IMG/VR virus record: IMGVR_UViG_3300031962_000010
Span: 1 to 39,569 of that record
Length of the DNA stretch: 39,569 nt
Source: a virus
Reading direction: 5' to 3' (one strand)
Part shown: positions 1 to 39,569 of the stretch, one piece after another
How positions within the stretch are numbered: position 1 is the stretch's first letter
How the letters are laid out: each line of letters begins with the position of its first letter
Translations under genes and position numbers: made by a program
Notes under the pieces: model-generated
Databases searched by the model: none
What the model saw: only the letters and a program-made list of their open reading frames with translations
What the model was told of the DNA's origin: nothing

Positions 1-1356
1 AACGTGCGTATCCCGTTTAATTGGCACCATGCACGGGAAACGGTTCCGCTTAGATGCTTCTCGTTGCAGGAAAGGCAGTAATACTCGCGCATGGGCGTCT
101 TTCTCGATTTTGAAATCGATGATGCTGGGATAGCGCTGGTGAATGTCGAAAATGTGCCAGATTACTTTGTCGGGTGTGAATCTGCCGTGGCGAATGTCCA
201 CCACATACATTCGTCCGTCTCTATCGAATCCATGAACCGTAAGCGCGGTTGCGTCGTTGTCATTGCGTGCCGGTTCGAGTCCATGGAGGTCGATAGTGCA
301 GTGTAACCGGAGCGTGGGAAAGATGTTGTTAATGACGCTTCGGGGAATAAAAACAATATCTTTTGGATCACACAATCCTCCCTCGGGCGGAATCGGTTTG
401 TTCTTGTACTGGCAGGAAAAAATGTATGGCCCGACTTCCTTCTCGATCCGTTCTAGTTCAGAAACGGGGAATCGTGCAGGCCAAACAGTGTCTTCTCCAG
501 CGCGGGGTCGGCATATTGTGCGATAAGTTCCAGAGGCTTGGAGTCGCCCGTATAAATCTCCAAAATCATACCGGGTCCCTTCCACATCAGTCCATCCGTG
601 AAAAGGAGCAATTTCTGACCGCTCCAGCAAAGGATTGAGGTATCCGAAGTGGGAGATGACATCAGCAATCTGACCAGGAGTTTTGACATTCTCTTTATCC
701 ACCAAGTCCGAATTCTTGATAACTTCATAGTGCGCCCCCGCGATGACTTTCCCTACCGAGCAGGTCGATACGCTCGGTTCTTTCCGGTGCATGGTGCGGT
801 TCGGTACGGTGAATTCCTCCTGGCTGCCGAAGTCCGCCGCTTTCTTCGCTGGCGGGCAATAATCGGGGAAAAAGTAACGAAAATTCTTATTGAACTGGAA
901 ATGGCTTTTAATCTCATTCAGGATTTTCTTGCACTGGTCTCCGGTAGCTGTAGAAATCAGAATGCGCACGTCGGGATAGTTGATAATCCACTGGATGGTA
1001 TGCCCGATGGTCAGGATTGTGGTCTTCAGGTGCCCGCGCGGATAAAGCGAAAGCGTGTTGCGCACTCCGGGCTTGCCTTCGATTGGTTTGTAATCGGCCA
1101 GCTCCCAAAGCGGCACTTCCGGCGTATAGGTGACAATACCGCGATTGTCGGCCACGTCCGTTCCACCCTTGAATTTCTGCACGTTGTTGATGAGGTCGGA
1201 ATGGACATCCCAATCGATGTCTTTGTAGCCGAGCAGAACATCGCACAGATAATGCAAGCTGCGCCGCGCTTTGTTGCGCGCGATTTTCACCACTTCCCAG
1301 CGCCTGAGAATTTCTTCCCACGCAAGTTGCTGCCGGATTCCGGCACTGGTGGTCAC
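1..1356 (-). CDS. terL: Terminase large subunit (partial, C-terminus off the left edge)
   Basis: ATPase/nuclease motor that packages phage DNA into the prohead. The minus-strand frame is open from 1356 to the window edge (452 codons), with no stop. The GTG start at 1356-1354 overlaps the TGA of the preceding gene as GTGA, typical of coupled translation. Visible motifs are a Walker-A-like PRGHLKTT near residues 104-112, a strand IIVxx-like region ending RILISTATGDQ, GAHYEVI (the Walker B region), GTRYDFGDLYG (ATPase coupling region), and TIDLHG near residue 353, which opens the RNase H-like nuclease domain. The last residues seen, PIKRDTHV, lie inside the nuclease domain, so roughly 50-100 residues are missing. 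The Walker A lysine is followed by TT as expected. Confidence 0.9.
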   Translation of the reverse strand, partial: MTTSAGIRQQLAWEEILRRWEVVKIARNKARRSLHYLCDVLLGYKDIDWDVHSDLINNVQKFKGGTDVADNRGIVTYTPEVPLWELADYKPIEGKPGVRNTLSLYPRGHLKTTILTIGHTIQWIINYPDVRILISTATGDQCKKILNEIKSHFQFNKNFRYFFPDYCPPAKKAADFGSQEEFTVPNRTMHRKEPSVSTCSVGKVIAGAHYEVIKNSDLVDKENVKTPGQIADVISHFGYLNPLLERSEIAPFHGWTDVEGTRYDFGDLYGRLQASGTYRTICRPRAGEDTVWPARFPVSELERIEKEVGPYIFSCQYKNKPIPPEGGLCDPKDIVFIPRSVINNIFPTLRLHCTIDLHGLEPARNDNDATALTVHGFDRDGRMYVVDIRHGRFTPDKVIWHIFDIHQRYPSIIDFKIEKDAHARVLLPFLQREASKRNRFPCMVPIKRDTHV

Positions 1357-1733
1357 AACGGACTCCAAAGCGAACAGCACCCGCGCCCATCAACCAGCCC
1401 TTTGACTTTTTTGCATGGGCTGGTGCCATAGACCACGCGAGTAATCATTTCGTCGCAATTGCCGCAGTGCGTCGGACCCTTTTCGGAATATCCCGCTTCG
1501 GTTTTGGAAATCCTACGCGCAGGCCACAGGCCCATGGGGATTTGATGTCCCACTGGATCGCCATTCACATACAAACCGCAAATGCCGCGCGGGCCGTTGA
1601 TATAACCATCCACTTCTAGGCATGATTTCTGTAGCGGGTTAAATTTCCAGCAAATATTGCAGCGTGCGCCTTCAGGCGAACCAATCGATTCCGGCTCGAA
1701 ATACAGAACGCTCGCCTTGTCGAGCAGGTCCAT
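1353..1733 (-). CDS. Cys-rich phage protein, HiPIP-like cysteine pattern
   Basis: A 126-residue protein just upstream of terL. The cysteines read CNIC at about residues 24-27, a third ten residues later (QKSC), then GPRGICGLY, a CGNC pair near residue 93, and CC near the C-terminus. A CxxC, then C, then V-D-G-x-I, then G-x-C pattern is what I recall from small high-potential iron-sulfur-like proteins in metagenomic phages. That assignment is inference, and zinc binding is equally possible. The ATG at 1733 abuts the TGA of the previous gene (TGAATG), and its TGA overlaps the GTG of terL. It therefore belongs to the packaging operon, but its role there is unknown. Confidence 0.75.
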   Translation of the reverse strand: MDLLDKASVLYFEPESIGSPEGARCNICWKFNPLQKSCLEVDGYINGPRGICGLYVNGDPVGHQIPMGLWPARRISKTEAGYSEKGPTHCGNCDEMITRVVYGTSPCKKVKGLVDGRGCCSLWSPL

Positions 1734-1877
1734 TCATTTCTTCCCCGCTGCCTTGCGCTGTTGCGACATCCCGATGGCGATGGCTTGCTTGCGATTCGTG
1801 ACCATCGGCCCTTTCTTCGAGCCGGAACGCAGCAAGCCTTTCTTGAATTCCTCCATCGTGTCTTTCATCCCCGGCAT
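1734..1877 (-). CDS. DUF6496-like small basic protein (47 aa)
   Basis: A 47-residue Lys/Arg-rich protein that starts MPGMKDTMEEFKKG and contains VTNRKQAIAIGMSQQRKA. The pattern of EFK-G-L-SGS..GP.VTNRKQAIAIG.S..RKA matches the small DUF6496 family found in phages and many bacteria, whose function is unknown. The ATG at 1877 lies 4 bases after the stop of the gene upstream; ATG 1868 is a possible alternative. The stop abuts the next ATG. It may bind nucleic acid, judging by charge only. Confidence 0.8.
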   Translation of the reverse strand: MPGMKDTMEEFKKGLLRSGSKKGPMVTNRKQAIAIGMSQQRKAAGKK

Positions 1878-1881
1878 CGGA

Positions 1882-2379
1882 TTACGTCGAGAACGGAATC
1901 ATTTGCGCGGTGATGAAAAAGGTTCCTTGCGGCGTGGTCCCGCCCACCACATATTTCACGCGCCAAATTCCGCCTAGCGGCCCGATGCGGATAACTCCAG
2001 TGGTTCCCGCAATCGCCGCATCCGCTTGCGCCCAATCCGCCGTAGTGATAATCGTTGCGTTGGCCGTGGGCACTTGCGATGCCGTGCAGAGCTGGCTTAT
2101 GCGCGTGGAGTTCGTAGTCATCTGCGTGAAACGCAGCGTATCGTCGTAGATGGCCGTGCCAGTAGGCGGATTGCCCACCAAATCGGTTGTAGCCGCTTGG
2201 CCTAACTTTTTCTGGATAAAGAAATCGAAGGTGGGAAGCGTGCCGGAAACGGTGTTGGCATTGACGGAAATTACCGCCGCCTGCCAAGCCTGAATCATAT
2301 TGATGTCGGGACCGTTCCCCGAAGTCGTGATGACTTGGGAAGCGAGCATGACGACTTCGCGGGTATTGATCTGGCCCAT
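1882..2379 (-). CDS. Putative virion protein, paralogue of the protein at 36498-36959
   Basis: A 165-residue protein rich in Thr, Ile and Ala with no charged domain, typical of a beta-rich capsid-surface or head-completion protein. It shares motifs in the same order with the 153-residue protein at 36498-36959: SGTLPTFDFFI against SGTLPTLQVIV, then GxIRIGPLGGIWRVKYVVGGTTP against PGFIKLRWVISGTTP. Both therefore look like one fold used twice. The ATG at 2379 abuts the TAA of the gene upstream (TAAATG). No exact function can be given; decoration or head-tail joining are the best guesses from context. Confidence 0.75.
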   Translation of the reverse strand: MGQINTREVVMLASQVITTSGNGPDINMIQAWQAAVISVNANTVSGTLPTFDFFIQKKLGQAATTDLVGNPPTGTAIYDDTLRFTQMTTNSTRISQLCTASQVPTANATIITTADWAQADAAIAGTTGVIRIGPLGGIWRVKYVVGGTTPQGTFFITAQMIPFST

Positions 2380-2601
2380 TTATTTTCCAGGGCGCTTCAC
2401 GCCAGGAGTCGCTCCACTCACGGCAAAAGTTGGATTGCCCTTGGCGAAAGTCTTCGCTTTGTTCTTCGCCCAAGGAGTTTTGTTGCCGCGTGATTTCGCC
2501 GCGACTGGGGACATTTTGCCTTTGCCCTGCGCTAGCCGTGCTTTCAGCGCGGCAAACGTGCCATCCGATCCGCCTTGAATCTTCCCGCTCGATATGGCCA
2601 T
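2380..2601 (-). CDS. Small basic Gly/Lys/Ala-rich protein
   Basis: A 73-residue protein of low complexity with many Lys, Ala and Gly residues, for example ALKARLAQGKGKMSPVAAK. It has no cysteine and no membrane segment. It begins at ATG 2601, which overlaps the previous TAA by one base, and ends directly before the next ATG. I recognise no family. The composition fits a packaged, DNA-associated or scaffold-type peptide, but that is inference. Confidence 0.7.
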   Translation of the reverse strand: MAISSGKIQGGSDGTFAALKARLAQGKGKMSPVAAKSRGNKTPWAKNKAKTFAKGNPTFAVSGATPGVKRPGK

Positions 2602-2843
2602 TAGCGCACCTGCCCGCCAGTCGGCTTGCTTGGGACGCTTCCTGAACTGGACAAGTCCTGTTTTTGGCGTCCCTTTTTCGTGGGCACTTTCATGGCTTTC
2701 ATTTTCTTCGCTCCAGCCAGCCGCGCCTGCATCGCCATCAGCCCATCAGAAGTTGATGGAGGAGTAGATTTTGTTGCGCCCGCGCCCATCATCACCCCGA
2801 GCGCGCCTCCGGGCTTGCCAAAAGGTTTAGTGGGAACGGCCAT
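2601..2843 (-). CDS. Small basic low-complexity protein
   Basis: An 80-residue protein starting MAVPTKPFGKPGGALG, with a central basic stretch (LAGAKKMKAMKVPTKKGRQK). It resembles its downstream neighbour in composition (Ala/Gly/Lys, and a similar ALKARLAQ/AMQARLAG motif), so the two may be diverged duplicates. The ATG at 2843 follows a TAG directly. No recognised family. Confidence 0.68.
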   Translation of the reverse strand: MAVPTKPFGKPGGALGVMMGAGATKSTPPSTSDGLMAMQARLAGAKKMKAMKVPTKKGRQKQDLSSSGSVPSKPTGGQVR

Positions 2844-3206
2844 CTACGATTCTTTCCCCCTATCAGCCGAATTCGGATTCACGCTGACTTGTTCCTTGCT
2901 CGGCGTTTGTCCGCGATCCGCCACGGTCACGCCGTAAGCGGAATATCCACCCATGAAGTCTTCGGAATATTGCTTCCCGACGTAGGTGGAATTCGAGTGG
3001 CCCGGAGTCACATCGACGTGATAAGGCCGGTCGGTGGGTATTTCGTTGTAATACTTGTCGCGGGTAATGTCGATCTCGCTGGGAGTAGCGAAATCGCGGG
3101 CGAATTGCCCGCCATCATAGGGAGGAACGGTGGGCGCGAGCGTGCGATTGGGCGCACCTTGAATCGAGCCGCCGCCATCCAAGGGATTTTTCGGCGTTGA
3201 AGCCAT
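2844..3206 (-). CDS. Hypothetical protein, Pro/Gly/Asp-rich, probably virion-associated
   Basis: A 120-residue soluble protein with many Pro, Gly, Tyr and Asp residues and no transmembrane segment or Cys. It is the first gene of its cluster. The 75-base gap upstream holds a 33-bp motif that is repeated in front of another late gene (see repeats), and a GAGAGGTG ribosome site precedes ATG 3206. It lies in the packaging/virion block. No family recognised. Confidence 0.7.
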   Translation of the reverse strand: MASTPKNPLDGGGSIQGAPNRTLAPTVPPYDGGQFARDFATPSEIDITRDKYYNEIPTDRPYHVDVTPGHSNSTYVGKQYSEDFMGGYSAYGVTVADRGQTPSKEQVSVNPNSADRGKES

Positions 3207-3249
3207 AGGACACCTCTCGCCGAAAAGTGTCCGTCCGGCTAGATTATTC

Positions 3250-3282
3250 CGTCAAGCACGTATACTTTTATTTACGTTTTAT
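3250..3282 (-). promoter_or_regulatory. Shared 33-bp intergenic motif, copy 1 (candidate late promoter/operator)
   Basis: This stretch matches 26988-27020 at 28 of 33 positions, in the same orientation. Both copies begin at the stop codon of the upstream gene and precede the next gene. On the minus strand it reads GTAAATAAAAGTATACGTGC, then TTGACG. TATACG could be a -10, but no good -35 is visible, which would fit an activated phage late promoter. Confidence 0.5.
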
Positions 3283-3764
3283 CAGGAAGGTTTGATGAGA
3301 ATTCCAAATCCCCGGCCAGCTTCAAACGTCAACCCGCCTTGCGAGCGCACCCATTTGCCCAGCCAGTATTGATCAGGATTGCCGTTGTAGGAAGTCCGCG
3401 TGTCATGCACCACAAAAACGCAGCCCGGTTTGACCAGCTCGTATTCCCTGGCGCGGGTGTCCTGCGCGGAATCAGAGAAAACAAAATCGGCTTCCCGAAG
3501 CTGCGGAAGGTCGAGTGAAGAACATTTCACAAATGTCACCGGCAAGCCTTCGATGCGCTGAAGATGCGCGATGCCCATTTCCACGTCGCAAGTCCAGACA
3601 TGGCCAAATCCATTGGTCATTACCGCTTCGCCGAGGAATATCGCCGTATGCGCTCGATAGGTTCCTGTTTCCACGACAATCGATGGCTTGAGCATGCGCA
3701 CGAAACCCGCCAGCAGTTCGGCCATCTCCACTTCCGCAGTTGTTGGGTCGATTTCAGTCCACAC
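3282..3764 (-). CDS. Class I SAM-dependent methyltransferase
   Basis: About 160 residues from the GTG at 3764. A Rossmann-type motif I is visible (VVETGTYRAHTAIFLGEAV), followed by an acidic strand end (VWTCDVE), then a DFVFSDSAQD strand and VKPGCVFVVHDT. This order resembles small cephalosporin hydroxylase/Methyltransf_24-type enzymes. The open frame extends to a TTG at 3818, but the GTG at 3764 gives only an 11-base overlap with the glycosyltransferase before it and is preferred. The substrate is unknown. Pairing with a glycosyltransferase suggests modification of a sugar, virion glycan or DNA base. Confidence 0.75.
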   Translation of the reverse strand: MWTEIDPTTAEVEMAELLAGFVRMLKPSIVVETGTYRAHTAIFLGEAVMTNGFGHVWTCDVEMGIAHLQRIEGLPVTFVKCSSLDLPQLREADFVFSDSAQDTRAREYELVKPGCVFVVHDTRTSYNGNPDQYWLGKWVRSQGGLTFEAGRGFGILIKPS

Positions 3765-4326
3765 GTTCCACCTGCGAAAAACCGTATCCCAAATGATTGT
3801 AAAGACACTTGCGCACAAAGCCCGTCTTGAGTCCTTGGTCCGTTACGACCTTCGAGAGAATCCCATCGTACTGCCGCAGCGGGCCTTCAGAAAATGTAAG
3901 CGTGCCCTTGCGCACGAAATACGGGCACCCAATCGAGTGCGCTTCAATCACGTCATCCACAGTTTCATCCCAGCGCGGGAAAGCCTTGGCCGCGTAAGGC
4001 TGGCCGATAAGACCATACTCCAGCGGGAATCCTGCCAGCATCCCGTATTCGGGATGATTCCCGAGCGCTTCAATGCCAAGGGAGAAGAAATTATCGGGGA
4101 TCGGAAGCTGGTCGTCGTCAATGACGCAGTAGATGGGTGTGCGCGCTTTTTCTTCGGCCATTTTCTTGGAATTAACATGGAAAGGTTCGGGCACCACTGA
4201 GCCTAAAAGAATGGGCGTAATGTCAGCCATCATTTGCAGCCGCGTGTTCACAAGCTGGCCCATGGTTAGGCGTAATTCCGTTTTCGGACGCCACCGCACG
4301 AAAACGTCAATCAACGGAATCTGCAT
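3754..4326 (-). CDS. Glycosyltransferase-like protein (GT-A fold, DDD motif)
   Basis: A 190-residue protein. The segment TPIYCVIDDDQLPIP near residues 63-77 looks like the metal-binding DxD motif of GT-A glycosyltransferases. It is preceded by a short alpha/beta stretch and followed by GMLAGFP and AHSIGCPYFVRKGT, as in family 2 enzymes. It is short for the family (usually 230-300 residues), so it may be a reduced enzyme. The ATG at 4326 overlaps the gene upstream by 16 bases. A methyltransferase follows immediately, and a second, unrelated-looking DxD glycosyltransferase sits at 38623-39411 beside the capsid gene. Confidence 0.7.
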   Translation of the reverse strand: MQIPLIDVFVRWRPKTELRLTMGQLVNTRLQMMADITPILLGSVVPEPFHVNSKKMAEEKARTPIYCVIDDDQLPIPDNFFSLGIEALGNHPEYGMLAGFPLEYGLIGQPYAAKAFPRWDETVDDVIEAHSIGCPYFVRKGTLTFSEGPLRQYDGILSKVVTDQGLKTGFVRKCLYNHLGYGFSQVERVD

Positions 4327-4613
4327 TCTGGCGTGTGTAAAATCCCGCCTTCATATCCGCCACCACATTCCGTGCAATTACAATATTCATCGAAAGGGAA
4401 TCTTTCAAAGCGGATTTGTTTTAAGAAATCAATGTGTTCGATAACATGCGGGCGAATATCGGCGGCGCGACCTCGGCAAAACGGCAGTGCCCGTTCAAGC
4501 CGCGCGATCCGATACGATAACTTTTTTTCGTCGCACGTTTCCCAAAATGGAGCGAACAGTTTTACAGCGTCTACACGCGCATCCGAGGAGGGCGGCTTTT
4601 CTGACGTGTTCAC
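4311..4613 (-). CDS. Hypothetical protein with C-terminal CxxC motif
   Basis: A 100-residue protein that starts at a GTG, with GGAG ten bases before it. The C-terminal part, EYCNCTECGGGYEG followed by HTPEC, holds four cysteines and could bind zinc. The first 40 residues overlap another frame (4495-4680) that also has a coding look, so either these two genes truly overlap by 119 bases or one start is wrong. Function unknown. Confidence 0.55.
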   Translation of the reverse strand: MNTSEKPPSSDARVDAVKLFAPFWETCDEKKLSYRIARLERALPFCRGRAADIRPHVIEHIDFLKQIRFERFPFDEYCNCTECGGGYEGGILHTPECRFR

Positions 4614-4680
4614 AGTCCATCTTCTCCTTCTCGGCCAGCAAGCGCCCCAGAAGTTCTTCGATCCGCTTGAAGCGGTTCAA
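4495..4680 (-). CDS. Small basic protein with Cys cluster (alternative or overlapping frame)
   Basis: A 61-residue frame that starts with TTG and overlaps the previous TGA as TTGA, the coupling pattern used throughout this phage. It encodes a short amphipathic helix (EELLGRLLAEKEK), then CEH..GCACRRC and a basic tail. An internal ATG (MDCEH) has a strong GAAGGAG just before it. It overlaps 4311-4613 in a different frame, so confidence is limited. Confidence 0.45.
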   Translation of the reverse strand: MNRFKRIEELLGRLLAEKEKMDCEHVRKAALLGCACRRCKTVRSILGNVRRKKVIVSDRAA

Positions 4681-4976
4681 TTCGGCGGTCCCATGCGCGC
4701 GGCAATATCTTTCAAATAATCGCGATGGCCAACTTCAAAACCCAACTTTTGCGACATATCTAAAACTTGATTAACGTCCAAGAAATCACTAAGAGAGCTG
4801 AGATCGGAAACGAAACAATATTTCAGCCAATCGCGGATTTCCAGTTCGTCTTTGCAACCGTGAAACTTGGCTAATATGGAAAGCAACTTGTCCATGTTGG
4901 CTTTGAGCGCCGTAACTTCCACGGTCTCCGCGAATCGGATATTTTCTGGCTTGATATTCTTGAATGGATTCTCCAT
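4677..4976 (-). CDS. Hypothetical acidic helical protein (99 aa)
   Basis: It starts at ATG 4976 (MENPFKNIKPENIRF); a longer GTG start at 5066 is possible but has no ribosome site. The body is mostly helical, with segments such as ALKANMDKLLSILAKF and SDLSSLSDFLDVNQVLDM. It contains two cysteines and no membrane segment. I do not recognise the family. It sits between a microprotein and the Cys-cluster gene, and its TGA overlaps the TTG of the next gene. Confidence 0.65.
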   Translation of the reverse strand: MENPFKNIKPENIRFAETVEVTALKANMDKLLSILAKFHGCKDELEIRDWLKYCFVSDLSSLSDFLDVNQVLDMSQKLGFEVGHRDYLKDIAARMGPPN

Positions 4977-5137
4977 AAAAAATTTATTCCCGCCTCCCAA
5001 TCGCAGCGCGCTCGCTGGGAATCGGTCACATGAGCAACCGATTGGCCATGTTTCCATGGCGACCACGAATAAGCGCGTTTTTGCGCAACTTGTCAGAGTG
5101 TCTTTGTTCAGCGTTTAGCAAAGGAACTTTCAGCGCT

Positions 5138-5239
5138 TTAACTTGTCAGCTTCTTCATCGAAGTTGTATGTCCGATTACAAATCGGGCGCTCTTGGCGAG
5201 AGCCAATATCCGTCTTTCAAGGACGGTTTTTGTTCCCAT
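5138..5239 (-). CDS. Putative microprotein (33 aa)
   Basis: A short basic ORF (MGTKTVLERRILALAKSARF...) in an otherwise empty 307-base gap. The ATG at 5239 is preceded by GGGAG with a 5-base spacer, a strong Shine-Dalgarno site for this phage. The stop TAA lies in a patch (GACAAGTTAAAGCGC) that is echoed 60 bases further on. No family recognised. The rest of the gap, 4977-5137, shows no gene. Confidence 0.4.
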   Translation of the reverse strand: MGTKTVLERRILALAKSARFVIGHTTSMKKLTS

Positions 5240-5283
5240 GCGTTCTCCCACTTCGCTACCGAAGGCAGGAAAATTCTCCTTTC

Positions 5284-5841
5284 TCAAACTTCAATGACCG
5301 TCGTGGCGTTGAGCAAACTCAGCTTGCCGTCGAGATCGCCCAGCACCTTCTCCAGCCCTTCCTGTTCCTCAAGCAGAGTTTTCTCATCCAAGTGAATCAG
5401 GATTTCAATTGGCTGCTTTTCGCCTGTGGTCACGGTGGCTTGCGCCGCCGCTGCCGCGAAGTTTACCCGCCCGCCTTCGCGCTGCACTTTGTCGCGGATT
5501 TGCTTGATGGCTTGATTCATCGAAGCGAGAAACAATTGCCGTGGCGAAGCGATCTCGCGCCGGAAGTTTAGCCACTCCTGAATGGACATCTCATTGTCGC
5601 CCACTTTGGTCGTAGTGCCAAGGTTCGACCGCTGAATCGCGCTGCGAATGGCCACAATGCGCTTTTCCAAGTCCTCGATGGCTTGCCTCTCGCGCTTCAC
5701 GTATTCGACGCTTCCGCCTTCGAGCGGGTCCTTCAGCCGCGAATCCCGCCCGATATTGGCCAATACCGCTTGGCGTTTCTTTTCCAGCCGCTTGCCAATG
5801 GTTTTAATCTCGGCAAGAGCTTCCGTAATCGTCATACTCAT
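5284..5841 (-). CDS. Coiled-coil protein of unknown function (185 aa)
   Basis: ATG 5841 (MSMTITEALAEIK) is chosen because GGAG lies at the right distance and the ATG overlaps the previous TGA as ATGA. Upstream in-frame codons have no such support. The N-terminal 80 residues are heptad-rich (IKTIGKRLEKKRQAVLANI, ERQAIEDLEKRIVAIRSAI), as is the C-terminal third (EKTLLEEQEGLEKVLGDLD). A central part includes FRREIASPRQLFLASMNQAIKQI. It could be a scaffold or chaperone-like virion factor; this is a guess from shape only. Confidence 0.7.
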   Translation of the reverse strand: MSMTITEALAEIKTIGKRLEKKRQAVLANIGRDSRLKDPLEGGSVEYVKRERQAIEDLEKRIVAIRSAIQRSNLGTTTKVGDNEMSIQEWLNFRREIASPRQLFLASMNQAIKQIRDKVQREGGRVNFAAAAAQATVTTGEKQPIEILIHLDEKTLLEEQEGLEKVLGDLDGKLSLLNATTVIEV

Positions 5842-6047
5842 CTCTCTCTCCTTTTCCACAACGCGAATTGCGGTATCTCCGCTCTGTATTCCTCGATGGG
5901 AACAAACCGCCAACGCCAACGCGAAGAACTCCATAGATCGTTCGTCCGACGCATCGCCTTGCGCCGCACTTCGGCTTGATACTTCAACACCGACACTTCC
6001 TTGATTGGCACGATGCCAAGAGATCGCAAAATCCCCTGCACCTTCAC
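5838..6047 (-). CDS. Small basic hypothetical protein
   Basis: About 69 residues, Arg/Trp-rich at the C-terminus (DLWSSSRWRWRF). Starts at TTG 6050 and GTG 6047 are both in frame. GTG 6047 is preferred because it overlaps the previous TGA as GTGA and has GGGAG seven bases upstream. The stop overlaps the next ATG. No family recognised. Confidence 0.6.
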   Translation of the reverse strand: MKVQGILRSLGIVPIKEVSVLKYQAEVRRKAMRRTNDLWSSSRWRWRFVPIEEYRAEIPQFALWKRRER

Positions 6048-6100
6048 CAATTTCTCCCGGCGAGAGAGACGTTCAGTGGTTTTCTAACTAAAGTTGCCAT
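6044..6100 (-). CDS. Putative leader microprotein (18 aa)
   Basis: An 18-codon ORF (MATLVRKPLNVSLAGRNW) with GAGGAG seven bases before ATG 6100. Its TGA overlaps the GTG of the next gene. The strong ribosome site with a 4-base overlap suggests a translated leader that feeds ribosomes onto the weaker GTG. Coding status is unproven because of the length. Confidence 0.35.
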   Translation of the reverse strand: MATLVRKPLNVSLAGRNW

Positions 6101-6140
6101 TTGGTTTTCTCCTCGATTTTAAGATTTTTACTGCGTGGCC

Positions 6141-6899
6141 CTAAACTACTCTGCGACCTTCAAACTTCGGTTCATCCCAAACATCGAGATAAAGCTGAAT
6201 GCCTTTGTAATCCATCACCAAGAATGGATCGCTTACCTGCATGTGAATTTCCTGCCAGCGTTCTTGCAACTCGGAAACGTAAAAGTTCGTCTCGGGCAAC
6301 GCTTGCTTCACCTGCAACGCACGTTCAATCGCGAAGTCAGGGACGGGATTGCGGTAAGGATTGTAACTCCCGCCGATTGGAAAACTTATCCATTCGCCTT
6401 GGTGAATATCGGCTTTCTTGTGGCGGGCAATCATGCAAATAATCCAAGAGCCAACAATGAATCCCAACCATCCGGTTATCATCCTTGCCGCAAACAGATA
6501 CTTGGCCAATGTGCCACCGTCCGCCATAGCTCCGAGGCTTACCGCACCAAAGATCAGCGATAGGACCATAACGACTCCGCCAAGAACAACAATCACTTCT
6601 CCTGGGCTACTCTTGTGCATGGCCTTCACGAAGGCGCAGCTTCCCTTGCGCTCGATCTTCTTGACCTCCGCGCGCTGATACTTGTCTACCGCGCGAGAAT
6701 CGAATGGTTCGATGCCCAGCGATTCCAGCGCCGATGCCACCGCCAATTCATTGACGCGATGCGCCGCCACTGCTTCCTGATTATTGAGTGCGGACGGTGA
6801 ATAGCCCAATTCCTTTCTCGCGCGTTCCAGTAACTCGCGCTTGCCAAAACTGATTTCCGGTGATGCAGTGAAAATTTTACGCTCTAAAATTGTTTCCAT
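6141..6899 (-). CDS. Membrane protein with two TM segments
   Basis: A 252-residue protein. Residues 1-95 are soluble and helical, and two hydrophobic segments follow (about 100-122, EVIVVLGGVVMVLSLIFGAV, and about 138-160, ARMITGWLGFIVGSWIICMI). The C-terminal domain contains HQGEWISFPIGGSYNPYRNPVPD and helical stretches. GGAGAG precedes ATG 6899. The gene at 6937-7710 carries a similar QGEWFFIPRPD phrase, so part of the soluble domain may be related to that family. It is in the transcription unit driven by the 7742-7770 promoter. Confidence 0.75.
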   Translation of the reverse strand: METILERKIFTASPEISFGKRELLERARKELGYSPSALNNQEAVAAHRVNELAVASALESLGIEPFDSRAVDKYQRAEVKKIERKGSCAFVKAMHKSSPGEVIVVLGGVVMVLSLIFGAVSLGAMADGGTLAKYLFAARMITGWLGFIVGSWIICMIARHKKADIHQGEWISFPIGGSYNPYRNPVPDFAIERALQVKQALPETNFYVSELQERWQEIHMQVSDPFLVMDYKGIQLYLDVWDEPKFEGRRVV

Positions 6900-6936
6900 A
6901 ATTCTCTCCTTTGATTGGAATGTTTTCTGGACTCTT

Positions 6937-7710
6937 TCAGTCCAGAAAAACCATGCTGGCCATGGCGCGGGATTCGCTTTCGCGGTTCATCTTCACTTCA
7001 TGCCATACGTTGCCCAGCTTTAACGTCTTGTGGTCGGGATGACGAATCTCACCACGCACGAACACGGCGGCGTTGCGCACCATGCCCTGGAAATTCGTGC
7101 TGGCAATCTTCTTGGGATTTTCCAAGCACCACGCCTTGTATTGCGCCTCATTGAATCCTTGTGGGGCAATACGGCGATTTACATAAACTGCATCGCCACC
7201 AAACTGCGCAGCTTCGGTCGCAATGTGCGGCTTGCCGCCACGCCCATCGGAAGTCCTGCGCATCAATGGCTCATCGTGTGTCGTGGGAGTGTTCTTGGGA
7301 AGATGAAAATCTGGACGCGGAATGAAAAACCATTCCCCTTGGCGAATCCAATTCCCGTCCTTCACCAATTCCTTTGGACGCAAAGCATCCTTGGCTTCCT
7401 CAACTGTCCGCACTGGCTCGTTCTCGGGGATCGCGGCAACAAACCAGTGGCGCTCATCCTGGCCACACAGAAACTTCGATTTGTTTTTCCCTTCGGCTAC
7501 ATGCAAAAGCAAATGACGGTCTTTCGCGGCAACCTGTAGAACTTGCAGAGAAACATCGTACCGCGCGCGAATCTTGAAATATTCGCCGTCCTTGTCGCGC
7601 AGAATGTCCAAGGAAAATGGACGATTGCGAAAACCAATGGAATCTTGGCCGGTCACTTCCACGCGCGATCCTATTTTCAGAAAGGCGCGTTCAACTGCTT
7701 CAACGCTCAT
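6937..7710 (-). CDS. Conserved hypothetical protein (RHLLLHV / GEWFFIPRP / HPDHKTLKL family)
   Basis: A 257-residue soluble protein. The ordered motifs DRHLLLHV, CGQDERHWFVAAIPE, QGEWFFIPRPDF, GKPHIATE, VYVNRRIAPQGF and VRGEIRHPDHKTLKLGNVWHEV are ones I associate with a widespread uncharacterised family seen in phages and in soil and planctomycete-type bacteria. Conserved His residues suggest metal or nucleotide handling, but no activity is established. AAGGAG precedes ATG 7710, and a strong promoter with an embedded palindrome lies directly upstream, so this is the first gene of its unit. Confidence 0.75.
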   Translation of the reverse strand: MSVEAVERAFLKIGSRVEVTGQDSIGFRNRPFSLDILRDKDGEYFKIRARYDVSLQVLQVAAKDRHLLLHVAEGKNKSKFLCGQDERHWFVAAIPENEPVRTVEEAKDALRPKELVKDGNWIRQGEWFFIPRPDFHLPKNTPTTHDEPLMRRTSDGRGGKPHIATEAAQFGGDAVYVNRRIAPQGFNEAQYKAWCLENPKKIASTNFQGMVRNAAVFVRGEIRHPDHKTLKLGNVWHEVKMNRESESRAMASMVFLD

Positions 7711-7741
7711 GGAAAAATCTCCTTGTAGGGAACAGCCGCAG

Positions 7742-7770
7742 AAATTAGCAATAAACGTTTACGGTGTCAA
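7742..7770 (-). promoter_or_regulatory. Sigma70-type promoter with palindromic operator in the spacer
   Basis: On the minus strand: TTGACA (7770-7765), 17 bases, then TAATTT (7747-7742), with a TGC extension. The spacer contains GTAAACGTTTAT. This would start transcription near 7735, just ahead of the gene beginning at 7710. The same 12-mer occurs in the promoter at 8908-8937. Confidence 0.75.
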
Positions 7771-7830
7771 GAATATTTTGGAAGAAATCCACAGGGGATT
7801 ATGCCTCTGGAGGGTTGGCGTAGGCAAACC

Positions 7831-8091
7831 TCATTTCCCCTGCTCCTTCTTCCGCTTCACTCCGCGTTCACGCTCCAGCAACTTTTTCAGGCCATCCATG
7901 ACTTGAACGCGAGTAATCCGTTTCGCTAACCTGAATTTTCTGCACGAACAGAATCCTCCTTTCGCATCTTGGTGATGGCAGGACTCATTCCAAATATGAA
8001 TTCCGTATTCATGCCCGCATCTGCAAAGGCGAGCAAACCACGCTTTACAATCAGTCTCAGAATACATTCTTCCGTCTTTAGTGATGTGCAT
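7831..8091 (-). CDS. Small Cys/His-rich zinc-binding-type protein
   Basis: About 86 residues from ATG 8091 (MHITKDGRMYSETD). It has LCRCGHEYGIHIW, then CHHQDAKGGFCSC, giving five cysteines and several histidines in a compact zinc-ribbon-like array, and a basic C-terminal helix (LLERERGVKRKKEQGK). A longer frame to 8241 exists, but it covers the separate gene at 8078-8257. It overlaps that gene by 14 bases. Probably a nucleic-acid-binding adaptor; role unknown. Confidence 0.65.
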   Translation of the reverse strand: MHITKDGRMYSETDCKAWFARLCRCGHEYGIHIWNESCHHQDAKGGFCSCRKFRLAKRITRVQVMDGLKKLLERERGVKRKKEQGK

Positions 8092-8257
8092 GTTCAAACC
8101 TCTTTTGGGCTGCTTCTTCAAGTAAGCGAACAAGGTCTTTGCGAGATAGCAGCGGGTTATCGGCTTGCCCAGCAACAAGCCCATAGCTGGGAAGTGTTCG
8201 AATCGCGCTCCAAAGTTTATAATCCCGTTCATCCCAGCCATTTACCTGCTTGCTCAT
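8078..8257 (-). CDS. Small hypothetical protein (59 aa)
   Basis: ATG 8257 has GGAG in the preceding gene's end and overlaps its TGA as ATGA. The 59-residue product (MSKQVNGWDERDYKLWSAI...) has an acidic/aromatic start and a C-terminal helix, SRKDLVRLLEEAAQKRF. No family recognised. Ribosome site, coupling and composition all support it. Confidence 0.65.
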   Translation of the reverse strand: MSKQVNGWDERDYKLWSAIRTLPSYGLVAGQADNPLLSRKDLVRLLEEAAQKRFEHAHH

Positions 8258-8583
8258 TTTTCCACTCCGCGTTCAAGCCCGCATGTACATGGAAATTTAT
8301 GCGTCTCTCCGCAATTGGGTTGACTGCACTCCCACTCGCTGTAACCGCAACCAGGTAGATGCCGTCCATATTTGACAAGTGCTTCCTTCAGCTTGCCTGT
8401 GGCCTCAGCGCGGACTTGGGCGAGAGCATCAAGAATTTCGTTCCTTAACTCGCTGCGATAGCCCCACAGGATAACTTTGCACTTGCCTGTTTCCTTGCTG
8501 AATTTGTCGACAATGTAATCAGCAATCTGTGCATCGTTGGGCTGTGGCGCAGCGAGCGCCGAAGCTGATTTATCTTCTTTCAC
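8254..8583 (-). CDS. Hypothetical protein with C-terminal Cys cluster
   Basis: A 109-residue protein starting with GTG. The N-terminal two thirds look helical (IADYIVDKFSKETGK, SELRNEILDALAQVRAEA). The C-terminus holds CGYSEWECSQPNCGETHKFPCTCG, six cysteines and a histidine that could form a zinc site. It overlaps the upstream gene by 14 bases and the downstream ATG by 4. No family recognised. Confidence 0.65.
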   Translation of the reverse strand: MKEDKSASALAAPQPNDAQIADYIVDKFSKETGKCKVILWGYRSELRNEILDALAQVRAEATGKLKEALVKYGRHLPGCGYSEWECSQPNCGETHKFPCTCGLERGVEK

Positions 8584-8899
8584 AGTGGCAATCCTTTTCG
8601 TCCAATTTAGTCCGTTCCTCCAACACTTCGGCGCAGGTCACTGATTTGTGACCCCAATGCGGCCCGGCTTCTATCGTGACTTTGTGCCAGCCGTTGCCGT
8701 CTTCATCTGCGAGGTAGAACTTCCGCTCGCCATAGATGATTTCAACAGCCCGCATCTTCGTTCCTTCAAGCCCTTTATACCAACCCAATGGAAAGGGGCA
8801 TTCGCCGACGCGAATCAACACCCGTCGAGCAATACAGGGTTCTCCATTCCAAAAAGTGGCCGCCCGCTCCTCGCCAGCTTTGGGCTTGCTGCTGCTCAT
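8570..8899 (-). CDS. Hypothetical protein, first gene of the left unit (109 aa)
   Basis: It starts at ATG 8899 (MSSSKPKAGEERAATF); an in-frame ATG at 8917 would lie inside the promoter -10 and is rejected. It is a beta-rich soluble protein (RVLIRVGECPFPLGWYKGLEG, then ERKFYLADEDGNGWHKVTIEAG) with a Cys/His end, CHCERR. Short strands and conserved Trp/Gly suggest a small barrel. Function unknown. Confidence 0.65.
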   Translation of the reverse strand: MSSSKPKAGEERAATFWNGEPCIARRVLIRVGECPFPLGWYKGLEGTKMRAVEIIYGERKFYLADEDGNGWHKVTIEAGPHWGHKSVTCAEVLEERTKLDEKDCHCERR

Positions 8900-8907
8900 G
8901 GCGCAGC

Positions 8908-8937
8908 AATATATCATAAACGTTTACAAGAGTTCAA
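8908..8937 (-). promoter_or_regulatory. Promoter with palindromic operator in the spacer
   Basis: Minus strand TTGAAC (8937-8932), 18 bases, TATATT (8913-8908). The spacer holds the same GTAAACGTTTAT as the 7742 promoter. It reads into the gene starting at 8899. Confidence 0.6.
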
Positions 8938-9159
8938 AATTTTTATGGATCAGAACTCCAGCTCTATAGCTATCGCTGACCCCGGCAGGGGTGACTCGCC
9001 CCCCGTTTCCGATTACGAAAGAATTACTTCCACTTGGCAACAATCTAGTGGAGACAATGGGGTGTAAGCGCAATGCAATCAATGGGTTGGGTTGAGTCGT
9101 GGATTCAAGGCAAGGTGCGGGATTGAACAATCCAAGCGGATCATGGCAGACTTGCGTTC

Positions 9160-9609
9160 ATGGAAACGCAAACAGAGACCGTCAGAGCGCTAGACGAAAA
9201 TTCCGGGCACGATAGGCCGATAAGCGAAAAGCACAGACTCCTGGCGCATCTAATGCTGAAGGATGGTAAACCCTTTCGGACTGCTGCATTAGAGGCAGGT
9301 TATTCACAGAATACAGCCGATGCCGGTCCTGCTGATATGATAGAGCGCTGTCCCGGATTCGCGCAGGCTCTAAAAGAAGAATCTAAGCAAATACCGGCCA
9401 GCCAGGACGCGCAAGCTCTAGCCGTCAATACCTTGATAACAGACTTGCGTAATGGCAAATCACGCGGTTTAGAGCGGACTATCGAAGTCTTGGGTAAGTT
9501 CAAAGTGTACGACTGGTTTGTTCGCAATTCCGACATGCAATTAGGCGTATTCCTTGGATTGACTGAGCAAAACCCTGATCCTTTGGCCGAGAAGAATCTT
9601 CAGGACTAG
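9160..9609 (+). CDS. Terminase small-subunit-like protein
   Basis: A 149-residue protein. Residues 22-60 (KHRLLAHLMLKDGKPFRTAALEAGYSQ and following) read like the N-terminal HTH of Terminase_2/small terminase proteins, where hosts of variants show Ax.xAGYS before a turn. The rest is helical, ending in a short tail that could bind the large subunit. If correct, it recognises packaging sites. It is unusual in lying about 8 kb from terL and on the opposite strand, so a regulatory HTH protein is an alternative. No clear ribosome site precedes ATG 9160. The 260-base stretch upstream (8938-9159) shows no convincing gene, only a CCCC-GGCA-GGGG hairpin. Confidence 0.55.
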   Translation: METQTETVRALDENSGHDRPISEKHRLLAHLMLKDGKPFRTAALEAGYSQNTADAGPADMIERCPGFAQALKEESKQIPASQDAQALAVNTLITDLRNGKSRGLERTIEVLGKFKVYDWFVRNSDMQLGVFLGLTEQNPDPLAEKNLQD

Positions 9610-9622
9610 TACCATTATTCCC

Positions 9623-9652
9623 TTGGCATCCTTGTAAGTAATCGTCTATATT
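9623..9652 (+). promoter_or_regulatory. Promoter of the ribozyme-containing operon
   Basis: TTGGCA (9623-9628), 18 bases, TATATT (9647-9652). Transcription would begin near 9659, so the 5' end of the message would open with a GCATG...CATGC hairpin just before the AGGAGG of the first gene. An upstream hairpin (CGTCTA/TAGACG) overlaps the -10. Confidence 0.55.
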
Positions 9653-9691
9653 CGTAGACGCATGGGCAGACTACTCATGCAGGAGGATTCA

Positions 9692-10000
9692 ATGATGACA
9701 GCAATGCAGTGGATACGGAATGGCGATAAGCCTTTCCTGACGTTTGTTGTAAAGGGACCAGAGCAAACCGCGAGAGAACAAATGTTTACGCGTGAGATAA
9801 TCGCGCAGACCATTGGCTTCACTCGCACAGATACAGTCTTCAAAACGGATGTGAAGTATCGGGAGGCAATCGCGCAATGGTTCTGTGAAACCCCTGAACT
9901 GATTCGCGGTTACGGCTATCCTGACGGAACCTGCCTGATTTATTCCACGCATGAGGTGCAATCGTGTGTCCCAGACTCTCGACGTAGCATCGAAGATTGA
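9692..10000 (+). CDS. Hypothetical protein, cistron A of the ribozyme operon
   Basis: A 102-residue protein. ATG 9692 is chosen because AGGAGG lies five bases upstream. It looks like a small alpha/beta protein (TVFKTDVKYREAIAQWFC, then GTCLIYSTHEV) with no membrane segment or catalytic motif that I recognise. It is followed after 37 bases by the first hammerhead-like ribozyme, whose cleavage would give this mRNA a 3' end closed by the stem III hairpin. Confidence 0.65.
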   Translation: MMTAMQWIRNGDKPFLTFVVKGPEQTAREQMFTREIIAQTIGFTRTDTVFKTDVKYREAIAQWFCETPELIRGYGYPDGTCLIYSTHEVQSCVPDSRRSIED

Positions 10001-10037
10001 AACCTGCCCAACATGCCATCGGCCATTAAAGAAGTAA

Positions 10038-10094
10038 GCTCGAAACCGCGCGTAACTGCGCGGTCTGTCGGTTATGCCGACACTGAAGATGAGC
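10038..10094 (+). ncRNA. Candidate type II (permuted) hammerhead ribozyme, copy 1
   Basis: Stem II is GCUC (10038-10041) with GAGC (10091-10094). GAAA follows the 5' strand. Stem III is ACCGCGC/GCGCGGU (10045-10051 and 10058-10064), with the conserved A-U pair at its base. The predicted cleavage residue is C10065. Stem I is UGUCGG/CCGACA (10066-10071 and 10077-10082) with a UUAUG loop, and the core CUGAAGA is at 10083-10089. An extra unpaired U (10090) precedes stem II. It lies between cistrons A and B. The match to CUGANGA...GAAA...UH and the seven compensatory changes relative to copy 2 are the evidence; activity is untested. Confidence 0.75.
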
Positions 10095-10125
10095 AAGCCG
10101 GATGACGACCGGCAAAGGAGAAAAA

Positions 10126-10353
10126 ATGCACAAGAAACAATTTATAGCATTAGCAGAAATGGTGGCCGGGCTGGAGCCTATCAATTTGAAGCAGAAAGAC
10201 TCCCGTGCGACACCAGAGCATCGGATGTGGGAAACGATGCGGGATGCGCTCACAGACTTTTGCCAGCAGCAAAACGGACTATTCAATCGCGAGCGTTGGC
10301 TTGGTTACATTGCAGGCGAGAATGGTCCGAATGGTGGCACAGTCAAGAAATAG
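10126..10353 (+). CDS. Small phage protein, cistron B of the ribozyme operon
   Basis: A 75-residue protein from ATG 10126, with AAGGAG six bases upstream. The layout MHKKQFIALAEMVAGL..., then a WETMRDALTDFCQQQNGLFNRERWLGYI segment, is a familiar small phage protein type with a helix, an acidic linker and a conserved F-x-R-x-R-F/W-L ending. Its role is unknown. The stop TAG (10351-10353) shares its G with stem II of the second ribozyme. Confidence 0.7.
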   Translation: MHKKQFIALAEMVAGLEPINLKQKDSRATPEHRMWETMRDALTDFCQQQNGLFNRERWLGYIAGENGPNGGTVKK

Positions 10354-10407
10354 TCCGAAACCGGGAGCAATCCCGGTCTGCGCGTATGGCGCGCACTGAA
10401 GATGGAC
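10353..10407 (+). ncRNA. Candidate type II (permuted) hammerhead ribozyme, copy 2
   Basis: Stem II is GUCC (10353-10356) with GGAC (10404-10407); GAAA follows. Stem III is ACCGGGA/UCCCGGU closed by a GCAA tetraloop (10360-10377). The cleavage residue is C10378. Stem I is UGCGCG/CGCGCA (10379-10395) with a UAUGG loop, and the core CUGAAGA is at 10396-10402, followed by the same extra U (10403) as copy 1. The element spans exactly from the stop codon of cistron B to the start codon of cistron C, whose AUG is formed by A9, the extra U and the first G of stem II. Confidence 0.75.
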
Positions 10408-10569
10408 AAGAAGCGTAAGAAACCGCGCATAATCGTCAAACGAAATAGATACGCCAAACGCTGGGAGGTATGGCTGGTTTCTGGCGTGCAATCTTTCTGT
10501 TTCGATTATCACGGGACAAAACGCGATTGTCTTTGGTATCGCAGAATGTTGCACAAGGCAGGTATATGA
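10402..10569 (+). CDS. Small basic protein, cistron C of the ribozyme operon (55 aa)
   Basis: A 55-residue Lys/Arg-rich protein (MDKKRKKPRIIVKRN, then RWEVWLVSGVQSFCFDYHG). The beta-hairpin-like RYAKRWEVWLVSG segment and a basic N-terminus suggest nucleic-acid binding; this is inference. The start codon lies within the ribozyme core, and no Shine-Dalgarno is visible, only CUGAAG. Its stop overlaps the next start as ATGA. Confidence 0.6.
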   Translation: MDKKRKKPRIIVKRNRYAKRWEVWLVSGVQSFCFDYHGTKRDCLWYRRMLHKAGI

Positions 10570-10658
10570 CGTTCCCGGTCTGGTTCTGGTTCCTTGTCGG
10601 CTTTATTGTTGGCCGGATCGTAGGCTGGATTGACCGGCGAACGTGGAGGAGGTCATAG
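10566..10658 (+). CDS. Small single-pass membrane protein (30 aa)
   Basis: MTFPVWFWFLVGFIVGRIV and a basic tail (DRRTWRRS) form one hydrophobic helix with a positive cytoplasmic end. It is coupled to cistron C through an ATGA overlap. Very similar Val/Gly-rich microproteins occur at 15555 and 20102. It could be a holin-like or regulatory peptide; the function is not established. Confidence 0.55.
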   Translation: MTFPVWFWFLVGFIVGRIVGWIDRRTWRRS

Positions 10659-10689
10659 AGCGTAAAAGCGTATGGTCTTACAGGTTTTC

Positions 10690-10805
10690 TCTAAGGGAAC
10701 AGTCTTCGTTTAGGCGACGGTAGCGCGACAATGCGCGCGGGGTTGTAAGCGCATTCTTGCCGTGTTACCCCTCCCGTCTAGGCAAAGCGTTTCGGCTAGT
10801 CACCG
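10690..10805 (+). ncRNA. Candidate structured RNA (three-way junction) at the operon 3' end
   Basis: Non-coding sequence after the last gene folds by eye into GACGG/CCGTC (10715-10719 with 10774-10778) closing two hairpins. One is GCGCG/CGCGC (about 10723-10738). The other is GGGGT/ACCCC (about 10739-10771), with an inner GTAAG/CTTGC stem. A further CGG...CCG hairpin follows. No recognised family. The GC-rich folding exceeds what I expect of a leftover spacer. Confidence 0.4.
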
Positions 10806-10810
10806 ATCCG

Positions 10811-10841
10811 GGCCAGCTACGTTAAGGCTGGCCATTTGTTT
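10811..10841 (+). terminator. Rho-independent terminator of the ribozyme operon
   Basis: GGCCAGC (10811-10817), a nine-base loop and GCTGGCC (10827-10833) make a perfect 7-bp stem, followed by ATTTGTTT. It closes the plus-strand unit that starts near 9659. The tail is imperfect. Confidence 0.65.
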
Positions 10842-10915
10842 GTCAAAAGTTCCGCACGGCGCGTAGGTGGGATTCCCGCGATGCAATCCTTCAAGTAGCG
10901 GTCAAAAGTCCCGCA
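10842..10915. repeat. Direct repeat pair GTCAAAAGTYCCGCA
   Basis: GTCAAAAGTTCCGCA at 10842-10856 and GTCAAAAGTCCCGCA at 10901-10915 differ at one base and lie 59 bases apart in a non-coding stretch (10842-10958) that shows no gene. They could be iterons or protein-binding sites near the presumed origin. Confidence 0.45.
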
Positions 10916-10958
10916 GGTGAGATGTAAAGCTCAAGTAACAGCCATTGTCGGGAAAAGT

Positions 10959-11168
10959 CTATTCGAGATCGTACAGTTGGCGGATACGAGTGGGGGTATG
11001 CCCTACATGGAATTCCTTGCAATCGACACATTTATAGACGCTTAGGCCGGTTACGCCGCGTTGTTCCGCGAGCAGAATCATATTGTGCGCGGCATCCTCG
11101 CGGGTCAGGTAGCGGACTTTATCTCCGCAGCGTTTCTTGCGTCGGTTCCGATGGATTTTGTTGCGCAT
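10959..11168 (-). CDS. Small zinc-knuckle-type protein (YKCVDCxxFHVGH)
   Basis: A 69-residue basic protein. The N-terminus is very Arg/Lys-rich (MRNKIHRNRRKKRCGDKVRY), then a helix covers EDAAHNMILLAEQRG, and the C-terminus has YKCVDCKEFHVGHTP. The Y-x-C-x-x-C-x-x-[FW]-H-x-G-H pattern is common in small phage and plasmid proteins with a single zinc site. It lies downstream of the candidate origin as the last gene of the early-left unit. A good ribosome site is not evident before ATG 11168. Confidence 0.65.
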   Translation of the reverse strand: MRNKIHRNRRKKRCGDKVRYLTREDAAHNMILLAEQRGVTGLSVYKCVDCKEFHVGHTPTRIRQLYDLE

Positions 11169-11216
11169 TGGACTTTTTTATTTGATTGCACGTGATGATA
11201 GTTTTTAGGGGTGATA

Positions 11217-11489
11217 GGTTAAGGAAGGAAAGGGGGAATGTTAAGGGGGAAAGGGAACCTAAGGGAAGAGGGGACCTTTTTGTGAAAATGTGGATATACA
11301 TTTATATCTATTTACTTCTGTAGTATACACGTATACGTAAGTGTTCATCACCGTTTACCCGCCGCCCTTTTTCCTGCCCCAGAATGTCCCTGTGGATAAT
11401 TTTGTGCAAATCCTGTGGAAAACTTTTTAAATGGCTTGTAACTCCTTATACAAGAATAGGTTACCTTTTCTAACCTGTGGAAAGCTTTA
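11217..11489. other. Candidate replication origin (DnaA-box cluster, purine tract)
   Basis: No gene is visible. On the plus strand there are two full DnaA boxes (TGTGGATAA 11391-11399; TGTGGAAAA 11414-11422) and four with one mismatch (11281, 11289, 11403, 11476), all in one orientation. An A+T-rich segment (11281-11345) carries two GTATAC palindromes (11323, 11331), and a long G/A tract runs from 11217 to 11275. The position next to recombination genes fits an origin. Confidence 0.55.
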
Positions 11490-11867
11490 TTATTCATCCA
11501 CCACGCCAATTTTCACGACGGTTTTCTTCTCTTTGCCGATGATTTGTTCGGCAGGAATGAGGTTCAATTTGTCCTGGGAATCGTCGGCAATGTATTCAAG
11601 ATTGCGCAAGGCATCGAGAATGACTTTCTGCGATCCTTGCAAATTGTCGGCATCGAAGGGTTTGGAGTGATGCACGGTGATTTGCACCCACATCCTGCCC
11701 ATCTTGGCGTTATCCCGCAGGTAGCTCCGATGCCTGCCGCAAGAAACTCCGTAATAAAGGTCGTGTTCCCACTCTTCGCGGAGTTTCTTGTAAGTGTGCG
11801 GGGTCCTGTATTTACGCTTCAGCACGTTAGGTGAAGGCGGCACGCGGGGAATGGAGATGAGGACCAT
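11490..11867 (-). CDS. rusA: RusA-like Holliday junction resolvase
   Basis: A 125-residue protein. It starts with a strand and PPSPNVLKRKYRTPHTYKKL, then carries the family pattern DADNL near residue 75, SQKVILDALRNLEYIADDSQDKL, with the acidic residues D75, D77, D87-like and DD that bind metal in RusA. The basic patch KLREEWEHDLYY is also expected. It would resolve recombination or replication junctions before packaging. The length matches RusA (about 120). The ATG at 11867 overlaps the TAA of the gene upstream. Confidence 0.85.
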   Translation of the reverse strand: MVLISIPRVPPSPNVLKRKYRTPHTYKKLREEWEHDLYYGVSCGRHRSYLRDNAKMGRMWVQITVHHSKPFDADNLQGSQKVILDALRNLEYIADDSQDKLNLIPAEQIIGKEKKTVVKIGVVDE

Positions 11868-12484
11868 TAAAAGCCGCTGCCGGGTTTCGCTCCGAGAATG
11901 CCAGCGCCAATGCCGCGAATCCCGCCTTGGAAAAAGCCGCCAGCCGCCTGTATGCCTATCATCTGCGTCGAATAATAAGTATAGGGCGGATAGAATTGCG
12001 TTTGCATGGCCGCTAGTTCTTGCGGACTTGGTTGTTTAGGCCGCGAAAATTCATCGCGGATTTCGCACGGCACGCCATATTCATCCTCCAGTTGCATAAT
12101 GGTTACCGCGTCCATCTCGGGTGGGCAGAAAAGTTTCTTGGGATAAGCAAATTGAGCAAGGTAGCCGTAAGTGCATTCCGCTACCTTGCCCCAAAGATAG
12201 ACTTCGCCCGCGACTCCCGGAGCCGACTGAATATAGCTTTGGAACAATCCAATGATTCCGCAGCCAGGTTTAATCGCGTGAATGCCCATCGCCATGATGG
12301 CATCGATTTCCATCGCTTTACGGTACGGCCAGATAAAATGTTGCGTCGCACTTTTCAGATAAGGCATGCGCCCAATCGTATCGATCCGCCACACGCGCAA
12401 GCCGATAATTGGCGCGGTTTGCTGCTCAGTCCTTTGCGGGTGTTGCTGGGATGATTTCTGGCTCTGGTTCTTTAACAGGCTCAT
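11867..12484 (-). CDS. Conserved phage protein (GEVYLWGKVxE...GYLAQ family)
   Basis: About 205 residues from ATG 12484, which has GGGAG eight bases upstream; a longer frame exists. The central part HAIKPGCGIIGLFQSY, then GVAGEVYLWGKVAECTYGYLAQFAYPKKL, matches a pattern I recall from a common phage family (H..CGiYA..., GxVxLWGxVxEHxxGYRA) of unknown function. The C-terminus is Gly-rich (FFQGGIRGIGAGILG). It overlaps the short gene upstream by 59 bases in another frame. It sits between a zinc protein and the resolvase. Confidence 0.65.
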   Translation of the reverse strand: MSLLKNQSQKSSQQHPQRTEQQTAPIIGLRVWRIDTIGRMPYLKSATQHFIWPYRKAMEIDAIMAMGIHAIKPGCGIIGLFQSYIQSAPGVAGEVYLWGKVAECTYGYLAQFAYPKKLFCPPEMDAVTIMQLEDEYGVPCEIRDEFSRPKQPSPQELAAMQTQFYPPYTYYSTQMIGIQAAGGFFQGGIRGIGAGILGAKPGSGF

Positions 12485-12560
12485 GCTTGGTCTCCCTCTC
12501 TGGAATTGGAAGTGTTGCTGGCACAACTTCGATTTCACGTATCTTTTCACCGATGTTCAT
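12426..12560 (-). CDS. Small Pro/Glu-rich protein (44 aa)
   Basis: MNIGEKIREIEVVPATLPIPERE and a P/E-rich end. AAGGAG precedes ATG 12560 at a good distance, and the ATG overlaps the previous TGA as ATGA, which makes this frame convincing despite its length. The repeated Glu-Pro composition suggests an extended, flexible peptide. Its 3' end overlaps the next gene by 59 bases. Confidence 0.6.
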   Translation of the reverse strand: MNIGEKIREIEVVPATLPIPERETKHEPVKEPEPEIIPATPAKD

Positions 12561-13096
12561 ACCATTCTCCTTTGGCCATGATGGCCCTCCTTGTATTTGA
12601 CCAGCCAATCCTTCGACAGCCGGTTCAATGCTTTGAGCATAATGGGATGATGCGACTTGACCATCGCTTTGACATGCGACCAATGGTGGCCGTGCAGCGT
12701 GGTGCAAATCAAGCACAGCTTGTGATTGCCGTGCTGATGGTAGAGTTTGAACTTATCGCCGCACAGTTCGCAAAAGCGGTACAACTCAACGGTTTTGTAA
12801 TGGAATAATTGCAAAGTGCCTTTGCCTAATTTTTCAACGATCTGCGCTTTTGTTAATCCTTGGCGTGCGAGTCTTTGCACCTGGAGGCGCAACTCCGCGC
12901 GCCTCGCAGTCTTGATTTCATTGGGAACGATGCCTTGTTTGAATAAGACTTGCCTCACACGTTCGCGCGTCAAAGCGAATACGTTCCCGATCTCTTGAAG
13001 TTTCATTCCACTCCGATACATATCCGCCATTTCCGCGTTGCGTTCCCGAGTGGCCTGCGGTTGTGAATTTCCAGGCCCATATTTATGTCGTCCCAT
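12557..13096 (-). CDS. HTH protein with C-terminal zinc-finger region
   Basis: A 179-residue protein. ATG 13096 has GGAGGAGG directly upstream. Residues 25-60 (MADMYRSGMKLQEIGNVFALTRERVRQVLFKQG) look like a sigma-70 region 4/resolvase-type HTH. A second HTH-like stretch (LARQGLTKAQIVEKLGKG) follows, then CELCGDKFKLYHQHGNHKLCLIC and HGHHWSHVK, a zinc-binding Cys/His array. Such proteins regulate phage transcription or bind DNA at replication sites; which applies here is not evident. Its stop overlaps the next ATG. Confidence 0.75.
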   Translation of the reverse strand: MGRHKYGPGNSQPQATRERNAEMADMYRSGMKLQEIGNVFALTRERVRQVLFKQGIVPNEIKTARRAELRLQVQRLARQGLTKAQIVEKLGKGTLQLFHYKTVELYRFCELCGDKFKLYHQHGNHKLCLICTTLHGHHWSHVKAMVKSHHPIMLKALNRLSKDWLVKYKEGHHGQRRMV

Positions 13097-13301
13097 TTCC
13101 TCCTCCTGCAATTCCGCAGCTAATAATGCGCTTGCACTTCGCGCAACTGAAAATAATCACCATCCCGCGACCCGTTTCGTAAGCTGGCTTCGAGCGGATA
13201 AACGGATTGCGCAAGCCACAATGCGGGCACGTGGGCGTCGCGTTCTTCACTTTAGCCCACAACTCATCGATGCTTTGGGCTTCGACTATATTCGAGGACA
13301 T
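13083..13301 (-). CDS. Zinc-ribbon protein (72 aa)
   Basis: From ATG 13301 (MSSNIVEAQSIDELWAK): CPHCG near residue 25, then CAKC near residue 53, a standard two-knuckle zinc ribbon with strands between. It overlaps the next gene by 14 bases. Probably nucleic-acid binding. The upstream 84 bases (13302-13385) hold a TTTTCCACA (DnaA-box-like) and no gene. Confidence 0.7.
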   Translation of the reverse strand: MSSNIVEAQSIDELWAKVKNATPTCPHCGLRNPFIRSKPAYETGRGMVIIFSCAKCKRIISCGIAGGGNGTT

Positions 13302-13385
13302 GGATTTTTCCACAGGTTTTGCACAACTCCGTACAAGCCAGAATGCCAAGGTTTTTCTTCAAAAATCGGGTGAATCTTCTCGCCA

Positions 13386-13592
13386 CTACCCACTGGCTAA
13401 AGACTTGTCTTCCGCATGGGCTTCGTTGACCGTCATGTTGGTTCCCAAATAAATCGTTCCGATCACTTTTCTGTCTCCGCTTCGCATCGTCCAAACAAAT
13501 GGATTTTTGCCGTGCAACCCGCCTGCTTCGAGTTCCTCTGCTGTTACCGTCGCCACCAGTTCGCCAGCGTGTTTTATTTCCCAAGTTTTCAC
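13386..13592 (-). CDS. Small hypothetical protein (68 aa)
   Basis: A beta-rich protein (MKTWEIKHAGELVATVTAEELE...GDRKVIGTIYLG). The GTG at 13592 overlaps the TGA of the annealing-type protein as GTGA. No motif is recognised. The acidic and hydrophobic alternation suggests a small beta-sheet fold. Confidence 0.65.
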   Translation of the reverse strand: MKTWEIKHAGELVATVTAEELEAGGLHGKNPFVWTMRSGDRKVIGTIYLGTNMTVNEAHAEDKSLASG

Positions 13593-14551
13593 GCCAAATC
13601 CTTGGGCGGCGGATTCTTCGGCCAGATTTCATCCATCGCTTTTTGCGCCGCTTTTGCACCTTTCAACTGTTCCTTGACCGCCGCAACAGCGGACTTCGGC
13701 GTGACCGGCTCCGCATCCTTGTCCTTCGCTTCCATCACTTCGCGCCAGCTTGTGTGCCCTTCACGGATCGCGGCAAACAACGCGCGCAAGTCCGTGATTT
13801 CTTTTTGCGCCAGCGTTTCCACGTCATGGCCGAGATATTCCTTGAGTTGCGCGACACTGACCCCGACGGTCGAAAACGCATCGAAGATTTTACGTTTGCC
13901 AAGTTCCGGGTCAATCGCATCTTGATTCGCCTGCGTGGCCAGGATTTGCACCATGCATTCTTCCACAATGTCGCCGGGAAGCAAGCGCAAGCCATTGGTG
14001 CGGATGGCCTTGGAAATCAGCGCGTTCTGTTTGTTCAGTAGGTCGTCTTCGGTCGCGGAAAGAATATACACCACATTGCCCGCTTTATTCTGCCGCGTGC
14101 GAATCACTTCATCGCCTTCGCGCGCGTTGCGCCTTTCCACAGTTTTTTCCACAGTGATGTCCGAGCTGTAAGGCGTGTTGGTTTCGCAATCGACCACAAT
14201 CACCCGCACGATACGCTTTTCGCGGTCATCATACACCGTCATTTGATCCACGCTGATGTTGCCCATCAAGCGGATGGCGGTCTCGGCGAAACGGATCGAT
14301 GGACCTTCGACACCCCGGCCAATTGGTTTGAGATAGCGCGCCACGGCGGCAAAGCCGGGGCGCTTGCACTCTTTCAGCAATTTCTCGCGCACTACGTCAA
14401 GGTCTCTTGGATGCCTTTCCGCGTAGATATAGCGCGCCTTTATCATCGCTTCCGCTTGTGCCGCCACTGCCGAGCTGGCGGTCTCCGCCCGGTAACGCTC
14501 GACGGGTTCCGGCGATTTCACCACTTCGAGTTTCCTCTCCTCTTTGTCCAT
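13589..14551 (-). CDS. Putative single-strand annealing-type recombination protein
   Basis: A 320-residue protein from ATG 14551 (MDKEERKLEVVKSPEPVERYR), with GGAG upstream. The conserved run KRPGFAAVARYLKPIGRGVEGPSIRFAETAIRLMGNI, then YDDREKRIVRVIVVDCETN, TVEKTVERR, VVYILSATEDDLLNKQNALISKAIR and RLLPGDIVEE follows a phage family that is regularly paired with YqaJ/lambda-exo nucleases. By that pairing and position it is probably the annealing partner. The family name is inference; the sequence conservation pattern is strong. Confidence 0.7.
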   Translation of the reverse strand: MDKEERKLEVVKSPEPVERYRAETASSAVAAQAEAMIKARYIYAERHPRDLDVVREKLLKECKRPGFAAVARYLKPIGRGVEGPSIRFAETAIRLMGNISVDQMTVYDDREKRIVRVIVVDCETNTPYSSDITVEKTVERRNAREGDEVIRTRQNKAGNVVYILSATEDDLLNKQNALISKAIRTNGLRLLPGDIVEECMVQILATQANQDAIDPELGKRKIFDAFSTVGVSVAQLKEYLGHDVETLAQKEITDLRALFAAIREGHTSWREVMEAKDKDAEPVTPKSAVAAVKEQLKGAKAAQKAMDEIWPKNPPPKDLA

Positions 14552-15545
14552 GGTGTTCCCACTCCTCGTTGGGCTGAAACAAAAATCTTCGCGAGCCTTG
14601 GCGCAGCGTGGTACATGCTTTAATGACTGCATCACAGACATCGCTCGGCTTGCGTTCATTAATGATCGGGCAATATTTTTTGTATTCTTCACTAATCGCT
14701 AGGAAAGCTATTTTCCAATCGACATCTTCGCGGTCTTTTGTTTTCTTCCAAGTGATTCTGCCGAAGTCCCCCTGAATCCCGTCGTGTTCACCGATAATCA
14801 TCTTTAGGCGATTTTCTGCTTCCGCTTGATACTCACTGTATTCTTCGACCACTCGGCGTGCGGAGCCGAGCGCAAATATTAGTTGCTGGCTGGTAATGTC
14901 ATTCTCTTTTATCGGTAGAAGATTTAGCGGGAATTTCTTACGCAAATAAACTTTCCAAGCCGCTGAACCGTCTATATCGGGCGGCTGGTCGGCAACGATG
15001 TAGCGGTCCCACCAATCACGAAGCTGCTCAATCATGTCGTGTTCCAGTTCCGCGTCGCGCTCAATCGTGTAAATGGAGAACTTCACGCCACCATGGAGCA
15101 ACGCAATGTCCCACACGGGATAATCCGTCACCGCCATGTAATGCGCGCACTGAATCAGATAGTGGTAAGGCACCTGGTCCGTTCCCGGTTCGCCAAACTG
15201 GTCGGCGAATTGATTTTCGCTTTTGAGTTCCACTCCGCGGTCCACTCCCGCAACGAAGCGGTCAGGCGTGCCCATCAAAATCTTGTGGACCGGATGAATC
15301 CAATGCACCGGGAAAGGTAAGTCTAATTGTTTTCCAGTCTCGCGTTCGTATAGCCGCGCAATCACCGGTTCCAAGTCTTTGCCAAGAGCTAGGAGGAATT
15401 CCCGCGCAGGGTCTTTCTCTTCGGCCAAGCCCTTTTTCTCCAGCCACACCTGCATCGCGCTTTTCCAAGGACTCAAGCCAAGAATGGCGGCGGCATCCGA
15501 ACCGCCGATGCCGGTGCGCCTGTCAATTTTCCACTGATTATCCAC
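14397..15545 (-). CDS. YqaJ/lambda-exonuclease-like recombination nuclease
   Basis: A 382-residue frame. GIGGSDAAAILGLSPW (residues 12-27) is the typical N-terminal motif, followed by EFLLALGKDLEPVIARLYERETGK, TPDRFVAGVDRGVELKSEN (catalytic D and E-x-K near residues 94-106) and a QCAHYMAVT helix. It resects DNA ends for annealing by the adjacent protein. Start codon is GTG 15545. The last 50 residues (after EEWEHHGQ) have a low-complexity look and overlap the annealing-type gene by 155 bases, so the true C-terminus may differ. Confidence 0.85.
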   Translation of the reverse strand: MDNQWKIDRRTGIGGSDAAAILGLSPWKSAMQVWLEKKGLAEEKDPAREFLLALGKDLEPVIARLYERETGKQLDLPFPVHWIHPVHKILMGTPDRFVAGVDRGVELKSENQFADQFGEPGTDQVPYHYLIQCAHYMAVTDYPVWDIALLHGGVKFSIYTIERDAELEHDMIEQLRDWWDRYIVADQPPDIDGSAAWKVYLRKKFPLNLLPIKENDITSQQLIFALGSARRVVEEYSEYQAEAENRLKMIIGEHDGIQGDFGRITWKKTKDREDVDWKIAFLAISEEYKKYCPIINERKPSDVCDAVIKACTTLRQGSRRFLFQPNEEWEHHGQRGEETRSGEIAGTRRALPGGDRQLGSGGTSGSDDKGALYLRGKASKRP

Positions 15546-15554
15546 AGGATTTCC

Positions 15555-15638
15555 TTATCTGAATCCAACGAAGAAAAAAGCATAAGCCAGTGCGGCGATG
15601 GCAATAATGGCCATCACACTGACGCGCAGCAACGCCAT
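15555..15638 (-). CDS. Membrane microprotein (27 aa)
   Basis: MALLRVSVMAIIAIAALAYAFFFVGFR is a single hydrophobic helix with a basic N-terminal flank. It begins at ATG 15638, right after the TAG of the excisionase-like gene, in an otherwise empty 90-base gap. The ribosome site (AGG) is weak. Role unknown. Confidence 0.55.
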   Translation of the reverse strand: MALLRVSVMAIIAIAALAYAFFFVGFR

Positions 15639-15639
15639 C

Positions 15640-15831
15640 CTATGCGGCCCTTGCATCGCGCCTCTTGGCAATCAGTTTTTCTAAATCTTGCTCGCGAATC
15701 AAAACCTTGCCGCCATGCTTCACACGCGGCAGCAGAATCCCCAAGTCTTCTTTCAGCCAGCGCTTGAGCGCTCTGCGGTCAACTCCAATCTTTTTCGCAG
15801 CTTCGGAAAGCGAATAGTGCCGTTCGATCAT
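15640..15831 (-). CDS. Excisionase-like winged HTH protein (63 aa)
   Basis: From ATG 15831 (MIERHYSLSEAAKKIGVDRRALKRWL): the pattern matches MerR/Xis-type HTH_17 proteins, with a sequence-recognition helix (RRALKRWLKEDLG), a wing (PRVKHGGKVLIREQDL) and a C-terminal basic helix. It lies one gene from the early promoter, and the phage has a tyrosine integrase, so directional control of excision is likely. The ATG overlaps the preceding TGA (ATGA). Confidence 0.75.
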   Translation of the reverse strand: MIERHYSLSEAAKKIGVDRRALKRWLKEDLGILLPRVKHGGKVLIREQDLEKLIAKRRDARAA

Positions 15832-16004
15832 GCCGGGTCCTTGTGCCGGTCGAGATATTCCCGCAACGCCGTGCGTATCACCTGCGTCATGGTTACATCC
15901 ATACGGTGCGCCACTTGCTCGATTTTCCTGTATAGCTCGAAGTTGACCCGCGCGGATAAGACTTCCAATTGGCGCTGGGTAATGGATTTCCGTTTCCGGC
16001 CCAT
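15828..16004 (-). CDS. Ribbon-helix-helix regulator
   Basis: 58 residues from ATG 16004 (MGRKRKSITQRQLEVLSARVNFELYRKIEQVAHRMDVTMTQVIRTALREYLDRHKDPA abbreviated by position): a short strand SARVNFEL, then two helices YRKIEQVAHRM and TMTQVIRTALREYL, the Arc/CopG/MetJ topology. AAGGA lies nine bases upstream. It is the first gene after the leftward promoter and is the best candidate to bind the palindromes in the divergent control region. The family assignment is firm; the target is inferred. Confidence 0.8.
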   Translation of the reverse strand: MGRKRKSITQRQLEVLSARVNFELYRKIEQVAHRMDVTMTQVIRTALREYLDRHKDPA

Positions 16005-16042
16005 TCGGCGAATTCCTTTGTCGAATTTTCGACAGCACAGCC

Positions 16043-16071
16043 ATATAAATTCCCCCGACAAAAAATGTCAA
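16043..16071 (-). promoter_or_regulatory. Leftward early promoter
   Basis: Minus strand TTGACA (16071-16066), 17 bases, TTATAT (16048-16043). Start near 16036; it drives the RHH gene and the recombination operon. Confidence 0.75.
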
Positions 16072-16074
16072 GGA

Positions 16075-16120
16075 CGTATACGAAAATTTCCCTTGAAATA
16101 CGAAAATCTTTCAGGTATAC
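16075..16120. promoter_or_regulatory. Operator cluster between divergent early promoters
   Basis: CGTATACG palindrome (16075-16082), then two direct repeats ATACGAAAAT (16078-16087 and 16098-16107) spaced 20 bases, and GTATAC (16115-16120) overlapping the rightward -10. Layout suits a repressor/Cro-type switch. Confidence 0.6.
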
Positions 16121-16121
16121 A
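16093..16121 (+). promoter_or_regulatory. Rightward early promoter
   Basis: TTGAAA (16093-16098), 17 bases, TATACA (16116-16121), followed by AAGGAGG before ATG 16154. Its -10 overlaps a GTATAC site. Confidence 0.75.
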
Positions 16122-16153
16122 AGAGCACTCAAATCTGAAAAAGGAGGTGCAAC

Positions 16154-16324
16154 ATGACGCCTCGCTATCGGCTTATCAAGCTGCGGGTCCGCGTCAGCTT
16201 GTGGCATTTCGTGATTCGCTACACGGTGTTGCTCGCGGCGGTAATCGTGGGAGTCTTGATTTTGATGCTCACCGGCCATCGGGAATATGAAGCGTTGATT
16301 GGAGCCGATGCATTCGCTGATTGA
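16154..16324 (+). CDS. Small single-pass membrane protein (56 aa)
   Basis: A basic amphipathic start (MTPRYRLIKLRVRVS), then one hydrophobic helix (VLLAAVIVGVLILML) and an acidic tail. A near-perfect AAGGAGGTG precedes ATG 16154. It is the first gene of the early-right unit. Membrane interference or superinfection exclusion would fit, but nothing specific is shown. Confidence 0.6.
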   Translation: MTPRYRLIKLRVRVSLWHFVIRYTVLLAAVIVGVLILMLTGHREYEALIGADAFAD

Positions 16325-16427
16325 TTTTCTTGAGCGTTTGTGGAATCGTGTGCGCGGTTGGTTTTCGCGCGAAGTTCAAGAAGTGGGCCAAGGGATCGCG
16401 GAAAACGAAAATAGAGACAACGAATAA
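16308..16427 (+). CDS. Small amphipathic protein (39 aa)
   Basis: MHSLIDFLERLWNRVRGWF, an amphipathic helix rich in Trp/Arg/Leu, followed by an acidic end (AENENRDNE). ATG 16308 overlaps the previous gene by 17 bases. The next gene has AGGAGGAGG directly after its stop. Function unknown. Confidence 0.5.
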   Translation: MHSLIDFLERLWNRVRGWFSREVQEVGQGIAENENRDNE

Positions 16428-16439
16428 TAGGAGGAGGAA

Positions 16440-17228
16440 ATGGGAAAGCGCCTGACAGTACAACAATTGAACACCCTCAAAGAACGCATTGCTGCCAATG
16501 CGAATCGCCACGACATCATCAGTGAAGTAGGCATCGGTCACGCCACCTTCGACCGCATTCGTGCGGCCATCAATCAAGGCGAGCCGTTCGCTCGAATGAT
16601 TGTAAAAGCGCAGATGCGCGAAGCGGGACAGACGATTCATCACGAAAAGAGCGAAAAGAATAGGCAAGCGATTATTGCCGCGCGAACAAAGAGGCCGAAC
16701 GCCCAACGCGCAAGGTTGGTCAGCCGCAAATCGAAGCATGGCCAGTACGCCGAGCGGATAGCGTCCCTGCATGCAAAAGGCAAGGGTCAAGCAGCAATCG
16801 CCAAAACATTGGGTCTGCCGAAAACCACGGTCGAGTATTACGTCAATGCCCGCCCAAAACGGCAGGCCGCGCGATTGGCGCAGTACAGAACAGCCGACCG
16901 GCGTATTTCTCAATCAGCGCCGCAAATCAAGACCCTGCGCGGCCAAGGCTTGGGCGTCGGTGAGATTGCCGAAATACTCAAATTACCGCGAACGACTGTG
17001 AACTATCATTTTTACAAAAAGACCAAAGAAGCACTTTCAGTAGGAAAGGAACAATGGAATGGAACCAGCAGCCCCCTCAACAAACACGTCTGCGTCGGCA
17101 TCGCCTACGCGGAAACGGAGCGCTTCATCGGCGTTCTCGCTGAAAAACTTGCGCTTCCTGCAACATTCCTTAGATCGCGACTTTCAGAACTTTTGGGACT
17201 TTTGGGACATTCGCCGCTGCGGTCGTAA
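16440..17228 (+). CDS. Multi-HTH DNA-binding regulator
   Basis: 262 residues. Three HTH-like stretches are visible: about 15-40 (SEVGIGHATFDRIRAAIN), about 108-135 (GQAAIAKTLGLPKTTVEYYV) and about 160-190 (GVGEIAEILKLPRTTVNYHFYKKT), the last two being near copies. A C-terminal region (KHVCVGIAYAETERFIGVLAEKLALPATFLRSRLSELL) resembles a small helical domain I recall from phage and acidobacterial-type proteins. AGGAGGAGG precedes the ATG. It could be an antirepressor-, Cro- or replication-initiator-like protein. Confidence 0.7.
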   Translation: MGKRLTVQQLNTLKERIAANANRHDIISEVGIGHATFDRIRAAINQGEPFARMIVKAQMREAGQTIHHEKSEKNRQAIIAARTKRPNAQRARLVSRKSKHGQYAERIASLHAKGKGQAAIAKTLGLPKTTVEYYVNARPKRQAARLAQYRTADRRISQSAPQIKTLRGQGLGVGEIAEILKLPRTTVNYHFYKKTKEALSVGKEQWNGTSSPLNKHVCVGIAYAETERFIGVLAEKLALPATFLRSRLSELLGLLGHSPLRS

Positions 17229-17454
17229 TCTCGGCCTGCTCATTAAATGTCCCGTTTGTCCGGCCACGCCGCCTCGGCAGCGACCGGATGAGGATTTCCG
17301 CTGGTATGGGTATCGCAAATGGCGCTGGCTCGCGAATCATATCGCTTCAGACCACTGTCGCGAGCAAGCCTTGACGCATCGCCGCATTACTGCCGAGCAG
17401 AAACGCTTGGAGCAACGGCAAAAAGTTTCGACCGGCAAACGGTCGAATATTTGA
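17059..17454 (+). CDS. Zinc-finger protein overlapping the HTH gene
   Basis: A 131-residue frame from ATG 17059. The N-terminal 50 residues overlap the HTH gene and look shadow-like. The rest is convincing: CPVCPATPP, then YGYRKWRWLANHIASDHC, a Cys2/His2-type zinc site, and a basic tail. A start inside the overlap (TTG 17147) is possible, so only the C-terminal two thirds are secure. Confidence 0.55.
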   Translation: MEPAAPSTNTSASASPTRKRSASSAFSLKNLRFLQHSLDRDFQNFWDFWDIRRCGRNLGLLIKCPVCPATPPRQRPDEDFRWYGYRKWRWLANHIASDHCREQALTHRRITAEQKRLEQRQKVSTGKRSNI

Positions 17455-17469
17455 ACGAGGAGAAGAAAG

Positions 17470-17691
17470 ATGAGCAAACAGCAAGTGACGATGTTCAGTG
17501 CCAAGGGCCACGACGTGCTCTTGGAATACGATCCGGCCACGGCGGACATGAAAGAAGTCAACCGTGTTGTGGATCGGTACGAGAAAGAAACCGGAGGCCG
17601 AGCCTTCAGCTTGGCCACCGGGGAAGCGGTTGAAAACGTCACGCCCGAAACTCGCGACGTGACGATTGTACGGCCCATCGCCGGGGGATAA
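17470..17691 (+). CDS. Small conserved protein ending IAGG
   Basis: 73 residues from ATG 17470, with GAGGAG upstream. The sequence MSKQQVTMFSAKGHDVLLEYDPATADMKEVNRVVDRYEKETGGRAFSL..., ending IVRPIAGG, is an alpha/beta mix that I have seen as a small conserved phage protein, though I cannot give it a name. It sits between two zinc/membrane genes. Confidence 0.7.
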   Translation: MSKQQVTMFSAKGHDVLLEYDPATADMKEVNRVVDRYEKETGGRAFSLATGEAVENVTPETRDVTIVRPIAGG

Positions 17692-17699
17692 TCGAGCGA

Positions 17700-18215
17700 A
17701 TGCGCTTCATCGATCTCAGCGCTCTCGGCATTCAAGTCGTTTGCGTCGGCATCAACTTGGTGCCGGGGGTGCTGAATCTTTGGCGTCATAAATGGGGTTT
17801 GGCGGCAATCAATTTTGGCGGGGCGGCATTCATCATCGGCATAAACTTCTTCATGTATCACATTCGCAAACGCACCCGTCGGCGAATGCAAGAGATTGAC
17901 AACCAACTGAGGGAGCATTTGTCTGGAGTTCCAATGGGCAGCGTACACTATCTAGCTGAAAAAAACTTGATGCGCGCAGTGGCGGCGCTTGGCGCGAAGC
18001 GCAAGGGAGAATGCGTATCCATGAAAGTGGGCCGAACGAGATTCACAATCAAATATCGCAGCGTCACGCGGAATGGTGTCAAAAACACATGCTACCAACA
18101 CATGTACATGCAAAATCTGCCGTGGCAAGAATCAGTCGCCAGCGCCATGCTGATACTGCACCGCAACCCTAAAATTTTCGATAGGTGGCGTAGCCGGGAG
18201 GGTTGGCATGCATGA
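17700..18215 (+). CDS. Membrane protein with a C-terminal domain shared with the next gene
   Basis: 171 residues. Two hydrophobic stretches (LSALGIQVVCVGINLVPGVL, and WGLAAINFGGAAFIIGINFFMY) are followed by a basic loop (RKRTRRRM) and a C-terminal domain of about 95 residues. That domain ends in WQESVASAMLILHRNPKIFDRWRSREGW, echoed by WPEYLANVMLLLHDDPALFDLWRTKPGY in the next gene. It seems that a cytosolic domain was fused to a membrane anchor. Its stop overlaps the next ATG. Confidence 0.65.
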   Translation: MRFIDLSALGIQVVCVGINLVPGVLNLWRHKWGLAAINFGGAAFIIGINFFMYHIRKRTRRRMQEIDNQLREHLSGVPMGSVHYLAEKNLMRAVAALGAKRKGECVSMKVGRTRFTIKYRSVTRNGVKNTCYQHMYMQNLPWQESVASAMLILHRNPKIFDRWRSREGWHA

Positions 18216-18537
18216 CCCTTTTTCGCAGTGTGCGCCTTCATCATCTCCATTTGAGCAGGTCGCCCGCGACAATCTAATCAAAGTCGCCAAAGCGCTCGGT
18301 GCGACGCTTGGCCCTGGCCCTGTGGCACAAATGACCATCGGGCAGGAAATTTTCACAATCCAAGTCGGCGGAATCATCAGACGCGACGGCAGTTTTTCCT
18401 GCTATCGCGTCCCCTTTCAAATGCCCTGGCCGGAATATCTCGCCAACGTGATGTTGCTCTTGCATGACGATCCTGCTCTTTTCGATTTGTGGCGCACAAA
18501 GCCTGGATATTTTTATGCCTCAACCCGCTACGCTTGA
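18208..18537 (+). CDS. Soluble paralogue of the membrane protein's C-terminal domain
   Basis: 109 residues. The central part, LGATLGPGPVAQMTIGQEIFTIQVGG, then WPEYLANVMLLLHDDPALFDLWR, aligns with its upstream neighbour; both keep the spacing between strands. It overlaps that gene's stop by 8 bases. Function unknown. A duplicated domain in tandem suggests either homo-oligomer partners or a sensor/effector pair. Confidence 0.65.
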   Translation: MHDPFSQCAPSSSPFEQVARDNLIKVAKALGATLGPGPVAQMTIGQEIFTIQVGGIIRRDGSFSCYRVPFQMPWPEYLANVMLLLHDDPALFDLWRTKPGYFYASTRYA

Positions 18538-18751
18538 AGAACAGCTCGAACAGAAATTTCCACGCATCAAATGGCGGGAACCGTTGCGCGTGGCCTCACC
18601 GCAAGGCGTGGGCCTCGCCTGTCGGTTCTGCATCGCCAGGGTGGGGCTGAAGGCTCCAGACATCCCCGCCCTGCCCCAAACGATCCATGAATTCCACTCT
18701 CACATGCGCACTTATCACCCTGTTGCCAATGTTACCAATGACGGTGAATAA
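18515..18751 (+). CDS. Small CxxC/His zinc-binding protein (78 aa)
   Basis: ATG 18515 (MPQPATLEEQLEQKFPRIKWREPL). It contains ACRFCIARVGLKAPDIPALPQTIHEFHSHMRTYH, a C-x2-C with several histidines that fits a zinc finger. It overlaps the previous gene by 23 bases. The R-I-K-W-R-E-P start and GLACRFCIA core resemble a small conserved phage family of unknown function. Confidence 0.65.
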   Translation: MPQPATLEEQLEQKFPRIKWREPLRVASPQGVGLACRFCIARVGLKAPDIPALPQTIHEFHSHMRTYHPVANVTNDGE

Positions 18752-18935
18752 GTGCTCTGGAATGCCCCACAAGGCAAATTCTCATCCTGCGCTAAAGCCA
18801 ATAAAACAGCAGTTTCCTCATCTTTTAGCGGACTTTTGGCCTATGCACAAATAAATGATCTGTCTCATATTAAATGCTTGACATTGCACATGTTTAAGCG
18901 TATTGTCTCCAGTAGTGTTGCCAAAGGAGGCAAAT
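18752..18935 (+). other. Intergenic region upstream of integrase
   Basis: 184 bases without a convincing gene. It is A+T-rich and holds the integrase promoter and AAAGGAGG ribosome site; an attachment site could lie here but cannot be recognised without the host sequence. Confidence 0.5.
18878..18906 (+). promoter_or_regulatory. Integrase promoter
   Basis: TTGACA (18878-18883), 17 bases, TATTGT (18901-18906). Start near 18913, 23 bases before the ATG of the integrase. TTGACA is perfect. Confidence 0.75.
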
Positions 18936-20105
18936 ATGAAATCCCGACCGACTTTACTCGCCCGCGTCCCTGATGGTCAAGGCAAGTTTCCCTTTGTTCC
19001 TATCCTTATTAAAGGCGGCAAGCCCGTCCCGATCCTGGGCGCGACCGCCTATTACCTGCGCTACACCGACCAGGGCAAGCGCATTACCCGTGCCCTTGGC
19101 TCGGACCTCCAGCAAGCCTATCTGGCCTATGCCAACCGCCTTATCGCCGCCGAACATGAGAACTTGGGCCTTCCTGTGCCCGCCACGGTGGCCTCTACGA
19201 GCCGTCGCGAACTTCGCCGCTCCATCATCCAATTTCTAGAGGAACGCGAACAACTCGGGCGCGCCTGGGGAACCATCGTTCTTTACCGGCTGGCGCTTCA
19301 GGACTTCATGCAATCGTGCATGAAGGAATACCTCGATGAAATCGACCGCGCCGACATCATTTCCTACATCACCTGGATTCGCAAGAATTGCCGGAAGAAC
19401 CATATCCATGGAAACGCCGAAGGCGAACGCAACCGCAACATCGTGAACCGGCTCACCTTCCTGCGCACTTTCTTTCTGCACTATGGCATCGCGATCCCCT
19501 TGCCGCGTAAGGAATGGCCGAAGCCCACGCGCACAAATCCCGACCGCTATTCAACCAACGATGGCGGCGACATCAACAAGCTGCTCGAAGTAGCCGGTGA
19601 AAATGACCGCGACCTGATTCACTTCCTGCTTTGCACTGGATTCCGCCGCGCCGAAGTCGCTCACGCTTGCTACCGCGACATCGATTTCCGCAACGGAACC
19701 ATCAACGTTCACGATAAGCCGGAATATGGTTTCCAAGTGAAGGACCATGAACAGCGGCCCATCGACATCCCGCTATCGGATGGTTTCCTGAAGCGCATGA
19801 AAGCTCGGCGGGAACGCCATGCTACCGAGCTGATTTTCTTTAATCAGCAAGGCAAGCCCGACCTTCACTTGCTCGACCGCATCAAGATTCTGGCCAAAAA
19901 AGCGGGAATCAAGGATGCCACTTTGCACAAGTTCCGCCGTACCTTCGCTTCGGACATGCTCAAGCGCTTTAGCGTCCCGACTGTGCAGCAAATGCTGGGA
20001 CACTCGGACCTCAAGACCACGGCGCGCTATCTCGCGGCCCAGGACATGAACACTCCTGAAGCGCGCAAGGCGGTTGGAGAAATGTGGGCGGCAGTGGGAG
20101 ATTAG
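18936..20105 (+). CDS. int: Tyrosine recombinase/integrase
   Basis: 389 residues from ATG 18936, with AAAGGAGG upstream. An N-terminal arm and core-binding domain (about residues 90-210) precede the catalytic domain. Catalytic residues are visible: TGFRRAEV (Arg near 236), HKFRRTF (His and Arg near 330), LGHSDLKTTARYL (His near 356, Tyr nucleophile near 365). Length is normal. It integrates the phage genome into a host attachment site. The stop lies opposite the TAA of the 36-residue gene on the other strand (two-base tail-to-tail overlap). Confidence 0.92.
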   Translation: MKSRPTLLARVPDGQGKFPFVPILIKGGKPVPILGATAYYLRYTDQGKRITRALGSDLQQAYLAYANRLIAAEHENLGLPVPATVASTSRRELRRSIIQFLEEREQLGRAWGTIVLYRLALQDFMQSCMKEYLDEIDRADIISYITWIRKNCRKNHIHGNAEGERNRNIVNRLTFLRTFFLHYGIAIPLPRKEWPKPTRTNPDRYSTNDGGDINKLLEVAGENDRDLIHFLLCTGFRRAEVAHACYRDIDFRNGTINVHDKPEYGFQVKDHEQRPIDIPLSDGFLKRMKARRERHATELIFFNQQGKPDLHLLDRIKILAKKAGIKDATLHKFRRTFASDMLKRFSVPTVQQMLGHSDLKTTARYLAAQDMNTPEARKAVGEMWAAVGD

Positions 20106-20212
20106 AGTTTTGATTTGAGATAGGCTTCTTCCGCCGCGATCTTCACGCGGAACACATAGCCTAAAACTGAACCAACCACCAAACCGACGAAGAATGCAAT
20201 CGCTACGTGCAT
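20102..20212 (-). CDS. Small single-pass membrane protein (36 aa)
   Basis: MHVAIAFFVGLVVGSVLGY followed by FRVKIAAEEAYLKSKL. A strong AGGAGG lies five bases before ATG 20212. It is the last gene of the lysis cassette and may be a holin-related or spanin-accessory peptide; its tail-to-tail overlap with int leaves no terminator between the two. Confidence 0.6.
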   Translation of the reverse strand: MHVAIAFFVGLVVGSVLGYVFRVKIAAEEAYLKSKL

Positions 20213-20221
20213 GGTTTCCTC

Positions 20222-20884
20222 CTATTTCAGATGTCCCGTCAAAGCCAATAGCACGGCTTCAATCGCCGCGCCAAAGAATCCAGCCTTAGTGTCATGCTTA
20301 ACTCGCGTCCAGGTGCTGCCGCCAGCGTTGAATTTCTTCAGGTCATCGCGTTCCTTGGTTATGAGACGCAACTTGTCTTTCATGTCATCCACTTGGGATT
20401 GGAGGAACGTCTCTCGCTGGCTGGCCAGTTCCATTTGTTTTCCGGCGCTGGTCAGTTTCAATTTACACTCTTCGCAGTCTTTTTCGTAAGCCTGCTGTTG
20501 CGCTATGGGAATCTCAAGTGTCGGCGTTTCCTTTGTGCCGCCCACCTTCACCGCTCCAGCCTGCAAGCCAAGCAAAGCAGCGGTTAAGGCTGCCGATTGG
20601 TCGGGCGTCTTCGCCGTTGCGAATCGAAGTTCCATGGCATTCATCTTCGCGTCTTGGTCCTTCTTGTATTGCTCGAAATCCGCGCTGGCTTTATCGAGCG
20701 CCGATTTAGAAACCGCGAGTTGCGCATCCTTTGCCGCCATGACCGCCGCATCCGCTTTCTGGCGTTCTTCCAGCCGGGCGCGTTCCTCGCGGACGTTCAC
20801 ATATTCCAAAGCGCCAGCGATCCCCGCGAGGACGAGAATAATTACGGCTACCGTTAAAATCTTATGATACAGGTCCATTGCCAT
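20222..20884 (-). CDS. Spanin/Rz-like protein: TM anchor, coiled coil, C-terminal amphipathic end
   Basis: 220 residues. The N-terminal anchor (MAMDLYHKILTVAVIILVLAGIAGAL) is followed by a long coiled coil (residues about 30-90 and 130-190: ERARLEERQKADAAVMAAKDAQ; QRETFLQSQVDDMKDKLRL). It carries a CEECKL cysteine pair and ends with a hydrophobic GFFGAAIEAVLLALTG. The topology suits an inner-membrane spanin (Rz) that disrupts the outer membrane. No outer-membrane lipoprotein partner is recognised. The name is inferred from layout. Confidence 0.6.
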   Translation of the reverse strand: MAMDLYHKILTVAVIILVLAGIAGALEYVNVREERARLEERQKADAAVMAAKDAQLAVSKSALDKASADFEQYKKDQDAKMNAMELRFATAKTPDQSAALTAALLGLQAGAVKVGGTKETPTLEIPIAQQQAYEKDCEECKLKLTSAGKQMELASQRETFLQSQVDDMKDKLRLITKERDDLKKFNAGGSTWTRVKHDTKAGFFGAAIEAVLLALTGHLK

Positions 20885-21098
20885 TTGTCCGCGACCACAC
20901 CAGCAACTTCTGAATCAATAAAAGACCCTCCCGTGACAGAATCGCCCAGCCTACGATGCGTCCAATCGCAATGATACCTGCCCAGCCATGGAAATTATAG
21001 TGGTCTGGATGATCGAAAATCGGCGCAAGCGCAAAGGCCATCGCGTTGATAGCGTTTTTTGCCGCATACTTCAAATACAATTTTAGCTTGGGATTCAT
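20862..21098 (-). CDS. Small phage membrane protein, possibly holin
   Basis: 78 residues. The hydrophobic part NAINAMAFALAPIF, a HPDHYNFHGW turn and IIAIGRIVGWAILS suggest two weak membrane helices, with a final amphipathic LLLIQKLLVW. It begins with an ATGA overlap with the endolysin gene. Holin or antiholin is a guess from context. Confidence 0.55.
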   Translation of the reverse strand: MNPKLKLYLKYAAKNAINAMAFALAPIFDHPDHYNFHGWAGIIAIGRIVGWAILSREGLLLIQKLLVWSRTNGNGPVS

Positions 21099-21580
21099 TG
21101 TCCTTGGATTTTCAATTCATCCCATACCGCTTGCATTCCGCCTTCTCGGAAAATCCATCGAAGCGTATCATCAGGATTGGTTGGGCACTCTTCGGGATAT
21201 AGATGCGGGCGGTCTGGAAACGTGCGCCACGCTGCGCCCTCGGCAAGTCCGCACGTCTTAGCGAGCATCAGGACTTGTTGCCATCGCGAATCCATCGCGT
21301 TCCAATCCGGTGTAAAAACAGGAAAGCCATCTTCACCTGGAACAATATCCACAGCGTACCCGAAATTGTGTGCCGAATATCCTCCTGGAGCATTGGTCAC
21401 AATCTTTCCTGGCTCCGTGCGTCCTTGTGCATACAGCAAATCCTGTTGCGCCCAGGTCCGCAATCCTTGGCTCACGCGGATCGTGATGCCATTGGCTGCA
21501 CATTTATCCGCCAGTTGGTGTATCCGCCGCGCGAGTTCGGGATGCACTTCTTGGAGCCGGGCTTCGCTTACGTTATCCAT
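21095..21580 (-). CDS. Endolysin, M15-type peptidase (D-Ala-D-Ala/L-Ala-D-Glu)
   Basis: 161 residues. RVSQGLRTWAQQDLLYAQGR, then PGGYSAHNFGYAVDIVPG supply the metal ligands His and Asp of the SxHxxGxAxD motif, and a later DRPHLYPEE supplies the third His. That is the M15C/VanY-like peptidase fold used by phage endolysins. It cleaves peptidoglycan stem peptides. It lies between a holin-like gene and a small membrane gene, and its ATG abuts the TGA before it. Confidence 0.88.
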   Translation of the reverse strand: MDNVSEARLQEVHPELARRIHQLADKCAANGITIRVSQGLRTWAQQDLLYAQGRTEPGKIVTNAPGGYSAHNFGYAVDIVPGEDGFPVFTPDWNAMDSRWQQVLMLAKTCGLAEGAAWRTFPDRPHLYPEECPTNPDDTLRWIFREGGMQAVWDELKIQGQ

Positions 21581-21796
21581 TCAATGTTTCCAAACCGCTA
21601 TCCCTATCTGGACTAAAAGCAAGGTAAGCCCCACGGTGGAGATGTAAATTCTCGTTCTGTCGTGAAGAAGCACAATGGCCTTATCCATCGCATCAAAGCG
21701 CGCGTTGATAGCCTTGGTTTCGGCAGCGATGGCGCGATCCACGAATTCCTCAATCGATAGAGAAACTTTTTGTTCCGGTGCCGCTGTTTCCGTCAT
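21581..21796 (-). CDS. XhlA/holin-like small protein
   Basis: 71 residues with a soluble helix (EFVDRAIAAETKAINARFDAMDKAIVL) and a single C-terminal membrane helix (IYISTVGLTLLLVQIGIAVW). This is the layout of small XhlA-type holin partners. It is directly upstream of the endolysin gene. ATGA overlap with the HTH gene before it. Confidence 0.65.
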   Translation of the reverse strand: MTETAAPEQKVSLSIEEFVDRAIAAETKAINARFDAMDKAIVLLHDRTRIYISTVGLTLLLVQIGIAVWKH

Positions 21797-22077
21797 CCCG
21801 CTCCTAGCAAAGTCCCTTCAAATTTGTAGATCAACTCCGCACGGCTTTCGCAATCGGCAATCTGCAAAAGCTCGCTTACATAGAACTTTACGGTGCGTTC
21901 CGAAAGATTCAGCTTTGCGCCGATTTCTTTGTTGCTCAGCCGCTCCCGCAAAAGGGCCAGTACCTGTTCCTGCCTCGCCGTGAGTCTCCATTTCCGCTGT
22001 CCGAATTCCGTCACCGTCGAAAAAGGGATGCGAATCACCAGTTCGCCATTTTCTATCTTGGCTTCAACGTAGGGCAT
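21793..22077 (-). CDS. LuxR-type HTH protein
   Basis: 94 residues. Residues 32-94 (RLTARQEQVLALLRERLSNKEIGAKLNLSERTVKFYVSELLQIADCESRAEL) match a LuxR/NarL DNA-binding HTH. The N-terminal 30 residues are a beta hairpin, not a receiver domain. It is inside the lysis cassette, translated from an ATG that abuts the previous TGA. It might time late transcription or lysis; this is inference. Confidence 0.8.
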   Translation of the reverse strand: MPYVEAKIENGELVIRIPFSTVTEFGQRKWRLTARQEQVLALLRERLSNKEIGAKLNLSERTVKFYVSELLQIADCESRAELIYKFEGTLLGAG

Positions 22078-22524
22078 TCAAATTCCGACCGTTACCGTCG
22101 TCCCTGGAGCAAGCACCGGGAGAACGGGCGGCATTGTGCTGGGAGGCCGCGTAAATTTTAGATTGAACGAAAGGCTGACCAATGGCCGCAGCGTCAGATA
22201 CATGCTACTGAAGCTGAAGCCGTAGATGTCCATCTTATAGGCGTTGGAATACAGGTTCATGCTATAGGTGGAAAACGGGTCAAGTTGCAGCGTGGTTGCA
22301 AGGTGTCCCAGCGAGTCGGTGGTCCCGGTAAAGACCGTTGTGTCTGTTGCGCCTTTCTTCACGACCGTGAGCACACAGGAGCACTTCGCGCCGTCCGGGT
22401 ACCAATGCACGTTTAACGTTAACGCGACAGGATGTGTGGTCTGCGCTTGGAGGATCGGGGCGCACAGCAAAAGCAAAAGAAATAACTTGACTCTGTATAC
22501 GTTTATTGCTAGATTCATGGGCAT
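22078..22524 (-). CDS. Secreted or periplasmic protein with a signal peptide
   Basis: 148 residues from ATG 22524, with AAGGAG seven bases upstream. The N-terminal segment (VKLFLLLLLCAPILQAQ) is a clear signal peptide, with likely cleavage after LQAQ. The mature part is beta-rich, about 120 residues, with a Pro-rich end (PPSTMPPVLPVLAPGT). No enzyme motif is recognised. A longer frame begins at 22551. The first 30 bases of this gene carry a strand-reversed copy of the phage promoter/operator sequence. Confidence 0.6.
   Translation of the reverse strand: MPMNLAINVYRVKLFLLLLLCAPILQAQTTHPVALTLNVHWYPDGAKCSCVLTVVKKGATDTTVFTGTTDSLGHLATTLQLDPFSTYSMNLYSNAYKMDIYGFSFSSMYLTLRPLVSLSFNLKFTRPPSTMPPVLPVLAPGTTVTVGI
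22487..22515 (+). promoter_or_regulatory. Promoter/operator copy 3, pointing against the late genes
   Basis: Plus strand TTGACT (22487-22492), 17 bases, TAGATT (22510-22515), with GTATACGTTTAT in the spacer. It matches the 7742-7770 element over about 24 of 30 positions. It would read antisense into the ejection-protein gene; use is unproven. Confidence 0.45.
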
Positions 22525-22547
22525 GCACTTACTCCTTGCCATGGCAC

Positions 22548-24074
22548 TCATGGGGTTGGCGTGCTTCCTTTGGAGCCTAGCTGACGCAGTAATTCCGCAA
22601 GGCTCCCGACGCCGATAGCGCCCGCTCCAGCCTTAATAGCGGCTTTTTTGACCACAGCACGATTTGCCGTTGCTACCTGTTGATTTAAGACGCCTTCGCC
22701 CAAATTCTTCACTGTCGCGGCGTCGCGAATGTCCGCCTTCACGCCCTTGCTTCCCTTTGCTAAAATTTGCCGCAAATCATCGGTAGCCACGCCACGCCGT
22801 CCCAGCGCATCCAGCGCGCGGCCTTGATTGGCAACTTGCATGAAACGGTTCAGCGTCGCCCCGGTTGCATTGGGTTGCACATCGAGAAATGGCTTTAACG
22901 GTGCGCCTTTACTCCAAAAGTCCGCCGCGTGTTGTTTGAATAGAGTTTCGCCTGTTTGAAATTCCGCCAGTTTTCCTTCGCGCGTTGCCGTTTCGCGCAA
23001 TCCATCGGTAAGCGAGCCGGATACCGCTTTCAATTGGCCATAGACATCGCTTGGAAGTTTTCCGCCAGCGCGGGAAATGAATTTCTCGATAGCCGTTCGA
23101 TAGAGTTGCGCTTGACGAAAAGGAATGTTGTCGAAGCCTGCTAATTCTTTCAGGATCGTGGCCGGGTCGTCGCTGGTCAGTACATTTTGCGGCGGTTCTG
23201 GAATGGCGGCAACGCGGCTAATCGGCGCTGGGATGCGAGCGCTGACGATATTATCTGCCGCTTTTTGCGCTAGGTTCTTTGTCGCCGCCATGTTCACGGG
23301 CGCAGCGTCAATCCCCGCTGAATCATAAGCAGATTTGAAACCAGCGCGCGATTGTGCCTCGGCCTGCACGACGCGCTGGCGAATGGCTTCCTCGGTCTGC
23401 GGCAGCGCCTTGAGTTCGGCAATGCGTTCTGGTGTTTCGCCAAAGAGTTTCGCGACTTGTTTAGCTCCGAATTTGCCAACAGCACCGAGCGCTTCTCCTC
23501 CCGCTTGACCGGCCATCATTGCGCGGCCAACTTTCGCGGTCTCAGCAGCCCCCGGTACTTGTCCAGAGATCGCACTCCCAGCGAGGTTCCCAGCCACTCC
23601 TCCAGCTCCCGCCCCCAGGATGCGCATCCCGGCTGGCAACAGACCAGCACCGCCTTCGGCCACGGCTCCCGCGCCCAATGACGCACCGCCAAGCGCCAAG
23701 GCGGCTTTTCTAATATCCGCTACGCGACCAGCAACGAGCGGCATTCGTTCTTTGACATATTGATTTTGGGCCGTCGTTCCATAGGCACCACCGAAGAATG
23801 ATGGCTGCATTCCCTGCGCCGTTTGTTGATTTCTTGCCGCTTGTTGTTGTCCCGCTTGTTGCGTGGGAGCGAGCATATATCCTTGCGCTTGGGCTGCCGA
23901 CCATTGCTCTTTGGGAATAATTCCTGTCGCGCCCGTTGTGGGATGAATGGCTTCAACGTAAGAGTCTTTCGGCTTGTAACCTTGTGCCAATGCTTGCGCC
24001 ATCTGGTTCGATGGAATCGTGCCGTACTCGCCTTTGGGGCTGTAGACTTCGACTTGGGTATCACCGTTAGGCAT
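22548..24074 (-). CDS. Virion ejection/internal protein with two N-terminal repeats
   Basis: 508 residues. Two repeats of about 30 residues open the protein (TQVEVYSPKGEYGTIP...QGYKP and SYVEAIHPTTGATGIIP...QGYML). A Gly/Ala-rich segment at about 115-200 (GGASLGAGAVAEGGAGLL, ILGAGAGGVAGNLAGSAISG) looks like a membrane-inserting glycine zipper. The remainder is helical. Such features fit an internal or ejected protein of podoviruses. No peptidase or lysozyme motif is visible. The start abuts the gene before it. Confidence 0.65.
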   Translation of the reverse strand: MPNGDTQVEVYSPKGEYGTIPSNQMAQALAQGYKPKDSYVEAIHPTTGATGIIPKEQWSAAQAQGYMLAPTQQAGQQQAARNQQTAQGMQPSFFGGAYGTTAQNQYVKERMPLVAGRVADIRKAALALGGASLGAGAVAEGGAGLLPAGMRILGAGAGGVAGNLAGSAISGQVPGAAETAKVGRAMMAGQAGGEALGAVGKFGAKQVAKLFGETPERIAELKALPQTEEAIRQRVVQAEAQSRAGFKSAYDSAGIDAAPVNMAATKNLAQKAADNIVSARIPAPISRVAAIPEPPQNVLTSDDPATILKELAGFDNIPFRQAQLYRTAIEKFISRAGGKLPSDVYGQLKAVSGSLTDGLRETATREGKLAEFQTGETLFKQHAADFWSKGAPLKPFLDVQPNATGATLNRFMQVANQGRALDALGRRGVATDDLRQILAKGSKGVKADIRDAATVKNLGEGVLNQQVATANRAVVKKAAIKAGAGAIGVGSLAELLRQLGSKGSTPTP

Positions 24075-25534
24075 TAGTGTGTTATCGGCGTGAACGTAAT
24101 CGCCGCTCCCGCATTGGGTTTCGGTACATTTGGATTCGCACTGCCAGCCGTCCTTACTCGCGTGGCGTATTGATCCATGAATGTGCTGAAGCCTTTCATT
24201 GCGCCGATGAGGTCGTTGTAAGTCATCTTTCCGGTGTTAAACAGCGCCTCGAAGTGGTCGTACATTTGCTGACCGCCGCGCGCTCCGAAATGGGCTTTTA
24301 GCATGCCGCTTGCGGTCAGCGAACCAAGCGCGCGCACTTCAGCAAATAGCGGGTCATCAGCACCAACTGTGCCGGTCATAAATTCATTCACACGACCCTG
24401 TGTGGGTCCGAGCTTCCCGGCTTTCTGTGCCTCGGCCAGTTTGGTTTGAACTTTCTTGAATAGAGTCGAAAGGTCGCTGGCCTGTTGCGCCTGAGTTTTG
24501 ATACTGGATGTTGGCGCGGCGGGAGATTTCCAGCCAATCGTATTTCCAGTTTCATCAAGCAGGCTCGAAGGAATCGCTTTACCCATGAGCGTGCCAAAGG
24601 TATCGCGTTCAAATTGCTGCTGTGCAAGCGATAGTTTCCCTTGCGCGATGGCGTTTGCGGCGGGGCTGCCAAGGCCGAGATTCCCTGTTGGTCCGACTTT
24701 CTGCTCGCGTGCCGGTCCAGCAGCGCCTTGCACAAATCCATATCCCTGGGCAGTGGCACGCTCCATACCGTTCAAATCGGTGAGTTTCACATCCTTGCCA
24801 ACGAGCTGGGCGGCTCCCGGCCCGAACTGACCCGAGTTGGCCATCTCTGGCGTCATCTTTACGGTCGCTCCCACACCGCCTGCGCTCGTACCAACAAATT
24901 TCTGTGACCGCGTATCGAACACACCAAAAGGCGTAGTCATAAACTGCTTCTGTTCGCCCGCCGCAGTTACTTTCGCCTGCCCAGAAATCATCGCAGGATA
25001 GACTTTTTGCGCCAGGGCCAAGGGCATGGTCACGCCATCCGGAAGAGTAACCATCTGGCCCATTTGCCGCGCCCGAGCTTCGGATTCCGCCGCACGGCCT
25101 GTTTCCTCGGCCACCTGAGCACCAGCGAGTTGTTGTTGCTGGCCAAGTTGATACTGACCTAACTGGCGTTGATATGGAGCTTGAACCGCTGCGCCAAATC
25201 CCCGCGCATTGGCTGCTGGACCTTGGCCACTCGCCGACATTCCTGTGGCAAATGAGTTCAAAAAATTGCCGATGAAATTCTCGAACGCATCCAGGCGCGA
25301 AGGCGGGCGCATCGGCTGTGATTCACCCGGCTGGACAGTAGCCTTTGGGCCTTGAATCATCTGCTGAAGGAAACCTGCGAGTGCGGGGACTGCGCTTGGT
25401 TTCGGTGGTTGTTGTCCCGCTTGCTGACGCTCGCCAGCTTGCGCTGATTGCATCAGAGGCGCGCCACTACCCAAATCTAAGTTGGTAATTGCTTCCGGCT
25501 GACCGAGGTCAGGGGCTGAAATAGGGTCAGGCAT
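24074..25534 (-). CDS. Large helical virion protein, likely ejection or tail-tip
   Basis: About 486 residues from ATG 25534, which overlaps the HNH gene by 8 bases; a longer frame reaches 25639 but would sit inside HNH. It is Ala/Gln-rich ([34 protein letters not shown]) and C-terminally helical with [11 protein letters not shown]. The pattern of Q-rich then helical is common in the middle of podovirus ejection operons. No catalytic motif recognised. Confidence 0.65.
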
Positions 25535-26135
25535 ACCGACCCCGATTCGTTTTCCACCACGCTTTATGACATTGGCTACATCGTCTCCAGCCGGTGGACG
25601 GATCGGTGTAGGTGTTCCCCACCGTGAAACGATGTCCATTCTTGCAAAATTCGGAACGCCGATATTCTCGGCGATTATTCATTTGCTCTTTGCGAGTTGC
25701 CCAGCGACAGTTGGCTGGCTCATAATCGCCGTCATTATCGATGCGCTCGATCCAAAGGTCTGACGATGGTTTGCGCCCCATATCGGCAAGGAAATTCTCG
25801 TAACTTTCCATCCACCGGGCGCAAACTTTGATGCCACGTCCGCCGTAGTATTCGTAATGCGTTGCATTTGGATTGCAACAACGCTCACGCATTTTGCACC
25901 AGGATTTATGCTCAGGAGCTATGCGGCCCCTACGACAATCGCCGTGCCGTAATCTCAACCCGTCGCGCTTTATGCAACCGCAACTCTTTATGTGATCGCT
26001 ACGTAGCTTGTGGCGATAAATATCAACCGTTTTTCCGCAATCACACACGCACAATAATTTCACGCCGCGTTGGCCGGTTTCTTGAAACAAAGCGATTGGC
26101 GTCAATCGTCCGAACTTTCGCTGGGGATCACGCAT
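25527..26135 (-). CDS. HNH/AP2-type endonuclease
   Basis: 202 residues. Motifs: [11 protein letters not shown] at the N-terminus, CVCDCGK, then [81 protein letters not shown] and a C-terminal CKNGH...CSQCH zinc site. This is the familiar free-standing phage HNH homing endonuclease with a DNA-binding AP2-like C-terminal part. It sits between two virion genes and overlaps both by 8 bases, which suggests insertion into a previously continuous operon. Confidence 0.88.
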
Positions 26136-26958
26136 GGGATAGTCTCAAAAAAATGTCGAAGAGTCGTTTGGTAGCGCATCGCATAATCTTATTACGCCGA
26201 ATCAGTGCGGCCCAGCCTTGACCATGCTTGGAGTAGAACATGGCGAATACTTGCATCCACCATGTTGAAATAATCCACGCGCGGATAGACAGCATTTCTG
26301 CCGAATTAAAACCATACAATTCCGACGCTACCCAGCAGAACTTAGTGATTGCAGAACCTCCAAGGCCAGCAAGTGACCCTATGAGGCTCCCAAAAAATCC
26401 CGTACTCGCTTGATCCGCCGCCTGGGCCGCACTGACTCCAGCATTCAGTGCGCCGATCCCCTGTCCACCAAATGAACTCGCTTGGCCACCGAACATCCCG
26501 GCTTCACCAAGGCCAGTTTGTAGCGCACCCATTAAACCTTGGCCTTTTGCGAGTTGGATTTGATTGAGCAGTTCCGATTGCTGTCCGGCTTCAAGGCTCC
26601 CTAGCTCGCCAAAACTTTTCGCGATTTGACCGCCGCCAGCAAATTGACCACCTGTGATTCCCCGCGCGGTAAGTTGCTGTGAGAGTTGGCCTGTGAGGTC
26701 CTTGTACTGATTCCCCAATCCGGTAAGAGCTTGCGACCGCATTGCAGCTTCTTGTTGCGGCAACATTCCCCCGGCTTGGATGATGGCCTGAAGTGATGGG
26801 TTGACCATGGCCAGTTGATTGGCCTGCATGGTCAATTGCTGGCGCATCAAGGCCAGTTGCTGGTCGGAAATCTGATTGGCGCGCTGGACCTGGGCTTGGG
26901 AGTTTCCGCCCTTGTGGCAGGCGTGAATCGTGAACCCGAGAAAGGCATGCTTCGACAC
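26128..26958 (-). CDS. Internal virion protein with two domains
   Basis: About 276 residues from GTG 26958 (an alternative TTG is at 26997). Residues about 20-180 are Gln/Ala/Gly-rich ([43 protein letters not shown]). The C-terminal part ([17 protein letters not shown], then [13 protein letters not shown]..., [25 protein letters not shown]) looks like a common C-terminal module of phage ejection proteins. The upstream 30 bases hold the second copy of the shared motif. Start is uncertain. Confidence 0.65.
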
Positions 26959-26987
26959 ACCACTTTCATAGCGCACTTTTATTGGCG

Positions 26988-27020
26988 CGTCGAGCAAGTA
27001 TACTTTTACTTACATTTAAT
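26988..27020 (-). promoter_or_regulatory. Shared 33-bp intergenic motif, copy 2
   Basis: Matches 3250-3282 at 28 of 33 bases and starts at the stop of the acetyltransferase-like gene. Contains AAGTATACTT, a perfect 10-bp palindrome. Confidence 0.5.
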
Positions 27021-27415
27021 TAGAGGCGCATCCTGACCACAGGGAATTCGATGCGGGTGAAGCCATGTCCCTCGGCAACCTTCAGTACGCCTTCGTCCTT
27101 ACAGATAAACATCAACTCTTTGATGCCAAAGCTCGATGCCAGCAATTGCATGCCTTTTACCAAGTCGCGGAAGGCTTGCCCGGTATCCATTGAAGTTGCT
27201 TCTGGCTTCACAGCCAGTGATTCAAGCACTAACACAATGCCTTGCTGCGAAGGCAGATGGGCCACATTCCCATCGCCGTTGTAGGAAGAGATTGCGCGGA
27301 ACGTGGGATAGCCAAGAATCGCTGGGTCGAAGAGATTGTCCTTTGTATTTACAATCCAATCTGCGATCTCGGCAGCATCCTCAGGTCTTGCGACGCGCAT
27401 TTTCAGTTGTCTCAT
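27020..27415 (-). CDS. GNAT-like protein
   Basis: 131 residues from ATG 27415, overlapping the previous TGA. Opening MRQLKMRVARPEDAAEIADWIV, then VLVLESLAVKPE, a helical LVKGMQLLASSFGIKELMF and KVAEGHGFTRIEFPV follow the GNAT fold order (beta, helix, LxVxPExR-like motif, final strands). The acetyl-CoA site is not clearly visible, so it may be degenerate. Such proteins often accompany podovirus tail genes. Confidence 0.6.
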   Translation of the reverse strand: MRQLKMRVARPEDAAEIADWIVNTKDNLFDPAILGYPTFRAISSYNGDGNVAHLPSQQGIVLVLESLAVKPEATSMDTGQAFRDLVKGMQLLASSFGIKELMFICKDEGVLKVAEGHGFTRIEFPVVRMRL

Positions 27416-28221
27416 ACAGGAATCCGATAGCTCCTTCCACCGCCGGTGATATTAGGAAGGCTGGTTCCATAACCGCCAGTTTGGCTTAATGTGCCTGCGG
27501 CTGGCTGCGTGAATGTAAGCACATTAAGGGGTACAAACCCCTGGAAAAAAGCGAATTGTAACACCGCATCGGATTGTGCCGTCTGAGCGATTGCGGGCGT
27601 TCCGGCGCTTGTTGCATTGCCCGCTCCAGCCCATCCAAGGATTTTCGCCGCTTCCGACCAGAAGGGATAATAAAAATATTGTGTCGCAGCCGTCAATCCT
27701 GTAAGTGAGATGCTTCCCGTAGGAATTGTCGTGTCGTTAGATACAGATGGAACGATAGTTTTGTTTGCTCTGCGGATCGGCCATGCAGGCCAACTAATCG
27801 TCAGCGCTGTGGTGGACGTGGCATTGAACGTAAAGGGAACGGTTACGAACGTGGGCACATTGCTGCCAAGCTGCAAGAATCCTGGTTTCGACGGGTCGAG
27901 CAATCCGCCAGTTAATGCCGTTCCCTTTACCGGCGCATTGAGGTTAAGTGCTTTGAATTGGCTTGCGGCAATTACGGGCTGTCCTCGGCGCTGGAAAGGC
28001 GCTCCGCGTTCAATGCGGTAGACGTTGGGAATAACAGTAACGATAGTTGGACGCGGCTGGCCGGTTGCAGGAATAGAGACGCGCGTGGGTCCGGTCGATG
28101 GCGCGTTCGCGATGCGGAAACCGGGACCGTACATTAGAAATTTCACTGGATTATTCGGGTCTTCCGGTTCGGGAAACGGAACATTGGCATCCGTTGCTTT
28201 CCATGGCGGCTGCACGGCCAT
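27412..28221 (-). CDS. Virion structural protein, beta-rich
   Basis: 269 residues, Thr/Ser/Pro-rich beta pattern (PTFVTVPFTFNATSTTALTISWPAWP, TIPTGSISLTGLTAATQYFY) and a Gly-rich end. No charged domain. The ATG overlaps the previous stop by one base. It may be a tail accessory or adaptor protein; no family is recognised. Confidence 0.65.
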   Translation of the reverse strand: MAVQPPWKATDANVPFPEPEDPNNPVKFLMYGPGFRIANAPSTGPTRVSIPATGQPRPTIVTVIPNVYRIERGAPFQRRGQPVIAASQFKALNLNAPVKGTALTGGLLDPSKPGFLQLGSNVPTFVTVPFTFNATSTTALTISWPAWPIRRANKTIVPSVSNDTTIPTGSISLTGLTAATQYFYYPFWSEAAKILGWAGAGNATSAGTPAIAQTAQSDAVLQFAFFQGFVPLNVLTFTQPAAGTLSQTGGYGTSLPNITGGGRSYRIPV

Positions 28222-30587
28222 CAGCGCCCTCCAAGTTCTTTGTATGCAATCAGCATCGAATAGATGTTGTCCACTTGGTCTGCTGTTGCCAGTTTGATTT
28301 GCAGGCTGACCCAGCGGCAGGCAGGCCCATTAATCTGATATACGTTTTGCACCAACTTCGTTCCGTTTTTCCGATTGAATGTTACCGCCGTATCCTGTAA
28401 TCCGGTGACCACCGAAGTATAGGTTAAACTTGCTGTCGGATCGTCATCAGTAAGAATCAGCACGTCGGTAATCACGCGCCCATTATTATCAATCTCGATT
28501 GTCCAAGGCACTCCGGTTCGCGTTGGCTGGTCGTAGCTGCCCACGGCGATATAGGAAAATCGCCTCCCATAATCCGGCACCATGGAAAATAGATTCGTTT
28601 GAATAATCGGCTGGTATGCCGTGCCGTTATCGTTGAATGCTGTCGTGCTCATTTGCAGCGCCTTTTTCGCGGTTGCCGCCATCAATACGTAATTTCCCGC
28701 CGAAGTTTCACCGCTATAAACATATTGCGGTTTGAAACTCCAGGGCGGCGTCCAAACTTCGCGATCTAGGTCATAAACGATAGTTCCGAAGTTGGAGTAA
28801 GCTAAAACGAGCCAATGGAATCGGCCCGCTACGTGAAAAGTCATTGAAGCATTTACTTGAGTCAATCCCGTCGTCGTGGGCCGGATGTCGCGTCCCAATT
28901 CTTGCAAGGAATTTCCATCGGTCGCCCAGACCTGACCAGAGGTATCGAGCCATGCACACATACCGCCGAGCGACGTTATAGCTGCACGATTGCGGCATCC
29001 TCGGCGGCTGGAAATCAGGAAGCGCCGGAACGTATCGAGCGTATTGCCATTAATCCCATAGATTCTCCCAGGGCAAAAAACAAGTAGGGTAGGATTGTTC
29101 GCCGTGCCTGCTAACCCCAAACCCTGCACAGGCTGGTCGAAAGCCCAAAAATCCCCTGCAATGCCAGAAGGAAATGATTCTTCTGGCACACCGATGTTAA
29201 TTTCTTCGAGACCGGAGAAATAAACTTTGTTCGCATTAAATCCCCAGATGCGACCAGAAAAATACACCATGCCTTGCGGGGGTGTTGGAGGGTCATTAAA
29301 TGTCGGCGTTGGTGCGATATTGCCCGCTTGTAGTGCGGTATCGGCTGCCGCGTCCGTGACGTTCCCAGAACTATTGGGGTAAGGAGAAGTGGGCAGCTCA
29401 AAATAAATTCCCCCGCCGCCATCCGTGCTGCGAAAAAGTCGTATCTGATTTACTTGCGAATCAGATGAAGCTGTCAGCGTCACTTGCACGCCAGCTTTAT
29501 TTGTGAAGACTCCTGTATTTACCGAAATTGGCGAAGGAGAAGAAACGTGACCTGTATTGCTGTTTCCATAACAAAATTCGTAACTATATCCAGCGGCAGC
29601 GTTCATTGTTCCCGCACCCGCCAGAACGGCTACCGCTGGTGGGCCGAGCGAATAAATAGTGATTCGCACATTACGCAAACTGAAAGTCGCCGTTCCAATA
29701 ACTCCTCCAGCAGTTGCGACCGCGACAACAACGCCAAAATTGCTTTGGTTAATATCATTGGGAACCCAAGTGCTGCCCCATAGATCGGAAACTGACCCAA
29801 CTGTAACGGTGTATGGCGAAACCGTTCCAGGTACAATGACTTTGGATTGAGCGAGTGCATTGCCCGCCTTAACGAGAGCTACGCCAAAGCGAGAAGTAAA
29901 CGAGGAATCAGTCGAGATTAAATCCAGGGTTACGGCTATCCCAAGGATTGTATTTGTCGTTGGAATGGAAAATCCGAATTGAGTGCAGACATCGGCTTGA
30001 GATTGCCCATTTTTGGGCAGTGAAAGGGTCGCATAATTCGTTGTAGACGTAACATTATTCGGATTTGTCCAAATTACGCCGGTTAATGCGCCGTTGACCC
30101 CGTTCCCCGCTATTGTCGGGCCAGTCGCGCCTCCAAGCGCGATCCCCCAATTCGATGCGCCGTTGGACGGGTCCCATTTTTGCGCTTGGATTCCATTGGA
30201 AAAATAGAGCGTGTTGTTACTCACCACAAAATCAAATGGCGTGGATGCGTTGCCAGTAAAAATCGGAACAAAGGAAGTATCCACGCCATTTTGAAGTTTG
30301 AAAACTTGCGCGAATCCGCTCGCGTTAATGTCGCAGGCCATGGTGTACAACGTGCCGTCGAATCGCTCCCAAGTAAACAATCGCTGTAGATTGTTGAAGG
30401 CAGTGGCGGCGGTTTCTACTGCGGTTGCAAATCCCGGCCTGCGCTCGGCGTAGCCATTTGTGCTGGTCAAAATATCAATTGAGCCAGGAACGAATGTCGG
30501 TTCCGTGACGTTGGGCGATTGGAAGGAAATAAACGGCAGATTCGTCTGCGTGACGTTGCGATGCGCGAGTTGTGTTTCTAGCGGCAT
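28221..30587 (-). CDS. Large beta-propeller-type tail protein (tail nozzle-like)
   Basis: 788 residues. The N-terminus NVTEPTFVPGSIDILTSTNGYAERRPGF resembles the start of tail tubular/stabilisation proteins. Many short beta repeats follow (TLYFSNGIQAQKWDPSNGA, FVVSNNTLY, WATDGNSLQELGRDIRP, EVWTPPWSFKPQYV), consistent with a propeller. The protein lies between the fibre and the adaptor region. Podovirus tail nozzle (gp10/gp12-type) is the most likely role, but the similarity is by shape. Confidence 0.65.
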   Translation of the reverse strand: MPLETQLAHRNVTQTNLPFISFQSPNVTEPTFVPGSIDILTSTNGYAERRPGFATAVETAATAFNNLQRLFTWERFDGTLYTMACDINASGFAQVFKLQNGVDTSFVPIFTGNASTPFDFVVSNNTLYFSNGIQAQKWDPSNGASNWGIALGGATGPTIAGNGVNGALTGVIWTNPNNVTSTTNYATLSLPKNGQSQADVCTQFGFSIPTTNTILGIAVTLDLISTDSSFTSRFGVALVKAGNALAQSKVIVPGTVSPYTVTVGSVSDLWGSTWVPNDINQSNFGVVVAVATAGGVIGTATFSLRNVRITIYSLGPPAVAVLAGAGTMNAAAGYSYEFCYGNSNTGHVSSPSPISVNTGVFTNKAGVQVTLTASSDSQVNQIRLFRSTDGGGGIYFELPTSPYPNSSGNVTDAAADTALQAGNIAPTPTFNDPPTPPQGMVYFSGRIWGFNANKVYFSGLEEINIGVPEESFPSGIAGDFWAFDQPVQGLGLAGTANNPTLLVFCPGRIYGINGNTLDTFRRFLISSRRGCRNRAAITSLGGMCAWLDTSGQVWATDGNSLQELGRDIRPTTTGLTQVNASMTFHVAGRFHWLVLAYSNFGTIVYDLDREVWTPPWSFKPQYVYSGETSAGNYVLMAATAKKALQMSTTAFNDNGTAYQPIIQTNLFSMVPDYGRRFSYIAVGSYDQPTRTGVPWTIEIDNNGRVITDVLILTDDDPTASLTYTSVVTGLQDTAVTFNRKNGTKLVQNVYQINGPACRWVSLQIKLATADQVDNIYSMLIAYKELGGR

Positions 30588-30761
30588 TTATGCGATGGCA
30601 GGAATTGTCCCAACCGTAGGCCCATTCGTCGGCATTTCCGGCTCATGCACGGCCAAGCGCTTCTGTAAGTCCGTTATGTGTTTTTGCATCTCTTCGATCT
30701 GCCGGTTCTTCGCATCGCAAATCTGCAATAGAATCGAAATCAGATGTTCACGTTCGCCCAT
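30588..30761 (-). CDS. Small coiled-coil protein (57 aa)
   Basis: From ATG 30761 (MGEREHLISILLQICDAKNRQIEEMQKHITDLQKRLAVHE), a single helix with heptads. AAAGGAG lies at the right distance; the longer frame from 30791 lacks this. It sits between the tail protein and a zinc protein. Probably a trimerising or chaperone-like peptide, by inference. Confidence 0.55.
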   Translation of the reverse strand: MGEREHLISILLQICDAKNRQIEEMQKHITDLQKRLAVHEPEMPTNGPTVGTIPAIA

Positions 30762-30984
30762 TGGTTTCTCCTTTAACCGCAATTTCTTCATAATTTGGCA
30801 GCCCGCGATACCCCGGCTCCAGCTTGCGCTTCACAGCCGCGCGCAAACGACGGTCCCAGCGGCTTTGGTCCTCTTGGCAAATCCATGCATCGCAAAGTCC
30901 GCAATAGCCGCATAAGCGTGCCGTGGTGTCATAATCCACCAAGCGATGGACATCACAAATGGTCATGCGTTGCGTCAGGATCAT
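30748..30984 (-). CDS. Zinc-binding small protein
   Basis: 78 residues with CDVHRL near residue 10, then RLCGYCGLCDAWIC, a Cys-rich cluster of one His and five Cys, and a basic C-terminal region. The pattern of C..H...C..C..C...C is common in small phage zinc proteins between tail genes. Its ATG overlaps the fibre gene stop (ATGA). Confidence 0.65.
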   Translation of the reverse strand: MILTQRMTICDVHRLVDYDTTARLCGYCGLCDAWICQEDQSRWDRRLRAAVKRKLEPGYRGLPNYEEIAVKGETNGRT

Positions 30985-33659
30985 GCCGTGAACACCTTAA
31001 TATTGTATGTGCTGGCCGTGGGCGTCAGCGAAACCACGGCGCAAACTTTCGTCGTTACGGTGTTGGCGCTGGTCACTGTGCAATCCCAAAATGCGCCATC
31101 GCCCGGATACGTGGTAGGGTCGGTGAGGCAGACCATCGCTGTGGTTGCGCCGGTAACCGTGGTCGTATTGCTGCTGCATTGCCCGGCCAATAGTGCGCTG
31201 CCGCCAAGGCTTGCGGATGTCGCGTTTAGAGCTGACGGAACGACATTCCCGGCAAATGTAAGCTGGTCGCTGGTGTTTTTGCCCAATAAAACATCCCCGT
31301 TATTGGCGTTATTGCGCCAGCCAATAGCACAAGTGGAACAAGTACGATAATTACCTGACTGTGCTGGATTGGCGGCGGTATTTTGAAACACTAATCCAGT
31401 TACTACACCTGCTGAAGTCACCGCAAATACATCCGCGCCAGCGCAAGTTGTCGCGCCCGTGGTGCAAAATTGCCGGTGATACTGTCCGCCGGAATCGATA
31501 AATTCCGTACTGACATTGCGGGTTGCGAAAGTCGCCGTCCCGCCGCCCGAGGGCACCAATTCTGTTTCGACATTGCCGCTGGTCTTCGTAGCAAGGCCGC
31601 TTAGCGTATGTGTGTAAGTGAAGGTTGAACCGCCGCTGCATCCAGAAACAATCGTGAACCATCCGTTGTATCCATTGTTCGACAGCGGCGCATCAATCGG
31701 CACGCCCCAGATATGCGCCGTCATGCCAGCAGAAAAAGTGCAAACTCCACTAGTGGTAACTGTGACGGTTGTACCCGACTCAGCGATATTCGTGATTGTT
31801 GCAGTTGTGGCTCCAGGTCCATTGGCATTGTTATAAAAGGTAAAAGTAGTTCCACCAGCACCCGTAGAGACCACGCCATTTACGTTATAACCGGCCACTC
31901 CCGCACCGGAGATAGAAAACAAAGCGCCGGGTACGGCAGGAGCACAACCTGCCGTAGTTGTAACTGTCACAACATAGCCTGTTTGGCTTAATCCATTAGG
32001 CGAAGCTGTGATCGTGCAAGCTGTTCCGGCTACCTGTGTGGAAAATAATCCGATTTTCCCTGATATGCCAGAGGTAACGGCAGTTTCTCCAGCCAAAAAT
32101 GAATATGTCGGCAAATCCGAATAGGAAGGTGCCATGCCTGTATTGGTGGAAAAAATAGGCGACGACGTTTGATAAAATCCCGCCAATGTTGCTGCGGCAT
32201 TCCAATAGCCTACAGTCGGCGCTGCAATTGCAGCACCATGCAGTGTAGCATGTCCAGCATTTATAGAATCTGTAATTAACTCGCCTATTAATGCACCTTT
32301 CCCTGCTTGCGAAGAACCCGTTACGATATACGTGGAGATATTCTGAGAACCTCCCGTAACGTTGTAACTGTTCATTGGGGAATAAACGGTCGTATAGTCT
32401 TTCGCCCATCCGGGTGCTTTGGCGGTCGTTAACAGGTTTTGATTTGCTTGCACTAAATGCGTTCCAAGCCCCGTAAACGACGATTGCCCGATAAAACTGG
32501 AACCGACGACTCCTTGATTGCCAGCCGTCGTGACTTGGCTCGCTACGGCGTAAGCACCAATGGTGTTGCTTGCGCCTTCGTATTGGCTGTTTTCTCCACC
32601 AGAATTTGTACCCTGTGCTACTGCAATAGAAAGTTCGCCGATGCAGCCATAAGAATCTTTTCCAGGGAGATTAAGACAATCGTTGCGATGACCGACGCTC
32701 CAGTTAGTTCCGGTCGGATTCCCTAATGGTGCGCCATACCATAACGACGTGTAGCTGCACGGATAGCTCTGCGTGTTTGCACCTGAGCCAAGTAATTGCA
32801 CGACTCCCAATGACGTGCCAATACCGCAATAATTAGCGAGATTGAGCGGCTGGATACCAATTTGTGTCGGCTGGCCACCCCCGGTGGAGAGGAGCGCATT
32901 CGATGTTATTCCGTTGCTGAACACGGGGCTTCCTGTTGCGGTTCCACCTCCCGATGCGGCCAAGCCAGAGACACCCAAAGACACGGTAAAAGTACTGCCA
33001 CCACTGCAACCAGGAGTCAGCACAATTGACCCTTGGCCCTGTGGACTGTTATATCCGGCTACCCCGACGCCGGATATATTCACGACTTGGCCAGTAACAA
33101 ATGAGCAAGGAGCCGTCGTTGTGAATGTGGCCGTATTGGCTACTTCAGTTGCCCCGGTTGGCGAAGCCACAATTGTCGCAACCGGTCCTCCGCTAAATAT
33201 TCCTTGAAGTGAGCCGCCGCCAAGAACGTTGAGAGCTGCGCTCGTACTTAGTGTTAATGATTGACCACTGATAGTTTGAGGCGCGGAAGGATTTTGCAGA
33301 ACAGGACTGCCCAACCCAGGATCGGGAATGCTGACGGAAGTAATCGTGCTCAAATCAATTGGCGACGTGCCCGATAAAATCCAGAATTCCGGGCCACGCA
33401 CCAGCAATCCATTGGAATTGAAAATCGTCACCACGTACATTGTGCCGGTGGGCATCAATTCATCATTGGCGTCGATCACCGCGCCCGCAGGCATCAAACC
33501 CGCCGTTGTAAGCGTGAAAGGAACTTTTAATACGTTGACCACTTGGCCATTGGAAATTAATTTGGCCCCCATGTTTAGCTGAAAGATGATTATGCCGTTC
33601 GCGAGGACATTGCCCTGCGGGTCTTGAAAGGCTACGGAACTAGTGAGGGTCTTGGACAT
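30981..33659 (-). CDS. Tail fibre/spike
   Basis: 892 residues. The N-terminal region, SSVAFQDPQGNVLANGIIIFQL, then VVNVLKVPFTLTTAGLMPAG, is the typical anchor domain of phage tail fibres. The long body is Gly/Ser/Thr-rich beta with repeats such as SGVGVAGYNSPQGQG, VTTSGVCTFSAGM, NGYNGWFTIVSGCSGG and STFTYTHTLSGLA. The C-terminus has short strands and Cys. It would bind the host surface. Confidence 0.8.
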   Translation of the reverse strand: MSKTLTSSVAFQDPQGNVLANGIIIFQLNMGAKLISNGQVVNVLKVPFTLTTAGLMPAGAVIDANDELMPTGTMYVVTIFNSNGLLVRGPEFWILSGTSPIDLSTITSVSIPDPGLGSPVLQNPSAPQTISGQSLTLSTSAALNVLGGGSLQGIFSGGPVATIVASPTGATEVANTATFTTTAPCSFVTGQVVNISGVGVAGYNSPQGQGSIVLTPGCSGGSTFTVSLGVSGLAASGGGTATGSPVFSNGITSNALLSTGGGQPTQIGIQPLNLANYCGIGTSLGVVQLLGSGANTQSYPCSYTSLWYGAPLGNPTGTNWSVGHRNDCLNLPGKDSYGCIGELSIAVAQGTNSGGENSQYEGASNTIGAYAVASQVTTAGNQGVVGSSFIGQSSFTGLGTHLVQANQNLLTTAKAPGWAKDYTTVYSPMNSYNVTGGSQNISTYIVTGSSQAGKGALIGELITDSINAGHATLHGAAIAAPTVGYWNAAATLAGFYQTSSPIFSTNTGMAPSYSDLPTYSFLAGETAVTSGISGKIGLFSTQVAGTACTITASPNGLSQTGYVVTVTTTAGCAPAVPGALFSISGAGVAGYNVNGVVSTGAGGTTFTFYNNANGPGATTATITNIAESGTTVTVTTSGVCTFSAGMTAHIWGVPIDAPLSNNGYNGWFTIVSGCSGGSTFTYTHTLSGLATKTSGNVETELVPSGGGTATFATRNVSTEFIDSGGQYHRQFCTTGATTCAGADVFAVTSAGVVTGLVFQNTAANPAQSGNYRTCSTCAIGWRNNANNGDVLLGKNTSDQLTFAGNVVPSALNATSASLGGSALLAGQCSSNTTTVTGATTAMVCLTDPTTYPGDGAFWDCTVTSANTVTTKVCAVVSLTPTASTYNIKVFTA

Positions 33660-34074
33660 CTCTTTGGTGCGGGCAAACCCCGTACTTACCTTTCGTAAAA
33701 TTACAGTTCATGCAAAGGACTTGGAAACCAGGTGGATAACCCATGCGCTTCATCCAGAGATAGAGTTTGATTCCGCCGCCGCCGCTCTGATTTTTATTAC
33801 CACGCAGTTCGGCGCGGTGAGCTGCGCCGCCGCCTTCAATGTGATCCATCGTCAGAAATTCATCGACTAAAGTTCCGCAGCACGCACACTGCGGCCCTCC
33901 GTAGGCATTGAAAGCATCGCGCCGAAGTGATTCATGGTATTTCTTTGCAACCTTTGCGAATTCTGGCGTGCAGAGCGAGCACATACTTTTATCGGGTTGG
34001 TCGGAAACTTTATTGCATTGCGTACAGCGGCCCAATCGTCGTGCTCTTTCGTATTGTCGCTTGTTCATTCCCAT
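33640..34074 (-). CDS. HNH endonuclease (zinc-binding)
   Basis: 144 residues. An N-terminal CTQC...CSLC zinc pair, then CACCG, LTMDHIEGGG, LYLWMKRMGYPPGFQVLCMNCNFTKGKYGVCPH. The DHI and NCN elements are the HNH core of a small phage family. It sits directly upstream of the fibre gene and overlaps its start by 20 bases. It may be a homing endonuclease spread among structural genes. Confidence 0.82.
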   Translation of the reverse strand: MGMNKRQYERARRLGRCTQCNKVSDQPDKSMCSLCTPEFAKVAKKYHESLRRDAFNAYGGPQCACCGTLVDEFLTMDHIEGGGAAHRAELRGNKNQSGGGGIKLYLWMKRMGYPPGFQVLCMNCNFTKGKYGVCPHQRDVQDPH

Positions 34075-34092
34075 GTCCGTAAGTTATTGATT

Positions 34093-35205
34093 CTAAACCC
34101 CATAAAGTCCGGGCCAGTAGCTCCGACCGACTCCCAAAGGCTGCTCTGGGTACATGAACTCATCGCCAGCGCCGAGGTCTTCGGTGCGCGCCATTTCTTT
34201 AAGCATCCCCATGAAGATGCCCATTTGTCCGGTGAACTGTTCGACCATATTCCCATTGCGACTGAGTTGCGCCGCTCCTGCTCGCGGGTCGTCGAGCAAT
34301 TGATAGACGCGCCAGAGTAGACCGGCATCGAGTACGTTGAAATAATCGTCAGGGAATGGGAATGGCGTAGCGAGATTCGCATTGGTTACTTTCGTTGGCC
34401 GCGTCTGATATTCCCCAAGCAGTTGAATGATTTGACCGGCAGAAACTTGCGGCGAATTCATAAACCGGAAAAAACTCTGCGAGCTGAACCAGCCCACCGC
34501 GTTCATGGTATCGATTCCTGCCGTGCGCGTGAGTTCCGGTGCCATGTTGCCCAGCGCCGCGAGTTCGCGATATTCGGGGGGATTGGAATCCAGCCGCGCG
34601 ATGCGCATCTTCAGTGGACGCAGGATATTCGGCAATCCACTGCCGCCAGAGGTCGCGAGACCTGACGTAACGATGGTGCCCACGATCTGTGTGTTCGTGG
34701 GAATTGTTGTAATCGTTAGCGTCGAACCGTTATAAGTCACGCCCGCCGCCGAAGTATCATCCGTGATGATGGTTCCCGTTTTTCCTGCGAGCGTAGTGCC
34801 TGTCGGCAAGTTGTGCGCATATTGCGTGTTGATGGTGACGGTCGTGCCGGATTCTGACAGTCCATTTGGCAGCTTTTGAATAATGAAGCCGCCGCCGAAA
34901 TTGTTGTTGGTCGTGCCGCCAAACTGGATGTTAATGGGAAAGGTGAACCAAGCTCCGGTGATGGTGTAATCCTGTTGATTGCCAGTGAATTGCGCGCCGC
35001 CAGTCGGCGGCGATCCTGCGGCCTGCGTAAGTTGCGTCAGGTTGGTCTGGGTAAGCGAGGCGATGGACCAGCCCCATGGGTAATAGCGCCAAATAATGGA
35101 ATTAATCTGGTCGATGATGGCGGCGGTTGGCAGAGACAGTGGCGCGCCGTGCGCGTATTGCGTCACCAGGGCGATTGCATCCTGTGGCGAATAACTTGAC
35201 GCCAT
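34093..35205 (-). CDS. Head-tail adaptor/tail-tubular-like protein
   Basis: 370 residues. N-terminus MASSYSPQDAIALVTQYAH...LPTAAIIDQINSIIWRYYPWGWSIASL and a C-terminal region YFNVLDAGLLWRVYQLLDDPRAG match a podophage structural family that follows the tail nozzle. The middle (about 120-185) contains ESGTTVTINTQYAHNL, a beta module shared with the fibre. ATG 35205 has AAGGA eight bases upstream. The 84-base gap upstream (35206-35289) shows no gene. Confidence 0.68.
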   Translation of the reverse strand: MASSYSPQDAIALVTQYAHGAPLSLPTAAIIDQINSIIWRYYPWGWSIASLTQTNLTQLTQAAGSPPTGGAQFTGNQQDYTITGAWFTFPINIQFGGTTNNNFGGGFIIQKLPNGLSESGTTVTINTQYAHNLPTGTTLAGKTGTIITDDTSAAGVTYNGSTLTITTIPTNTQIVGTIVTSGLATSGGSGLPNILRPLKMRIARLDSNPPEYRELAALGNMAPELTRTAGIDTMNAVGWFSSQSFFRFMNSPQVSAGQIIQLLGEYQTRPTKVTNANLATPFPFPDDYFNVLDAGLLWRVYQLLDDPRAGAAQLSRNGNMVEQFTGQMGIFMGMLKEMARTEDLGAGDEFMYPEQPLGVGRSYWPGLYGV

Positions 35206-35289
35206 GTGCTAGAATCCTTTTGAACACAAAACGTCCACCGAATGGGGGCTGCGCGGTCATGGGCATGTACCGACGCGGCCCCTTGCTTT

Positions 35290-35895
35290 TTATGCCGCGA
35301 CCGGAACCGCTTCCTTGCCAGCCTCTTCCGCCTTCATTGCTAGATACAATTCCTTGCATCGGCAGGCGGGCTTCAGTTCAAAGCATCCTGGGCAGATGGT
35401 GAGTTGTTCGCTCGGAGGCGGCGCTTTCAGTAAGCCATTCTGGATAATCTGGTTGTAGTAAGTCGGTTCAGGACGAAACAGCCAGGTCGAACTGCATCGC
35501 TGGCAGATAACAAGGGCTGTGCCATTTTGATAAGCCTGCCCGCTTGTTACCCATTCTCCGGTCGGCCAGTTTTTCGGCACATCATCCCCGGTCTTGGCAT
35601 CGCGCATGTGCGAACAGCCTTCACGCCTGCGCCGACTGGATTCCTCTTCGATCTTCCCGAGTTGCGCAACCATTTGCGTGCGGCGTCGGTCCCTGGCGAT
35701 TTCTTCATCGAACTTGCGCTGTTCGATAGGATTCATCTTCGTGGCTTCGGCCACGGCGGTTTTCAGTAAATTTTGCAGTTCTTCCGGTGTGAGATAAATT
35801 CCTTGCGCTGGTGCCATTTCTTCCTCCTCGGCTTTCAAGCCATATCGCGCGAAGCGTTCCCGTGCGCGTTTTGCATGTTCCTCGTTGAAACTCAT
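35290..35895 (-). CDS. Hypothetical protein with two Cys clusters, in the head module
   Basis: 201 residues from ATG 35895 (MSFNEEHAKRARERFARYG), which overlaps the previous TGA. The first half is helical and charged (PIEQRKFDEEIARDRRRTQMVAQLGKIEEESSRRRR). The second half carries VICQRCSSTW and ICPGCFELKPACRCKE, consistent with zinc binding. No family recognised; a head-completion or scaffold role is possible. Confidence 0.65.
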   Translation of the reverse strand: MSFNEEHAKRARERFARYGLKAEEEEMAPAQGIYLTPEELQNLLKTAVAEATKMNPIEQRKFDEEIARDRRRTQMVAQLGKIEEESSRRRREGCSHMRDAKTGDDVPKNWPTGEWVTSGQAYQNGTALVICQRCSSTWLFRPEPTYYNQIIQNGLLKAPPPSEQLTICPGCFELKPACRCKELYLAMKAEEAGKEAVPVAA

Positions 35896-36494
35896 GTTTG
35901 TTCCGCCCACCGCTGGGAATCTTGCGATGGTGCCCAATCGAAATGCCTCTCCACATCGGCGCGGGTGATGAGCTTGGCCTTCAATAGCCGAATCAGGACT
36001 GTTCGCCAGCCGCGCGTCTCGCCCGCAAACGTCGGCACTTCCATCCACTTCACGGCTTCGCGGGCGATCTCTTTCCCGCCACCTGCAATCACTTCGGGAT
36101 TTGGCATGTGCTTTGTGGTCTGATGGAGCACTGAAAATTCCGGCATGATGCCGCTTTCCATCCCGAAGAGATGCACCTTGCGCTTCGTCCATCCGCCAGC
36201 CGCCGTGCGTTCATCCAGTTCGATGTAAACCCCGGTCAACTCCGGGTATCGTATGCAGCGCTCGAAGATGAGTTTCGGGTTACACAGATGGAGCCGCCGC
36301 TGGACCTCGACGCTTCCAAGCGGTCGGCCCATCTGTGCGAGGAGAGAACTTGTATCGCGCCCGCCATCGTCGCGGACGGAAATCGTGTTCGATTGAATTT
36401 CCTGCGCAAGAGCGTTTTGCCGTTGCGCCATAGTGCGCTCCTGAGCACCCTGCCCAGCCCAGCGCTCCTGCGCAGGAGTATCGAGAATCAGCAT
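35892..36494 (-). CDS. Hypothetical protein in the head module
   Basis: 200 residues. Sequences such as LLAQMGRPLGSVEVQRRLHLCNPKLIFER and TGVYIELDERTAAGGWTKRKVHLFGMESGIMPEFSVLHQTTKHMPNPEV suggest an alpha/beta protein, followed by a C-terminal helix rich in charge. No catalytic motif recognised. Position between virion genes suggests assembly. Confidence 0.65.
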   Translation of the reverse strand: MLILDTPAQERWAGQGAQERTMAQRQNALAQEIQSNTISVRDDGGRDTSSLLAQMGRPLGSVEVQRRLHLCNPKLIFERCIRYPELTGVYIELDERTAAGGWTKRKVHLFGMESGIMPEFSVLHQTTKHMPNPEVIAGGGKEIAREAVKWMEVPTFAGETRGWRTVLIRLLKAKLITRADVERHFDWAPSQDSQRWAEQT

Positions 36495-36497
36495 CGC

Positions 36498-36959
36498 TTA
36501 GTCGCTCAAGTCCTGCGGAACGGCGATGTATTGGAACTGCCAAGCAATCGATGGCGTGGTTCCAGAAATCACCCAGCGCAGTTTGATGAAGCCCGGAACG
36601 ATAGGGCCATTATTCACAAGTTGCCCCGCAGCCATATCGGCGGTGCCAAGTAATGTGCTAGAAGCAGCCGTGGCCGCATCGCCAATGCCCAAGTAAGGCC
36701 GAACCATCATCTGTTGGCCAAATCCTGAAGCTGTAATCGTCGAAAACGACAAAATCTCGTTGTACGTTGTACCGGCGTCACAGGAAGTAGCGACGATCAC
36801 CTGCAATGTCGGCAAGGTTCCGCTGATGGTTTGCGCTTGCACGATAAAGCGATAGCTCGACGCAGGCGGCAAGGTCAGGGCCGCACTTGTGCCGGACGTG
36901 GTTACAGTGGCAAGCCCCAAGAGGGTTGTGCCAAGAGGAAGTGCTCCAAAATTCGGCAT
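36498..36959 (-). CDS. Putative virion protein, paralogue of the protein at 1882-2379
   Basis: 153 residues, beta-rich, with SYRFIVQAQTISGTLPTLQVIV near residue 35 and PGFIKLRWVISGTTPSIAWQ near 125, matching the left-arm protein in order and spacing. GGAGAC precedes ATG 36959. Probably a head decoration or outer capsid component; by context only. Confidence 0.7.
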   Translation of the reverse strand: MPNFGALPLGTTLLGLATVTTSGTSAALTLPPASSYRFIVQAQTISGTLPTLQVIVATSCDAGTTYNEILSFSTITASGFGQQMMVRPYLGIGDAATAASSTLLGTADMAAGQLVNNGPIVPGFIKLRWVISGTTPSIAWQFQYIAVPQDLSD

Positions 36960-36971
36960 CGGTCGTCTCCT

Positions 36972-37562
36972 TTAGACCGTTTCGATCACAAACTCTGTGA
37001 GCGCCACAACGGTTCCCGTCACGCTCGAACCATTCGTAGCGGTCATAGAAAAGTTAAGATTGGCAAGCGCCGGAATCGAAACGGCTGCGTTGGTAAGCGC
37101 AGCTCCAGCAACCAATATACCGCTCCCAAAAATACCGCTTTGATAGCCCACAAGAATTTTGCCAAGCGAATCCCAGAAGACTACGGCTTCTAGAAATCCG
37201 CCTCCCGAAGCTGTAGCCAATGATTGCGAAGTTACAGAGGCAATTTTGTTACCGCTGGTGATGGTCGTACCGACCTGGTTGCAATACATATTCATAATGA
37301 CGGTGGATGTGCCGCCAGTTGTGGCCTTGAATCCTGCACGAACCTTGAGAACTGAGCCGTCAAAACCCGAAAGAAAGCTCGGGGCGGTCGTCGCTCCAAG
37401 AATCTGGCCTGGGGGAAATGGTGCAAGGATGGCAGTGCCACCGGACTGCAAAGCAAAAAGCTGTTCGGTGGTCGCAACAAGTGTGATGGAGGGAACTGAA
37501 ATCGGTCCCTGCGACGGCGTGCCGCCGCCAACCATGCGCGCGATTACGTTTGCATTAGGCAT
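36972..37562 (-). CDS. Virion structural protein
   Basis: 196 residues: MPNANVIARMVGGGTPSQGP followed by beta strands (SITLVATTEQLFALQSGGTAIL; GSVLKVRAGFKATTGGTSTVIMNMYC) and a final AALTNAAVSIPALANLNFSMTATN. It shares its ribosome site (GGAGAC) and start context with the gene at 36498. Perhaps a decoration or spike protein; unnamed. Confidence 0.68.
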   Translation of the reverse strand: MPNANVIARMVGGGTPSQGPISVPSITLVATTEQLFALQSGGTAILAPFPPGQILGATTAPSFLSGFDGSVLKVRAGFKATTGGTSTVIMNMYCNQVGTTITSGNKIASVTSQSLATASGGGFLEAVVFWDSLGKILVGYQSGIFGSGILVAGAALTNAAVSIPALANLNFSMTATNGSSVTGTVVALTEFVIETV

Positions 37563-37574
37563 CGGTTGTCTCCC

Positions 37575-38555
37575 TTACACCAAACTCGCGTCCGGTTTGA
37601 AAATCCGGTAACGCAGGTTGACGGTATCGAGAATTTGCGTGAGGAAGACGTAGCGGTAAGAAACCGCCGCGCCAATCATTCCCGCAGGGTCGGCGATCTG
37701 TGGTCCGCCTCGAATCACGTTGATGCGGAACTGTTGCTTCGAGGGGTCTTCCACGCGCGAGGGACCCGAACCTTGCAGGTCCACCGCGCCAGCCGCGCCG
37801 CGTCCCACCACATAAGCGTAATAGAGCACGTTCGGCGCGCTGCCCGAAGTCGTTACGTTGGTGGTGGCCCAAATCTTGACGTTCTCGACCACCCCCACCG
37901 GGTCGTCAAACGGATTCGGCGGTTCGAGGAAAACCTTGGGGTCCGCCCACTTCATCAAGTCGATGAATCCGCCCGCCGTGTTGTCGCTCTTGATGTCGTA
38001 GACGATATACGGGTGCATGATGCAGTAATAATATTTATCGTCCTTGGGCCGCACATCCACGCCTTCAAGCAAGGCTTTGCAGCGCCGCAGGTCATCCACG
38101 GTCGCGAATGTGCCAAGAGTGGCGGGAGAGAGTACTGCGCTCGACTGCCCATCGAAAGCCGCTTTAATGATGGTGTCTACTGATAGACCGGCAGCATAGC
38201 CAAGCTGTTCGGCGGCATTCTGCACGATTGGATCGATAGCGGTTTCATCAAGGAGAGTCGAAACGGTAATGAAATCGGAATACTCGGAGACGGTGCCTGA
38301 GAGGGTCACAGTGCCGAGGGTGTTTGAGTTGGCGACCGTGCCTTCCGGTGCCGATGTGGTGTTAGCGCCAAGCAGGGTATAGCGGAACCACTGAACGGTC
38401 TTGCCCGAGCGCCGGGGAATCATGTCCGGCTCGCAAGCGTTGTAGAAGCGGAAACGCCGTTTGAGCTGGTCGAGTGCGCGCCGGTTGTACCAGACCGTTG
38501 CGAGATGCGCTAACCCAGCCGTGGTTGTTTGATTTCCGGCGGGTGAATAGGCCAT
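37575..38555 (-). CDS. Major capsid protein, N4-gp56-like
   Basis: 326 residues. N-terminus with LATVWYNRRALDQLKRRFRFYNAC, then RRSGKTVQWFRYTLLGANTTSAPEGT, VSEYSDFITVSTLLDETAIDPI, LGYAAGLSVDTIIKAAF, and C-terminal RVEDPSKQQFRINVIRGGPQIADPAG match N4-gp56 family capsid proteins (HK97 fold). Length fits. Adjacent genes are decoration-like, and a GT lies just upstream. Confidence 0.8.
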   Translation of the reverse strand: MAYSPAGNQTTTAGLAHLATVWYNRRALDQLKRRFRFYNACEPDMIPRRSGKTVQWFRYTLLGANTTSAPEGTVANSNTLGTVTLSGTVSEYSDFITVSTLLDETAIDPIVQNAAEQLGYAAGLSVDTIIKAAFDGQSSAVLSPATLGTFATVDDLRRCKALLEGVDVRPKDDKYYYCIMHPYIVYDIKSDNTAGGFIDLMKWADPKVFLEPPNPFDDPVGVVENVKIWATTNVTTSGSAPNVLYYAYVVGRGAAGAVDLQGSGPSRVEDPSKQQFRINVIRGGPQIADPAGMIGAAVSYRYVFLTQILDTVNLRYRIFKPDASLV

Positions 38556-38622
38556 TTAGATACACTCCAACTTTGAATTGGACTGTACCGTTCAGGAGGG
38601 ACACTCTTGAGTGGGTATGCGC

Positions 38623-39411
38623 TTACGTTGCCGTCGCGGGACTCGCTTGGGCAACCAGCGGGACGGTAGGACCTACCGCGTCCTCGATTTCAGAAACTAC
38701 GCCTGCCGGAGAATTCTTGTCAAGCGCGTATACCGAAATCCCATTATTTTTTCCATAGACCGATTCCGCCCATCCCCAAAGCATGGAAAGTTCCACGGAA
38801 TGGTAATGGCCGACCTTCACCGCCGTATTCCCGTAAATCTTGTGGCCTATCTCGCGCGCTTTGAAGCAGAACTGGATGTCTTCGGTGCCGACCATCCCTT
38901 GGTCTTCGTTGTAGACGTATTTGAAATAGGGATAGGGAACAGATCGCAAAAGGGATGGTCGAATGAAAATCACGCCGGTCCCGCATTTCGTCAGTTCATG
39001 GAATCCTGGCGGGAAAGATTTTACTGGCGAGCCGAGAACCATTTGCGCGGGTTCCACGTCCACACCCCAGCAGAGCGTCACTTTTGATGCGCTCTGGTCC
39101 CATAGATAAAACGTCGGCACGATGATTCCCGCATCGGCAGGCGCATCTTTCACGGTATCGAATAGATTCGCAGGCACGGCCATGTCGTTGTCGATCATGC
39201 ACACCCAATCGCAATCCGCATCCTTGAAGTTCTTACAGAAGACGTTTCGCCCGCTGGCCGCAGGCTGGAAATTATTTATCGGCACCATGCGAAAGGCATA
39301 GCCGGTCTGGAATGGTAGGTCGGCAAAGAATTGCGTGATGCTGGGATGATGCCAACCATGCCGCTCATAGGTTGAAAGTACGCCGCAGACAATCTTTAAT
39401 GGCTCAGACAC
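38623..39411 (-). CDS. Glycosyltransferase (GT-A, DND motif)
   Basis: 262 residues starting with GTG 39411. CDWVCMIDNDMAVP near residues 67-80 is the DxD-type metal site, preceded by an NxxxARNxxCKxF-like stretch (ASGRNVFCKNF), followed by IIVPTFYLWDQ, GTGVIFIRPSLLRSV and EDIQFCFKAREIGHKI, which fits GT2-type enzymes. It is directly upstream of the capsid gene. A role in decorating capsid or tail with sugar is inferred. Confidence 0.75.
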   Translation of the reverse strand: MSEPLKIVCGVLSTYERHGWHHPSITQFFADLPFQTGYAFRMVPINNFQPAASGRNVFCKNFKDADCDWVCMIDNDMAVPANLFDTVKDAPADAGIIVPTFYLWDQSASKVTLCWGVDVEPAQMVLGSPVKSFPPGFHELTKCGTGVIFIRPSLLRSVPYPYFKYVYNEDQGMVGTEDIQFCFKAREIGHKIYGNTAVKVGHYHSVELSMLWGWAESVYGKNNGISVYALDKNSPAGVVSEIEDAVGPTVPLVAQASPATAT

Positions 39412-39569
39412 TTAGCGAAAATCCCTCTTCTATAGCTTTGCCTCGCCAGTTTGATTCTCGCTCCCACCATCTTTTATTCCGGTCTCCTGCAATCCAACTC
39501 TTGCCATCCCAGCGCAAATTCCAATCACACATAGGACAAAAAGCTGATGCCCCTTCCTGTAAATCGATA
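39404..39569 (-). CDS. Partial gene, C-terminal end with CxxC
   Basis: The last 54 residues are visible, DLQEGASAFCPMCDW, then a Trp/Arg-rich end (RWWERESNWRG). The upstream part lies outside the window. Its TGA overlaps the GTG of the glycosyltransferase gene by 8 bases. A zinc knuckle is possible from CPMC. No family. Confidence 0.55.
   Translation of the reverse strand, partial: IDLQEGASAFCPMCDWNLRWDGKSWIAGDRNKRWWERESNWRGKAIEEGFSLSV

Follow-up and report, generated by a model that had tools for sequence, protein, structure and literature searches.

Two type II hammerhead motifs with an extra core U lie between the small genes of a putative temperate phage operon

The reason why bacteria and phages keep self-cleaving ribozymes in their genomes has yet to be settled (PMC6155905, PMC10085705). 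That hammerheads can occur in tandem around the genes of prophages was published in 2011, with clusters in which several of them border one gene or a short block of genes; tandem arrays of C. scindens, A. caulinodans and A. tumefaciens were shown to cleave in vitro, that of A. tumefaciens also in E. coli, and Perreault et al. suggested that long phage transcripts are processed by arrangements of this kind (PMC3088659). The Bcep176 hammerhead is a cleaving ribozyme whose core change, A6C, shifts its preference to Mn2+, and A9/G10.1 is a metal-binding site of hammerheads that binds Mn2+ (PMC7151607). Known hammerhead alignments contain insertions of 1-2 nt between CUGAnGA and the adjoining stems (PMC10085705).

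Here we analysed a complete IMG/VR record of 39,569 bases, the whole of which is referred to as the window. Going by an integrase, a RecE-like exonuclease and a major head protein, its source is a temperate tailed phage. A first-pass annotation of this DNA had proposed type II hammerheads in two gaps between the small genes of an operon, and both the inter-cistron placement and the architecture were borne out, the latter by sequence order, minimum-energy folds and significant but sub-threshold matches to the Rfam family RF02276 (Table 1). In both copies helix II is open, helices I and III are closed by hairpin loops, and the CUGANGA element reads CUGAAGA. GAA is followed by the A15.1-U16.1 pair and then by H17 (A10045-U10064 and C10065 in copy 1, A10360-U10377 and C10378 in copy 2). 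The closing pair G10.1-C11.1 is formed by G10091-C10041 and G10404-C10356, one extra U away from A9. This unpaired U before stem II, which the annotation had correctly noticed, is designated U9a. The minimum-energy folds are hammerheads, at -25.4 kcal/mol for copy 1 and -26.0 kcal/mol for copy 2, also inside a context of 120-160 nt, and in both folds C17 falls where the annotation had placed it; self-cleavage would be expected after C10065 and after C10378. An alternative register with U10.1 opposite C11.1 was rejected, as it gives fewer pairs on inspection and as this register (register 0) is rare among insert-bearing relatives. In the structure line of RF02276 itself, C11.1 has no partner and its two neighbours on the 5' side pair with the first two bases after CUGANGA, one step off the accepted G10.1-C11.1 pair.

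Table 1. Coordinates of the two motifs, the surrounding operon and the array-bearing relatives
Feature	Record	Position	Strand	Basis or remark
Sigma-70-like promoter	window	9623..9652	+	TTGGCA-18-TATATT, 10/12; consensus match, just upstream of first gene
First cistron, 102 aa	window	9692..10000	+	AGGAGG upstream
Type II hammerhead copy 1	window	10038..10094	+	RF02276, fold, chance rate, covariation
Copy 1, stem II	window	10038-41/10091-94	+	GCUC/GAGC
Copy 1, GAAA	window	10042-45	+	
Copy 1, stem III	window	10045-51/10058-64	+	C17 = 10065
Copy 1, stem I	window	10066-71/10077-82	+	loop UUAUG
Copy 1, CUGAAGA	window	10083-89	+	followed by U10090 (U9a)
GCCGG/CCGGC hairpin	window	10097..10113	+	between ribozyme 1 and Shine-Dalgarno; in minimum-energy fold
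Shine-Dalgarno AGGAG of second cistron	window	10116..10120	+	sequence
Second cistron, 75 aa (P0002)	window	10126..10353	+	relatives in five viral contigs
Type II hammerhead copy 2	window	10353..10407	+	RF02276, fold, chance rate, covariation
Copy 2, stem II	window	10353-56/10404-07	+	GUCC/GGAC
Copy 2, GAAA	window	10357-60	+	
Copy 2, stem III	window	10360-66/10371-77	+	C17 = 10378
Copy 2, stem I	window	10379-84/10390-95	+	loop UAUGG
Copy 2, CUGAAGA	window	10396-402	+	followed by U10403 (U9a)
Putative third cistron, 55 aa (P0003)	window	10402..10569	+	AUG = A9, U9a, G10.1 of ribozyme 2
Putative fourth cistron, hydrophobic 30-aa peptide	window	10566..10658	+	AUGA overlap with third; read from sequence
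Intrinsic-terminator-like hairpin, operon end	window	10811..10833	+	consensus match alone
Array, L262	IMGVR_UViG_3300017605_000570	9000-18500	-	24 RF02276 matches in 7.6 kb
Array, L263	IMGVR_UViG_3300033112_000310	1-15000		23 descriptor motifs, nearly all with inserted U
Array, Marav (L273), cultured Streptomyces phage	OQ995441.1			14 type II matches
Array, Salutena (L274), cultured Streptomyces phage	MT708548.1			12 type II matches

A search with the Rfam hammerhead-II model, RF02276, which the annotation had named as a check, matched both copies over the full length of the model, at 32.2 bits (E 3e-4) for copy 1 and 29.2 bits (E 1.8e-3) for copy 2, but both lie below the gathering score of 37 bits, which no match in the Rfam scan of the window reaches. 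Many array members elsewhere also score below this threshold. The low scores and the G+C-rich stems would fit chance hairpins or transcription terminators that happen to resemble hammerheads, a reading that we consider highly improbable: a loose structural descriptor applied to the window found these two motifs on the + strand and none on the - strand, against a chance rate of 0.025 matches per window (400 windows simulated with its dinucleotide composition), homologous structures occur in many phages, and the pairing test on 166 sequences given below disfavours this reading. As for terminators, stem III is not followed by a U-run in either copy, and none was called on the + strand at the two sites.

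Between the two copies, seven base pairs differ on both sides (three in stem I, two in stem II, two in stem III), a count from the annotation that proved correct in the alignment. Its accompanying statement that the unpaired bases are identical stands for the core nucleotides only, since hairpin loops I and III differ between the copies. We then searched virus contigs by sequence pattern and found the core with the extra U in 21 contigs, the canonical core in at least 120 and the core with any non-G insert in at least 119. The patterns fix sequence and leave the inner helix pairs free, so that an unbiased pairing test is possible. Among the matches listed, 145 of 166 distinct insert-pattern sequences add two or more pairs to stem II in the register that bulges a single base (U9a), compared with 10, 2 and 6 for the other stem II registers, and inner stems III and I are formed in 144 and 140 of these 166 sequences, respectively. 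When the closest subtype was aligned, 13 of its 16 pairs proved to have changed on both sides, and slid controls gave far lower values; the rows of this alignment were picked by a descriptor that demands pairing, so that the figure of 100% paired is true by construction, and the unbiased test is the 166-sequence primary-sequence set rather than this alignment. Since the core is invariant while the stems vary by paired substitutions, selection on the fold is required. A genome scan for the variant returned seven bacterial contigs, one of which, from Gemmiger sp. An120 (L028), shows the stems; the other six are without stems and chance-like, and their number is close to the expectation for the pattern.

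In Bcep176-like type II motifs, the hairpin of stem I is 17 nt long and its 5-nt loop mostly reads U-N-A-N-G; stem II has 4 bp and is bordered by an A on one side in 88 and on the other in 80 of 89 members. Copy 1 reads A-GCUC/GAGC-A with loop UUAUG, and copy 2 reads A-GUCC/GGAC-A with the less typical loop UAUGG. Neither copy has the pseudoknot in which loop I forms at least four Watson-Crick pairs with the tail that follows stem II; the class with a 17-nt stem I has at most three complementary nucleotides between loop I and the 3' tail, and members with a longer stem I hairpin show loop I-tail complementarity above the shuffled control, which corresponds to the published pseudoknot. Judged by these sequence features, the window copies belong to the non-pseudoknotted, Bcep176-like subtype of type II hammerheads.

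The extra U had been described in the annotation as unlike the usual core, a view that did not survive comparison with relatives. In the contigs of the matches listed, 209 motifs fit none of the search patterns (117 canonical, 89 with an inserted base and 3 ambiguous), and the 85 inserts with at least three stem II pairs comprise 79 U and 6 A. U9a is therefore present in 79 of the 206 clearly classed type II motifs that were not chosen for their insert, a proportion that applies to the pattern-fetched contigs from which the set comes and not to nature at large. One insert-bearing member, in L025, reaches 66 bits with RF02276, and cmscan displays its insert as extra letters at this junction. 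Together with the published insertions, this frequency and this score place U9a within the known range of hammerheads. Motifs of one contig tend to agree in insert state (81% versus 51% shuffled), and the state is the same at eight sites paired by eye between the phages Marav and Salutena, with differing stem III sequences; U-bearing and U-less copies also occur together in one genome (31 loci). The AUG formed in copy 2 suggested that the extra U might serve to build start codons. We rejected this as a general rule, since the core AUG opens a frame of at least 40 codons in 64 of 202 cases, close to the third that chance would give, and since, among the matches listed, a Shine-Dalgarno-led start lies further downstream, within 120 nt, in 387 of 453 distinct motifs. 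U9a is located at the A9/G10.1 metal-binding site and is a natural, testable change at the metal site of one of the best-studied catalytic RNAs; we found no cleavage or kinetic data for the U9a form in the open-licence literature.

The position of the motifs relative to genes is equally regular. In 65% of the 453 distinct motifs among the matches listed, a frame of at least 60 codons has its stop codon no more than 12 nt from G12, compared with 5% for random positions, and the architecture, covariation, conservation and stop-to-next-RBS placement recur across many phages. A tandem pair between phage cistrons, which the annotation had called unusual, is not so in view of the clusters published in 2011 (PMC3088659) and of arrays of 11-24 motifs, the individual array contigs having 24, 20, 15, 11 and 11 matches. 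In the seven array regions scanned, every motif is on one strand and none on the opposite strand. A simple Shine-Dalgarno-based caller placed exactly one ORF in 41 of 43 intervals of the two densest arrays, namely in 19 of the 21 intervals between descriptor-found copies in L262 and in each of the 22 intervals in L263, and 1-4 ORFs per interval in the other arrays. In Marav, a comparison by hand showed a clear match in 11 of the 12 depositor-annotated gaps of at least 60 nt between 40.0 and 49.9 kb, a weak match (19.7 bits) in the twelfth and no match within any gene; Marav and Salutena were found via similarity to an array contig and so are not a random phage sample. The window is a modest two-copy example, and its relatives include dense one-per-gene arrays, two of them in cultured Streptomyces phages. 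A RAGATH-28 RNA match (70 bits) lies at 2803-2884 on the minus strand of L025, inside a hammerhead array contig.

The occurrence of arrays at gene borders, the variable flanking genes and the concordance of insert state within contigs could also be accounted for if the motifs were inactive relics or recombination joints, their structure being a by-product of recent cassette spread. This is improbable in our judgement: with seven compensated pairs and both loops differing, the window copies are not recent duplicates, the invariant core and the paired stem substitutions require selection on the fold, and published tandem relatives cleave (PMC3088659). A broader proposal, which we put forward tentatively and with rather more doubt than belief, is both that U9a type II is a distinct, stably kept core variant and that such ribozymes serve phages as a general punctuation between genes, one after each gene with the 5' arm fused to the stop codon, which would yield single-gene mRNAs hairpinned at both ends.

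In most members stem II shares bases with the stop codon or lies directly beside it, so that a terminating ribosome should block folding. It is conceivable that the ribozymes are regulated switches, in which metal- or translation-dependent cleavage sets the expression of neighbouring genes, rather than constitutive cutters. The location of U9a at the Mn2+-binding site (PMC7151607), the start codon within the core of copy 2, the move to Mn2+ preference on the A6C core change of Bcep176 in the same subtype and the agreement of insert state between Marav and Salutena would all suit a switch. However, the near-chance frequency of long frames from the core AUG, the coexistence of U-bearing and U-less copies in one genome and the presence of one ribozyme per gene whatever the gene, unlike gene-specific control, make it unlikely.

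In the window, the small-gene operon runs on the + strand from the promoter match to the terminator-like hairpin, and two of its gaps hold the motifs. Sigma-70-like promoter matches (3 found versus 2.3 expected) and terminator-like matches (4 versus 3.4) are near their chance rates, so that support for these two elements comes mainly from position. Copy 1 sits 37 nt from the stop codon of the upstream gene and is not fused to it. Copy 2 occupies its entire gap, since the G of the second cistron's UAG stop (10351-10353) opens its stem II and the next AUG lies in its core. The first cistron gave no Pfam or PHROG match when the longer ORF at 9662-9997 was scanned, neither the first nor the third cistron had a relative in the searches made, and a comparison with 50,697 phage records brought up no direct DNA relative of this operon. 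No hammerhead was found near the relatives of the second cistron in five viral contigs (L002-L006), which indicates that this gene does not need ribozymes. Overlapping the second cistron in another frame, a 109-aa frame at 10089-10418 begins with the core AUG of ribozyme 1; it has no family match and is probably not a gene. The stretch of about 150 nt that separates the last cistron from the terminator-like hairpin (10659-10810) has neither an evident gene nor an Rfam match.

We favour, with reasonable though not full confidence, the explanation that two Bcep176-like type II hammerheads punctuate this small phage operon, cutting its polycistronic RNA into separate hairpin-ended mRNAs. Against it count the scores below the gathering threshold, the relatives of the second cistron that have no hammerhead near them and the distance of copy 1 from the upstream stop codon. 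RNA made from about 9660 to about 10840 would fold during transcription and cleave itself at both predicted sites, giving an RNA with the first cistron, a 313-nt RNA (10066-10378) with the second and an RNA with the last two. As a type II hammerhead cuts exactly between hairpins III and I, both new ends would carry a hairpin: upstream products would end in the stem III hairpin with a 2',3'-cyclic phosphate, and downstream products would begin with the stem I hairpin and a 5'-OH. Separate mRNAs with structured ends may then differ in stability and translation, so that cleavage could affect the life and the translation of each mRNA. Mapping of RNA ends in infected cells would directly test hammerhead processing of phage mRNAs.

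Among known systems, the window copies share with RF02276 type II hammerheads (PMC3088659) the order stem II 5' strand, GAAA, stem III, C, stem I, CUGANGA, stem II 3' strand, the A15.1-U16.1 pair, the phage or prophage setting and the clusters flanking single genes; they differ in the U added between A9 and G10.1, in having no loop I-3' tail pseudoknot and in scoring below the gathering cut-off. Pistol, twister and RAGATH RNAs, which are self-cleaving or associated with ribozymes, are likewise enriched in the vicinity of Mu-like phage genes and of each other (PMC10085705), but their folds differ from the hammerhead and the Rfam scan found none of them in the window. The Bcep176 hammerhead (PMC7151607, PMC3088659) resembles the window copies in its 6-bp stem I, its UUAUG loop identical to that of copy 1, its A-flanked 4-bp stem II and its phage intergenic position, whereas it has C6 in place of A6 and no inserted U. 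The ardA triple hammerhead of an Agrobacterium prophage, for which cleavage in vitro and in E. coli is reported (PMC3088659), likewise has more than one ribozyme on a single transcript, placed between small genes of the phage, although its genes are other ones and the arrays in related phages found here are far longer (11-24). The density of these arrays and their tight fit to stop codons go beyond the open-licence literature that we found.
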